Below are positions 1-64,000 of a DNA stretch of 64,000 bases, piece after piece (within the stretch, counting starts at the first letter, position 1; each line of letters starts with the position of its first letter). The position numbers were made by a program, and so were the translations under genes. The notes beneath the pieces are model-generated. The model was not told the origin of the DNA, made no database searches, and saw only the letters and a list, made by a program, of their open reading frames with translations. This DNA is from Owenia fusiformis (taxonomy: Eukaryota; Annelida; Polychaeta; Sabellida; Oweniidae): positions 26,758,740-26,822,739 of the forward strand of contig CAIIXF020000009.1 in NCBI GenBank assembly GCA_903813345.2, written 5' to 3'.

Positions 1-1611
1 GAGCTAGGATGTATTTTTTTGTACATTGTGATATTGATAATGACCATTTAGACTGACAAATATCATTCGATTAGCTCTATTTAGTTATACCTGTATAAGA
101 ACAGATATACTCTAAAAGTCCAAATTTTCGCTGACAATTTAACTATTTTGTCAAGTTTCATGGGCATCAAATGTCACTGAAAAATCCAAATGAATTGAAT
201 GCTAAATCAAATTTCACTATACCTTTAATTTCACAGTCTAGCTTTTTCAGCGAAAATAGAGAAAATTAGGCCACATTAAAAATTTGGGCTTTTACACTGT
301 TACAGTACATATATTTGTATGCATTAGTTGTGCAACCCATTTTGATTTTGCAGCAAATCAATTTTCTATTCTTTTTGTAACTGTCTCCCTTTGAGCTACT
401 TACTGTAGGTTAATTTCACATAGATTAAGTTAACTTGTTTCCATCATGCCCAAGGGAGTTTGATTTTAGTATAACCTTGAATTCCACTATCAATTCGTTA
501 TTAAACAACAAAAACAAAATAGATTAGCTGCAAAATTATCTAGGGTTACAGTTTTCCAATTACATGTATAATTATCATTGCAATTTGCAATACAATTTAC
601 AATTACTGTACAATGAATCTCCTCATGTTGCATGCAGTTTAGCTATTATATTACTATTCTAGTATTGATGTTTTATTATTAGGGAATACAGTTTTATAAT
701 GTTTTGATATTAATGGTTGTGTGGTATTGAATAAGTTATGTATTTTATGGGATAATTCTTTACCTCACATATTCTATTTGTAGTTTTATAAAATGTAATA
801 AATAAATAAAAAACTTTTTTGGAACCTCATCTTCATCTTGCCAATTTCAAATGAATTACGGGTGTATCATATTTCATCAAGCCATGGACCTAAGTAAATC
901 TTTGATCAAAGAGACCATATGACCGCACTTACATAATATTGTACTTCATATTGATGCACCATTCAAAGGTTTGCATGGGACCGCCCCAGGCACGTAGCCA
1001 GGATTAGCCAAGGGGAAGTCCCTTTTTGAAAAATTCCAGGGGGGTTCACTTGTGAAAATTTTGGTCCAAAATCACTTAAAAAGTGCTCAGAATTGTTAAA
1101 GACTGCATGATTTTGAGATTTTTTCGGCCAGGGGACCCATCAACCCCCCCATGCCCCGACACACAGTAATAACCACACCCCCTTTGTCTTTAATTTTCCA
1201 ATAATGAAAAAACAGAATGTCCACGTAGGGAGGGTGAGGAATTTGACACACAAAATTCTGATATTTGACCAGCTATTCTTGGTCCGAGGGTGAGGAAATT
1301 CATTCACTTAATTGGCAACTTCCATATTAGGGAATTTGATAAAACAATTTTATTTAGTCACACAAATCTCACACAAATTCTCACACAAACTTTACTATGG
1401 CCCCCTGACTAGTTAGTTCAGTCTCTGGGACAATTCTGGGTATCCAATTGGACCATTGCACTGTTACTTTTGGAAGATAGAATTCATCATAATACGGCCG
1501 GTTGAAAAAATTGGGTAACTCCCATACAGGCTCCCATATAGTTTAAATTGCCTATTGATTCAATCACATAGTCGTATCATACCACAATTTTTCAATACAA
1601 AGCAGTATGTG
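1..1611. other. Intergenic, 3' flank of the RPUSD1-like gene
   Basis: AT-rich sequence in which I see no coding exon. On the minus strand an AATAAA hexamer lies at 1349-1354, about 260 nt beyond the RPUSD1-like stop, and could be its poly(A) signal. The part around 965-1160 belongs to a dispersed repeat that recurs near 57455-57620 (shared phrases include AAAATTCCAGGGGG, TTTTGGTCCAAAA and ACTGCATGATTT, followed by a C-run). Confidence 0.6.
965..1160. repeat. Dispersed repeat, copy 1 (C-run family)
   Basis: Shares an ordered series of short blocks with 57455-57620: TTTTGAAAAATTCCAGGGGG, then TTTTGGTCCAAAA, then AAATCACTTAAAAAGT, then ACTGCATGATTT, then GGCCAG and a poly-C tract. Two separated copies with the same block order support a dispersed repeat. 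I cannot classify it. Confidence 0.6.
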
Positions 1612-4600
1612 TCAACTTAATGAACCTGACCTTTTTGACTTTGGATTTTCTAGTACTGTCCGATCATGAGACCCATGTGATAGCTCACAAGAGTTCAGTT
1701 TATTATCATCATCACGTGAAATGTTTTTCAGTGACACAGATTGTCTGGCAACTTGTTCTAACTTTGCCTTCTTTTTCTCATAATGCTTTTCCCTAGCAAT
1801 CCTTTGTTTTTCCCTAGTCTCTAAATAATCCTCATAGTTTAATAAAGCTTTATCTTTCCCCAGGGATTTTATAATGTCATTATATTTAGCGATAATATCG
1901 ACAGGGGTCCATTTTGGGTCACATGTTGATGTGAAGGGGTCTTCAGCAGTTGTATGTATAGCACCATCTGTAGACTTGACTGTGTATATAGTGAGACTGT
2001 AGGCATGGAGCATCATCCGAAATGGTGACACATCCTCCCTATTACTGTAAGTGAAGTCTCCGATAATTCTGTGCCCAATGTAATCACAGTGGACTCTAAG
2101 TTGGTGCATGCGACCTGAAATAAATTTCAAATACAATGTTCTGATTTTTTATGGCACTAGACTGAAACATCTGAACCTGATCTGTAAGATCTGGGAAAAT
2201 AAAAATTCTCATAATGGCATCAACAAATATTTATTGTGAACACATTTATCCTGTCACACTTTTTGAATATGGCCATTGTGAACACATTTACCCTGTCACA
2301 CTTTTGTATATGGCCATTGTGAACACATTTATCCTGTCACACTTTTGTATATGGCCATTGTGAACACATTTATCCTGTTACAGTTTTCAAATATGACAAC
2401 TGTGAACACATTTATCCTGTCACACTTTTTGAATATGGCCATTGTGAACACATTTACCCTGTCACACTTTTGTATATGGCCATTGTGAACACATTTATCC
2501 TGTCACAGTTTTCAAATATGACAACTGTGAACACATTTATCCTGTCACACTTTTTGAATATGGCCATTGTGAACACATTTACACAGTTTTACTGTCCTTA
2601 CTTATAGCAATACAAGATTTTGATTTCATTTATGGCACTTAACTGATATCTGAACTAAATGATAGAGCTGAAGGGCTGTTTTATTATTTATGCTAAGTAT
2701 CATATTATTGGCCTTACAACATTAAACAACAATTACTAATGACAAATGAGGTGATTATGTTTTGGTGGTTTTTATCAAAAGTAAAAGAGTTTTCTTATCA
2801 AAGCCAGAGAGGTTTCATCTTTGCAAGCTCGGTCTTCATTGCGTTTAGACTGACAGGAGCCAATTGAACGAAGATGGAGAGGATAATTAAGGCCCTTTAC
2901 AATGTCAACATTATGCATGAACTGTATGCATGTGTGTAGAATAAATCTAAACAACAAACCTGTTTGAGGTCTCAATAACAGTTTAGATGCAGGTAGGCCT
3001 TCATAGGTACCATGTTCTAAGACATGCAGCTCTGTCAAGGACTTTTTGACATCAACACAGCCAGGTTTGGAGGCTTCACATTGTTTATAGGGGTTGTCAG
3101 AAAGTGTATCTTTACCTATACATATGTCGATAGTCCTTGAGTTACCTTCACCAGGTGTAACATGACCTCTTACCTAAAAACATTTAACTTTAGTTGATTA
3201 GCCTAACTAAAGTGGCAGTTCAGGAAAGTATGATATGCTTAATGGTGTGAGCAATCTTTACATGAAAGTCAGTGTTCCAAAATATAATTAGAATCAGGTC
3301 TAGCAAGCAATAATCTAGCTGCAAATCTCTGTGACCCCCCCCCCCTCTACTTGACTACATACCTTCTCACAAAGTGTAGTGGGGGGAAGGTCACAAGGGC
3401 TTGTAGCTAGACTAAACAGGCAAAGTTTGTGGCTCTTCTCATTTCTTGTCATACTTAATTCCAAGAAAATAAAGATTGTTTCATTAGTGAGTTTATTTTA
3501 CTATAAATGTGGATAGATTTCTATTTTGGGATAATTTACACATTTTACAGTACATTTAATAAATAACTTCACCATTTGATAAAATAACATGAATTTTGGG
3601 GAAAAGAAGTATTTGGGATGGGTAAGACTATATCAGTAGGTCAATTGTACATGTTGCTTGGAATTTTGTCTGTAATATCTGAAAAAATTTTGAGATAGTA
3701 ACTCATTAAAATTGTCTCAGGGACAGCCCTTTTTCTGCCCTTTTTCTAAATAAGCTAAAAAATCAAAGAACTGAAGAATGATCATGAAATAAATTCAGAA
3801 CTTTTTGACATTTTAATAAAATCGGCATGGCAAGAAACTTTGAGGAAAAAGCATGAATTATTTTTTAAAAAAGATACCCAAACTTCCTTTGCTGCTTTGC
3901 TAATGCACCACTTTGATTTCATGAAATATTTTTCGAACATTTTCTCAAATTTTTGAATATAAAACTGTGACAAAACCTCTTTTAGTTTTAGAATCATTAT
4001 TTAATGTTGTGTCAGATAACCTGAAACTTCAAACAATTATTTAAGTAGACTATATATCACATTACAGACCACTTCAAAATAATGGTTATCAAATACAAGG
4101 TCAACAGTCCTAAAACCTAAGTTTAGGTTTCATATATAACAATCTCAGTTTCAGATAATCAGGAGTTAAGTAATTAATGATAACAAGACTTCCCTATAAT
4201 AATGAATGGGTCATCTTTATGTTCTAAGAAAACAAATGTCATGATGCCCAGGCATCATGCAAAGATGAGTAGCGCTGTATTGAGTAGAGTGAATGCAATG
4301 AAAACTGTCCTATATACTACATACGACGTATGTACATGTTATTTACATGCTAACATAGGTGTGCATATCAGAGTGCCACTACCACTAGTGTATAACAACT
4401 TTCAATTTGACACTTTCAACCAGTCATTATACTCACCAAAGCCAAATAATGTTTTGTTACTCTGTTGTTTCCGAATGCTTTTGCGGCCTCAGCCGCTGCT
4501 TCTTTGTTGAAACAGACACACAGACAACCGCTAGTGGAATAGTCAAGGCGATGAGCAAACCTATGAAAAAATACAAGTTTTCATTTACAAGCTTGACAAA

Positions 4601-5057
4601 AGATAAGTAAAGCGTATGACAAGTGCATGTGTATATACGGTAAGTATTAAAAGGAAGGATTTTGATTTTTCAACTATCAATTTTCTAAAATTCAAAACAT
4701 ACCAGCAAGACAAAATGCATAAAATCATATATGACACATTTAGACAGGTTGTTCAATAAGTAAAGCTGGAATGTATCCTGCTACTCCAGTGCAAACTTGG
4801 GCTTTAGATATTGCAAAATAAAAGTTTTAGAGCAAGGAAAAACTTCATTTATTGAAAGACCTGTAAGTATACTTTATAAATATGTACCTGAATAGATGCC
4901 CTAGTGAGGGGTTGGCCAAATCTGGATAAATGTCCCGTAATTGTGTTGCTATGGTTACAACACTAGGGTCATTACTGTTCACCATGACATCATAATGTTT
5001 GTCAACAATGACATAGTTCTTACTCTTGTAAAGTATTTTCAATCTTTTCTCAGACAT
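1612..5057 (-). CDS. RPUSD1: RNA pseudouridylate synthase domain-containing protein 1-like (RluA family)
   Basis: Four coding exons, 5057-4888, 4560-4437, 3173-2960 and 2114-1612, join in phase at GT/AG sites to give 336 residues. Residues 60-68 (HRLDYSTSG) are the RluA-family motif II, with Asp63 as the predicted nucleophile for uridine isomerisation in RNA. Residues 170-178 (GRMHQLRVH) are the second conserved active-site motif, followed by GD.TY and PFRMMLHA. As I recall the human RPUSD1 sequence, the order and spacing match closely, including the RVTK.YLAL and LTEL.VLEHG blocks. The C-terminal third is a Lys/Glu-rich tail with no recognised domain. Start: I chose the ATG at 5057 (MSEKRLK). 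An in-frame ATG 27 nt upstream, just inside an acceptor-like TTTCTCCAG/GTACATG, is also possible, so a non-coding 5' exon is likely upstream. Intron 3 carries a minisatellite. Confidence 0.9.
2228..2590. repeat. Minisatellite in RPUSD1-like intron, about 40-bp unit
   Basis: About eight to nine head-to-tail copies of a unit containing CATTGTGAACACATTTATCC followed by TGTCACACTTT and ATATGGC. Some units carry variants (ACAACTGTGAACAC, ACAGTTTTCAAATATG) that alternate in a higher-order pattern. The array lies wholly inside the intron between the third and fourth coding exons. Confidence 0.9.
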
Positions 5058-7146
5058 CTTTTTCGCATCCCTTACAAAAAACATGTACCTGGAGAAAAAA
5101 GTGAAATACATGTAAATGACTGTAGTTGAAGGTGAAGATCAGACCAGAAATTATAGCTCTTTCTTTCAACTTAAATTCAAATAATAAGACACTCAGGTTT
5201 TATATTTCTGGGAAAACAAAGCTTTTAGTGTCTTATTTATGTAGTAATCTTGTTACCGTTATGAGATTGTGAATACATAATATATGACTTTTGCAATGAA
5301 ACTGCATATTGATTTACATTAACTTTCTTATTCCCATATATAGGTTATGGAGATGCTTTTGTTCTTCAAATTACAAGTAAATATTTGGCAAGAGTTTCAG
5401 ATTCAGAATATAATTTAGAAATTAATACAGTCATTGCTTTGACATTTGCAAATCAATTCCCTCATTAAGGATATGAGGAATGTTTTTCGCAAGTTAAACA
5501 TTTTCTTTTATCATTGAAAAATGTGCCTCGTTTCCTAAGCGAGACAATTGATTTGTAAATATCCCAGCAATGACTGGATTGATTTCTAAGTTGTAAGCAT
5601 ATTTTAAAACTGGAACGACACAAACTATTTACATGCCAAATATTTAATCGTGAAAAGAAAAAATCTCTGTCTTCATTCCAACCATTTTGATATAAGGCAA
5701 AACCACCTCCCTCGTTCACAGTTCATCCCAAGTGATAGGCAAATTTAGATTTCACATGTACTGTATTCTGTTAACCGATGTTTAAGCCAAAGCTAACCAT
5801 GAACGCCATCTGTGATAGGGACACATAACTTTATATTTTCCAGAATACACAGCTATAGCTAGCCCACCATACAACACGATCAAAAAGACTTCTCCAAACT
5901 CCCATAATGCATCTGTGAAGGTGATCCAGACGACATCTGATTGAAAGCATCACATCAATATCCTTATTTCCATTAGCAGGTCATCTTGGTCATTATGTTT
6001 ATATGCCTGTGTCTAACTGCATCATCATCTAAAGAAATAAAAAAAATACATCAACATGTTTCACATTCAACACATTTTTTCCTTCTAAGTCTCGTCTGAG
6101 ACTAACATAAATTTTATCATGTTCTTTCTTAGGCCCTGTATAATAGGCTATCTGCAACTCAAAGCTAGTTTGGGGTGAAATCCAAAACAATATAACACGA
6201 CTTTGAAGTTTGAAATAACCCATAGAATATATAAATACTTGGAAGTTTTAGTGCAAAATGTATATTTTAGTAAAAGTCAAACTTTCTTACTCAAAGTAAA
6301 GTAAAGTTCTAAAAACACAATTTTTCTTGTTTCTATTATTGGGAATGTTTAGCTGAGATATGCTCAGAATGAACCAGAGGGTCTATTTTAAGAAATTTCT
6401 TTGGGGCATGCCCCCAGACCAACCCCCCCCCCCCCCCCCCCAGGGTTGCACAGTACGCTTTTCGTGCAGCCCGCTTCGCACAAAAAACATTCATTCCAAG
6501 ACCTCTGGCATCCTAGGTTAGCTAGTTGAACTAATTCAAATGCTACGGTGAAGGTAGTATTCTGAGGTTATTGAAAATGATTTCCATTTTGTAGATTTCT
6601 GGAATTGCAAAAAGAATGTTGCCATCTTCTATAACTATAGTTCGTTGTTTTTCACCACTTTTTGTTTAGCGTTTTAATTTAATGGTCTGTCCTATTTCAA
6701 TGCATAATTTCAGGTCTTTATAGATCAATAAGACTACTCGTAATATACATGTATTGAAGAAAGTCGTTTGTGAGTAGCCAGTGGCTTCAGCCACCATTCC
6801 TATAATGTTTGAGATTGCTATCTTGGAATGTCCTCTTTTTTATACAGTAGCATTCAGTAGCAAAACATTTTCTAATAAACTTTTGACAGTCACATGATCA
6901 TACAGTAACGAGATGATCAGACTTGTGACTGGCAAAATGGACAATCTAAATTTCAGCAAACTGCGTTAATATTGCTGAGTGTTGCTACATGTACCTTCAC
7001 TGTCGTTTAATTTGGCTGAGTTTCACTAGGTAACCTGTGGTGCCAATGGTCATGAAACAAATTGATAAGAAGACATGTGGTTGATACACTAGTATGTATC
7101 CAACAGACCGAATATAATATCGAAGTGTCTGAAGTACCTTAAAATT

Positions 7147-7180
7147 TAAGGCTCTTTAGCCAAAATGCTAAAGAGCCTTA
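7147..7180. repeat. Short perfect hairpin
   Basis: AAGGCTCTTTAGC and GCTAAAGAGCCTT form a 13-bp inverted repeat around a six-base loop. A degenerate third arm (TTTTGGCTAGAGAGCC) follows at about 7201-7216. It is probably a remnant of a small palindromic mobile element. No coding context. Confidence 0.7.
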
Positions 7181-7369
7181 ACATAGCTGTGAACATAGTG
7201 TTTTGGCTAGAGAGCCTTTGTGTTTATAATCCGTGTTTATATTGTTTTTTATTGAAGTTTAAACAATAAAACAACACTCTCGAAAGTTTTTCAACCCAGA
7301 ATGCCACTTAAAAATTTCACACATGTATATCACTATAGATTTGCAAAAAAATTAAACCAATCATGGAAA

Positions 7370-7442
7370 AACACTCTGGTATAGTGGTTAGGGTGCTCAC
7401 TTTCCACTTCTGCGGCGTGGGTTTGATTCCCTACGGTGCACT
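7370..7442 (+). repeat. tRNA-derived SINE fragment
   Basis: TGGTATAGTGGTTAGGGTGC resembles a tRNA A box, and GGGTTTGATTCCC about 35 nt later resembles a B box, so a pol III promoter is present in outline. The flanks do not pair into an acceptor stem, which argues for a SINE head rather than a working tRNA gene. Confidence 0.6.
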
Positions 7443-8149
7443 TTTTTATTTGAATAACAAGCCAGAAGTTTGTTCTCTGAGGTCCGGAAATTATGAACAC
7501 AATTTTTTCTAGAATTCTTGGGCTTGCTACATCGCTCAAGCATCAATGTTTAATGAAATTAATCACTTGTATTGGCTTTGGCATAGTCACGAGAATATAG
7601 GGAATCCAATTTTAAGATGGCAAAAAGTATGATGAAGACCTGAGGATGAAAAAGGATCTTGTTTCTTCTAGATACAGCACATCTTGAAGCAGTATATCGA
7701 GAATGCAGGGACATCAGCCCAGGGACATCACAGAATACACTTCCAAATCTATTGCCCATTAGATTTCAATGCTGTTTTTTTAGAATTTTTCACGTGACGA
7801 GATATTTTTGCATAATATTTTCCTCACAAGTGAGAATCTAAGCATATGAGAGAGCACAAAGAAAATTTACAGTACAAGAGGTGAACTGTCGAGGAAACAG
7901 CGGCTTGCACAACAACAACATTTTTATCCTAGCCTCAAATCCATCAATAAATGTCTATACATCAAAATTTATAGTGGATAAAATGGTAAAAATAACATTT
8001 TTCTGGCTATATACGTGATTGCCTGGTCTTACACCTTTTCTGGTGAACCAGAGACATATATTTTCGATATATGCATGAACGGTCTGTTCAAAATCGATGT
8101 TTGAACCTTTAAAAAGCCAAATTTAGACTGAGGATTGAAAAGGTTCTAA

Positions 8150-8349
8150 GAACTTTTATTTCTCTCGGTAGACCGGAAGTAAATTTATGAGTCGAGCAAA
8201 AAGTGATAATTTTTTTTTATGAAGTGGGGAAGTCAAAACAGTACTAATAGAACTTTTATTTCTCTCGGTAGACCGGAAGTAAATTTATGAGTCGAGCAAA
8301 AAGTGATAATGTTTTTTTATGAAGTGGGGAAGTCAAAACAGTACTAATA
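8150..8349. repeat. 100-bp tandem duplication
   Basis: Two nearly identical 100-bp units in direct tandem, each starting AGAACTTTTATTTCTCTCGG and containing GACCGGAAGTAAATTTATGA. They differ mainly in the length of one T-run, so the duplication is recent. Confidence 0.95.
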
Positions 8350-9085
8350 GAAGTCATAGAAAGCATTAGAACTAGAAGATCATTTAAACCATATAAATCA
8401 AATCGACGGCAAAGATGAAATTACTGAAATCTTCATATGTTTTCTTCGTCATCTTCGCAGACCTCAGAGAAGACACTTCTCGTTTAATAATCAGTGATTT
8501 TATCGATCAAAAATTTTTTTTATGAGATATCTGCTTATATGGTATGTATATGTGTGCTGATTGTTAAATTACAAAATATGTTGGGTATAGAATAGTCAAA
8601 GTCTTTTGATCTCGTCCCCGAAACAATATTTTGTCATTTCTGTCGCCTAGAATTCCTTTAAGGCTCTCTATGGATTCTGGAAATAACATAATTTATTCAC
8701 TCACCTGAAACCAACTGAGCCCAGCCAAGTAGTCGATTGATTCAATCTCTAAGTCACAGGGCAAAGGATTTTATAATAAAATTTACAGGATCATGGGCGC
8801 AGACACGGTCAGCAGCATCTATATAATATAATGGAATAACATAAGATCATAAGATGAAAATTGATGAAAAATTGATAGTGCCCACTGTGGGCGCAGACAT
8901 CTTGAATTTTATGAACGGAGTGAATAAGGGGTTATTTTTATTGGGCCTAATTTAGGGCTTATTATTAACAAATCAGATTGAGTGGTGATAACCATAAACA
9001 TCTCATATTTATCATATGTTCGAGCTTGTAAATAATGCCCAAAACAGAATTGTGAAACCAGGAAGTGGTTTCAGTTTCGATCTGG

Positions 9086-9100
9086 ACGCCATCTTGGTTT
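9086..9100 (+). promoter_or_regulatory. Possible YY1-type core promoter motif near the PIGY start
   Basis: GACGCCATCTTGG lies about 60 nt upstream of the chosen PIGY ATG. GCCATCTTG is the core of the YY1-type element found near the start sites of many animal housekeeping genes. No TATA box is evident. The placement is suggestive only. Confidence 0.35.
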
Positions 9101-9153
9101 CAGTTTCTTGCTCGGTTTCACTCTCAGTTTCTCATGAAACGAGATATGAAACA

Positions 9154-10072
9154 ATGAGTGTAAATATAGTTTTTGTTCTCCTTTCCAATTTTTTAATACG
9201 CAGTAGTGCATCCACGGAGAGACACGTAAGTAATAGAATTGACCTTTGACACTTCTCTATGGAACGTCTTGAACTTTCCCGCCTAGGAAATGGAATCCTG
9301 GCAATGAGTGAAATTACTAAAAGTCTAGCCTTTCTAAGAACAGAAGTAGATTTTAGCTAATGACAGTACTCGGATAAATTAATGGGATCCGGGAGCAGCC
9401 TAAAATAATGAATAAATGTTAGAGCTTCGTCAATTGTTCTTCAGTTCAAGAACTCGTTTCTAGATATAGCCTATTCTAAAGCCTAAGAAAAGATGTGATG
9501 AATATCAGAATGGAAATGGGCTTAGGCGTATACAGTATACTTAAGTTTTAGGCCTAGACTAGACACTAGTGTAGTCTATCCTGGAAATGTTTATATAGTA
9601 TGACTTATTGAGAAATTGCTGGACAGGGAGATCTAGATCTAGTGCAAATGCCATACATCATGGGCATTCAATAGATTGTACATGTAGATAATCGACTTAT
9701 AAAAAAATTGATTTCGATAGGGCATTTGCCCCTTGAGGTACAGGACAAGATATGGAGTTTCTAAATAGACCACGCTCATATCTAGATCTACCTAAGGCAG
9801 ATATCTGTTTGAATGTGAGACTTATGGAACTGTATAACAAGACCCACATTATACAGTGCAGTACAAATTTTACAAGCTGTTTGTACAAATATTGCATTAA
9901 TCTATATTAATTAAGCTTAAAATTTGTGTATTTTCAGAAATCATTTGCTGAAGAGTGTTTTGAAACACAATCTTGGTGTTATTACTTACTACTATTACCT
10001 TCCACCTTACCAGTTGCTATCGCAGCCATCTGTCTCAATCGTCTAGGGTTACGTTTCTTTCGACACAACTAG
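9154..10072 (+). CDS. PIGY: Phosphatidylinositol N-acetylglucosaminyltransferase subunit Y
   Basis: Two exons, 9154-9225 (donor CAC/GTAAGT) and 9938-10072 (acceptor TTTTCAG), join in phase 0 to encode 68 residues; human PIGY has 71. Subunit Y is a small ER-membrane part of GPI-GlcNAc transferase, the first step of GPI-anchor synthesis. Two hydrophobic segments are visible, about residues 3-15 and about 39-57. The end of the protein is diagnostic: YYLLLLPSTLP followed by a terminal LRFFRHN, as I recall human PIGY (SLLLPITIP and IKLFRHN). Exon 1 is less certain. Its frame stays open upstream to about 9016, and a rival first exon (9259-9345) also fits the phase but is not hydrophobic. The last exon continues past the stop and carries the start codon of the next TIR gene. 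Confidence 0.75.
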
Positions 10073-10096
10073 AAGATGATCATCAGGACATGAAAG

Positions 10097-10883
10097 ATGA
10101 CACAGACATCAGGTAAACTATGTGTAAACTGTAGAGATAATACATGAATGCTTCAAAATCTTTGAGGTGCAGAACCTCTATGCAACACTAAAATGCTCTA
10201 GAATTCAGTGTGCCTTCTGAAATGTATTAAAATAAAAAATAAGAAAATTACAAAAACCTTCATGTTGCACAAAATTACGAAATCCAAAATGTTGCACTAA
10301 AAAATATCAAAATCCTCCCAACAAAAAATCCTTAGGGAGCACTACAGCTGCATACTGTCATTTAGTTTCATATTTATCAGTGTGTCCTACAAATCCTAAA
10401 AGTATTCTTTCATCTATATTTTCAGATTTCGTAAAGCTATTCAGGTCTGACTTTGCATTGATTTGTAATGAAAATTCAAAAGATTCTGTGGAAATTTCCA
10501 AACAACTTCTAGACTTATTAGAACAGCAAGAGTTGAAAGGGTACTTGCGAAGTAGAGATGCTAAAGAGATCAACTCATTGGATCAGCATTTTGCTGCACT
10601 TCAAAATAGTAAATACATCCTCACAATTTATGACAAGGATTTTAAAAAGGATAACTTTGCCATATATACCCAAGAGACTATATTTCGAACTTTGGTCGAT
10701 TCAGGAGAGTTACCACGGTTTATTCCTATTGTCATTGGTGTCCAAAGACGAGACGTCGTACCAAGCTACATCCCTAATTTTTGTTTGGAGTTTGGGGACA
10801 ATTGGCAAGCAGACAATAAACAGCTTGAGAGACTCAAAAATACCATCCAAGCTGACATACCCCCCTCAATGTTCGGTTTCTAA
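10097..10883 (+). CDS. TIR-only protein, probable innate immune or TICAM-like adaptor
   Basis: Two exons, 10097-10112 and 10426-10883, give 157 residues. The 10426 exon has no usable ATG of its own, and the only in-phase one found is MTQTS in the PIGY terminal exon. That ATG has A at -3 and an in-frame TGA two codons upstream. Nearly the whole protein is one TIR domain: strand A (SDFALIC), a GYLRSRDA segment, strand D (KYILTIY) and strand E (FIPIVIG). The GYxxxRDA segment is shared with the TIR domain of the next gene, so the two are probably tandem relatives. By my eye alignment to SARM1, the NADase glutamate position is not Glu, which fits a binding rather than an enzymatic TIR. There is no signal peptide or membrane segment, so it is presumably cytosolic. 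A possible AATAAA lies at 11158-11163. Confidence 0.75.
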
Positions 10884-11163
10884 GCTGGAACAACATGGAA
10901 AATATGCAGATCACTTTCCAAGACATATTGACTGGTTGTATAATTGGTACTGCATGCTCCCAGTTTTACACACCTATGGACTTTACTACTTTAGTCCTTA
11001 TAATAATTGGTGGACAATGTACACCAGGACTAAGACTGAACAACATGTTATATTAAAGTATATAGTATTAGGAAAACTAAAATATGGATTAAGAAGCTGG
11101 GTTTGTGCCACTGTCATTTCATACATGAGGTGGCAGTGGCACAAAAGCAATATGTACAATAAA

Positions 11164-12187
11164 ATATTAACATTATTTTTAATTATGTTTAAGTATTTTT
11201 TATTTTGTTAATTTTGGTCAAAAGACTGTACTAGGCCTTCTTGAATGTAGATATACTAAATACAGTACAACTTTTAACATGGAATTCCCAGAATAACTCC
11301 TTGTTGACAGATGTAGAGTAGGTCGATATTTTTGCACCAATCTTTTATTCAAAATATTGTGGAATAAGCGTATATTTATTGATTTGGAATATTTCATCTT
11401 TTATTCTGATTACTCAAACCAATATGCAATATATGACCTCCTGTACAAAAGAAGCCTTCTCAAATCCTTGTGAAATGGTTTAAATGCTAACTCAGCTAGA
11501 ACAGTATACTAATACTGTATGTAGGCGTTTTTTTATTATCTAGTTTAAAGGCATTTCCTGAAACCAAAAGTAAGCTATTAGAAGCAATTTTTTTAGTACT
11601 TGTGTAATATTCAACATATTTAATAGTAGGCTTATACACTCATCATGAAAATGATTAATAATCTCACATTACATCTTAAAATGTATAACAAGCTGACATT
11701 TTCTAAGAGATTGTTGATTTGATAAGTGGCTCAGAAATGGTGCAATGTTCAGTTTCACTAACTCACTATCAGTCTGATGACCAACTACCCTCTGTAACTG
11801 TGTCTGATAACAACGAACGAGATCCTTCAAACTCGTCAATATGTTGCAGCTAGTGACATCTTTAAATAAAGCTGTACCAATAAAGCTTAAAACATTTTAT
11901 AATCATTTACAGAGACATCTTTAAATTATAGCACATTTAAACTCAAGCAACAATTTTACTTCCTCTTTCATTTTGAATGGTCAGGAGTTGATAGAATTGA
12001 AGACAGAATGACATTACATTGTTCAGTTGTTGCAGATAATTTAGGGTAGACTAATTAGATTGGCTTTTTTTAATAAAGAAGAGGAACATCTATCCGATTG
12101 TTTTTGCTCAGGTAAATGGCCGCATTACACACATTTCTACAGAACATTTGTAGGTTTTGAAATAATTACTTCCTGTTTCTTTTCAGA
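11164..12187. other. Spacer between TIR-only gene and large TIR-kinase-caspase gene
   Basis: No coding exon or strong repeat seen. It ends in a good splice acceptor, TTTCTTTTCAG at about 12177-12187, which opens the 5'-untranslated part of the next gene. That gene's first exon must therefore lie upstream, here or further away. Confidence 0.55.
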
Positions 12188-12255
12188 GAATTTGAGTAAA
12201 CCTTGCAGAGGGAATTAAAAAAACATCGAGACTTGACCAACGAGTTAAGTCAAAA
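12188..12255 (+). promoter_or_regulatory. 5'-UTR part of the exon that starts the large fusion gene
   Basis: A strong acceptor precedes AGAATTTGAG, and all three frames are stopped before 12256, including a TGA in the frame of the main ATG. This fixes the ATG at 12256 (context CAAAAATGGCA, with A at -3 and G at +4). It also shows that the 5' end is spliced, either from an unseen upstream exon or by trans-splicing. Confidence 0.65.
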
Positions 12256-15200
12256 ATGGCATCCTGGGAAAACACAGAGTCAAATGGACATTATGATTTT
12301 GGCATCCTATATGAAGAAGACTATGATGAGGATATGGCAGTAAAAATTACGGAATATTTAGAAACTCAGGGAAAGATTAGAGGTTATGTTGCTGGTAGAG
12401 ATGCTAATTTAGGAGAAAGTATTTTTGTGAGCTTACAAATTATTGCGGAAAGGACTAAATTCACATTGATACTGTTGACAAAAAAATTCTTGGACAGTGC
12501 ACAAGGGTTGAATCGTTTAAAGCAACAAGTGACACAATTCTCTAAAGCAGAATCGGGAAAGTTGGATACCATCATACCTATTATGTTTGGAATTAATGAG
12601 ACAGAAATTCCTTTTGAACTGAAGGGGATACCTGCTGTGAGGTTAGATGAGGGAAAGATGGAGGCGTGTTGTCAGGAGGTGTTACAGGTAAGTCTTAGGC
12701 AGTAATATGATGTCACAGAATACCAGAGGATAAACTAGTTTTAAGGGTCAATAAAGGTCCAGAAGGTGTTGTAATGTAGTAACAGTAATAGCGTTAAGTA
12801 CAATTCCATACTAGATGTCATATACTATCACATCTTCGATTTCTGTATACCTTTGATGTCCACAGTATGCGACCCAGGCAGCTGTGGTGAAACAAGCCAG
12901 ATACAGACATCAAAGGGAGTGTGCTAAATTCAATGCCCCGTGTGGAAATTGAACACAGGACCTTCCAGTTCTGAGTATGATGCTCTACCCCTGAGCCATT
13001 AGACTTAAGTCAACACAGCTGTGCTGTAGTAGCAACTTGTATCCATGGTCATTACACATGTTTAAATAAGTATATGATGTATAGATGTGTGTTTGAAATC
13101 AGAACAAATTTGTATGTGGTACCCTTTTAGCCAAATGAGTACATGTATGCAATTGTTTACCTTGTACCTTTCCATTCCTAGTTTCCTTTGGAAGAATATA
13201 AAAAAAGATTCTCTTTTTATGGCAAAATTATGAAATCATGTTCTATTAAAGGTGATGGAGAAAGGTTCCAACAAGAAGGAGTTTCTTGCTGGTATCCCTG
13301 GACCAAGTCCTGTTAGAGGTAAGATTTAAGTCTACATCATCTCATCATTTGTCTCGGTAAGGGAGAGGGGTATGGCATAATTGGGAATTTAGATTTTATC
13401 ATTTTCTTGATGGGGAATTTTAGGGAACAATACAGTGATCTTCTGAGCATTAGAGCAACTGTACATAGATAGATCACTGCAATAACCTATACATAGGGGT
13501 TATGCACTTGGAGGTTTTGGATACAGATCCCAAGGGCTATACATGTACAATTCTTCCCTAGGGCCCGAAGAAATATTGTATATGTCAAGGGATTTTTCCT
13601 GTATCAAAACCAACCATGCATAACTGTTGTATTATGAGGTTTGAAATAATTGCACGCAGTACTTGAGCATCCAAACCAGTTTTCTTTGCAGTGTGTTCAT
13701 TTTCTGTGTTTACTTAGAATCCATCCACATTATTTAAATCTTGAATTTTCTCCATTTGCCTGTCATCATTGTCTTTTGTTTAGTTCAGTACTGAAATAGT
13801 AATGACGTGAATTCCCGGGTCATGATATATAGCCATCGTATGTCCAAGAGAACGACTGGAGTTGAATACATGTGAGGGACATATGAAATTTATTCACCTG
13901 GATATGGAATATATTCCCCAGTTCATTTGTCCCTGAAACCTTATCAGGTATGGAATACAGGCTTTGTATAAAAAACCTCCTACCTCATACCCACCTACCC
14001 TCCTGTGGAACATGATACAGTCATTGAAGGGTTCAATTTTAAAGTTTATTAAATCTCAAAATAGCTCAAATTATTAATATTTGTACAATTCCAGCTTCAT
14101 TTTATGACGAGACGGATGACAGATCCATTAATAAAGGCATATGGATGCATTTTAATGTGTAATGACCCGAGGGCGCCCCAGGGGAATAAATAACTAACGA
14201 CCGCGAGCATAGGTCCAACAAGCCAGATAAAGAAATTGAAAGAAAGTGTGCTGAATTCGATGCCCCGAGTGGGAATCGAACCTAGCTGGGATGTAGTAGC
14301 AACTTGCCATCAAGGGTCGTTACAAATGCATCTATAATTCATCATAAACTAAGATTTAATAAACTAAGATCTTTAAAATTGAACCCTTCAAAGACTTTAT
14401 CATGTCCCACGTACGTGGGTATGAGGTAGGAGGTTTTTTATACAAAGCCTGGAATACAGATAAGGGTTATGCACTAGGAGGTTTTGGATACAGGGTTTAT
14501 CCCAAAGGAAATTTGTGTATTTCTCGAGGGACCACTTCAATAAGGAAGAGATCACTTTAGCTTTGTCATATTTTCCAGATCTCCGCAGCATAACTCTGGA
14601 TATAGCAAGATGTCTTGATAAGGAAGACACAAACAGAGCTAAACTGCTGCTGTGGGACCATGTCAGTGCACCTAAAAAATCCAAACTGCTGAAGGTTGAA
14701 AACGGACTAGGGCTCATGGATTTTATGGCACAGCAAGGTCTTATAACAGACAAGGAATACAGCTATAGTCTCCTCCATGAAGTCTTAAAGAAAATGGGCA
14801 AGAAAGATCTCGTTCAAATCTTGCAGCAGAATATTGGATCCAAGCTTACTGTTAATGATCAGATTTCGCCATTCCGTAAATTACTCTATGAGTGTACATT
14901 ACATTTAGAAAAAGCTCCCGGACAAATTAATTTGTTGAAGAACCTACTGATCCCTTTAAAAATGGCGGGAGATGATTTCACTGCCTTTGAGTTGGTATTG
15001 CAACTTGAAATGATGGATAAACTTGATGATTTAAAAAAGAACCATTATGTTTCATGGGATGGATTACTGCTTGATATAGCACACAAACTTCAGGAGAAAT
15101 GCCCCGATATCAAAATAAGAGATTTTCTCCAAGCAGCTGTTCAACACATTGACTTTTCAAATCTGGACTCTGAACAATATCCATTGACTGCAAACACAGG

Positions 15201-18200
15201 ACTATTGCCTCAAGAAACACCATCCAACATTCCTGGCAAAAATGGGTCTGCTGTGGAGACAAAAGATGAGGATCTTACATCAAACATCCAGTATGAGAAG
15301 ATAAGTGCAATGGAAATGAAACAATACATCAAACAGTCGCCCTGTATTGGGAAGGGAGGTTTTGGAAAAGTTTACAAAGGTAAAAAGCTTTTCAATTCAA
15401 ATCTACAAATACACTATGTATGTAACCACAAGTGCCAAAGAGGAAATACCAAAATGTTGCAAAATACACAGTATGTAAAACATATAAACATATAAGTGAA
15501 AATATTTTAAAATTGCTCTTTTTTATTTATTTATATTTGCACGCCAATGTGTCTTTTGCAGAACAAGGGTGTTTAGGGGCCAACATAATTGAAAATGATC
15601 AAAGTTAAAGATTACATCTACTGTGAATGTATGGTGCAAAACTTTTAAGAAAAACAGGATTGGTCCCCACATTAGCATGGGCATTGATATTTTGGGATCA
15701 CCTCATTATACCGACGCGCATTATACCGAATGGTATTACACCGACACGCATTATACCGAAAACCAATATACTGATGCGCGTTGTACCGAAAACCCTTAAC
15801 AGAAGATGGTAGATCATTATGATAAGTATTATTTAAAATCATTCACGTTAAGAAGACCAGGCAAAAAGAGCAACAGAATTTGGGATTCATCATGGTTCAA
15901 GGGAAACTTAAAGAAAGCAGCAAACAACGCGTTGTATGCGTTGTCCAAAAAATATTTATCCCTTACATAAGTATAATGCAACATACATTTAATCTCAATT
16001 CAGTTATATATTTTTTACATTTTAAGCCCGATTCTCTGCCCTCGTGAATGAATCCTTTCAGTTTGACCTGGCTGGACAACATGGAATAAGTGTTAAAATT
16101 TTGGCAACTGTTTTTTTAAAAATAGCTCCATTTTCGAAGATTGATTAATCAGACATCTAATGAACATTATAGGCATATAAATATATCACTTTTAAGTCAC
16201 ACAGGAAAACTTTTCTGTACTGGCTATGCACATCGGTATTATGGCATTCAGTATAATGCCTTTCGGTACAATGCGCATCAGTATAATGGGTTTCACTATA
16301 ACAAAGCCCAATATTTTGACCAACCAATTGTTTTACTTGTAGGCTGCAAAAAGTACAGGAATGTTGAGGTGGCAATAAAGGTATCTCATGATAATGCATC
16401 TAGGATTGCTAATTCAGATTCTGACAAACAGTTCCAAATGGTGAGTTCATTTCCCTCTAAATTATTTCAATTTATTTGATTTATGTATGTTTAAATGTAT
16501 GATAGATATACAAACATAAAAAATTAAAGATAAGCATGTGTTCCACATTTGGTACCTTGGCATATTTATACATCTGCTATTATAAATATTAGGTCTAATC
16601 ACATGGATGTGAATAATGTCTTCATTGTAGGAATTACAGACAGCTCCTATCAAGAACCCTTTTGTAGTGCCAATATTTGCAGTAACTCAATTAATAGGGT
16701 GAGCAGTTTATTATTTGCAGTAAAGAAATAGAGTAAGCAGTCTGTAAAATTATTTAATGGAATGAAACTTGGCCAGGGTATAGCAAAACCTATTCTCTGT
16801 CTATCCATACATCATTTGTTTTGATTACTTGAGTATGAGGGGACTGTTTTTGTTCATATTGTATTGAATGATAAACTAATACGTAAAATAATATATGTAC
16901 AGTGTTACCTAGTTGTGTACAGCATGACTTATAACATGAACCACTACTATACATACTGTATTATTTTCGTTTCAGGTAATTTTCAAAAAACTGTTTAATA
17001 ATTTTCATCTGCACTCATAGACTTATAGTGCATATACATGTTCTTCATTTAAAGCATTTAAATTCTTCATAATTTTCAGACAACCATACTGCATAATGTA
17101 TCCTTACATGGAGGGCGGAGACTTGGAGAATCGTTTATTCCAGAAGAATGGATCCCAGAAAGGAGTGTTGACATGGAAAGAGAGGGTTCAGATTGCCTAC
17201 CATGTGTCTCAAGGTCTACTATGCTATCATACTGTAGTACCAGATGTCAGGTAAGAGAGAAAGAATTGAGTGATTGCATTTAGTCATAAACTCCAATGTA
17301 CTCCAAAGGAATCCCACGGGGACCTTATGGGTCAGTTTCATATGTCATGTTCTTTCTTTCCAAACAGTACTGTATTCATGTTTGTTATGTTTTTTTCTTG
17401 TGTGTCCTGTAAGCTTTTTTTGTACTTTCCCTTTGGCACTTGCGCTACTTATTCATAGCTTTTACAGGGGACTAGTTGGGACTTAATGGGACATGATTCT
17501 AGTGTAAAAAAAATTGAAGGGCAACTATAGTGAATAAATACAGTTTTAGATTGTCTATACTGTACGTTTCAGGGAAAAGCCAATTCTACACCGTGATGTC
17601 AAACCTGGCAATATTCTCCTAGACAAACTAGGAAATGCCTGTCTCTCAGACCCTAGTTTAGCAAAGGAAGTAGATGAAGCCAAGTCCAGCGTAACAGCTC
17701 CTGGGATGGGTGGTACTCCAGGCTATATAGATCCTGATATTGCAAGTCGCTTTATTAAGGATGGGCAAAAGTTCAAGTTTTATGAGAGGAATGATGTTTA
17801 TAGTTTTGGCATAGGTAAGAGCTACTACAGTAGATCATACTAATATCATAGGCATGTCCAGGCCAAAGGCAGATGAGGCAAGTGTTACACCAATATTTTA
17901 GACTTTGTATTAAAAAACTGTAATTTGTACCCATGTACAGTCTTTGAAGGGTTCAATTTTATAACTTTAAAAGATTATCCAATCTTAGTTACTTCTAACT
18001 TAGATGAACTAATGTACTCATAGTATTTATAGATTTGAAATCTGTCTAGTCAAAGAAAGATATATGTAGGTAAAGTCATAAAATTCATAAAAGTTCAAAA
18101 TAGCACCATTCAAAGACACGTTCAGTATAGGGAAAATCTACGCTAAATTATGTTTAAATATGTTGGGGATTTGCCAAATGGAATTCTGTGTTTCATTTTG

Positions 18201-21200
18201 TTATGTCACCACCAAAAAGTGGTGACATATTGTTATGGTCTCGGTTTTTTTTTACAGCGGTCGGCGAATGGCAGTTGGTGGTTGGTGATCGGCATCTGTA
18301 ACAAATTCTTACAACTTCCAATAACTTAACGAATACTGTTTAGACTGACTTCAATTTTTTTCAAAATCATCTACATGTTTTCAGAAGTTCAAATCTGACA
18401 TTATATTTAAGATTTGTCCTTCAATGACCTTTTCAAGGTCAAATAAAGATCAAAAAGGTATTTTTCAAATCATCTACAAGTTATCAGGAGTTCAAATCTG
18501 ACTTTAGATTTGAGATTTGACCTTATGAAGGTCAAAAAAGGTTTTTTTCAACTTGCTTCAAATTGACCAATTGTTTTCATAATCATCTACAAGTTCTCAA
18601 CAGTTCAAATCTAAGATTGTAAGCAACTACCAACATTTTGTCATGTTCACACCGGAATAGCCTGACTACGGTAAAGTCAGATACCGTTGTCACAAATGGC
18701 GGACATAACCGTCGGTTCAACTGTTTAATCACTTAGTCCTCATTTCCTGGGATTTTATCATTGCTAATTCTGTGCATGCATTAAGATCTTGTGATAATGT
18801 ATCATATGAAATCCCATTTTGGATCAAATTGGGTCGTGAATCGCCACAATATAGCGTCTTCAATATCATCAATGACAACGGAATCTGAATTTGAGTAATT
18901 TAAAAAGACACGGCATATGGTAATTACAGTGTCCGTTGTCCTGTATCTCTTTTTGTTCGGTTAAATTAAAGACTTTATTTCAATGGTAGAACATTGTTAA
19001 CTGTACCAGGTCGTTCAATAAGTTCACGGAAAAATGCTCTCATGTCAAAGATTCTTGATATTTTCCCATAAAATTTTCACACAATGTTTAAAAAATACTT
19101 TCTGATTGATTCTTAAAATCTCAGCATCTCTAATTAGATTGGTCAAAAATAAGGGTTACTATGGTAACTTGACTTTTGGGTAGGCGGGGCACTTTATACG
19201 TCACACAATTTACCATTACAGAAATCTATCAATATGTGCAAAGGAAGGATCCTTATTTTTTTATTTGTTCTTATTCAAATTACAAATCTTTGAGGGAAAA
19301 TTGATGTTCATTGTTTTCACGAACATTTCTGAAATTGTGCTAGTCAATGCTGTACCAGTGGACCAGAAAATCAACAAAGTAATGGTATGGTAAGTTGATT
19401 AAAACTTCCATTCAGCCAAACTCTAAATTTTTCCATCAGAATTATCCAGCCCATCACACTGCTAATATTGTGCAGGAAACCATCACCAAACCATGGCAAA
19501 ATAGATGGCAAAGCTGCCCCAAGTTACAAACTCTCCAGATGAGACAACTTTGATTTTGCTGTTTCCACTAGGATCAGCTAAGAGGTGCACTTTATGAAAC
19601 AATGAAACTACTTTCGACTGCAGTCCAGATTGCCCTTAAACAAGTTTTCCAGATGGCTTCAGAGCATTGTCTCGTCAATGGCTTGAATGCAACCTACTGT
19701 GCATTAAACATGAGGGAGAATATTTCTAAAACCTTATGGGACAATAGTTTTTACTATCATTACATAAGTAATATCATGTGCAAGTAGAAAGCGGAGAAGA
19801 AATTCATGTGATATACTCATAAATTGCCTACTATTCTGTTGTTTTTCTAATGAATAATGTGACGTAAAAAGTGCCCCGCCTACCCAAAAGTCAAGTTACC
19901 ATAGTAACCCTTATTTTTGACCAATCAAATAAGAGTTGCTGATATTTTCAGAATCAATCAGAAAGTATTTTTCATACATTGTGTAAAAATTTCATGAGAA
20001 AATATCAAAAATCCTTGAAATGAGAGCGTTTTTCCGTGAACTTATTGAACGACCTGGTACAATGAGTATTTAGACACTTTGATTGATTGTTGTTCCAAAT
20101 GAATCTAGTCTAGTTGCTCTATTAAACATAAAGTTCATGAAAAAATCTAATTGAAGCAACGGTTATGTCCGCCATTTGTGACAACATTATCTGACTTTAC
20201 CGTTGTCAGGCTATTCGGAGGTGATGTTAATGCCTTGTTAAATCACAGCAAGGGTAACAATGATTTTAGTCTCAGGGATCATAAATTTAGCCCAACACAC
20301 AAAAGTGTAATTGTTTCCTCAACTGTGGATGATGATTCCCAATTGAATGATGGGAGAGTGGCACACCCATAAAGAGACAAAGTTGTAATGCAACCTAAAT
20401 GTGGCAATATAGTCATACCTTTAAGACGACTTCCTGGAAGTCCCCAGCAAAAGAAAAACAATTTTAGTGTAGATTGCTTCTAGTGAACGAGTCTTCAATA
20501 GTACAATTTTGATGAAGGATAAAATAGCAAAGATAAACAATTTTGCAATTTTGGCTTTATTTTATGACTAGACAAATGTAAGATCTATAAGACGTACTCG
20601 TACATGTCTAGGCATATGAGTGCATTAATGCATCTACAATTCAGCATTGACGGAGATCATAAACTTAATAAATAAAAACCTTCAAAGACTGTATTATGCC
20701 CCACATATGTGAGTAACTGGGAACGAGGTGCAACATTTTTTGTACAAAGCCGATATTTTCCTGAAAAAACATGGCCACTGTTTTACTGTACCTGAAAATG
20801 ATGTCCAGCAGTAGATTTATATCCTCTTTTATATTAAATTTTCTTCAGCTGTTAAGATTTGCCTTGGTTATTACATTTCTACTAAGACCCTTCTCTGCTT
20901 GTGAATGATCATTTCTTGTTGCCCCAGCATTTGTGCAGAGATTACATGCCATTTTCACAACAATATGCCACTAACTACTTTTCATGCTGTAATTCCAAGA
21001 ACTTGCTGTTAAAATATTGCATTAAATAAGAAGATTGGAAAAGCATGGCATTCTTGCATCTGATTCTTGCTATAATTGAAGTTACCAATTGATTTCTGTT
21101 AGATGTTACACCTTATTCAGACTAAAACTATGTTCTCTTGTGATTTCAGTGATGCTACAACTGTTGCTGAACCAAGGTCCATTCATAGATCAAAAACAAA

Positions 21201-24200
21201 TTGTTGAATATTTGAAAGATGAACATATTTTGGATTTTGGAGCACCCCTCAGCCAAAATGTTCATAATTTAGCCAGTCATACGGCAAAGGTATTCAAAAA
21301 TCCTACTTTATGGGTTGTTCTTTTTATCAAATATACTTTCAACAAAGTATATACTTCTTAGACTTGAATGTAGGATTGATAAGTGCTTAATAGCAAATAG
21401 CAATATGATATTAATACAAACCACATGTACCATAATTAATCAAATTAGAGATGCTGATGTTTTAAGAACCAAATAGAAAGTACTTTTGTACATTGTGTGA
21501 AAATTTCATGAGAAAATATCAAAAACTTTGAAATGAGAGCATTTTTCCGTGAACTTATTGAACGACCTGGTACTTACAAAGCAGCACCTTCAAGGAATGG
21601 TTATTCCAGGGGTTAAATCCTTTTAAACAGATTGCTGCAAACAGACTCAAATGTATCAATTGGGACATAAACATGTAACTTTTGTTCTAGATGAGTTCAG
21701 AGTTAATGGATAATAAAGAGTTTTGTGAGCTGATCCTAGGTGCTATTCATGCAGATACAAAACAGAGGTTGCCTCTTCAAGACATTTCTAAGCGCCTACA
21801 GGTCAGTTGGTATACATTTACAAGCTCATTTATTCAATTCATGTTTTAAGTCTTTTGTAAAGTTCTGGTTTGTATGACAAAAAGTCTAGTAGGTATTATA
21901 CAAATTATTCTGCACATAAAACTAAACCTTCTCTTTAGTATTGCTCATATTTAAAGACTCTGATCTTTTGTGTGATTAATTCAGATTTACTTTACCTGAC
22001 AAGTGCTATATTGTTGTCAGCTTGCACTTGTACAAAATCTTGTCAGCAAGAAAACAAGAAGAAAGTTTTTGATTTATTAAACTTAAAATCTGCAGATGCA
22101 AAAATCTACTTCCGCCAAGATCTCATTATCCATTCTGATTAAATTTATGACAGCCATGTTGAATTTTAAGGTTGTTACTTATTTCAAGGACGTCAACCTG
22201 ACGTTGACGTCCTTGCTTATTTCCAGTGAAAAAATTAGCACTTTGTGTTTTATTCAATCATCTCAGCACAACTTCCCAAAATGTGTTTATTCTTATTCTC
22301 CCAACTGTTTTAGGTTCTTTGTGAGAAAGTTGGACAAACGGCTTACAATTACGAAACAAATAAAGAATCACTGGAATTGTGTGTTGGCTGCAAATTGAAT
22401 AAAGTTGGTTAGTTAACATTGTCATCAAGCAACAAAACCTGAGTTAGATTGAATAAAATATCTGAACACTTAGATAAACCATTAATCGTAATTCAACAAA
22501 ACCTGCATTGCACTCATCCCAACCATGAAAATTTCATGAATGCATATTTTTGTTCTTGGTTGTTATTCACTTTCTATCAGAAACAAAACAAAATATGGTA
22601 TAATGTGTACATGCCATATTGCCATAAGGCGTCTCATGTAAATTTCAAAATGAATAGATAATAATTTTAGGTAGAAAAGATGTGAACTGGGCCATTATAA
22701 CCAATGCAAAACCAAGTCTGAGTAAAATCAATTGTGGAAAAAATTGATTGTGGATCATTAATGAAAAACAGTTGTGAAGAAAAACACAAGTGAACAAAAT
22801 ACTGTACTCCCGGTAATTTTTCGCGCTACTATACTTTGCGCTTTTCTTGAGTTTTGGAAAATTTGCGAAATATAATAGCCGCGAAATTCCTCCAGTTTTA
22901 ATTCGCTCAATTTGATCGTCGCAAAATTCCAAGGAAATTCCTGAGGATTTCAATGTTGACAATACTTTCGTCCAATGCTTGGCGATAATAGGTAAAAACG
23001 TGACATTGAGTTTTGAAAAAGAGAAATTAGACAAGAGATTGTTCTGACTGTATTAAAATGAACATTCTAACGAAAAGGCTTAATAAGAAGCGAAATTGGG
23101 TGAAAGAACAACCATGGTTGATATCAAAGTTGAAAGAGTGATCCTGTATGACAAATCCACGGAGATTAATAGCCGCGAAAGTTCAAAAAACTGAAAATTA
23201 GCGAAATATAATAGCTGAGAAATTTCAAAATGCCAAAAACGTGAAATATGATAGAGTCAAATATAAGTCTGAGTACAGTATGCTGTACTGAGCAGTGTAC
23301 CTATTTTTGTATAAGTTGACAGTAAGTACTGATGAATATTTCTTTTTCAGCCAAATACTTAAGTTTGAGATCAGCAAATTGTGATAATCCTGCATCTCCT
23401 TGCTGTCTATACTGCAAGGATTGCTACATGTTGGCATATAGAAACCCCTTGGTTTGCCCCACTCATGGACCTGCAGAGCCACCTATAGGTAATTCATTAA
23501 AGCTTGTATGTCAACATAGAGTGGAAGAGGAAAAGGGGGCAGAATAATATTCTGGGAATGAAGTTGGAATATATTTTGAGATTTGATGAATCTGTTCCCC
23601 CATTAAATGAAATGCTATATAGTGAATAAATAAATGTCAATATTAGTTTGGGTGGTGCTAGAAAACCATTTCTTTTTATATATAAGAAATAATTCCGATT
23701 GGATGAATGTAAAACTCCTTTTAGGGATGCCACTCGATGATCTTGATGACTTGCAACTTGTGATGCAGGTTGATAACCCATTAACAATTTTTAATATTTT
23801 GTCACTAGGGATATACATAGCTTTTTTCAGAAAACTTAATCTGTGAAAATCAAAGTTCTTCTTGTCAAACATGGTGCACATAATTCAATTATGTCATCAA
23901 ATTAATGAAAAGTAAAGTCCTAATGATTGAATATGAAGATCTCCTAAAATCACATTAAAAACAAGACTTAAAGATTTAAAAGCTTTGTAGTAATTTAAAG
24001 GCAGAATCTGATCTATAGGGGGTGACAAAATTACAAGCAACATGTTAAATTGACCTAATAATCTATTCCTTACAATATCAAATACAATATCTGCCAAAAG
24101 ATTCACAATATCTTATAAATTGGTGAAGTTATTAATGATTCAAAGTGCAAAAATGAGTTAAAAATGATTAGATTCTCCCAAATAATAAGAATGATAACCA

Positions 24201-27200
24201 TTCTTATAGAAAATAATACATTATTGTAAAAATCTTTAGTTTTCCTGGAATTAAGTATTCACTTTTGTGATTTTTAGACAATAGGCATGACTAGGAATGA
24301 CATTAGCCAAAAATACTGTAAAATTTAAATAATTTTTTGTTTACCCTGCTCGCTATATCTGATACTCTCTTTAAACCCTCTATTCAGAACACTGATATAC
24401 ATACTGCATTTTAGGTCACAAGAACACATATGCTGTTGTGGTGGGAGCTTATCACTTTGGAATAGGCCAATACATATTTGCTAGAGATGCACTCGGTATT
24501 TCCAATGCCCTCTCTGACCACAGGATCATAGGAGGACTTAGGTAAAACATCTATGTCTATTACTGCTATTGCTGCATTAAGTGGCTATACATGTGCCTAT
24601 TAATTTATTGTTTGATTATGGTGCAATCTCTGTTTTTTTGAAAATGTTGAGGGAAGGTAAATGTACTTAGGTGCATCAAAAAGTTTTGCAATTTTGACTC
24701 TATCACAATAACTATATTGAGTTATGTCATCATATTTGGCACATACATTGATCATACATTTGTGGACATACCTGTAAAATTTGGAGATTGGATCTTCATT
24801 TTTAAAGAAAATATGGTTGTCATAGCAACATAAGATGCTTAAGATGATTAGCAATTTGGAGGCCACACATCGCTTCTTCAGCACTTTGGTGATAATGGTT
24901 TGGCAAGAAACAAATGAGATATCCAGTATTTTACTGATTTCGTCAATACTACTATTATAAGTAATATGTCCATCCTGTTCAATAAGTTCATTGATTCTTC
25001 TAGAGTTAAAGATGTCTTAGGTCTACCTTTCCCTGGCTTATCTGAGAGAGTTTTATGCTTTCCACTTTTGAAGACATTATACCACCTCCACAGTGTAGTA
25101 TCGTCTTTGGCCTCATCACCAAATGCACCTTTGACAATGTCATATATCTCTTTAAGTGCATTTAATAAGGTTTCTGTGTTTCCATTTTTGAATTTTACTT
25201 GTTGTAGACGTATCAGTCATTGTCCATTAGCCGATAGAGAAAATTTACTTGAAACAAAATGGCTGCCAGAATTCAAAAGTTCTCCCCACAAGCTACACCA
25301 AAATGTGAATCCATATGTCATAAGTCTTGTCTGATGTCATCAGAACAATAAGAAATAGAAAAAGGGGTTTGAAAAGACACACAAACCTGTAATTTAGGTG
25401 ACTGAATCATAATACAGGGTGTTAAAAAAACGCAACCCAAGGAAATCGCTATATCTTGGAAAATACTCATCCAATTATGTTCATATTTTCAGGAAATAAA
25501 GAAGAGACTGTGTATGTATAGCTCCTGTAAATGGTTACTTGTAAAACATGATGCCTTGGACACCTGCTCAAAAGACAGTTGTACTAGGAAAATACGAAAA
25601 ACACAGCCAGGGATGACTGCAACCTCAAAAAAATTAAATAACTTTCTAACCATAGTGTTTTGGCACTTCAAATTTGGCACAAATCATCTTCATGCACTGT
25701 ATGGTAAATCTGTAGAGTGAAATCAAAATCACTTCAGGGACTTTACAGTCATGGTTGAAATGCTTTCAAATCGCAGTCAAACGCCCTGGTTCAGGGAGAC
25801 TTAAGAAGGCATTTTGACCATGACTGTAAAGTCCCAGGAGTGATTTTGATGAAACTCTACAAATTCACCACACATTGAATGTGGATAATTTGTGCTAAAT
25901 CTGAAGTGCCAAAATACCATGGTTAGAAAGTTAATGGTTTTATTGCTGTGGCAGTCACCTCTGACTGCGTTTTCATGTTTTCCTAGAACAACTGTCATTT
26001 AAGCATGTGTCCAAGGCATCATGTTTTACAACTAACTGACAACAGGAGCTATACATACACAGCCTCTTCTTTCTTTTCCTGAAAAAATGAACATAATTGA
26101 ATTAGTATTTTTCAAGATATAGTGATTTTCCATTCGCGTTTTTCGTAATTTGCTAGTACAACTGTCTTTTGAGCAAGTGTCCAAGACATCATGTTTTACA
26201 ACTAACTAACAACAGGGGCTATACATACACAGTCTCTTCTTTCTTTCCTGAAAATATGAACATAATTGGATGAGTATTTTCCAAGATATAGCGATTTCCT
26301 TGGGTTGCGTTTTTTTTGAACACCCTGTGATAACACAATATAAAATAATTTAAAATTAACATATTCTAGGTGGAACCGAGTACCCTCGGGTCCTGTTACC
26401 ATAGTAACCATATCTTTTTAACCAATCGCAGATGAGCAATCAAATCGTGACACATTATGTATAGATATATGGTATATAATTGTGCCAAATTTCAAATCAA
26501 AGCTATATGTAGAACTTGAGATAGTATCAAATTTGCAAAACTTTTTGATGCACCCAAGTATGTTCGGTAATGGTCATCATGAAATAAAATCCCAGTTACC
26601 TTCCTTTAAGCGATGGAAGATATTGTTGAACTGTAGCACCTATGCACAATATGTGAACAATTGATCATACTCCAGAGATTACATGTCAATAAGCCTGGTT
26701 TATGGATAAATGTATGGACATTACTTTCACTGGATACTGACCAGTGATAGTGTCACTCCAGGGTCAACAAAAATCAAATTAAAGCCACCATAATCAGACT
26801 TGCCAACCTAAAATGAAAAATTTTCGGGAGATTTAAAAAAAATTGCGGTACTTTTACGGGAGTTTTTTTCAAAATCCGGTAGTTTTTGGGGGAGTTTTTT
26901 GAAAAAAAGTGGGAGTTTTTACGGTAAATTTTGAAAAAACTGGGGTTTTTACGGAATATCTTTTAAAAAAGGTATTTTTCGTGGTAAATTTTAAAAAACG
27001 TGACTTTCTACGGAAGATTTCAGAAAAAACGGGAGTTATTGCGGTAGGTTCTGAAAAAACTGGAGTTTTTACGGTAGGTTTTGAAAAAACGGTAATTTTT
27101 ACGGCAGATTTAAAAAAAAACTGGAGTTTTTTCCGGTGGATTTCTGAAAAAAACGGGAGTTTTTAAGGTAGATTTCTGAAAAAACTGGAGTTTTTACAGC

Positions 27201-30200
27201 AGATTTTGAGAAAACGGGAGTTATTACGGTAGATTCCTGAAAAAAGGGAATTTTTTCTTAAGATTTTGAAAAAACTGGAGTTTTTACAGTAGATTTTGAA
27301 AGAACAGGAGTTCTTACGCTAGGTTTCTGAAAAAAATGGTGTTTTTACGGTAGATTTTGAATTAAACGTGAGTTTTTACGGTAGATTTTGAGAAAACGGG
27401 AGTTTTTACGGTATTAAATCCAGCAATTTAATTGGTTGAAATTATTATGACGCATGCGCAGTTAATAAATTAATTAGAAACTTATAATCTAAGATAGATG
27501 TCACTTACGTTCATTATTTCACAGCAGTCCCTACCCATAATGCGCCTTATATTGCGGGAATATTTTGTTTAGCGCCATTTAAAAACAAAATGTATTCTCC
27601 CGACAGAAGTATGACAGAATATGAACTGCCCCCCCCCCCATTTGTGGGCATTTGGTGTGCAAACTTATACCGAACTGATCGTAGAAAAGCAATTTGAATC
27701 ATGGGAATAAAGTACTTTTAAGTTATTTATGAAAGTACTGATAGTGAACCATGGGAGCCAATCCTTCTTGGAGTAAAAGAAGCGTGCCTGCAATAATCAA
27801 GGTCACAAATTTGTCAAATTCCTTTTAAATACGGGAGATTTCGACAGCAAAAAACAGAGATTTTACGGGAGTTATACCAAGAATACGGGAGATTTTACGG
27901 GAGTTATACCAGAAAACGGAAGATTTTACAGGAGTTATACCAAGAATATGGGAGATTTTACAGGAGTTATACCAGAATACGGGAGATTTTACAGGAGAAT
28001 TCAGCAAAAATATGGGAGATTTTACAGCCATATTTTTAAAAAAAACTACGGGAGGTTTTAGTAGAAATACTAAGTTTACAGATTCCTGAAAAAAGGGAAT
28101 TTTTTCTTAAGATTTTGAAAAAACTGGAGTTTTTACAGTAGATTTTGAAAGAACAGGAGTTCTTACGGTAGGTTTCTGAAAAAAATGGTGTTTTTACGGT
28201 AGATTTTGAATTAAACGTGAGTTTTTACGGTAGATTTTGAGAAAACGGGAGTTTTTACGGTATTAAATCCAGCAATTTAATTGGTTGAAATTATTATGAC
28301 GCATGCGCAGTTAATAAATTAATTAGAAACTTATAATCTTAGATAGATGTCACTTACGTTCATTATTTCACAGCAGTCCCTACCCATAATGCGCCTTATA
28401 TTGCGGGAATATTTTGTTTAGCGCCATTTAAAAACAAAATGTATTCTCCCGACAGAAGTATGACAGAATATGAACTGCCCCCCCCCCATTTGTGGACATT
28501 TGGTGTGCAAACTTATACCGAACTGATCGTAGAAAAGCAATTTGAATCATGGGAATAAAGTACTTTTAAGTTATTTATGAAAGTACTGATAGTGAACCAT
28601 GGGAGCCAATCCTTCTTGGAGTAAAAGAAGCGTGCCTGCAATAATCAAGGTCACAAATTTGTCAAATTCCTTTTAAATACGGGAGATTTCGACAGCAAAA
28701 AACAGAGATTTTACGGGAGTTATACCAAGAATACGGGAGATTTTACGGGAGTTATACCAGAAAACGGAAGATTTTACAGGAGTTATACCAAGAATATGGG
28801 AGATTTTACAGGAGTTATACCAGAATACGGGAGATTTTACAGGAGAATTCAGCAAAAATATGGGAGATTTTACAGCCATATTTTTAAAAAAAATTACGGG
28901 AGGTTTTAGTAGAAATACTAAGTTTACAGGAGTTTTACGGGAGAAAACGGTATGGGAGTTTGGTATTTTTTACGGAAAAACAAAAAATTTACGGGAGATT
29001 CCCATAAAAAAAACGGGAGGTTGGCAAGTCTGAACAGAAAAGAAGGTTTGCATGAAAATGATGATACAAGTGAAACCTTTATCAGATTGATAAACAATCC
29101 TGCCCATGCTCAAGCTTTGCTTGATCTAGATCCTCACAAAAATATAAATACTCTCCTTATTATTATGAAGAAAAAATAATGGACTATTTAAAAGAATTAT
29201 CCTCAAAACGTATGATTAGAATATTTGTGCCTTACAAATGAAATGTTTTGATAATGTTTTATAAATCCATTAAAAATTCAAATTTGTGCCAAAGTAATTA
29301 TTTATGGATTAATGATTAATTTTATCTAATTTTGAGATTTTCTCTTTTCAGGGAGGGTAAAAATCTGTTCACCTATTCACCAGCACTTACCACAGCAAAA
29401 CCAACATCCTCTAATATCTTGGATAGAATACGCCAGATCAAAGAGGAAGTGGCCAACCTTGAGGATGCAACATTTATATTTTACTATTCTGGCCATTGCT
29501 GTAATGGAACAGAACTTGTCCTCAAAGAGGGAAGTGATGTTCTCTCCCAGGATCAACTTTGTGAATTGTTTAGCGATTTGAATGTGGTTGAATTGTTAGT
29601 GGTGATGGACTGTTGCTATGCTGCATCCTTTGATACTCTATCAAGAAGCTCATCTACATCATCAACTGATCACCATGCCAACAAATGTCAATCTGAAATA
29701 CCTATCCTTGTGAAAGATACCAATGGAGAAGCCACACATAAAGCTCGTCCTGAAGGACACGATGGGACTGACGGTGCACAAAATAAACCAGGACCCAACC
29801 AATCAGACAGTTCAAGATTTTGCCAGGTGCAATGGTCAGCTTCTGGTCCAGATCAGCAAGCTCGAGGATTTGTAAATGAATACAGTATGTTTACAAAACA
29901 TTTTATAGCTGGTCTACAGAGTGGGGTACAGTGTGCTCTAAACAAAAAGAATTGCAAACCTTGTGAAAAATTAAGAAAATTATCAGAGGTTCATGAATGT
30001 GTAACTTTACCAAACCTGGGGGATTATGTCTCTGATCATATTGCTATGGAGGCACACGACAAAGAACTTTCCCCACAGCAACCACAAACACATGGATCAA
30101 TGAGAGAGATCTTCAAGATGGCATATTCTAACAGCAAGCAATTATACTATGAATATCCTTGCAGACATGGAAGGGACAACCTTGGTAAAGCGCGTATTGA

Positions 30201-31197
30201 AAGAATACATGAAGATTTCGAAGTTCTGAAGAGCCAAATATGGAGAAGTATACAAGGTATGTAAACTCTTTCATTTGATCTGTTTAGATTACTGACTATT
30301 AATGATAATGTTTATAATCTCAATCGAATTCTGATTGGTAAAAGAGAAGTTGATAATTTTGACTGTAAAATAATTTAACAGTGAGTTCATTAACCATTAA
30401 AGGGTTTCATGAAAATTAAAATATCATGATGAATATGGGAGAGCCCATTTACATTAAGTGTTTGGCAGACAATTAATATAAAATACACTTTTACTATAGT
30501 ATACAATGAGGTGAACTTAAAATTTTATTTTAGGGTTCATATCAAGATGCATCACTAAAGATGATCTTATAATATCCTCTGACAAATGTCCCATCTCAGA
30601 CATTGCGAGATTCAACAATTGTAAGGACCGAGGGTCTGCAATAGAGGTCTATATCTTAGATGAACTGAAGCAACTTACTCCAGACCATGCTGTGTTCTTA
30701 AGAGATGGTGACTATGAAGCTGTGATCAAGGTGTTGGATAGCTGGAAGGTTTTTGTGGAGCAACGTGACTTGGAATGTGGGCTATTAGAGGGAGTGAAGT
30801 TACATAAGCTGCCACTCAATCAACAGGTAATCAATCATACAATTGTTGCTGTCATATGTCATATATGTAAACTTGAGATTGTAGACAATGCATTGGTAGA
30901 TCAATTGTACATGTTGAATGCAATTTCGCTACTCCCCACTTTCTAAATGTCCATATTACTCAGAATATTGATTTTCCATTTCAGGAGTGTTCTGATGGGG
31001 TTGCTGGAAGGTTCCAAGTGTCTGTTCCCAAGGACACGAGTATTGACTTCAACGCCACCTGTTGGGAGGAACTAGAGAATCACAGTTGTTTTGATTTAAT
31101 TGAGATTTTGCGTATGTGTCAGCAAAAACATGCAGCTATAAACATTCAAGTGCAGTCGGATGGTTATATCAGATTTGAAATGATTTTACGTCACTAG
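12256..31197 (+). CDS. TIR / DED-DED / IRAK-like kinase / RING-like / caspase-like fusion protein
   Basis: Fifteen exons: 12256-12687, 13252-13318, 14579-15379, 16343-16440, 16631-16698, 17080-17250, 17573-17814, 21150-21289, 21691-21801, 22314-22407, 23351-23488, 24415-24541, 29352-30256, 30534-30826, 30985-31197. Every junction keeps phase, and the total is 3900 nt, or 1299 residues plus stop. Domains by approximate residue: TIR 1-144; DED-like 167-249 and 264-357; kinase 420-710 (G-loop IGKGGFGKVYKG, Lys446, Glu467, Tyr496 gatekeeper as in IRAKs, HRDVKPGN 552-559); Cys-rich RING-like 733-780; caspase-like C14 789-1110 with YYSGHC (His878) and DCCYA (Cys918); unique C-terminus with no recognised domain. 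Odd points: the DFG position reads DPS and the APE position reads DPD, so kinase activity is uncertain. Likely role (inference): cytosolic sensor-adaptor in Toll/cell-death signalling. No signal peptide or membrane segment. Possible poly(A) signal at 31734-31739. Confidence 0.85.
12880..13060 (-). repeat. tRNA-derived SINE in intron 1 of the fusion gene
   Basis: On the minus strand, TGGCTCAGGGGTAGAGC resembles a tRNA A box and GTGTTCAATTTCC a B box. The tail phrases CAAGCCAGATA, AGTGTGCTAAATTCAATG and GTAGTAGCAACTTG recur in a second copy at about 14205-14335. Two copies with the same order support a SINE family. Confidence 0.65.
13950..14459. repeat. Palindromic MITE-like element with SINE-like core
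   Basis: The left end (GGAATACAGGCTTTGTATAA, then CCTCCTACCTCATACCCAC, then GGGTTCAATTTTAAAG) is repeated in inverted orientation at the right end (CTTTAAAATTGAACCC through GGAGGTTTTTTATACAAAGC). Its centre holds a SINE-related piece (14205-14335). Related part-copies lie near 17940-18120 and 20520-20750, all in introns of the same gene. Confidence 0.75.
15660..16330. repeat. Palindromic element with repeated ATTATACCGA motifs
   Basis: The left arm holds several near-copies of CATTATACCGA (about 15703-15790). The right arm holds the reverse complement TCGGTATTATG / TCAGTATAATG (about 16231-16290). Outer blocks GGGCATTGATATTTTGG and CCCAATATTTTGACC also pair. It sits between kinase exons encoding the G-loop and the VAIK lysine, just upstream of the 16343 acceptor. 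Confidence 0.65.
17940..18120. repeat. Part-copy of the intronic palindromic family
   Basis: Contains CAGTCTTTGAAGGGTTCAATTTTA and, about 170 nt on, an inverted TTCAAAGA block. Both match arms of the element at 13950-14459. Confidence 0.5.
18187..18640. repeat. Dispersed intronic repeat with GTCACCACC palindrome head
   Basis: Begins with ATGTCACCACCAAAAAGTGGTGACAT, a short perfect palindrome. Tandem-like blocks follow around CATCTACAAGTT and AGGTCAAA (three imperfect repeats). It lies directly next to the nested element that starts at 18647. Class unknown. Confidence 0.45.
18647..20224. mobile_element. Outer TIR element, host of a nested mariner-type element
   Basis: The left arm at 18647-18712 (GGTAAAGTCAGATACCGTTG, then TCACAAATGGCGGACATAACC) is repeated inverted at 20157-20224 (GGTTATGTCCGCCATTTGTG, then TCTGACTTTACCGTTGTCAG). 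This gives a 1.58-kb unit with terminal inverted repeats of about 65 bp. A second element (19006-20057) lies inside it. No transposase was seen for the outer unit. Confidence 0.75.
19006..20057. mobile_element. Non-autonomous mariner-type element, flanked by TA
   Basis: Ends are CCAGGTCGTTCAATAAGTTC and its inverse at 20057, flanked by TA on both sides as in Tc1/mariner target sites. Subterminal inverted repeats also pair (GGTAGGCGGGGCACTTT with AAAGTGCCCCGCCTACC). The centre keeps only short frames, so it is defective. A truncated right end of the same family is at 21430-21572. Confidence 0.8.
20520..20750. repeat. Degraded copy of the intronic palindromic family
   Basis: Shares ACCTTCAAAGACTGTATTATG, CCCACATATGTG and TTTTTGTACAAAGCC blocks with the element at 13950-14459. 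One arm only is clear. Confidence 0.5.
21430..21572. repeat. Solo right end of the 19006-20057 mariner family
   Basis: AAATTTCATGAGAAAATATC, TGAAATGAGAGCATTTTTCC and GTGAACTTATTGAACGACCT appear in the same order as at the right end of the element ending at 20057. No left end is nearby, so this is a truncated copy between two kinase exons. Confidence 0.75.
22187..22215. repeat. Short perfect hairpin
   Basis: AAGGACGTCAA and TTGACGTCCTT pair around CCTGACG. It is intronic and probably a small mobile-element remnant. Confidence 0.6.
22800..23270. repeat. Degraded repeat with GCGAAATATAATAGCCGCGAA motif
   Basis: The phrase GCGAAATATAATAGC followed by GCGAAA occurs near 22864-22886, and related pieces occur near 23170-23225. 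The CG content is locally high within an AT-rich intron. The block lies between the two exons of the Cys-rich module. Class unknown. Confidence 0.45.
24666..26558 (-). mobile_element. Mariner-type element with broken transposase, carrying a second insertion
   Basis: The terminal inverted repeat starts CTTAGGTGCATCAAAAAGTT at 24666 and pairs with the right end at 26558. TA flanks both sides (24664-24665 and 26559-26560). On the minus strand, about 25250-24970 encodes a mariner-like helix-turn-helix piece containing ALKEIYDIVKGAFGDEAKDD, then LWRWYNVFKSGKH, then KPGKGRP, typical of mariner N-termini. The DDE catalytic part was not found. Position 25415-26327 is occupied by another palindromic element. 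Confidence 0.8.
25415..26327. mobile_element. Foldback element with CAGGGTGTT ends nested in the mariner copy
   Basis: The left end is CAGGGTGTTAAAAAAACGCA followed by ACCCAAGGAAATCGCTATAT. The same sequence returns inverted at the right end. The inverted pairing extends over most of the element (for example TAGCTCCTGTAA.. with ..AACAGGAGCTATA), with the centre near 25790. The right arm carries an extra direct repeat of about 160 bp (about 25990-26140 and 26155-26300). No transposase frame. Confidence 0.8.
26796..29032. mobile_element. TIR-bounded element packed with ACGGGAGTTTT minisatellite
   Basis: CAGACTTGCCAACCT at the left and AGGTTGGCAAGTCTG at the right form a 15-bp perfect terminal inverted repeat. 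The inside is mostly tandem units of 35-40 bp around ACGGGAGTTTTTACGGTAG (left part, plus sense) and ACGGGAGATTTTACGGGAG (right part). A segment of about 848 bp is duplicated head to tail (27230-28078 and 28079-28925). The CAG...GCCAA ends suggest a hAT-like origin, but no transposase or clear 8-bp target duplication was found. It fills the long intron before the caspase exon. Confidence 0.75.
27230..28925. repeat. 848-bp direct tandem duplication inside the satellite element
   Basis: Positions offset by 848 are almost identical, including a non-repetitive stretch with GACGCATGCGCAGTTAATAA and a C-run of slightly different length (nine or ten C versus eight or nine). The two copies differ at very few sites, so the duplication is young. 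Confidence 0.9.
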
Positions 31198-31733
31198 GAC
31201 ATGTAGGACAGGACATAAAAATTAATGAAACTCCATATTAGGTCTGTATATCACTCTACTATACCTTGCATTTGGTGTACATGAGCAACCCATTTGGCTT
31301 ATCAGTAATGATAATGTGATTTGTTTTTATTTGTCAGATCCTTATTAAGGTTTATCGGATGACTGTTAGATGTTAATGAGGTACTTTCAAAAATATATTA
31401 AATAATTCAATTAGACAAACATAGTATCTTATGCATTTCTAGGGGTTAGGTATAGTAGAGTGTATATGAGTACAGCCATATTGAATGGACTGGATATTAC
31501 ATGTAATTTGCAGTAGTTACTGGCACAGTTGGCATTGTTTTTTGCAACAAAAACTGAAACCGACGGACTTTATCTTAAAGATTATGCAGCAAAAATACAG
31601 TACAATGTGTATACATGTATGTATATGAATGTGTATAGTTTTACAATATGGATGCCCCATTAATCATTTGCACAGGACAAACAATTAATTTAGATATGTT
31701 AAAGTTATTTTGTTTATATTTTGACTGATTTAC

Positions 31734-31739
31734 AATAAA
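31734..31739 (+). terminator. Possible poly(A) signal of the fusion gene
   Basis: AATAAA, 537 nt after the stop codon at 31197, inside TTTACAATAAATTAGG. The duplicate copy keeps the same hexamer near 35472. No other evidence for transcript end. Confidence 0.4.
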
Positions 31740-32829
31740 TTAGGACGTGGTGAAGTAGAAGTTGCATGGCCTGAAAATGTTATCCATGAGGGTATAATTT
31801 CCATGTATGGAGCTTTTTGTGTAAACATCCCCAATCTGCCATGTACAGCAATGTACAGTGTTATTCTAGTATCACCTGTTTTGAACAGCGTAGAGTACTG
31901 TTTTTACAGCGGTGTACGGCACTTTACATGAAAATAAGTTTTAAATTTAATATCTACAAATATAGGAACTGAACATAAATTTATAATAATGATATCATTT
32001 TTATTCTGTTTTATAATTATATACAGTACAGCACATAGGATACATGTATTTCCATGGAATGTGTACAGTTTGATAATAAAACTGAAACTGTCAGGGAATA
32101 CTTTGATTTTTGCTACATTACAGTCAATCTGTTAATGCATTTTTTGTTATGGATAAAATATTATATTTACATAACGCTATATACACTAAATAAAACAAAC
32201 GGTCATTTATTTTATACATGTTATAAGGTAAAAATGAATGCTAAATACAATCTGTACTGTCTCAGTATTAAAATGCCAGACTTTATATTAAAAGAAGTAC
32301 CATAATAAATGACTGAAAATGGACAAAACGCAAACACTTTTTATGTCAAGTACTGTATGTAAAAACTTCTATATATGAATCATAAGGGGGGCTGTCAAAA
32401 TATCAATGGTCAAATAATGCGGTATGCAGGACACATTAGACTAAATTAAACCATTGGATTAAAATGTCCATTTTCTTGCCCTTTGATGTTCAGCAGCCTT
32501 GAATGATTGGTACAGACCATGTGATGTATTAGAGTATTTTTCCCAACTCAAACTTTGATATTGATTGAAAGGTAGTTTTCAACACAGTTCAGATAAATTA
32601 ATACAACATGGTATCATTAATGAATTGATTAGTTTCACGCCTGATGTGACACTGAACTATATATATATTAAATTTTTTATATCACTTGTAAAAATATTTT
32701 CTTTTGGAAAATAATAATCCAAAAATTGCACAGAGCCCAGAATGGCACAACTCAAACAAGGAAATAAATGTTTTCATCATCAGATTCTATCAGATCATCA
32801 GATTCTATATTGAAATAACAGTAATACCT

Positions 32830-33146
32830 GGGGCAGTGAATTCATAAGATCCGCGATCCGATCCGGATAAATTTCGTCATGGTAATGATGCATTGTGGGA
32901 TTAATCCAGGGATTAATCCAAAAATCTGTGAATTTGTACGATCCTGGGATTAATCTCAGGATAAATCTAAATCCACCTCTTGAGGTGGATTACTTTTTGG
33001 ATAAATTTTATCCAAATTCCAATGCAAATTGGATAAATCTTGGGGATTCACCTCCCCAAATATTTATCAGATTAGTAATCCAAGATTTATCCAAAAGATA
33101 AAATTTATCCGGATTGGATTGGGGATCGTACGAATTCATGGCCCCT
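32830..33146. mobile_element. MITE present only in duplication copy A
   Basis: The ends pair as inverted repeats: GGGCAGTGAATTCATAAGAT with GATCGTACGAATTCATGGCC, and GATCCGGATAAATTT with AAATTTATCCGGAT. The inside holds repeated GGATTAATCC and GGATAAATC motifs. The equivalent site in copy B (about 36640) lacks the whole block. Confidence 0.8.
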
Positions 33147-34192
33147 GTTGTATATGTGAACAACTTTGATTCCACTTTAACATGCTCCACACTCGAGAGG
33201 TCAGTTTAAGATTAAGTCAAATCAGACTGTGAGATGTAATCCACTTACTGAGGTGTTCACCTTATAGATGCTTTCAATTTGACAGGTTTTACTGTATTTC
33301 ATTTGATGATATGTCATAAGGTTTTCAAAAATGGGTCAAATGACAAACTGTAAGTCGTCGATCGGTCTCTTCAAAAAATCCCAGATTCTTGATTTTTTGG
33401 CACGTATCTCTTATTTACATTGATAGGCAACTCCATGTGGGAAAGGAAGGAGCTACCATACAGGAACAATTTTTGGAAAAATCAGGATTGAAATGTTTTG
33501 TAGATGAAATATCTAGAATGTTCATGTAACAAGGATAGCTAGCTGCACATAGACCTGATGCAATACAAACGAACCAACTATTTAACCTCCCATTTATATT
33601 ACAATCTCATAGATGGCATTCCGACAAAGCTAACATAGACTCACTTCCAATGTTGGAGATATATGTACATAGATATGATAGATATCACGATTTCTTGGTT
33701 TATATTACACAGTACAGTAAAACCTGTCTAATCTGAACGCCATTGGGACTGCCTTAACGTGTTTAGATTAGGAGGTGCTCACATTTCAAGGTTTTTGCAT
33801 TTGCGAGATTCCAGATTCTGAAGAAATGTGAGCCCTTTCTCAGTACATATTTATAGTTCATTTGACAACATAGCTTCACTGCTATGCACATGTTAAACAA
33901 AGTACATGCTTTAAATTACTATTGATTTAAAAGATGGCAACACTTCTATAAAAATAAATGTCATACAAACAACATTGCCATCTTTCAATGACATTGATAG
34001 AAACTTGATATATAAAGCTTGAAAGATCAAAAATATTTTTTTGATAATTTATTGTAAGCTTTGATGTGGTCCATTGAGCTGTTGTTGGTGTCAAATGAAA
34101 GATAAGGTTCTTATCAATACATTGGACATACTATGAAATTTAAATGTAAGTCTTCATTTTTGCCCAAAAAATGTTGAAAGTTGGCCTTTAAA
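33145..34192. other. Downstream part of copy A and unique spacer
   Basis: No coding exon. It includes a CAGTAAAACCTGTCTAATCT block near 33720 that also starts the palindromic element at about 37213 in copy B. About 315 bp (33878-34192) are unique between the two duplicate blocks. Confidence 0.5.
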
Positions 34193-37100
34193 ATATCATG
34201 ATGAATATTGGAGAGCCCATTTACATTAAGTGTTGGGTTATAACAAGGCAGACAATTAATATGTAATACACATTTACTATTGTACACAATGAGGTGAGCT
34301 TAAAAATTTTATTTTAGGGTTCATATCAAGATGCATCACTAAAGATGATCTTATACTATCCTCTGACAAATGTCCAATCTCAGACATTGCAAAATTCAAC
34401 AATTGTAAGGACCGAGGGTCTGCAATAGAAGTCTATATCTTAGATGAACTGAAGCAACTTACTCCAGTCCATGCTGTGTTCTTAGATGATGACTATGAAG
34501 CTGTGATCAAGGTGTTGGATAACTGGAAGGTTTTTGTGGAGCAACATGACTTGGAATGTGGGCTATTAGAGGGAGTGAAGTTACATAAGCTGCCACTGTC
34601 ATATATCATATATGTAAACTTGAGATTGTAGACAATGCATTGGTAGATCAATTGTACATGTTGAATGCAATTTCGCTACTCCCCACTTTCTAAATGTCCA
34701 TATTACTCAGAATATTGATTTTCCATTTCAGGAGTGTTCTGATGGGGTTGCTGGAAGGTTCAAAGTGTCTGTTCCCAAGGACAAGAGTATTGACTTCACT
34801 GCCACCTGTTGGGAGGAACTAGAGAATCACAGTTGTTTTGATTTAATTGAGATTTTGCGAATGTGTCAGCAAAAACATGCAGCTATAAACATTCAAGTGC
34901 AGTCGGATGGTTATATCAGATTTGAAATGATTTTACGTCACTAGGACATGTAGGACAGGACATAAAAATTAATGAAACTCCATATTAGGTCTGTATATCA
35001 CTCTACTATACCTTGCATTTGGTGTTCATGAGCAACTTATTTGGCTTATCAGTAATGATAATGTGATTATCGGATGGTTTATCGGATGACTGTTAGATGT
35101 TAATAAGGTACATTTTTACTTTCAAAAATATATTAAACAATTCAATTAGACAAACAGAGTATCTTATGCATTTCTAGGGGTTAGGTATAGTAGGGTGTAT
35201 ATAAGTACAGCCATATTGAATGGACTGGATATTACATGTAATTTGCAGTAGTTACTGGCACAGTTGGCATTGTTTTTTTGCAACAAAAACTGAAACCGAC
35301 GGACTTTATCTTAAAGATTATGCAGCAAAAATACAGTACAATGTGTATACATGTATGTATATGAATGTGTATAGTTTTACAATATGAATCCCTCATTAAT
35401 CATTTGCGCAGGACAAACAATTAATTTAGATATGTTAAAGTCATTTTGTTTATATTTTGACTGATTTACAATAAATTAGGACATGGTGAAGTAAAAGTTG
35501 CATGGCCTGAAAATGTTATCCATGAGGGCATAATTTCCAGTTTTTGAAAATATGTATGGAGCTTTTTGTGTAAATACATCCCCAATCTGCCCTGTACAGC
35601 GATGTACAGTTTTATTCTAGTATCACCTGTTTTGAACAGCGTAGAGTACTGTTTTTACAGCGCTGTACGGGACTTTACATGAAAATAAGTTTTAAATCTA
35701 AAAAAGTATGGCAAATTGATCCTTTACATGACATGCATGATGGCTAAAGTAGTTTTTAGGCAATGACCTAAATGACGGATATCTCATATATAAGAACTGA
35801 ACATAAATTTATAATAATGATATCATTTTTATTCTGTTTTATAATTATATACAGTACAGCACATAGGATACATGTATTTCCATGGAATGTGTACAGTTTG
35901 ATAATAAAACTGAAACTGTCAGGGAATACTTTGATTTTTGCTACATTACAGTCAATCTGTTAATGCATTTTTTGTTATGGATAAAATATTATATTTACAT
36001 AACGCTATTTACACTAAATAAACAAAAGGTCATTTATTTTATACATGTTATAAGGTAAAAATGAATGCCAAATACAATCTGTACTGTCTCAGTATTAAAA
36101 TGCCAGACTTTATATTAAAAGAAGTACCGTAATAAATGACTGAAAATGCACAAAACGCAAACACTTTTTATGTCAAGTACTGTATGTAAAAACTTCTATA
36201 TGAAGCATAAGGCTGGCTGTCAAAATATCGCTATATCAATGGTCAAATAATGCGGTATGCAGGACACATTAGACTAAATTAAACCATTGGATTACAATGT
36301 CCATTTTCTTGCCCTTTGATGCCCAGCAGCCTTGAATGATTGGTACAGACCATGTGATGTATGAGTTTTTTTTCAACTCAAACTTTGATATTGATTGAAA
36401 GGTAGTTTTTCAACACAGTTCAGATAAATTAATACAACATGGTATCATTAATGAATTGATTAGTTTCACGCCTGACGTGACACTGAACTATATATATTAA
36501 ATTTTTTTATATCACTTGTAAAAATATTTTCTTTTGGAAAATGATAATCCAAAAATTGCACACAGCCCAGAATGGCACAATTCAAACAAAGAAATGTGTT
36601 TTTCAACTAACTACATGTACATCAAATTCTATTTTGAAAACTTAAACCTCTGTAAAGGTGAAAAACTTTGATTCCACTTAACATGCTCCACTCAAGCGGT
36701 CAGTTTAAGATTAAGTCAAAGGGTCACTGGACTGTGAAATATATTCCACTTACTGAGGTGTTCACCTTATAGATGTGTTCAACTTGACAGATTATAATGT
36801 ATTTCAATATGTTGTAAGGTTTTTGAAAATGGGGCTCATGGGAAATTGAAAGTCAAACAGCCTCTTCAAAAGATCCCAGATTTTTGATTTTTTGGCATGT
36901 ATCTCTTATTCACGTACATTGATAGGCAACTCCATGTGGGAAAGGAAGGAGCTACCATACAGGAACAATTTTTGGAAAAATCAGGATTGAAATGTTTTGT
37001 AGATGAAATATCTAGAATGTTCATGTAACAAGGATAGCTAGCTGCACATAGACCTGATGCAATACAAACGAACCAACTATTTACCCTCCCATTTATATTA

Positions 37101-37382
37101 CAATCTCATAGATGGCATTCCGACAAAGCTAACATAGACTCACTTCCAATGTTGGAGATATATGTACATAGATATGATAGATATCTCGATTTCTTGGTTT
37201 ATATTACACAGTACAGTAAAACCTGTCTAATCTGAACGCCATTGGGACTGCCTTAACGTGTTTAGATTAGGAGGTGCTCACATTTCAAGGTTTTTGCATT
37301 TGCGAGATTCCAGATTCTGAAGAAATGTGAGCCCTTTCTCAGTACATATATATAGTTCATTTGACAACATAGCTTTACTGCA
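34193..37382. repeat. Segmental tandem duplication, copy B
   Basis: Second copy of 30418-33877, separated from it by about 315 bp of unique sequence. It carries scattered substitutions, small indels and a deletion of about 34 bp at 34600 that removes an exon-intron junction. Confidence 0.92.
34318..34944 (+). pseudogene. Duplicate terminal exons of the fusion gene, splice donor lost
   Basis: The first duplicate exon keeps its TTTTAG acceptor (exon from 34318) and an open frame through an in-frame 3-nt deletion. The deletion that removed the donor and the end of the exon makes it read on for about 13 foreign codons to a TAG at 34629-34631. The second duplicate exon, 34732-34944, keeps acceptor, frame, length (213 nt) and stop codon. 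The pair could be a dead copy, or an alternative 3' end if exon 30256 splices to 34318 or directly to 34732; splicing to 34732 would break phase. Confidence 0.75.
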
Positions 37383-37710
37383 TTTCAGAAATTTGAAACA
37401 AACTATCTATTCATGCTCGAAAGCCCTATTATAATTGAGACCATTCACGTTTTTTCCCTAAGTTTTGATATCATAACAATATTTGAGCAATTTTGTATGA
37501 AACATGTGAAATTTTATAAAAAGTGTTCAGATTAGACAGGTTAATTTTTCAAATATGACCGTTCACTGTTCAAATTGAGAGGTGTTCACATTTCAATTTT
37601 TTTAACATGGGAGTCAATGAATGGAAAATATGGGACGAAAAAAGTGTTCAGATTGGGAGGTGTTTGGATTAGCCAGGTGTTCAGATATACAGGTTCAACT
37701 GTAATACAGT
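37205..37710. mobile_element. Palindromic MITE-like element with CAGTAAAACCTG ends
   Basis: The left end ACAGTAAAACCTGTCTAATC is answered at the right by GATATACAGGTTCAACTGTA. Inner pairs include GAGGTGCTCACATTTCAAGG and related GAGGTGTTCACATTTCAA blocks. Copy A of the segmental duplication (33716-33877) keeps only the left part, so the duplication border falls inside this element. Confidence 0.6.
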
Positions 37711-37788
37711 AGCAATGTAACTTCATTTCTTCAACTTCTACTTTATGTATTCTCATTTTAACATCCCATTCCCAAGCAACTCTTTATA

Positions 37789-37860
37789 CAGAGTGACCCA
37801 AAAATAGAACACACAAATCTTGAATAAAGGCTTATGGTTCTGTATTTTTGGGTCACCCTG
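37789..37860. mobile_element. 72-bp mini-MITE
   Basis: CAGAGTGACCCAAAAATA at the left pairs with TATTTTTGGGTCACCCTG at the right. It is flanked by TATA on the left. The structure is like the 49019-49088 copy. There is too little internal sequence for coding. Confidence 0.75.
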
Positions 37861-39531
37861 TTGTAACTATTGTACATTATTATATGGTGGACACTAGATG
37901 CCCACAATGGAGAACACCGTACACCAGAAACCATCTCAGTATTGTAGTTGGGGAGGTCAGCAATCAGCATGGTTACAAAAGCTCATTAGTCCCACATATT
38001 AATGCATTCATTGAATTCATTCTATTTAAAATTATCAAACTTTACATATATACAATATCCATGTATATATTTGTACAGCACATGAATGACAATATCTTCT
38101 TAAAAACTAGTATTTCATAGCCGTTTTAACACCTTTTCATCTTATTTCTCTCAATTTAGATTTGCCTCCAAATTTCTACTTTATTTGACATTGGTGCCGT
38201 GGCTAGCATGATAGTTCTTTCAATTTATCACATTCTATAACTTGTAATGGTCATGAGAACGATCATGTATGGTGTATACTATTCTCTTTGGATCTAACAG
38301 AAAGATGGCGTTTTGGTCAGTGAATTTATCTACAGTCGGTAGGCCTACAGCCATGACAGCAAAATTCTCCAATCTGAACAGAGCTTTAAGATCAGTGATA
38401 CAGTATAAAATTATAAAACTTAAAATTGTCAAAAAATTTCACCTTGAAGTGGTTAACAGTAACAGAAGAACATTTAATTTGACTTCTGTTATCACAGGTA
38501 AATGATACATGTATTCAAAAACATATATCTAAGAGTTTATCATCATGATAGACTATGACATCTCGTTTCTTCTCAGCATTGAGATTGTGAAATAAAGATA
38601 ATATGAGCATCAAGAATGGAACTTAACCCCTTGACAATTTATTCCTGGGCAACTCAACTATCTGTGTCGAGCTGTACAATTACCTATCAAAGCACCCCTT
38701 GTAAAGAGTTGAACTCACGCCTCCAAAAAGTACTTTATGTATTCTCATTTTAACATCACATTCCTGGGCAACTCAACCATCTGTGTCGAGTTGTCCAATT
38801 AACTATCCAAGTATCCTTTTATGTAAAGAGTTTAACTCACATATTTAAACAGTACTTTATATATCCTCATTCTAATGAAATAAAAATAGCTCTTCGATCT
38901 TGCCTTACCAATATGAAGCTTCAGATATCAGTATGTGCCACCAGAATCTGTTAAACCAGGACAATGTCATCTACCAAACAGGTATGTTGTACCTACCATT
39001 ATTTTCTACATTCATTTCATTTCCCAATGAAATACCACACTTATCAGTATCAAAACTGTAATAATTGTTATCCTCAGAGGGTAGGATTTTAATAATAATC
39101 TCAGGGTTGTATGGTGAAATTGCCTTAACAGTTTAAAAGTAAGCATTTCATACAATGTTTGCTTTTTAAGATATTGACCATTTCAAAAACTTCTTAAAAC
39201 AAATTGAAAATTAAAAAAAAAGTCTACATATGATTATGAAAAATATCATTAAAAATATATCAGTAATTCAAATTTGCCAGGATTATTATGAAGATTATCA
39301 AAATGGTTATGAATCTCACGATTGTTATCCCAATGAGAATATAAAATACAATTTACTTCAACTTCTTCATGTCTTGGAGATGTCTTAAATTCAGTAAAAG
39401 CAAGGGTCAATGTTGGAGAATATCATATATTTCTTCTTTTATATCTTTTACTTCAAGAAACTGTCTATAAATATCTTTTATTTTCATGACTGAAAAGGCA
39501 AGGGTCAATTTCAGAGTACTAATTCTTCTTT
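37861..39531. other. Intergenic between duplication block and RUFY-type gene
   Basis: No supported exon. An imperfect direct repeat of about 115 bp (around CTTTATGTATTCTCATTTTA and GGGCAACTCAAC.ATCTGTGT) occurs near 38638-38760 and 38725-38880. A minus-strand AATAAA at 39477-39482 sits 50 nt past the RUFY-type stop. Confidence 0.5.
39477..39482 (-). terminator. Probable poly(A) signal of the RUFY-type gene
   Basis: TTTATT on the plus strand reads AATAAA on the minus strand, 50 nt downstream of the TAA stop at 39532. Confidence 0.5.
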
Positions 39532-42500
39532 TTAATTTTTAGCAGAGTATCTCTCGAGCAAGCTAGTGTGGCAAGCATCACAGACACGTACTGGTTTGGC
39601 AGAGGAGGGGAGGGGCATCTTGTTGTCGGAACATTCATTACAGAACACTTGGCCACAGTTCCTACAATGGTGCTGCAAAATATGACAATGAACAATATTA
39701 GAGGGATAAGTATCTGTAACTCAAAACAAAATATTTTCAACTTAATATAATGATAAAGACCTTCTTTTTGTAATTATCATTGATTGCAAAAATCTTTTAT
39801 TTTTAGTCATTTATTTTGTTGTGTTATCAGTCCAGAATGTAAAAATTTATGAAACCAAATTAACAAAGTCTGGTATCTCCTGTTGTCTTGGATACCATCC
39901 AAAATACTCCTAGTGAGTATCCTAGTGATTATAACTATTTCTTTTAAGACATTATCTACTTACTTTCCGCCTGGAAACTGAGAATTGTTTAGTGCACTGC
40001 ATACAACTGTTCACTTCTTTATCATCTGTCCATGCAGCTTCTTTCACAGCTTGTTGGGCCTCCCTCAAATCCTCAACTTTTAACTTTGACCTGGAACATA
40101 CAGATCCATCTTCACTCAAATATAATACCTTCTTTGAAAGTTACAACATGTTTCATTATTTAAAAATCTTCAGGGAATAACAGTAAAATACAGTAAAGGA
40201 AAATACTACCATTACTATAGTAATTTATACAAATAATAATGGTATCATACAAATAAAAGACCATAGTAACTATAACTATGGTAAAGTGTTCAATGTTTAT
40301 ATTATGAAAAAATCTAAGCATTCAATGAAGGTTTAAACACTTGTATAAAATGCAACTCCATTTGTAACCTTTCGTGTACATCCTCATTTCATTTTATAGA
40401 ACGGAAAAACATTAAACTGTCCTCTACCACACACATCTAGGTGGGCGCTAACAGATATAGATATAGCATATACAAAATTACACAACCATACGGAGCTAGA
40501 ATAAGGTAGTATTTGTGAAATAAGTAAACAAGGCATTAACATGCAAAATGTCACCACCTGCCATTTGAAACTCAGATCTCCATTTTTGAACTCTGATAGC
40601 TTACCACTGGACTCAGAACATTGTAACAAAAATATGTAAGAAAATATCTTACTCGCTAAGATGTGAGCCTAGTTCTGAAAGGGCGGACTCTTGGTCATGA
40701 CAGGTCTGTTGAAGCCTTTGGTGTTGTTGCTGAAGCTCCTTATAATTCTAAAAAAAAGTTTAAATCATAACATTAAACCCTCAATCACATTTGCTCTGCA
40801 GCCGTAGCTTCACAATATCGGTATCAAACTGCTTACCCCTATATTTTATGCTGCATATTTCTCGATGTTGGGAAGCTAGGATGATACAGTTGATCAGTTA
40901 TGACTGAGGGTAAAGAATCTTTCAAAAAGAGTCATAGCTTCAGTCATTCAAATAATAAGATTCAGTGTTGAAGTCTTTCAACCAATCATATTCCTTGTAC
41001 TAGATTTTTCAAGCAATCAAATTCAATGTTACATAGTCTTCAAGCCAATCACATTCTGATTAATACTACATCTCTAAACGAATCAAGTTCAGCGTACATT
41101 CTTTCAATCAATCAAGACTGTAAATTCTTCATTATGTACTTCAGTGTCCAATTTTTGTATTTCATTCCATAAAAGCTTAAATAAAGGCTACAATGCAGGC
41201 CCATAGTTTTCAAAATCATCCAGTCTTTCACCATTCTGAGCACTTTTTAAGTAATATTGGGCCAAAGTTGTCGATTGTGAACCTCAATGGAATTTTTTGA
41301 AAAGTGAAACCCCTTTGGCATAACCTTGCTACAGGCATGTACCTGAAGACAGATCCAAATGATGAGAGTTTCAGGTAAATTATTTTGTAAGTGTTGATCA
41401 AACTTGATATAAGGAACTTCACACAAACCTTTTGAACCTCCACCATTTTTTGTATTTCGTTATGTGTCTGGGCAACCTTTTCTTTCTCTTGTTCTAAGTT
41501 TTTTTGAAGCGTCCCCCTCCATTCACGCTCTATCTTCAAATCTGTTTCTAATGCTGACCTAAAGATAAAAGATAAATATTACTTCAGATGGACAGTTCAA
41601 TTTTGATACAGGACAGACATCATAGATTATATATTTAAGATAATGTGAATTAAAATATAAGTCAATTTGTTATCTTAATGCAAGTGTGAGCATGGGCTCT
41701 ATCAGGTGGTAGAGCCCATGGTGTGAGGAATAATCTAAATCAAAATCTTTATCTAAAAAATCATTGAAAACTGAGATGTCAAAAAGTTCTTGGGTCTTAT
41801 TCAGTGCAGAATATTTATCTTTTGGACATAAACCCCCCTCTTAATGTATGAACTCCAACTCCCATAGCAAGAAACTCCAATAAATTTAATCTGATTTTTA
41901 CTTTTTAGCATCTTTTTCTGCCAAATATTGACCCAGCTTTCTCGCAGTTTCCTCAGCGGCAAATTTGTCTGACTCTGACTGCTTCAATCTGGAAAATTAA
42001 AGGTAAAGATAAAATTTTTAAAAAGTTCTTTCTTAACATTTCACCATTGCCTGCCATTTGTTACAGATGCCGAACTCTGAATGCCGAACACCAAATTCCA
42101 ACCACTGGACACCGCCCACAAAAAGTTGGAGACTGATCTTACAATATTACAATAATGTCATTTCGAAGGGCAATAAGATGTAGCAAAGGTATACGCATTG
42201 AACGTTATCTCATTTCCCAGTGAAAATTGCAGGGCGTTAATGCATTATTGGTCCGACACTATGACCCGTCACTTTGACATCACATATTGCTCAGGTCGAT
42301 ATAGTAAAATAAATGCCTTCTAAACTAGCACTTATACCCCTAGAACATGCCCGGCAGGGTAGTAATAATAGTACAATAACATTTCTCACTGACATAAATA
42401 AAAACATTATTCCCAAAATTGAAACAACATTATACTAGAAAAAGCATTGTAGAATATATGCATGGACTTCATTTTGAGCTTTTGGTTGATTCTTATTAGC

Positions 42501-45500
42501 TAAGGAAGACTGTTTTTATCTAACTTGTTAATTGAAAGCCCATAATTAAATACATTGAGGGTTGTTTTGAAAAATTAATGAATCAGTATATATATACATA
42601 GGTATAGCCAGGGGGTTGCGATGATCGCATCCCCCCCCCACCCCTATTAATATCAACATGCACCAAATAACTTTATACACCTAAATAATTAAAAAGATTT
42701 ATGTGATAAATGAAATACATGTACATATATATTTTTAGATTGTTTGTTGCTTGTTGTGCTAATTTTACAGAGCAACAAACAAAACAAGAGTGAGTTCTTG
42801 ATAAAAAAAAAATTGTACTTAAACAGTGGCGTAGGAACAATGTACGTCAATATGCCAATACGTAGTATTTGAAAGTGAGTTCTTCTATGTTCTTCAGTCA
42901 TATTTTCTCATTGCGAGTTTAAAATAACTGGTTTGTGATCTCGAGCACACCAAGGAAATGTTTTTTGACACATGTACACTGCTCCAAATACATTAAAAAA
43001 TTCACCTAAATGATGAAGAGGATCTTGCCACTTTGAGAAAAGACCAAGAAAAATGGACTTGGTTCCATAAAACTAAATTGTTTTCATGTACCTCAGACCT
43101 GCAAACAAACCATTTCATGAGGGACATATTGTAAAAGTTTGGTTTTTCCTTCTTAAAACATTCAACTGTCTTCCTGTTTGAGTAATATTCTGTCAACTAT
43201 TTGACATCATTTTTCTTTATATCAATACTATTTCCTTAAATCTACATTGTCGTCGTGCACAATGCAGGATGAAATCAGACAAGAAGTATTACATGACAAA
43301 TAATACATGTGTCTATTTTAATTATTTAAAAAGACTAAACACACTTTAGGGACGCATTAATTGACGTTTGTTATAAGACGATTGTTATCTGGAATATAGT
43401 TTTACCGATGTGAAAATTTGTCATCTGTATTGTTTTCGAGAAAAAATTTTGATTCAGAAAAGTGAAATGAGTTCTGGCGAGTTTTCAAAGATCGGCATTC
43501 CATCTTGATTTTAAATGATGAAAAACATTATAACCACATAAATAGAAAGCTGGTCATGATGTTTTACAAACTTTTTTTATTTTTTTTTTATTTCTCTATT
43601 CAAACTTGAAAAGGACAATAATTGAAAAACAGTTCATCTATGTTTTACAAACATGAAAAAGATATTTTGATATAGAAGTTTTGACAAACTTTTGTAAATT
43701 ATTTTGCATAGTGTTGAATTTACACCTTCCTATGCCCCTGTTAAACAAAAAACACCTCTGAATAGGTTCCTATTTATTTGACTTAATAGGTGGAATTACA
43801 CCTACGATGTAAAAGCGCTTTTTAAAATCCTATCGGGTTTCGACCCGCCTTTAGAGTCAGGTGTAATCACGATCGCGGATTTAGAAAAGCGCTTTTGTAA
43901 TCCTCCCAGACCCCTAGTCATTAAAAACCGCTTTCACACCCAAAGGCGGTTTAACGTGTAGGTGTAATACCGATTGGTTTTCAAGGCGCTTTAACTCGAT
44001 TTTACACTGAACGAAAACTATATTTGCGCATGAGCATCAAGCATGTTATTGATTTCCGGTGTGGAGGAAACTTCAAAAAACAAAATTCAAATATTGCGCA
44101 AAACTCAATCAAATCACCAAAATGTCGAAACAAAGTAGAATTTATTGGGACCACGTCAATACTGAGCGTATGCTTTCGATTAAAATATAAAAAATGATAA
44201 AATAACGGACGAAATTACCCCTTCTTTCAGTTATACGCCCAGGGCTTATATACGAGAAATTCCGGTACTATTGTAGATTGGGGAAGGCGGGGGGAGGGGA
44301 TGATTGAATAGTTGAAATTACCTCTCTACAATGAAGTCAAAAAAATGACGAGATCTTTGTCTTGTCCACATTGTTCGTTCCTGTCCCATATTACCAAGGA
44401 TGCCAAACAGCCCCAACAAAAGTACCATCTTCATTTTACTGGATCTCTCTTGGATCTCTCCTAACGACCGAGCTTCTCTCTTTGCGCTCTTGTGCATTGT
44501 TTTCCATGCTTTCTTTAGCACATATTTGTTAACGCCAGAGGTAGATTGAATACGATTTAAGAAAAAAAGGAACATACAGTATCGGATCATTTTGAATCTC
44601 CAGAGATGGCGCTACGGTTGAAAGTGTATATCTAAATAGCAGATTTTGATGCAAATGCGATGGTTGATGGCAAATTTTTGTCTTAAATCAGTCTAAAAGC
44701 GCTTTAGAAAAATCAAGTGTAATCACGAAAAGTTGTCTTCAAGGCGCTTTTAAAATTCTGGTGTAATTAGGATTGCGGTTTTCTAGCCTACGTTACCCAA
44801 AACGCCTTGAAAACGCCTTTAGCCATGAAATAGGTGTAATTCCACTAATTATGTTCAACTAGAAAACAGCAACTATTAATAACTCATGAACCTGAAATAT
44901 ATCACAATATCACATCAACTGTTAAAACCCTCGATTGGAACATAGATAGCCATAAATCAATGAAATCTCATATTACAACCAGTTCGAGGTTTGAGTAGTT
45001 AGTTTGGATTTTCAGGGGCACAAATCAGGAAAAGGAAACACATCATCAACTTTAAATATAAATTAATTTCAGTAAATATAGCCACACTTTAGCAAGGTAT
45101 CTGAGGGTCAGGCAATATTGCAATTTATTATATACCCAATATGTAACACTAATCCTGATTGGTCAATACCTAGTCACGTGTTCCGAAATAGATTTACTAT
45201 TTCCCTCGGAAAGTTATATTCCCTCAAATGTGACGTCAGCGGGAATATACATTTGAACTATTGCCCGCTGACGTCACGATTGCAACTTCTATTACCCTTG
45301 GAAACATCTGCGCATCATCACTGCGCAGACGAAAAACAGAAAAATGGAGGATGAGCACAAACACAAATCAACTCCGTTCACCATGACAGACGTGCGTGAA
45401 CGATACAGTATAAGCAACGTGTATAAAGTTCCCTAAGCTCAATACGTCTGTGTAATTTCAAGTATTATGATAATCTATTCCGCGTGTTAAACGCGATTGA

Positions 45501-48500
45501 ATTTGTCAAGTGGGAGTCTCAGAGGCAAAAATTTCTGTTGAGCATCTGATGACGTCACAGCTTATAATGCTAACAATGGACCCGGGAAGGGGGCTTTCTA
45601 AGCCTTTTTGGCCTTCGCAGAGGAAACGGGACAAGAGTCAGTATAGGGTATATAATAAAACAAATAGTGACTGCCTAATTTCGAGCAATAGTGTAAATGA
45701 TTTCCCCTTGGGAATATCCTCTAAAATGTACTATTCCCTCAGCCTGCGGCTTCGGGAATAGTACATTGTAGAGGATATTCCCTCGGGGAAATAATTTACA
45801 CTATTGCCCTCAATGGCAGTCACTATTTGTATACTATTCTAAAATGCTTTTCATTTGAATGTAAAAAATTGACAGAAATTCTAAATGGGACAATGTGGGG
45901 AAAATATATATTTACACTGCCAAAACTTCAAACAAATACACTGTTATGCTAATTCCTGTGGTTGGAAATGAAAAAATCTAAGATTTTTGCAAAGGATTTA
46001 CATAATTTTCCCTAATATTTTCTTTGCATAGATCTATTTTAACCAATACACATCTTTTCACTAATTAATATGAAGGAAATCTATCCACTAGTATTTGAGT
46101 CATTTTCTGGATGGATGGATAGACTGATGGATGGAGGGAGGGATGTATTTGAATATTCCAAATCAGCTTCATTCATTGATAAAATTTTACTTGCAATTTG
46201 GGAACCCCCTATGCTCAGATTCTTCTTTTCATTCTACATTCAATTTAAATTTTACCACCAATCATAACGAGAACTGATGAAATTGTACTTAAACTCCCCC
46301 TAGGCCCCTTGCGTGTCGCCTTTAGGAGTTTGATTCATTACTTCATTCCAAGAATACTGTAGTTTCACAAATTTAAAGTGGAGTAAATCTATATTTAGGG
46401 CTTAACATCTCCAAAAATAGATAGCTGAATATTTAGGTTACATAGTTACAACAATCAATTCCCTTGAGTATGCACTAGAAAGTATCATTCTCCTAACTTG
46501 TGAAACACATTTTTCATTTTCATAAGGATACAGCGATCATTTTTACTGAATTGTTCTATTTTGCATTAATACATAATAACAATTATAAAGCCGATATGGA
46601 AATAAATGTGTGGCCATTCACAAGAAAAAAATCAAAAGTGTCTGATACTAGTGGTTGGAAGACTGACTCATGTACTCGAGTTTTACTCGCATTTGTCCTA
46701 AAAATCAATTGATCGAGTTGAAAACTTGAACTCGCGATTTGAAATGTTTACCAAAAATTATTTTTCACTCGTTTTCACCTTACCTTGACTCGCGATTCGT
46801 CTCTCCTATTCGCAATTTCCATGCTTATAGTTGTAATGTTCTGCTTAATCTGTATAGAAAACAACTTATTTTCTATTTAATGCCATGTGCGGAAGACAAA
46901 CATACTCGAATTTATTCTGCGTTCGTTATTTTTATGCAAAAGTTTCATTTCCGGTTTGATGCATTCTGGGAATATCCAACAGCCGGGAATTTTAAAATAT
47001 TTGTCTACCGCGGTGCATCCTGGAACTTTCTGGATTGACGAAGTTTGTTTTCACTATTTATTCGATAAGTTTTACTATCTATAGGGGACTAGGGGTGAAC
47101 TTTAACGATCTACGAGGGTTGTCCCAGAAGTAATGCACTATATGCTCTAACTTTCTTTAATATTCTTTAATTCAGCTGAAATTTTGTGTATATAACAATT
47201 GAAGTTTTATCTATTATATCCTGAAGTTTCAGCATCCAACATTAATATTAAGTCTTAATATGGTTGCTATAACAACATGGGGGTAGGGGTGGGCGGGGCA
47301 GGTACCAATTTTTCTAATTATGAAAAGATCTAAAGTGTTATTTTATTAATATTTCTTTCCTTTAAATGGTCAAAATGTTTGGGAAATTGTTAAAATTATT
47401 CAGCATGATGTTAACCAAGTACGAATAATGACATTTAGCAATACCACATTTCAATAGTCTCGAATTCAAATACAGCCACAGTCAAGAAATTGCAAAAATA
47501 GCTGCAATTCTCACCTGATAACAGAAGGCCTTGCGTTTGGTGGCCTAATTTCATACTTCACTTGGACTCACAGCCACGCAAAACAATGCTACCATGAAGA
47601 AAGTATATATGGAGTATATACCAGATAGAAGTACAATTATGGGGTGGCAGAAGAGATTTAAAAGAGACGATTTGACCCTGTATGATAACTCCAAACATGG
47701 GAGGCAAAAACTCCACAGTCACAGTGGAAGAAATTGCCGAGAGTGTTTGACCTGACAGGGATCAAAAGTACATAACATGCAAAGGGCAATATTTTGAGAA
47801 AATGTGAAATGGGACACTGTGCAATATACATCCGTTAAATCTTGGATGTTCTCATAGTAATTTAGTATCTTAAAATGTATTTTTGAGTATACTTCTTATA
47901 GCTACACAAATGGTATTTGTTGATTAATTATTTCATATTTTCAATTTTTTATTCCTTTTGACGTGACTGTATAACCTGCCCCGCCCTACCCAAACTCACC
48001 AACTTGATTTTATTTTAACATCAATATAGTTTTATCAGTCAACATGAAAATTTGTAGAATAATCAAAATGTATCTAAGGAACATTTACTGAAAATTTCAT
48101 GGAAAAATATCAATTATTGATAAAGTTAGAGCATATAGTGCATTACTTCTGGGACAACCCTCGTATAGGGATGTGCAATACGATTTAGACAATAAAAAGT
48201 ATAGAGGCACTTGAAAGACTTGATCAAATTGATGAATTCTGCCGCTACTTCGGAAACTGAAACCGGAAGTAACTCAACTAAGTCAAATCGCGATTATAAT
48301 CGTGGTTTTTCATGGCCCACTCGAGTGGAGATTTTCAGGCGAGTCCGACCACTATCTGATACCCACTTAATATTTCATAAAAATTATACACTGGTGAATT
48401 GTGCAATTAATATTGATAATGAAGAATACATGTATGTTCATCAGATATCTTTCATCAGAATTATAAATGACTCAAACATGAACACAGGCATGTTTGGGTT

Positions 48501-48848
48501 AGGTGTTATATAATTAAAAATCATTCGTTTTTAGATGATAAGTAGTTATTATATTGGCAAAAGATTGTTCTTTTCTATCATGGAGGCAGACTTAACCATT
48601 GTTCTAAACTTTAGACATACATGTTTACTACAAATTCTGTGATATCAAGATTTTTATAATAGTTTTTATTCAGTTTATCATAAAATAAATTTTAGGCCCC
48701 TTGTATATAATTACCTTAATGGCTAGATAACAAATAACATAATGACTCACTTGAGTTCAGTTTTCTTTAACACATCTGTCATTTCTGTTGTCTTCTTTTC
48801 TAATTTCACCACCAGCTCAATTTTATGCTTGAGCGAGGTTTCACATGA
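39532..48848 (-). CDS. RUFY: RUFY1/2-type RUN and FYVE domain protein, C-terminal part only
   Basis: Six exons, 48848-48751, 41988-41902, 41558-41429, 40747-40653, 40090-39964 and 39672-39532, join in phase and give the last 225 residues. The first four encode heptad-rich, Glu/Lys/Gln-rich coiled coil. The last two encode a complete FYVE zinc finger. It has the WxxD motif (WTDD), the basic SRRKHHCRNC motif, paired CxxC zinc ligands (CMQC, CNEC, CDAC) and PVRVC. FYVE domains bind PI3P on early endosomes, and RUFY proteins act as Rab-linked endosomal adaptors. As I recall them, human RUFY1/2 match closely, down to the short tail after the last zinc ligand. The N-terminal RUN domain and earlier coils were not found. 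The intron before the first visible exon may be long, so the gene may extend past the GnRH gene or beyond the window. Confidence 0.88.
43788..44846. mobile_element. 1.06-kb TIR element in a RUFY intron
   Basis: AGGTGGAATTACACCTA at the left pairs with TAGGTGTAATTCCACT at the right. Subterminal AAAAGCGCTTTT and AGGCG blocks also pair, and the flanks are TTAAT/TAATT. A 90-residue minus-strand frame inside (44318-44590) contains [14 protein letters not shown], faintly like the W-R start of PIF/Harbinger transposases. It is too short to be active. Confidence 0.65.
45230..45277. repeat. Hairpin with two TGACGTCA sites
   Basis: GTGACGTCAGCGGG and CCCGCTGACGTCAC form a 14-bp perfect inverted repeat separated by 20 bases. 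Each arm contains the CRE-type octamer TGACGTCA. It lies at the left of the hairpin-rich block that ends near 45838. Confidence 0.7.
45645..45838. repeat. Long hairpin, arms about 90 bp
   Basis: CAAATAGTGACTGCC, GCAATAGTGTAAAT and GGGAATATCCTCTA on the left return inverted on the right, with a short GC-rich loop (CAGCCTGCGGCTT). It is a near-perfect palindrome of nearly 200 bp in a RUFY intron, probably a MITE. Confidence 0.85.
47113..48163. mobile_element. Defective mariner-type element, copy 1
   Basis: Ends CGAGGGTTGTCCCAGAAGTA and their inverse enclose 1.05 kb, flanked by TA at both sides. Subterminal repeats (GGGCGGGGCAGGT and inverse) also pair. The centre holds a piece of transposase N-terminus in which [20 protein letters not shown] is recognisable, followed by frameshifts and stops. 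The same unit recurs at 53110-54172. Confidence 0.88.
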
Positions 48849-49018
48849 CTGAAAACATAAAATAAACTAACATTCATTAAGATGGATCAGAACATGCTAA
48901 ATTATTCATAAACTGAACTAAAATTATACAAAAATCTCCATTAGCATGACTGAAAACATAACAATGGCTAAGCTAAATACACTCAACAAGTCAGACATAT
49001 CAACTGTTCTTTCTTATA

Positions 49019-49088
49019 CAGGGTGAGCCAAAAAAGGTAACCCAAACAAATGATTACTCAGTCATTAACATTTGTTTGGCTCACCTTG
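49019..49088. mobile_element. 70-bp mini-MITE
   Basis: CAGGGTGAGCCAAA at the left pairs with TTTGGCTCACCTTG at the right, flanked by TA on both sides. Same design as the elements at 37789-37860 and 61815-61891. Confidence 0.75.
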
Positions 49089-50181
49089 TATTTGGCAACA
49101 ATGAACACTTTTTGATAAACAATCACACTGTTTAAATAAGTAACTTTGTTTTATGCAGAAATCTCAGATCCAATTTGTCATGTTATTCCAATCGCAATAA
49201 CCAAGCACCCTTTGTCTCGTTCTTTCCAAAAGGCTCTCGCAAACGACAGATAAGAGGGGTCTGTTAAACAAGAATGCGTCATTTCAACTTAGGCAATACT
49301 CAATTCTATTCAACAATGTTTGACAAGACTTCAACAATATTTCAAAACTATAGAGCAAAGGCAGCAATTCTATTTTGCACACATTAAGTTGCCTGTACAT
49401 TATTCATCCGTCTACAAAATATTATCATGTTTTGCGAAGAGAATCAATTCATCAAATTGCAATTATGAATTTAACATTGAGATTGCTGTTTACTGCCTGT
49501 TTCCATTAGTTTGTACAAACAAACTCAATGTAAATAGGCTAAAATATGATAACAGTATATAATGAATCCCACTCATTCATTAATAGACGACAATTTTGTT
49601 CATTAACACACACTTCTGTTCATTAACGCGTTCAAGCCTCACGTTCTATCTTGAATTAGGCTCTAAAATTGGTTTGAAACTAGAGAATTTTTCATTTTTG
49701 CCAGTTTTTGACATTTAAATTTAGCGAAATTAGTTGGGAGAGATCATGTCTACACATTTCAAACATTATTTGTGTAGATTAAGTGTGAATTGTTAAATTA
49801 AGAGCAATTTGGTGAAGAATTTTGTGACAAATTAGCTCGTCACTCTAGGTCTCAGAGTAATACTGAGCATATTGTTTATAATAATGTACATGTAATTGAA
49901 CAATCATACAATCTTCTCCAGGGCTGTTTCAATTCAATTAAATATATAACCATTCCCAGGGGTTTCACTAGAATTTCTCGCAACAGGCTAAATATATGAA
50001 AACAACAGGCATTATCGTATGATCTGTCAAATGAAGCCCTCTGATTGATCAGTTCTTGTGCTGTACCAATCTGTATTGCTGCTGAGGTTGTCCCCGATGA
50101 TCATCTCCATAGCAATACAGAAAACATTGGTTACGGAGGGGACAATCTCAGTAGCAATACAGAGGATCACACAATAAAAAC

Positions 50182-50319
50182 GTTATTGAATGATTTGAAG
50201 TGCAATACAGGATATATTCTGTCTCGATATTCTGTATTGGCACTCGACTTCGTCTCGTTCCAATACAAAATTTCTCGAACAGAATATATCCTGTATTGCA
50301 CTTCAAATCATCCAATAAC
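50182..50319. repeat. Long hairpin, arms about 40 bp
   Basis: GTTATTGAATGATTTGAAGT followed by GCAATACAGGATATATTCTG returns inverted at the right end (CAGAATATATCCTGTATTGC and so on). The loop contains CGACTTCGTCTCG. The design resembles the 45645-45838 hairpin: long AT arms and a GC-rich tip. An overlapping 140-residue frame is a by-product. Confidence 0.85.
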
Positions 50320-52440
50320 TTATAATATTAATAGAAATCAATTTAACATCATTGCACAAAATTTGTCCAATATTTCACTGCGCATGCGCAGAACCATTAC
50401 TTCCGGTTTTCCAAAGCCTATGGGATTTATAATGGAGACATTTTTCGAACGCTTACTGTGCGAATGATATTGATTTGCCACCTTAGTCATCTCAGGTTTC
50501 TATAACTAGACATCAACCTTTACTGATTTAACATGTTTTAAGCAATGTACACATGCACACTTTTCGGCCAATTTGTTTTGAAAAAATCATGAGGAATTCA
50601 TGCATGACTCCATTGAAATCCATTAGAAATGGCGTCAAAATGGTGAAATGAGGATATTCAACGGTCTGGTAGAGGTACTTAAAATCATATGGTATCTTAG
50701 TCATCTCAGGTTTCTGTAACTTTGAAGGTAGATCTGTTTGATTCCGTTGAGATTAGAATCCTCATACCTTTAACTTTTCGGCCAATTTCAAACAAAATAT
50801 GATAACTTTTGGTGATATAACTGGTTCATTACATTGGAATGACGTCAAAATAAAATAAGACAATCTCAGTTTCTATGGCACTGACGTCATGACGTCAGAT
50901 TTATCTTAAGATCTCAAATATGACGTCATGTTTAATCAATGAATGACATCTATCGGCTATTCGACTAATTCTGTGCAATGATGGAAAAGTTGAAAAGTCC
51001 CTAAAAACAACAGGCGATTTTGTGAAAACAACTGGCGAAAATCACCTGTTGTCTGCTGCTAATAAAACCGATGCATTCCAACCCCTACTTCGTTTTTTTT
51101 CGTTGCCATAGAAATGTGTTTTTCATATCACGAATGTGAACACCATTGCAATGAGTATCCATGAATCTACAATTGTTGATATCATAACAATGGAGAGAAT
51201 CAAGTTCCACTAATACAAAACTGTTTTAATTTTTTGCTTATACAAATAGATGCAATTAATGCTCAACAAATAGCTACATCTCATTTGGGTAATGAACCAT
51301 TTCGTCATTTGATTGTCTCATGAACCTTAACAATGGCTACAATAATTGAACTGTGTATTTGGAAAATTTGTTTTTCCCATAAGTGCAAAGTATTTTTCAA
51401 ATGGGTAATTTGAAACACAATATATATATAGAATACAGTAAGTACAATGTAAGTTTGAAATGGAATTCCTCCATAGATGTTCATCAAACTCATTAAATTC
51501 CAATCTTCCAATTATAGCATGGGAATTAGGAATTCTTATTTCTGCCATTTTACAACAGACATTCTTTGACAGCTCTAAATGTTTAATTAAGGGCCTCTTG
51601 CATTTGGTTGAAAGCCAAGGAAGATTGGCTCCCAGCATTCTTTTGGGATCTTCTTTTGACTGGCGCAGACCAATTTGGTAATAACATCACTATATATTCA
51701 TCTCCAGATAAATCATTTCGTCTGGAGATGAGCAAATTGGGAATATTATACACACTTTTTCAGTGCAAATAAGGAAAAGGTGGCAAATGAATGCTGGGAG
51801 GCACACCTCCTTTGTTGAATGTGTTACTGAGGCCACAATATCTATGAGTCCCATGACTATTGGAGGACTATTTGAAATAGGAGTATGTATCAACTCTAAA
51901 AAAAGCTTACCTTAAGTTCCCTGGACATTCAAGTCAAGTCGTGCAAGTGAGGTAAGCATAAATGTGGTATTTTGTGTCTCAGTAGAATTAAGACAATATC
52001 AGACACACATTGAATAAAGTATAAATAATAAGTCAAATATCTAGTAACTCTATTATGTTTAAAAAATTAACTTTGATGAAAAGATGTATTTTAATATACA
52101 AAGTTCTGGCACTTTTTGATGAACAAGGTACACAAAAAACTTAGAAATTATAACCAAAGGACACCAATTGCGACATAAATATGAAGACATTTCTCGCCAT
52201 TCTTGATGATCTCTACTCTTGATATGCTAATTAGCTGACGTGTTGCTGTGTGGGATAAAAACATGGCAGGAATAATAAAGAAAACTAGCATTCTAACAAG
52301 AATTGAGGAAAGATCCATGATTGCCACAATAAGTCAATAGCTAATTAAGTACAACCACTATAATTAAAACACGCAAGGCAAATGAGGTATCAAGTGTCTC
52401 GCCATGGTTTCTGTTCATTAGCAATGATGAAAACATCAGA

Positions 52441-52755
52441 TGTCACTTAAAGAATCAGGGTATGTCACAATTCAAATCATCAGAGAATGTCACAGTAGAA
52501 AGATTAGGGACTGTCACATGAACAAACATCGGGGCATGTCATATGAAAAATATCAGAGAATGTCACAGTAAAAACATCAGAGAATGTCACATAAACAAAC
52601 ATCAGGGTATGTCATATAAAAAACATCAGAGAATGTCACTTAAGCAAATATCAAGAAATGTTGCACCAAGCAACATCAGGGAATGTCACATAAAGAAGAA
52701 TGTCACATAAAGAGACAAGATGTCACAAAACATCAGGGCATGTCACACTAGAAAC
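52441..52755. repeat. Minisatellite with AATGTCACA...CATCAGG units
   Basis: About a dozen imperfect units of 22-30 bp built from CATCAGAGAATGTCACA and TAAACAAACATCAGG variants in head-to-tail order. Not adjacent to any gene found. Confidence 0.85.
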
Positions 52756-53109
52756 ATTATTGTAGCAAAGCGACACTGAAGCCTCGTTCAAATCATGTTG
52801 CCTGGTCATCAGAAGATTTTCTTAATAATGTGCTTCAAATGTAATATATTAGTCTGATTGAGTCTAACATGGAGTCCAATTTAGTCTGAGACGGTAATTT
52901 GTGGTTCTTGTGGCTTTTTATAATAGTTTAAAGTATTGTTTTAAATGATTTTATTAATTGAAATGGTTGTACAATGAAGATTGAAGAGATTTACTTAACT
53001 CAGAAATAATTTGTGGAAACCATTGACATTCATGAATAAGAGCAGCGGTTTAATTTAGTTTGATTTCTGTGGTTTTATTATAAAGAAATGCAATTAATAA
53101 TGGTATATA

Positions 53110-54172
53110 CGAGGGTTGTCCCAGAAGTAATGCACTATATGCTCTAACTTTCTTTAATATTCTTCAATTCAGCTGAAATTTTGTATATATAACAATTGAA
53201 GTTTTATCTATTATATCCTGAAGTTTCAGCATCAAACATTAATATTAAGTCTCAATATGGTTGCTATAACAACATGGGGGTAGGGGTGGGCGGGGCAGGC
53301 ACCAATTATTCTAATTATGAAAAGATCTAAAGTGTTATTTTATTAATATTTCGTTGCTTTAAATGGTCAAAATGTTTGGGAAATTGTTAAATTTATTCAA
53401 CATGATGTTAACCAAGTACAAATAATGACATTTAGCACTGTGATATCATAATACCACATTTCAATAGTCACGAATTCAAATACAGTCACAGTCAAGAAAT
53501 TGCAAAAATGGCTGCAATTCTTACCTGATAACAGAAGGCCTAATTGCGTTTAGTGGCCTAATTTCATACTTCACTTGGACTCACAGCCACGCAAAACAAT
53601 GCTACCATGAAGAAAGTATATAAGGAGTATATACCAGATAGAACTACAATTATGGGGTGGCAGAAAAGATTTAAAAGAGACTATTTGACCCTGGATGACG
53701 ACCCCAAACATGGGAGGCAAAAACTCCACAAGTCACAGTGGAAGAAATTGCCAAGAGTGTTTGACCTGACAGGCATCAAAAGTTCATACCATGCAAAGGT
53801 CATTATTTTGAGGAAATGGGACACTGTGCAATATACATCCATTAAATCTAGGATGTGCTCATAGTAATTTAGTATCTCAAAAATGTATTTTTGAGCATAT
53901 TTCTTATAGCTACACAAAATGGTATTTGTTGATTAATTATTTAATATTTTCAATTTGTTATTCCTTTTGACGTGAATGTATAACCTGCCCCGCCCTACCC
54001 AAACGCACCAACTTGATTTTATTATAACATCAATATAGTTTTATCAGTCAACATGAAATTTTTCAAAATAATCAAAATGTCTCTAAGGAACATTTTCTGA
54101 AAATTTCATGGAAACATATCAATTATTGATAAAGTTAGAGCATATAGTGCATTACTTCTGGGACAACCCTCG
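53110..54172. mobile_element. Defective mariner-type element, copy 2
   Basis: Same ends, flanking TA and internal layout as 47113-48163, in the same orientation, 6 kb away. A frame at 53607-53864 keeps the transposase helix-turn-helix piece ([16 protein letters not shown], then LDDDPKHGRQ), then runs into unrelated sequence. The DDE catalytic domain is missing, so it is not autonomous. Confidence 0.9.
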
Positions 54173-56407
54173 TATCACTCGTGCCACAGAATTTCGTGCA
54201 GAATTGACATATTTTCAAAAGTATGAACAATAAGCTTACTTCAGTAATTTTGTACTCTCTTCAGTTGAATTCCTAGTAGAAATCACTCATAAATAGCAAA
54301 AAATGTAAAATGAATTTAGTTGTGTAATTTTTCTCTCTCGCTAGATGGGGTTCGGAACCACCACCCCCCCCCCCCCATCTTGCCTTTGAACCCACCTTTT
54401 CCAGCAACTACTAGTATGCAAAAACCCCAAATTTTGAGTTAATTTTTTGCAGTCTATATCTGATAATGTCCTTGAGCTATTTATTTTTCTGACCTTTCCA
54501 GAAAGTGGTTTAAATGTAAAATTTAAAGGGATTTTAATAGGCATTTGCTGAAAAAAGTTTTTTTTGTCTTAAATGTTCCAAATAAACAAAATTGGTCAAA
54601 AATTGGGATATTCCGCTTATGATCTTCCTCTTACAATTGTTTGGCAAAGGTAAAACTTTTAAATTCCAGCAAACAGGCAAAAATTAATAAAATGGACCAA
54701 AATTAAGCAAATTTTGAAAAATTTAAGCAAATTTGGCAAAATTTTAGCAAAGGACAAGTCTCGGTTTGGAGAACAGTTTCCTGGACTCATAATTTTTTTT
54801 ATGAAAAATAAAGAAATATCACCAAATTCAAATTGCAGTAGTTCGATTCAATAAAAAACAAGTCCCGATTTGGAGAAAGAAGTACATCAGTATACAACTC
54901 TAATAACTTTTTTTATGAAAAATATAGAAATATCACCCAAATTAAATTATAAATATTCATAAGAGGAAATTTAAATCTACAGTATGTAAAAATATCAAAA
55001 TCGTCCAAAGCAGGCGTAATGTGCAGTAGACTGAACTTTTTTCTCCAAATTCACGATTAGGTGGCTCCAAAATAACATTCAAACCCCCTCCTGTCAAATC
55101 CTGATTATGCCACTGCTTGTAGATCATCGCAAAAAGCTGACAACTAAGGAAGAGACATTGATATACTATGAGTATGATAATATCTCTTAATTTTTCAATT
55201 AGAAATGCTACATCCTGCATATATGTAATACATGTACATGTATGTAATGAAGGAAGCAAAATTAAAATTGTGTATGGCTGGTCCACAAAACTCGTAAAAA
55301 GTAATATAACTCATATCATACTTTCAGCCTTATGAATACCAGAGTATTTTTTATTTTTGCTTTTGCCACTTTAATAGTCTATACAATGTTTGGTGCTCAT
55401 TTTGTTAATATTATAGTACAGTACATAGAACAAACATCAACATTTTGATACATATTTTGTGTGCTTAACAACTTGACAATTAATTAGATCATAGAATAAG
55501 ATCAAAACATACCGTATTCTCTGCAATTAGCGCCCAGGGCGTTTAGAAAATTGAAAATACATTATTTAGACCATTCTAATAAGCGCCCATGTATGAAAGA
55601 AATCAGAAATCCCGAGGAATTTCATGTATGGCAATTTTTCTTGACAAGAATGCATTTTCTTCAACATATTTTTATAATAATATGACAAGTGCTGTTATTG
55701 GAGAGAATACGGTAAAGATCGCTTAGACAATATTGACAGTGGTTGAAGACCCGTCTATGTCTAATTTATTTCCGGCACGCCCACTTTGTCATTATCGCCG
55801 ATTACCTTCAATATTTCTACTAGAGACTGCTGGATATCGATCTAAAGTTATACATTATTTCTAATTTGATGAGAGATCATCATTATTCGTGCAAAAGTCG
55901 GGTAAAAGTCGAGAAACATTAAAAAGAAACCAGAAAGTTCACGACCTTGACATGCGCAGAACATCTGCGCAGTAGCTTTTGAAATTTCTGAATGCCGATA
56001 AAGAACAATTCCTTCATTCATTATGGATTATTATGATTCCTCGATGTTTCTTGAACTTTGTGAAGCGTGGTGGGCGATTATTAGAGAGTGGGCGGTAATT
56101 ACAGAGAATACGGTACATGTATTTGTCAACCTCTTATAAATTGAGAAAAAAACATGGAATTATATAGAATTGTATTTTCCCACAAGGCTTGACCCAGACA
56201 GCTTGAACCCCTTGAAGAAATATGCCAATTATCGTCAATATATTTGTTAATAATATCATCTTCTATTGTTGTTTATTTAGTCTCACCTAACACCAAACTG
56301 CACTAAATTAAAATTGATCGTTGTCCGCAGACCCATTTAAAAGAACAGTGAACAAAACCAACCAATAACAGGAGTCTATGATTAGCAACTTGTTCGCCTA
56401 CACCCCA

Positions 56408-56413
56408 TATAAA
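56408..56413 (+). promoter_or_regulatory. TATA box of the GnRH-type gene
   Basis: TATAAA in CCCCATATAAACAACA, 56 bp upstream of the ATG at 56464. A start site about 30 bp downstream would leave a 5' leader of roughly 25 nt. It fits a tissue-specific peptide-hormone gene. Confidence 0.65.
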
Positions 56414-56463
56414 CAACATCTGTACCACTCTTTTGTTCTTTCTTCTAGCATACACCATCCGAA

Positions 56464-59400
56464 ATGAACATCGCAATCTCGACTCTGCTAGTAGTATTGG
56501 TAGCATTGCTCCAGATTTCACAACTCAATGGCCAGAGTTACCACTACAGTCAGGGGTGGTATCCAGGAAAACGAGGAGCTAGTGTACAGTCAACAGAATG
56601 CCAAATGAAACCGAGAGTAAAACAGCTTATTTCAGATTTAATAATGGTGAGTAATTTTAGTTATGAAAAGTTTTAATTTAAAAACTAAACATAGTATTAC
56701 CATTTTGCATTTAATCAACATTTATTGTAACATTGAGTTGATCAGAAAGATATTTCTAACCATTTTCTGTAAACCAATTATTCTTTATTTATCTTTATTT
56801 ACTAGATATAAGAATGCATAGATACCTGTATTATGGATGCAATCAAACATAGATATTATAGGTAATTACACTATAGAATAACTGATTATAGTGATATTAC
56901 AAAAAATGGAAAATTTATTATTAAAAGCATGTATGATTTTAAACTACATAAATTGAATTTTTCACACATTTGAAAAAAATAACAGAAAATTGGAACTAAT
57001 GGAAAAAGCACTTAAAAATCATTTTACCATCATATGGTTTACATTGAATTTTGGGGAAATTTACTTCGCCACTTTTTTTAACCTCACGGTCAATTAAGAA
57101 ATCTACTTTAAAACATCATATAAAGACTATCAGATCAACCTGATTTCGAAACACCACTTGTTGAAAAAATCAAAAACCTTGAAATTTTATTTTGCAATAT
57201 ACCAATGCTTTACCATTACTTATTCAGTGTCATTACAGCATTTTCATCCTGAGAGAAAATTAATATATCTACTTGTGAATTATTTTCAGGGGCTTTGGTT
57301 GTAAATATTGAATATGCATATAAACTGGGCCAAGGATTGGTGGTGATGACTTGAACACTGGTTATCCTCATATTAGACATATATTTTTGATTGCATACTG
57401 TGTTTTGTAATCATCAACGTCTTTCCCCAATCCATGATAAACCATTTCATTTCTTCACTTTTTGAAAAATTCCAGGGGGAGTCGCTTTTGACAATTTTGG
57501 TCCAAAAATGGCCAAAATCACTTAAAAAGTCTTCAGAATGGTGAAAAACTGCATGATTTAGAAATAATTTTTGGCCAGAGGGGGATACGCTCAAACCCAC
57601 CATCCCCCCCCCCCCCCCCCCTCCTGACTATGGGGCTGAATATCAGAATGGTATTTTTGATACTTGAGCTTACATTTTCATTCTCCTTTATAAGTGAGCT
57701 CTGTTCACTGACAAATGCCTTGTTCTTAATTGGCATAATTTCTGTTCATATATCTTGTTACTTTTTGACATAATGTTTATACTTATATTATCACATATTA
57801 CACTAAATACAAAGTAATATAACTTGTGACGTACAGGTATGTCTGTAATTACTTTGATCACTTAATTGTTTATTATTATCTATTTCAAATTACATTCATA
57901 GCAATGTGTCACGCTAGATGGTATTGGTAATCCTTGATGCATAATTAAAACATACATACATGTAAGAGGTGATAATTAAAGTTCAAGTGAGGTATACATT
58001 TCTTGGCGTAATTCATGTCTCAATATGACGTTCAAAAAGTGAGTGTTAAACAAGTAAATTGTAAATAACAAATTTTCACTGACGTGTTTCTCAGATAGTA
58101 ATTATCTCCCCGAAAATAAAAAGCACCATATAGATAAGAAACTTTTCGAAAAAATTAAAGGTTGGTTGTAGGATGTCGCTTACAATTTCAGATGGTTATA
58201 TCTTACATTATGAATATTTTCCATGAAGACACATGATTAACTTAATTATCATTATATAAATACTTTTCTTTGAGATAATGAATGGTTCAAAATAATATGT
58301 CTCTTCATGGTCAGAGAATAGTCATAATCCAAGATAAAATCGTCTGAAATTATTTGCGATAACCTATGTGGCCTTGTAACTTACAATGAATCAATCGTGT
58401 TAAAATATGAGCTCCCAATGACATTTCCATCTCACTTCTTTATAGATTATAGGCATTTAAGTTGTTTAAAGAGAGACGTGGGGTATAAATAAACGGCAGA
58501 TTAATGGAACAGCCAAAATAACAGAATTTCGCACATTTTCACAGAGCTAGTCAATTTCTCACATTTCCCATCAATTGAGAAAATGTATTGCTTCCAATTT
58601 TGCATTGCACAATGCTCATATTCTACAGCTAGATTTTAACTTCATCTATTTGTTTGGTTGTGATATATGACATTTAAAAACAGAAATAACATTTTTCAAA
58701 TTTAAAAGTCCTCAAGCTTCAAAATCAAAGTCAAGTATTAAGCAATGCTGTGAATAAAACTTACTAATCCTGACTTTCTATGTTGAAATTTGGATGTAAC
58801 CTGATAGCTTAATGGGAGTTGCTAGCAAGTTTGAAACCAGTCTTTATCTATATCTTCAAATAATTTTGAGGGAAAGGTCCATTGTCTAGATCTGGATTAG
58901 AAAGGGTTCTATGGTTTTTTGTGACATATAAGACCCTTGTGGTGCAAGTCAATTACTCAAGAAACTAGACAAAATTTAATAACAAAAGAACCAACCTCTG
59001 GGGTCTACCTACCCTGAAAACTATCATCCTTTTGAGAGGAGGACTTTGAAGCAATTATCAAAATAATTGCTGGACCCTTAACCAGTAAATGACAATTGAT
59101 TGGATCTGCGGAAATTATACTTCTGAAATTTTGAACAATTGGAATGAATTCTCAGTATGCCCACTTGGCTTAAGTCATAATTGCAATAGATGTGTATGTG
59201 GGGGTGGATATATGTCATGGGGATACGCAAATTATTTTAACATGGACACTCAATTCATGATTTCCGCCAACTTCATTTTCACCTGGCATTTATTATCATG
59301 TTCTATATCTCAGTGGACTTTAATTCTGCAAGCTAATTATCGTATAATGTTACTGTTGTAGACTAGATGAAAGGATTGGTATCGATATGGAGAACTGAAT

Positions 59401-62400
59401 TCAACAATGTTTTTCTCTTAAACCAATCATTGAAAACATTCTGTAAAAACACAGTATTTTATGTAATGTTGGCTGATTGACAACAATTTAATGCGAAAAT
59501 TATTTAGAAATATTTTATATAACTGTTTTTGTTAACATTTTTTGTTTTTTTAAGTGCAATTGTTTTTGCTTCTTTCTTCCAATTCTTGAGAATGAAATAA
59601 AATGTCTTCCCGAACCTTGTTGGAACAAAATAGCAAATACAACATGTTTTAGACCTCTCAATATTATAGTTATACAAAGGAAATTTTGGTTGATTTTAAA
59701 AAAGTATTCAAAAAATTAAAACAAAATCCCCCAAAATAGATAAAAATCAAGATAAACCTTTTATTTCATTCACAAGATACTTTTTAAAATCAACAGAAAT
59801 TTCCTCTGTACAATTACAATATTGAGAGACTTAAACATGTTGTGTTCATGTCGTTTTGTTCCAATGAGGTTCGGAAAGATGTTTCATGTCACTCTGGAAA
59901 CATGATACCAAGAACAAACAAGTGTTTGATGTGTTTTCTATAACAATATAGATGAAAGTATATATATATATATATTTCAAATTATATTGTTACCATTCAG
60001 AAGATGACCATTAAATTGACGATTTGTTAAATTTTTAGATTTTTTATGACTGGTTTAAGAGAAACATGTGTTCCAAAAAGTTCTCCATATTGATACCACT
60101 CCTTTGCGAAATGGTCGTCAGATTTTCTATAGTATTTACATAACATCCTAGAGAAATACATATTCTAATCTGGAGACTGGATTCTAGATTCTTTTAGTAA
60201 TGAAGGACCAAAATTGTATTAAGAGAGCCTAATTAAAAGACTAAAAATTAATATATATGACTGTATAAGGCTAGTTTACAATCACTATAAAGAATGAAAT
60301 TCGACCAGAAACTGGAATGTATTACTATATAGTAAATAAATCATGCATAAACTATTTTTCAATTTATCATTTAATTTTCATATACATAAATGTTTTCAGA
60401 GACATGAAAGACACCCAAAGGGTATATAGATTCCATGTTTTGAAATATAATGTATGAAAAATAATTTAAGAATGTTGAAAATTCCTTTTTCAGGAAGAGA
60501 TAAGAAGAATACAGACAGTCTGTGGAGGAATGGTTGATAAAGAAAATATATTTGCAACATTAATAGTAAGTTTGGACTTAAGTCTGTATATCACCATAAG
60601 TAACATTGATGATTGGCTCAGAAGCATGTAATTGAACACACTATGTTTTATTCCGATACTCAAAACATCATTCAAACTAGAAAAAGAGAAAAATGGTGAT
60701 GCAAAAATCCTCTTCTTTTATCTCTAATTTTGGTAGCGAGTCCATAAGAGAAGTATTTGTATGAAAAGACACAGTACAAATACCATCACTAGATGAACTT
60801 GATTCAGCTGCATCACTGCATTAAAACACTTCTCCTATATGGACTCGCTACCAAAATTAGAGATGAAATGAGAGGATTTTTACAGCGTAATTACTCACAA
60901 TGCCTATAGGAAGTGTCTAATTATTCATTTGATTAGGTTTAAGTTGTGTTTTCATCAAATTTTGCTCTTGAAGCAGCACATTATTTAGTGGTGAGATAAT
61001 TACAATATTACACAAATGCTGACAACTAGCATTGCCACGGAAGTGTGAATATTACTGTAATACTCATATTGTCCACCTTCCAATAAAATACATGGGCCAA
61101 AGATGAACTTTATAAAAAAACTACTATTAAATTGTCAGGCATCAGAAGATCAAGTTTGAATGATAGCTGCCTATCCTTGGTCTTATGTCCCTAATGCCTA
61201 GATCACATTTGCTCCGATTTTCACTACGGCGCCCGGCCGATTGAGTATTTTGTTCAAAATTGAATACAATATTGAACAAAACACTTTCAATCGGCCGGGT
61301 GCCAGCTGATGGATTGGAGCAAATGTGACCCAGGCATTAAGTATATAAAAGTTGAACCAAACCCGTCAACTGCTATTGAGTAATCAGAGATTACAATTGT
61401 ATGAAAATTCAGCAACCATATTGAAAATTCCTTCTCTGGCAGAGATCCTATCCTCATAAGGCTGTAAAATTTAAACACAATCCGTCAATCAGTATTTATC
61501 ACCCAGACACACAAATGAATGGACGGATGAATGGACAGACAGATGGGGATGGCTTCTCTATATCCCTACAAGATTTTGTTCATTGGGACTATTGGGAGTA
61601 TGACAATTTGTTTGTTTTTACATTTACAAGGGCATCTGTTTTCAGGGAAAACCACTTACAAGGGGCCCAGCCCAGGAACAGTGGAAATAAAGAAAAATAT
61701 GCAGTTAGACAGCAGTGAAACAACAGTACAACAATGAACAATCTATCAACAAAACAACAGTACAATAAATGATTCACACAATAGTGAAGCAGCAAACCCA
61801 CAGTGGATAATATACAGGGTGTCCATTAAGTCTTTTTACAATAAATATACAAAGTCTGTGTAAAGTGTAAAGGAACTTTATGGAGACCCTGTATACTGTA
61901 ATAGAGTACCAGCTCAAGAACATGAAAAAAAATAATGAACTGAATCTAACTTTAGATGATTTTCATAATGTACTAATATGCTTTTCCATAATGTCTCACA
62001 TGATTTGGTGAGTGATACCTAATATTAGAAAGTATAATTCAACAGGCTTAACTTCACAAAATGCAAGATATTTCATGGTACAGTAAGAAAATGTTAAATC
62101 AGTAGTATTCAGTATGCAATTGGAGATATGGGTCATACAACATCCATTTATGAATGCAAACAAAAGAGACATTTGAAAAGCTGACAGAAATGATGATCTG
62201 GCCTACAGCATTCTTAGACAATTTTTAAATATAAAAGTGTAATAATGTTTTATTTGATTTTCTCTGATTATATATGATATTATCATTTTCCTGTAAAAAA
62301 ATAATGATGATTTAACTCTTAGCTGTCTGTTGATGAATCGCCATTCTGCTTTAAGGAACAAAACAAATGTCATCCAAAAGTTGTAACAAGTTATCATGAG

Positions 62401-62457
62401 TGCAAATTTAGTGAAATGGTATGGACAGCTAAGAGAATTTTTTCAAAATGTCAGTAG
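56464..62457 (+). CDS. GnRH-type prepropeptide
   Basis: Three exons, 56464-56646, 60494-60565 and 62323-62457, all phase 0, encode 129 residues. Residues 1-23 are a typical signal peptide with a Leu/Val-rich core. Gln24 to Gly35 (QSYHYSQGWYPG) follow directly and end in the GKR amidation and dibasic cleavage site (35-37). Expected product: a 12-residue pGlu peptide whose C-terminal Gly35 is the amide donor. The layout Q-x-YH-x-S-x-GW-x-P-G is that of mollusc and annelid GnRH, which act through rhodopsin-class GPCRs in neuroendocrine control. The remaining 92 residues are the GnRH-associated peptide, with six cysteines (46, 71, 94, 101, 112, 128) that could form disulfides. Corazonin or AKH-type relatives are less likely because the HYSQGWYP core is GnRH-like. 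Intron 1 carries a 720-bp palindrome. A poly(A) signal lies 14 nt after the stop. Confidence 0.9.
57455..57622. repeat. Dispersed repeat, copy 2 (C-run family)
   Basis: Same ordered blocks as 965-1160 (AAAATTCCAGGGGG, TTTTGGTCCAAAA, AATCACTTAAAAAGT, ACTGCATGATTT, GGCCAG, long C-run). Located in intron 1 of the GnRH-type gene. Confidence 0.65.
59378..60097. repeat. 720-bp imperfect palindrome in GnRH intron 1
   Basis: GGTATCGATATGGAGAACT and TTTCTCTTAAACCA at the left pair with AGTTCTCCATATTGATACC and TGGTTTAAGAGAAA at the right. Inner pairs (TTGTTGGAACAAAA, ACAACATGTTTTAGACCTCT, GGAAATTTTGGTTGATTTT with their inverses) continue to a centre near 59737. A TA microsatellite sits in the right arm (59959-59975). 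Confidence 0.85.
60703..60881. repeat. Hairpin of about 180 bp in GnRH intron 2
   Basis: AAAAATCCTCTTCTTTTATC, then TCTAATTTTGGTAGCGAGTC, returns inverted as GACTCGCTACCAAAATTAGA, then GAGAGGATTTTTA. The loop is about 75 nt. Probably a MITE. Confidence 0.85.
61193..61338. repeat. 146-bp palindrome in GnRH intron 2
   Basis: AATGCCTAGATCACATTTGC at the left pairs with GCAAATGTGACCCAGGCATT at the right. The inner CGGCCGATTGAGTATTTTGT also pairs with its inverse. The GC-rich CCGGCCGATTG block stands out from the AT-rich intron. Confidence 0.85.
61815..61891. mobile_element. 77-bp mini-MITE
   Basis: CAGGGTGTCCATTAAGT at the left pairs with ACTTTATGGAGACCCTG at the right, flanked by TA on both sides. 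In GnRH intron 2. Confidence 0.8.
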
Positions 62458-62470
62458 AATTGTTTATTGC

Positions 62471-62476
62471 AATAAA
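62471..62476 (+). terminator. Poly(A) signal of the GnRH-type gene
   Basis: AATAAA in ATTGCAATAAATAA, starting 14 nt after the TAG stop that ends at 62457. The short 3' UTR fits a small peptide-hormone transcript. Confidence 0.6.
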
Positions 62477-62613
62477 TAATAACAAATCTTAATTTCTAGT
62501 TTTCTTATTGCTGAATTTCAAAATAGGTGCATTGTTCATATGTCTACAAAAAAGTACCAGTCATTTCTCCAGCATTGAAGGACTAAACAGATACACAGGC
62601 TGGTATCGAAATA

Positions 62614-63225
62614 TTTGTCCGCTGTGACGGAGCATGCTATTTTTCATAAAAACACTAAGAATACTTCACGATTTATTTTTTAACTCATATGTCTCGTTAT
62701 ACCATACAAAATTACTTACTCCATGCAATGGATATATCATTTGAAGTCCAATTACGCTGGGAAGAAAAGCTATTGAAAATGGCGCCGGAGTATTATACTT
62801 TAAAATGTACCATTTCTTGTTTAACTTTCTAATGGCACGATATAGTGACATGATAATATTTACACATGGTTTCAGCATAACTATGAAGGTATAAATGAGA
62901 TGTTGATGTATTTGGTCTTTTTAATTCTTTTATAAAAAATAATGTTTAATTTTTTTTGTCCGCTGTGACGGAGCAGTTGCAAATGTGAACTGTGAAAATG
63001 CTCCGTCACAGCGGACAAAAAATATTAATACTATTTTTTATAAAAAAAATTGGAAAGACCCAATGCATTAATATCTCATTAATACATTCAGAGTTATGCT
63101 GAAAACATATGTTAATATTATCGTGTCACTATATCATGCCATTAAAAAGTTAAAAAAGAAATGGTACATTTTAGAGTTTGATACTCTGGCGCCGTTTTCA
63201 ATAGATTTTACTCCTAGCGTTATCA
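62614..63225. repeat. Foldback repeat with GTCCGCTGTGACGGAGC motif
   Basis: TTTGTCCGCTGTGACGGAGC occurs at 62614, again near 62957, and inverted at 63000-63019. The arms 62740-62955 and 63020-63225 are imperfect inverses (for example AAAATGGCGCCGGAGTATTA with ATACTCTGGCGCCGTTTTCA). This gives a near-palindrome centred near 62988, just downstream of the GnRH gene. Confidence 0.85.
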
Positions 63226-63235
63226 CGATGCGGTA

Positions 63236-64000
63236 GCCAAACTGCTTGCCTACTATGCACGCTGTTTGAAAGACTGACAAACTGCGCGCCTATCAACATT
63301 GCATCATAAAAGTTGGAGTCTGTGTTTTCAAACGTCATTTTAAGACATTTATTCTGAATTGTTTTATAGTTCCACACGTCCATTCGGTGGCGATTATATG
63401 ATTCAACCATGTGATAGCGAAATGTATGTCCAGATGAACGTAGGTTAAAAAATATAAGCAGATTAATACAAAAAATTGACATCGATTTTTCGATCACCGA
63501 TACATAAGTTGATATCGCACGTTTCACAGAAATAGAAAACACTTGGGTTTTGATTCACAGGTAAATCTCAACCCAGTTCTTCCGTACAATACAAAATATT
63601 TCGTATTACAACAGATGAACATGACAGAAAGAAGTAATAAAACACAAACTGCGCGCCTATTTTAGCCAGAAATCACAAACTGCGTGCATACTCTTCCAAA
63701 CTGCGTGCATATTATTGATGACTTCTCAGTAATGCAGGCCTATGTGATTTCATGGGAGTACTTATAGAGATTAAAAAGGTTGAAATAAATCAAAAACTAA
63801 AATTGGGTTGATGGTTGACAACCAGTGGAAATGTACATATTTATATTTTATTTTGTTCTTGTCTATATGATTTTATATAAGTATGATGCAATGATTCGAC
63901 TTCATCATATCATATGTAGAGTTGAGTTCAAAAATCTCATGAAAATGGTTTTGTTCTATTGGGGTCCTACTAAAAGGCACCCAGGTGCCGAAGTGCCGAA
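63236..64000. other. Window end: gene-free, with scattered AACTGCGYGC motifs
   Basis: No exon seen. A short motif close to CAAACTGCGCGCCTAT or CAAACTGCGTGCATA occurs about five times between 63239 and 63715 at irregular spacing. Whether this is a degenerate repeat or something else is unclear. Confidence 0.5.

Follow-up and report, generated by a model that had tools for sequence, protein, structure and literature searches.

A predicted gene of the annelid Owenia fusiformis joining TIR and DED modules, an IRAK-like kinase and a non-classical C14 protease in one reading frame

In the known animal pathways, the TIR, the DED, the IRAK-type kinase and the protease are located on separate proteins. 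Amphioxus has "direct connection" genes, that is, TNFR-caspase, LRR-caspase, TIR-NACHT and TIR-SAM, several of which are proven by cDNA (PMC2575513). In marine invertebrates, variable architectures include Death-like domains together with a kinase or a caspase (PMC8195603), and the TIR proteins of invertebrates have also been treated (PMC6321704). Caspases, TIRs and kinases are further found in bacterial conflict systems, EACC1 included (PMC7159879). The order TIR-DED-kinase-Cys module-C14 was not found in word searches of an open-access full-text library, a body of text outside which most subscription-journal papers lie, and within this scope the view of the earlier note that no such protein has been described is upheld.

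The DNA analyzed is a stretch of 64,000 nt from Owenia fusiformis (GCA_903813345.2, CAIIXF020000009.1:26,758,740-26,822,739, forward strand), hereafter the window. The gene occupies positions 12256-31197 (table 1). When the proposed model of 15 phase-compatible exons and 1299 codons was rebuilt from the DNA, it proved exact: the joined exons amount to 3,900 nt, that is, 1,299 codons plus stop, in a frame without conflict and with GT-AG at 14/14 introns. An alternative exon list, with an extra exon of 44 nt (23725-23768), exon 5 shorter by one base and no exon 10, produces in-frame stops. The frame therefore constrains the choice of exons, which is not free.

Table 1. Exons of the window gene and the duplicate of its last two exons (window positions)
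Feature	Position	Strand	Content
Exon 1	12256..12687	+	Start codon and TIR, residues 1-144 (Pfam 23-133); TIR_2 28.2-28.6 bits
Exon 2	13252..13318	+	TIR end and linker, 145-166; phase-compatible
Exon 3	14579..15379	+	801-nt open frame with the DED (14587-14829), a second region of helices (14854-15165) and, from 15349 on, the glycine loop of the kinase
Exon 4	16343..16440	+	Kinase beta-3 Lys K446; aligned in paralog
Exon 5	16631..16698	+	Kinase alphaC-beta4; aligned in paralog
Exon 6	17080..17250	+	Kinase hinge; Tyr496 at gatekeeper position
Exon 7	17573..17814	+	HRD (D554), N559, DPS for DFG (D572), GTPGY; Pkinase 3.8e-9 for its open frame
Exon 8	21150..21289	+	Kinase C-lobe; aligned in paralog
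Exon 9	21691..21801	+	Kinase end; aligned in paralog
Exon 10	22314..22407	+	Cys/His module, first Cys pair (C733, C736)
Exon 11	23351..23488	+	Remainder of Cys/His module (C752-H780)
Exon 12	24415..24541	+	Start of C14 peptidase domain; aligned in paralog
Exon 13	29352..30256	+	C14 core, YYSGH (H878) and MDCC (C918), variable loop, then conserved part
Exon 14	30534..30826	+	C-terminal region without known domain; aligned in paralog
Exon 15	30985..31197	+	C-terminal region and stop; aligned in paralog
Exon 14-15 duplicate	34303..34941	+	Exon 14 copy without donor

Several further features accompany the gene. The large intron 12 carries, at 26905-28906, a minisatellite of approximately 30 bp as well as a tandem duplication of 848-849 bp. 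In the same intron, a short open frame ending in a stop is found behind a splice-acceptor-like site at 29035-29176. As a candidate exon (approximately 29035-29176) it was rejected, since its frame ends in the stop and has no donor; nor is it needed, exon 12 being joined to exon 13 directly in frame here and in the paralog described below. A tandem duplication affects the 3' end of the gene together with its flank (30519-33715 and 34303-37214, with 93-99% identity in gapless pieces), and the duplicate of exons 14-15 is probably a remnant outside the gene. Further downstream, two copies of a repeat with inverted ends are located 6 kb apart (47108-48166 and 53105-54175, 95-96% identical). They show a weak match to a Mos1-type HTH (E=0.077, under the cut-off) and perhaps represent a DNA transposon. 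Rfam gave 0 matches.

The TIR assigned to the N-terminus is supported by its HMM, if barely. The TIR piece reaches 28.2 bits with TIR_2 (E=2.9e-6; cut-off 28), and the other TIR model, PF01582, remains under its cut-off (17.2 bits vs 21.3). When all 1,299 residues were scanned as one chain, TIR_2 was not listed and TIR scored 13.9 bits, under the cut-off. A profile of three TIR-like sequences matches TIRAP structures at 5.3e-5. TIR NADases of the SARM1 type have a catalytic Glu; at the column tentatively taken for this residue, the three TIR-like sequences (3/3) have Gln (Q91 in the window protein).

The search of the genome with TIR_2 resulted in 147 matches at E<=0.01, of which 142 exceed the cut-off, and did not list the window gene. 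Similarly, neither this gene nor its paralog is among the 47 matches of the genome search with C14. Such lists are therefore lower bounds.

Outside the window, the N-terminal 424 residues match a single place at E<=0.01, a TIR on contig C4. It belongs to an intronless open frame of 377 codons (C4:7585092-7586222, L012:8092-9222, minus strand; 360 aa from the first Met), which is a TIR-Bcl-2 fusion with a TIR at E=1.3e-6 and a complete Bcl-2 match at E=2.9e-31. Its TIR has 45% identity to residues 13-152 of the window protein. On the plus strand of the same C4 stretch (L012:167-2065), a 633-aa open frame looks, by eye, like a retrotransposon reverse transcriptase. Another TIR-like open frame is located upstream of the gene (window 10236-10880); in an alignment of the three sequences it shares 23% identity with the window TIR, and it has no Pfam match.

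The connection of TIR to DED is the least supported link of the predicted chain, its basis being the splice phase and one junction match. Exons 1-2 could form a small TIR gene of their own, followed by a kinase-protease gene beginning with the DED; a stop soon past the exon 1 donor (12703-12705), an ATG within exon 2 (13255) and the lack of a TIR found at the paralog would suit such a division. It is nevertheless unlikely. The donor after exon 1 is consensus-like and the phases fit, the alignment with the intronless TIR-Bcl-2 frame runs over the junction of exons 1 and 2, up to residue 152, and the first Met in the frame of exon 3 lies inside the DED, with none before it, so that the DED requires an upstream start exon.

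Unlike the TIR, the DED is tied to the kinase on the DNA itself, as both are within one open exon. The earlier note had described two DEDs, and the first of them holds. It exceeds the cut-off of 35.9 in the Pfam search of the genome (38.4 bits), and is under it when the piece is scanned by hmmscan (35.4 bits, E=1.3e-8) and in the whole-chain scan (31.3 bits). The TIR, DED and C14 pieces, each shuffled once, gave no match. The DED exon has no match in the genome outside the window at E<=10.

The second helical region could not be assigned to the DEDs. An HMM was built from 11 of the 18 DED matches of the genome (nine over the cut-off and two under it); the DED of the window gene itself and six matches of lower score were excluded. 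With this HMM, the first DED scored 23.8 bits and the second region 2.6 bits, below the best shuffle (7.7 bits; 986 of the 1,000 shuffles scored). The Pfam DED match is absent from this region, both in the piece and in the whole chain. A weak hint of the bacterial Death-like bDLD2 (E=0.074) is under the cut-off, and helices are present in a poor AlphaFold model. The single-sequence AlphaFold model of the DED exon, with a mean pLDDT of 50.5, is not usable, and Foldseek returned 449 matches for it at E<=10 and 0 at E<=0.001.

The kinase was called IRAK-like from the letters, and this is supported. Pkinase matches residues 421-706 at E=2.7e-28 in the whole-chain Pfam scan, and the domain has the catalytic residues K446, D554, N559 and D572. 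In the list of matches with solved structures (best 60 of 1141), SymRK (5e-25) and BRI1 (3.2e-22) are followed by other plant RLKs and then by IRAK4 (3.4e-18), with RIPK4 (6.9e-18) about as close as IRAK4. The Tyr at the gatekeeper position is a trait of IRAKs and RLKs. The N-terminal Death domain of the IRAK type was not found in the chain: there is only a weak match inside the DED (residues 225-251, E 0.023, 15.3 bits vs the cut-off of 22.6). Apart from the window gene and its paralog, the nearest kinase match of the genome has 30% identity (E=3.7e-8).

Between kinase and protease, the cysteines and histidine are arranged as C-x2-C-x15-C-x6-CC-x2-C-x2-C-x10-C-x2-H, with one occurrence in the window protein and one in the paralog. 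This module had been taken as RING-like, a description which is not supported: no profile of Pfam or NCBIfam matches it at E<=10, and its C3-x6-C4 spacing is longer than the RING rule permits. The Cys/His-rich module is probably zinc-binding.

For the protease, the piece of exons 12-13 matches Peptidase_C14 at E=1.5e-6 (28.5 bits vs the cut-off of 21.4), and the domain is missing from the matches listed for the full-length chain. The caspase-like protease of the earlier note is thus retained as a C14 domain with an H878/C918 dyad, but not as a classical caspase. The classical (C14A) motifs SHG and QACxG were not found in the window protease; its motifs are YYSGH and MDCC, and those of the genome's own caspases are SHG and QACQG/QACRG. 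The NCBIfam model caspase_w_EACC1 matches the window protease (2.9e-6, 26.9 bits) and its paralog (6e-8, 32.4 bits), both far below the 140-bit cut-off of the model, and matches neither two classical caspases of the same genome nor a shuffle. Since the bacterial model fits the family but not these two own caspases, and the motifs differ, the window protease is placed in C14 in the broad sense, outside the classical caspases.

Other comparisons of the protease gave no further relatives. Sequence searches of the C14 against solved structures matched no caspase, paracaspase or metacaspase. In hhalign, the profile of the two C14 domains, a shallow one like those it was set against, reached 0.7% with four own caspases, a value that the best of 100 column shuffles surpassed in score. 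Of the prokaryote contigs scanned with the alignment of the two proteases, 49 stretches fit the pattern and 0 were confirmed. The paralog's C14 has no Pfam match, and the single-sequence AlphaFold model of the C14 exon (mean pLDDT 38.1) is not usable.

Motifs in the style of YSGH...DxC are taken here to be those of C14B. If the protease is of this style, it may cleave after Arg/Lys, by analogy to orthocaspases, which cleave after positively charged residues (PMC6426788).

A query with the protease against the 498-Mb genome, which has contigs of 32-62 Mb among those consulted here, found, besides the window and the tandem copy, one further place, on contig C10, where a weak match to the kinase end (E=0.015) and one to the Cys module precede the protease match in order. 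In the 28 kb of C10 examined, the paralog consists of an ankyrin exon of 1,127 aa (Pfam Ank_2 2.6e-121) and 13 exons with kinase, Cys module, C14 and tail. Its exon ends were placed by eye with the window gene as a guide, and 13/13 introns are GT-AG. The link of the ankyrin exon to the kinase is predicted from splice sites and phase. The TIR and DED parts have no match on C10.

The cores of the two genes show 49.6% identity over 962 alignment columns, and the phase agrees at 12/12 corresponding introns (1,0,2,2,1,0,0,1,1,2,1,0). The kinase Lys, the HRD Asp, the Asn, the DPS Asp and the C14 His and Cys are kept in both. For the 913 codon pairs compared, pN amounts to 0.32 and pS, which is saturated, to 0.80. 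The dN values are 0.34 for the kinase, 0.27 for the Cys module (exons 10-11), the lowest, 0.43 for C14 and 0.53 for the tail, a region (exons 14-15) where no Pfam match was found at E<=10. These values point to strong purifying selection on the kinase-to-tail core. The recurrence of this half, in order, in a second gene is more than chance, and the two genes look like a small family with one kinase-protease core and at least two front ends.

These results bear directly on the claim that TIR, DEDs, kinase, RING-like module and protease belong to one gene. The continuous frame of TIR, DED, kinase and protease is supported, with the co-linear paralog backing the part from kinase to protease; the second DED and the RING are not supported. 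Two separate genes between kinase and tail are unlikely, because the paralog repeats both the order and the intron phases. Both genes have an in-frame ATG just 5' of the acceptor of exon 11 (window 23332; C10 local 19061, L010:9061), and a shorter, protease-only product beginning there is possible. This ATG, and the fact that sequence alone shows no transcript, would also agree with two neighboring genes, one for TIR, DED and kinase (exons 1-9) and the other for Cys module and C14 (exons 10 or 11-15). Such an arrangement is nonetheless highly improbable, as order and phases recur on another contig, the Cys module of either gene is divided between exon 10 and exon 11 and keeps the same Cys spacing over this junction, and exon 10 encodes no Met.

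A single gene is compatible with more than one role. The product could be a scaffold similar to MALT1 or IRAK and not an executor, with a C14 that trims regulators or is inactive and a DPS kinase that is weak or dead. In agreement with this, DFG reads DPS in the window kinase and in the paralog alike, the protease has the Y-S-G-H and D-x-C style without QACxG, and the bacterial caspase model fits it but not two classical caspases of the same genome; moreover, MALT1 unites scaffold and C14 protease functions (PMC5978004). On the other hand, the core catalytic residues are retained in both paralogs. We consider the scaffold role a real, although less likely, possibility.

The interpretation that we favor, with modest confidence, is that of one gene for a cytosolic single-chain signalling protein, the core of which is a reusable output unit. 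The chain would consist of a TIR-DED adaptor head, an IRAK/Pelle-type kinase, the Cys/His module, a C14 in the style of metacaspases and orthocaspases and the conserved tail. The TIR head would join a TIR receptor or adaptor assembly, for which the 147 TIR_2 matches of the genome offer possible partners, and the DED would assist the clustering of the chain. Clustered kinases could then phosphorylate one another, and the C14 domains, brought close in the cluster, would be switched on to cleave either their own chain or signalling proteins in the vicinity. In the sister gene, input would pass through the ankyrin repeats into the same kinase-to-tail core. We infer that the window gene would be transcribed as a single chain located in the cytosol, that this chain would cluster and act as kinase and protease, and that the outcome would be cell death or immune signalling.

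The idea of a self-contained device from sensor/adaptor to execution is accordingly to be narrowed. Adaptor modules, kinase and protease are indeed on one chain. There is no sensor domain, and as TIR and DED are adaptor modules, the input has to come from another protein. As the protease falls outside the classical caspases, Asp-specific "execution" is not implied.

In a broader view, to which we give an even chance, the two genes would define a new animal family. A constant core of kinase, zinc module, metacaspase-type protease and tail would be equipped with swappable heads (TIR-DED or about 1,000 residues of ankyrin), so that immune assembly, phosphorylation and proteolysis follow each other in one molecule, and the protease would be nearer to the caspase-like effectors of bacterial conflict systems than to animal caspases. 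If this is true, the chain and its head-swapped sister would show directly which signalling steps are coupled, and would allow asking whether a kinase switches on a C14 protease within the same molecule. Besides MALT1, there would then be another animal signalling protein with a C14 protease of the non-classical kind.

Compared with known systems, the kinase resembles the group of IRAK4, Pelle and plant RLKs, of which plant RLKs and IRAK4 are among the best 60 of 1141 solved-structure matches. IRAKs possess a Death domain and not TIR-DED, and the window protein differs from these kinases by DPS instead of DFG and by its C-terminal protease. With caspase-8, in which a tandem DED precedes the caspase, it shares a DED and a C14 on one chain, but lacks the classical caspase motif; on contig C7 of the same genome, two DED matches (23666685 and 23667519) are located about 6 kb before a C14 locus (23674038) with QACRG. 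MALT1 is similar in its death-fold N-terminus and C14 (PMC5978004). In contrast to MALT1 and the paracaspases, the window protein has a kinase and a TIR, and no Ig domain is found among its Pfam matches.

The RIPK2 homologs of lancelets (LRR-TIR-Kinase) have TIR and kinase on one chain, as the window gene does, and differ in that DED, Cys module and protease are not named for them in the available text of the source (PMC11747288). Among the amphioxus fusions in the accessible part of PMC2575513, none combines TIR, DED, kinase and C14, and the TNFR- and LRR-caspases have QACXG, which is absent from the window protease. They resemble the predicted window gene in joining receptor or adaptor modules to an apoptosis protease or a signalling domain on one chain (PMC2575513). 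Single-chain fusions of immune and death modules are thus already known from amphioxus, and the domain order predicted for the Owenia gene would add to them.
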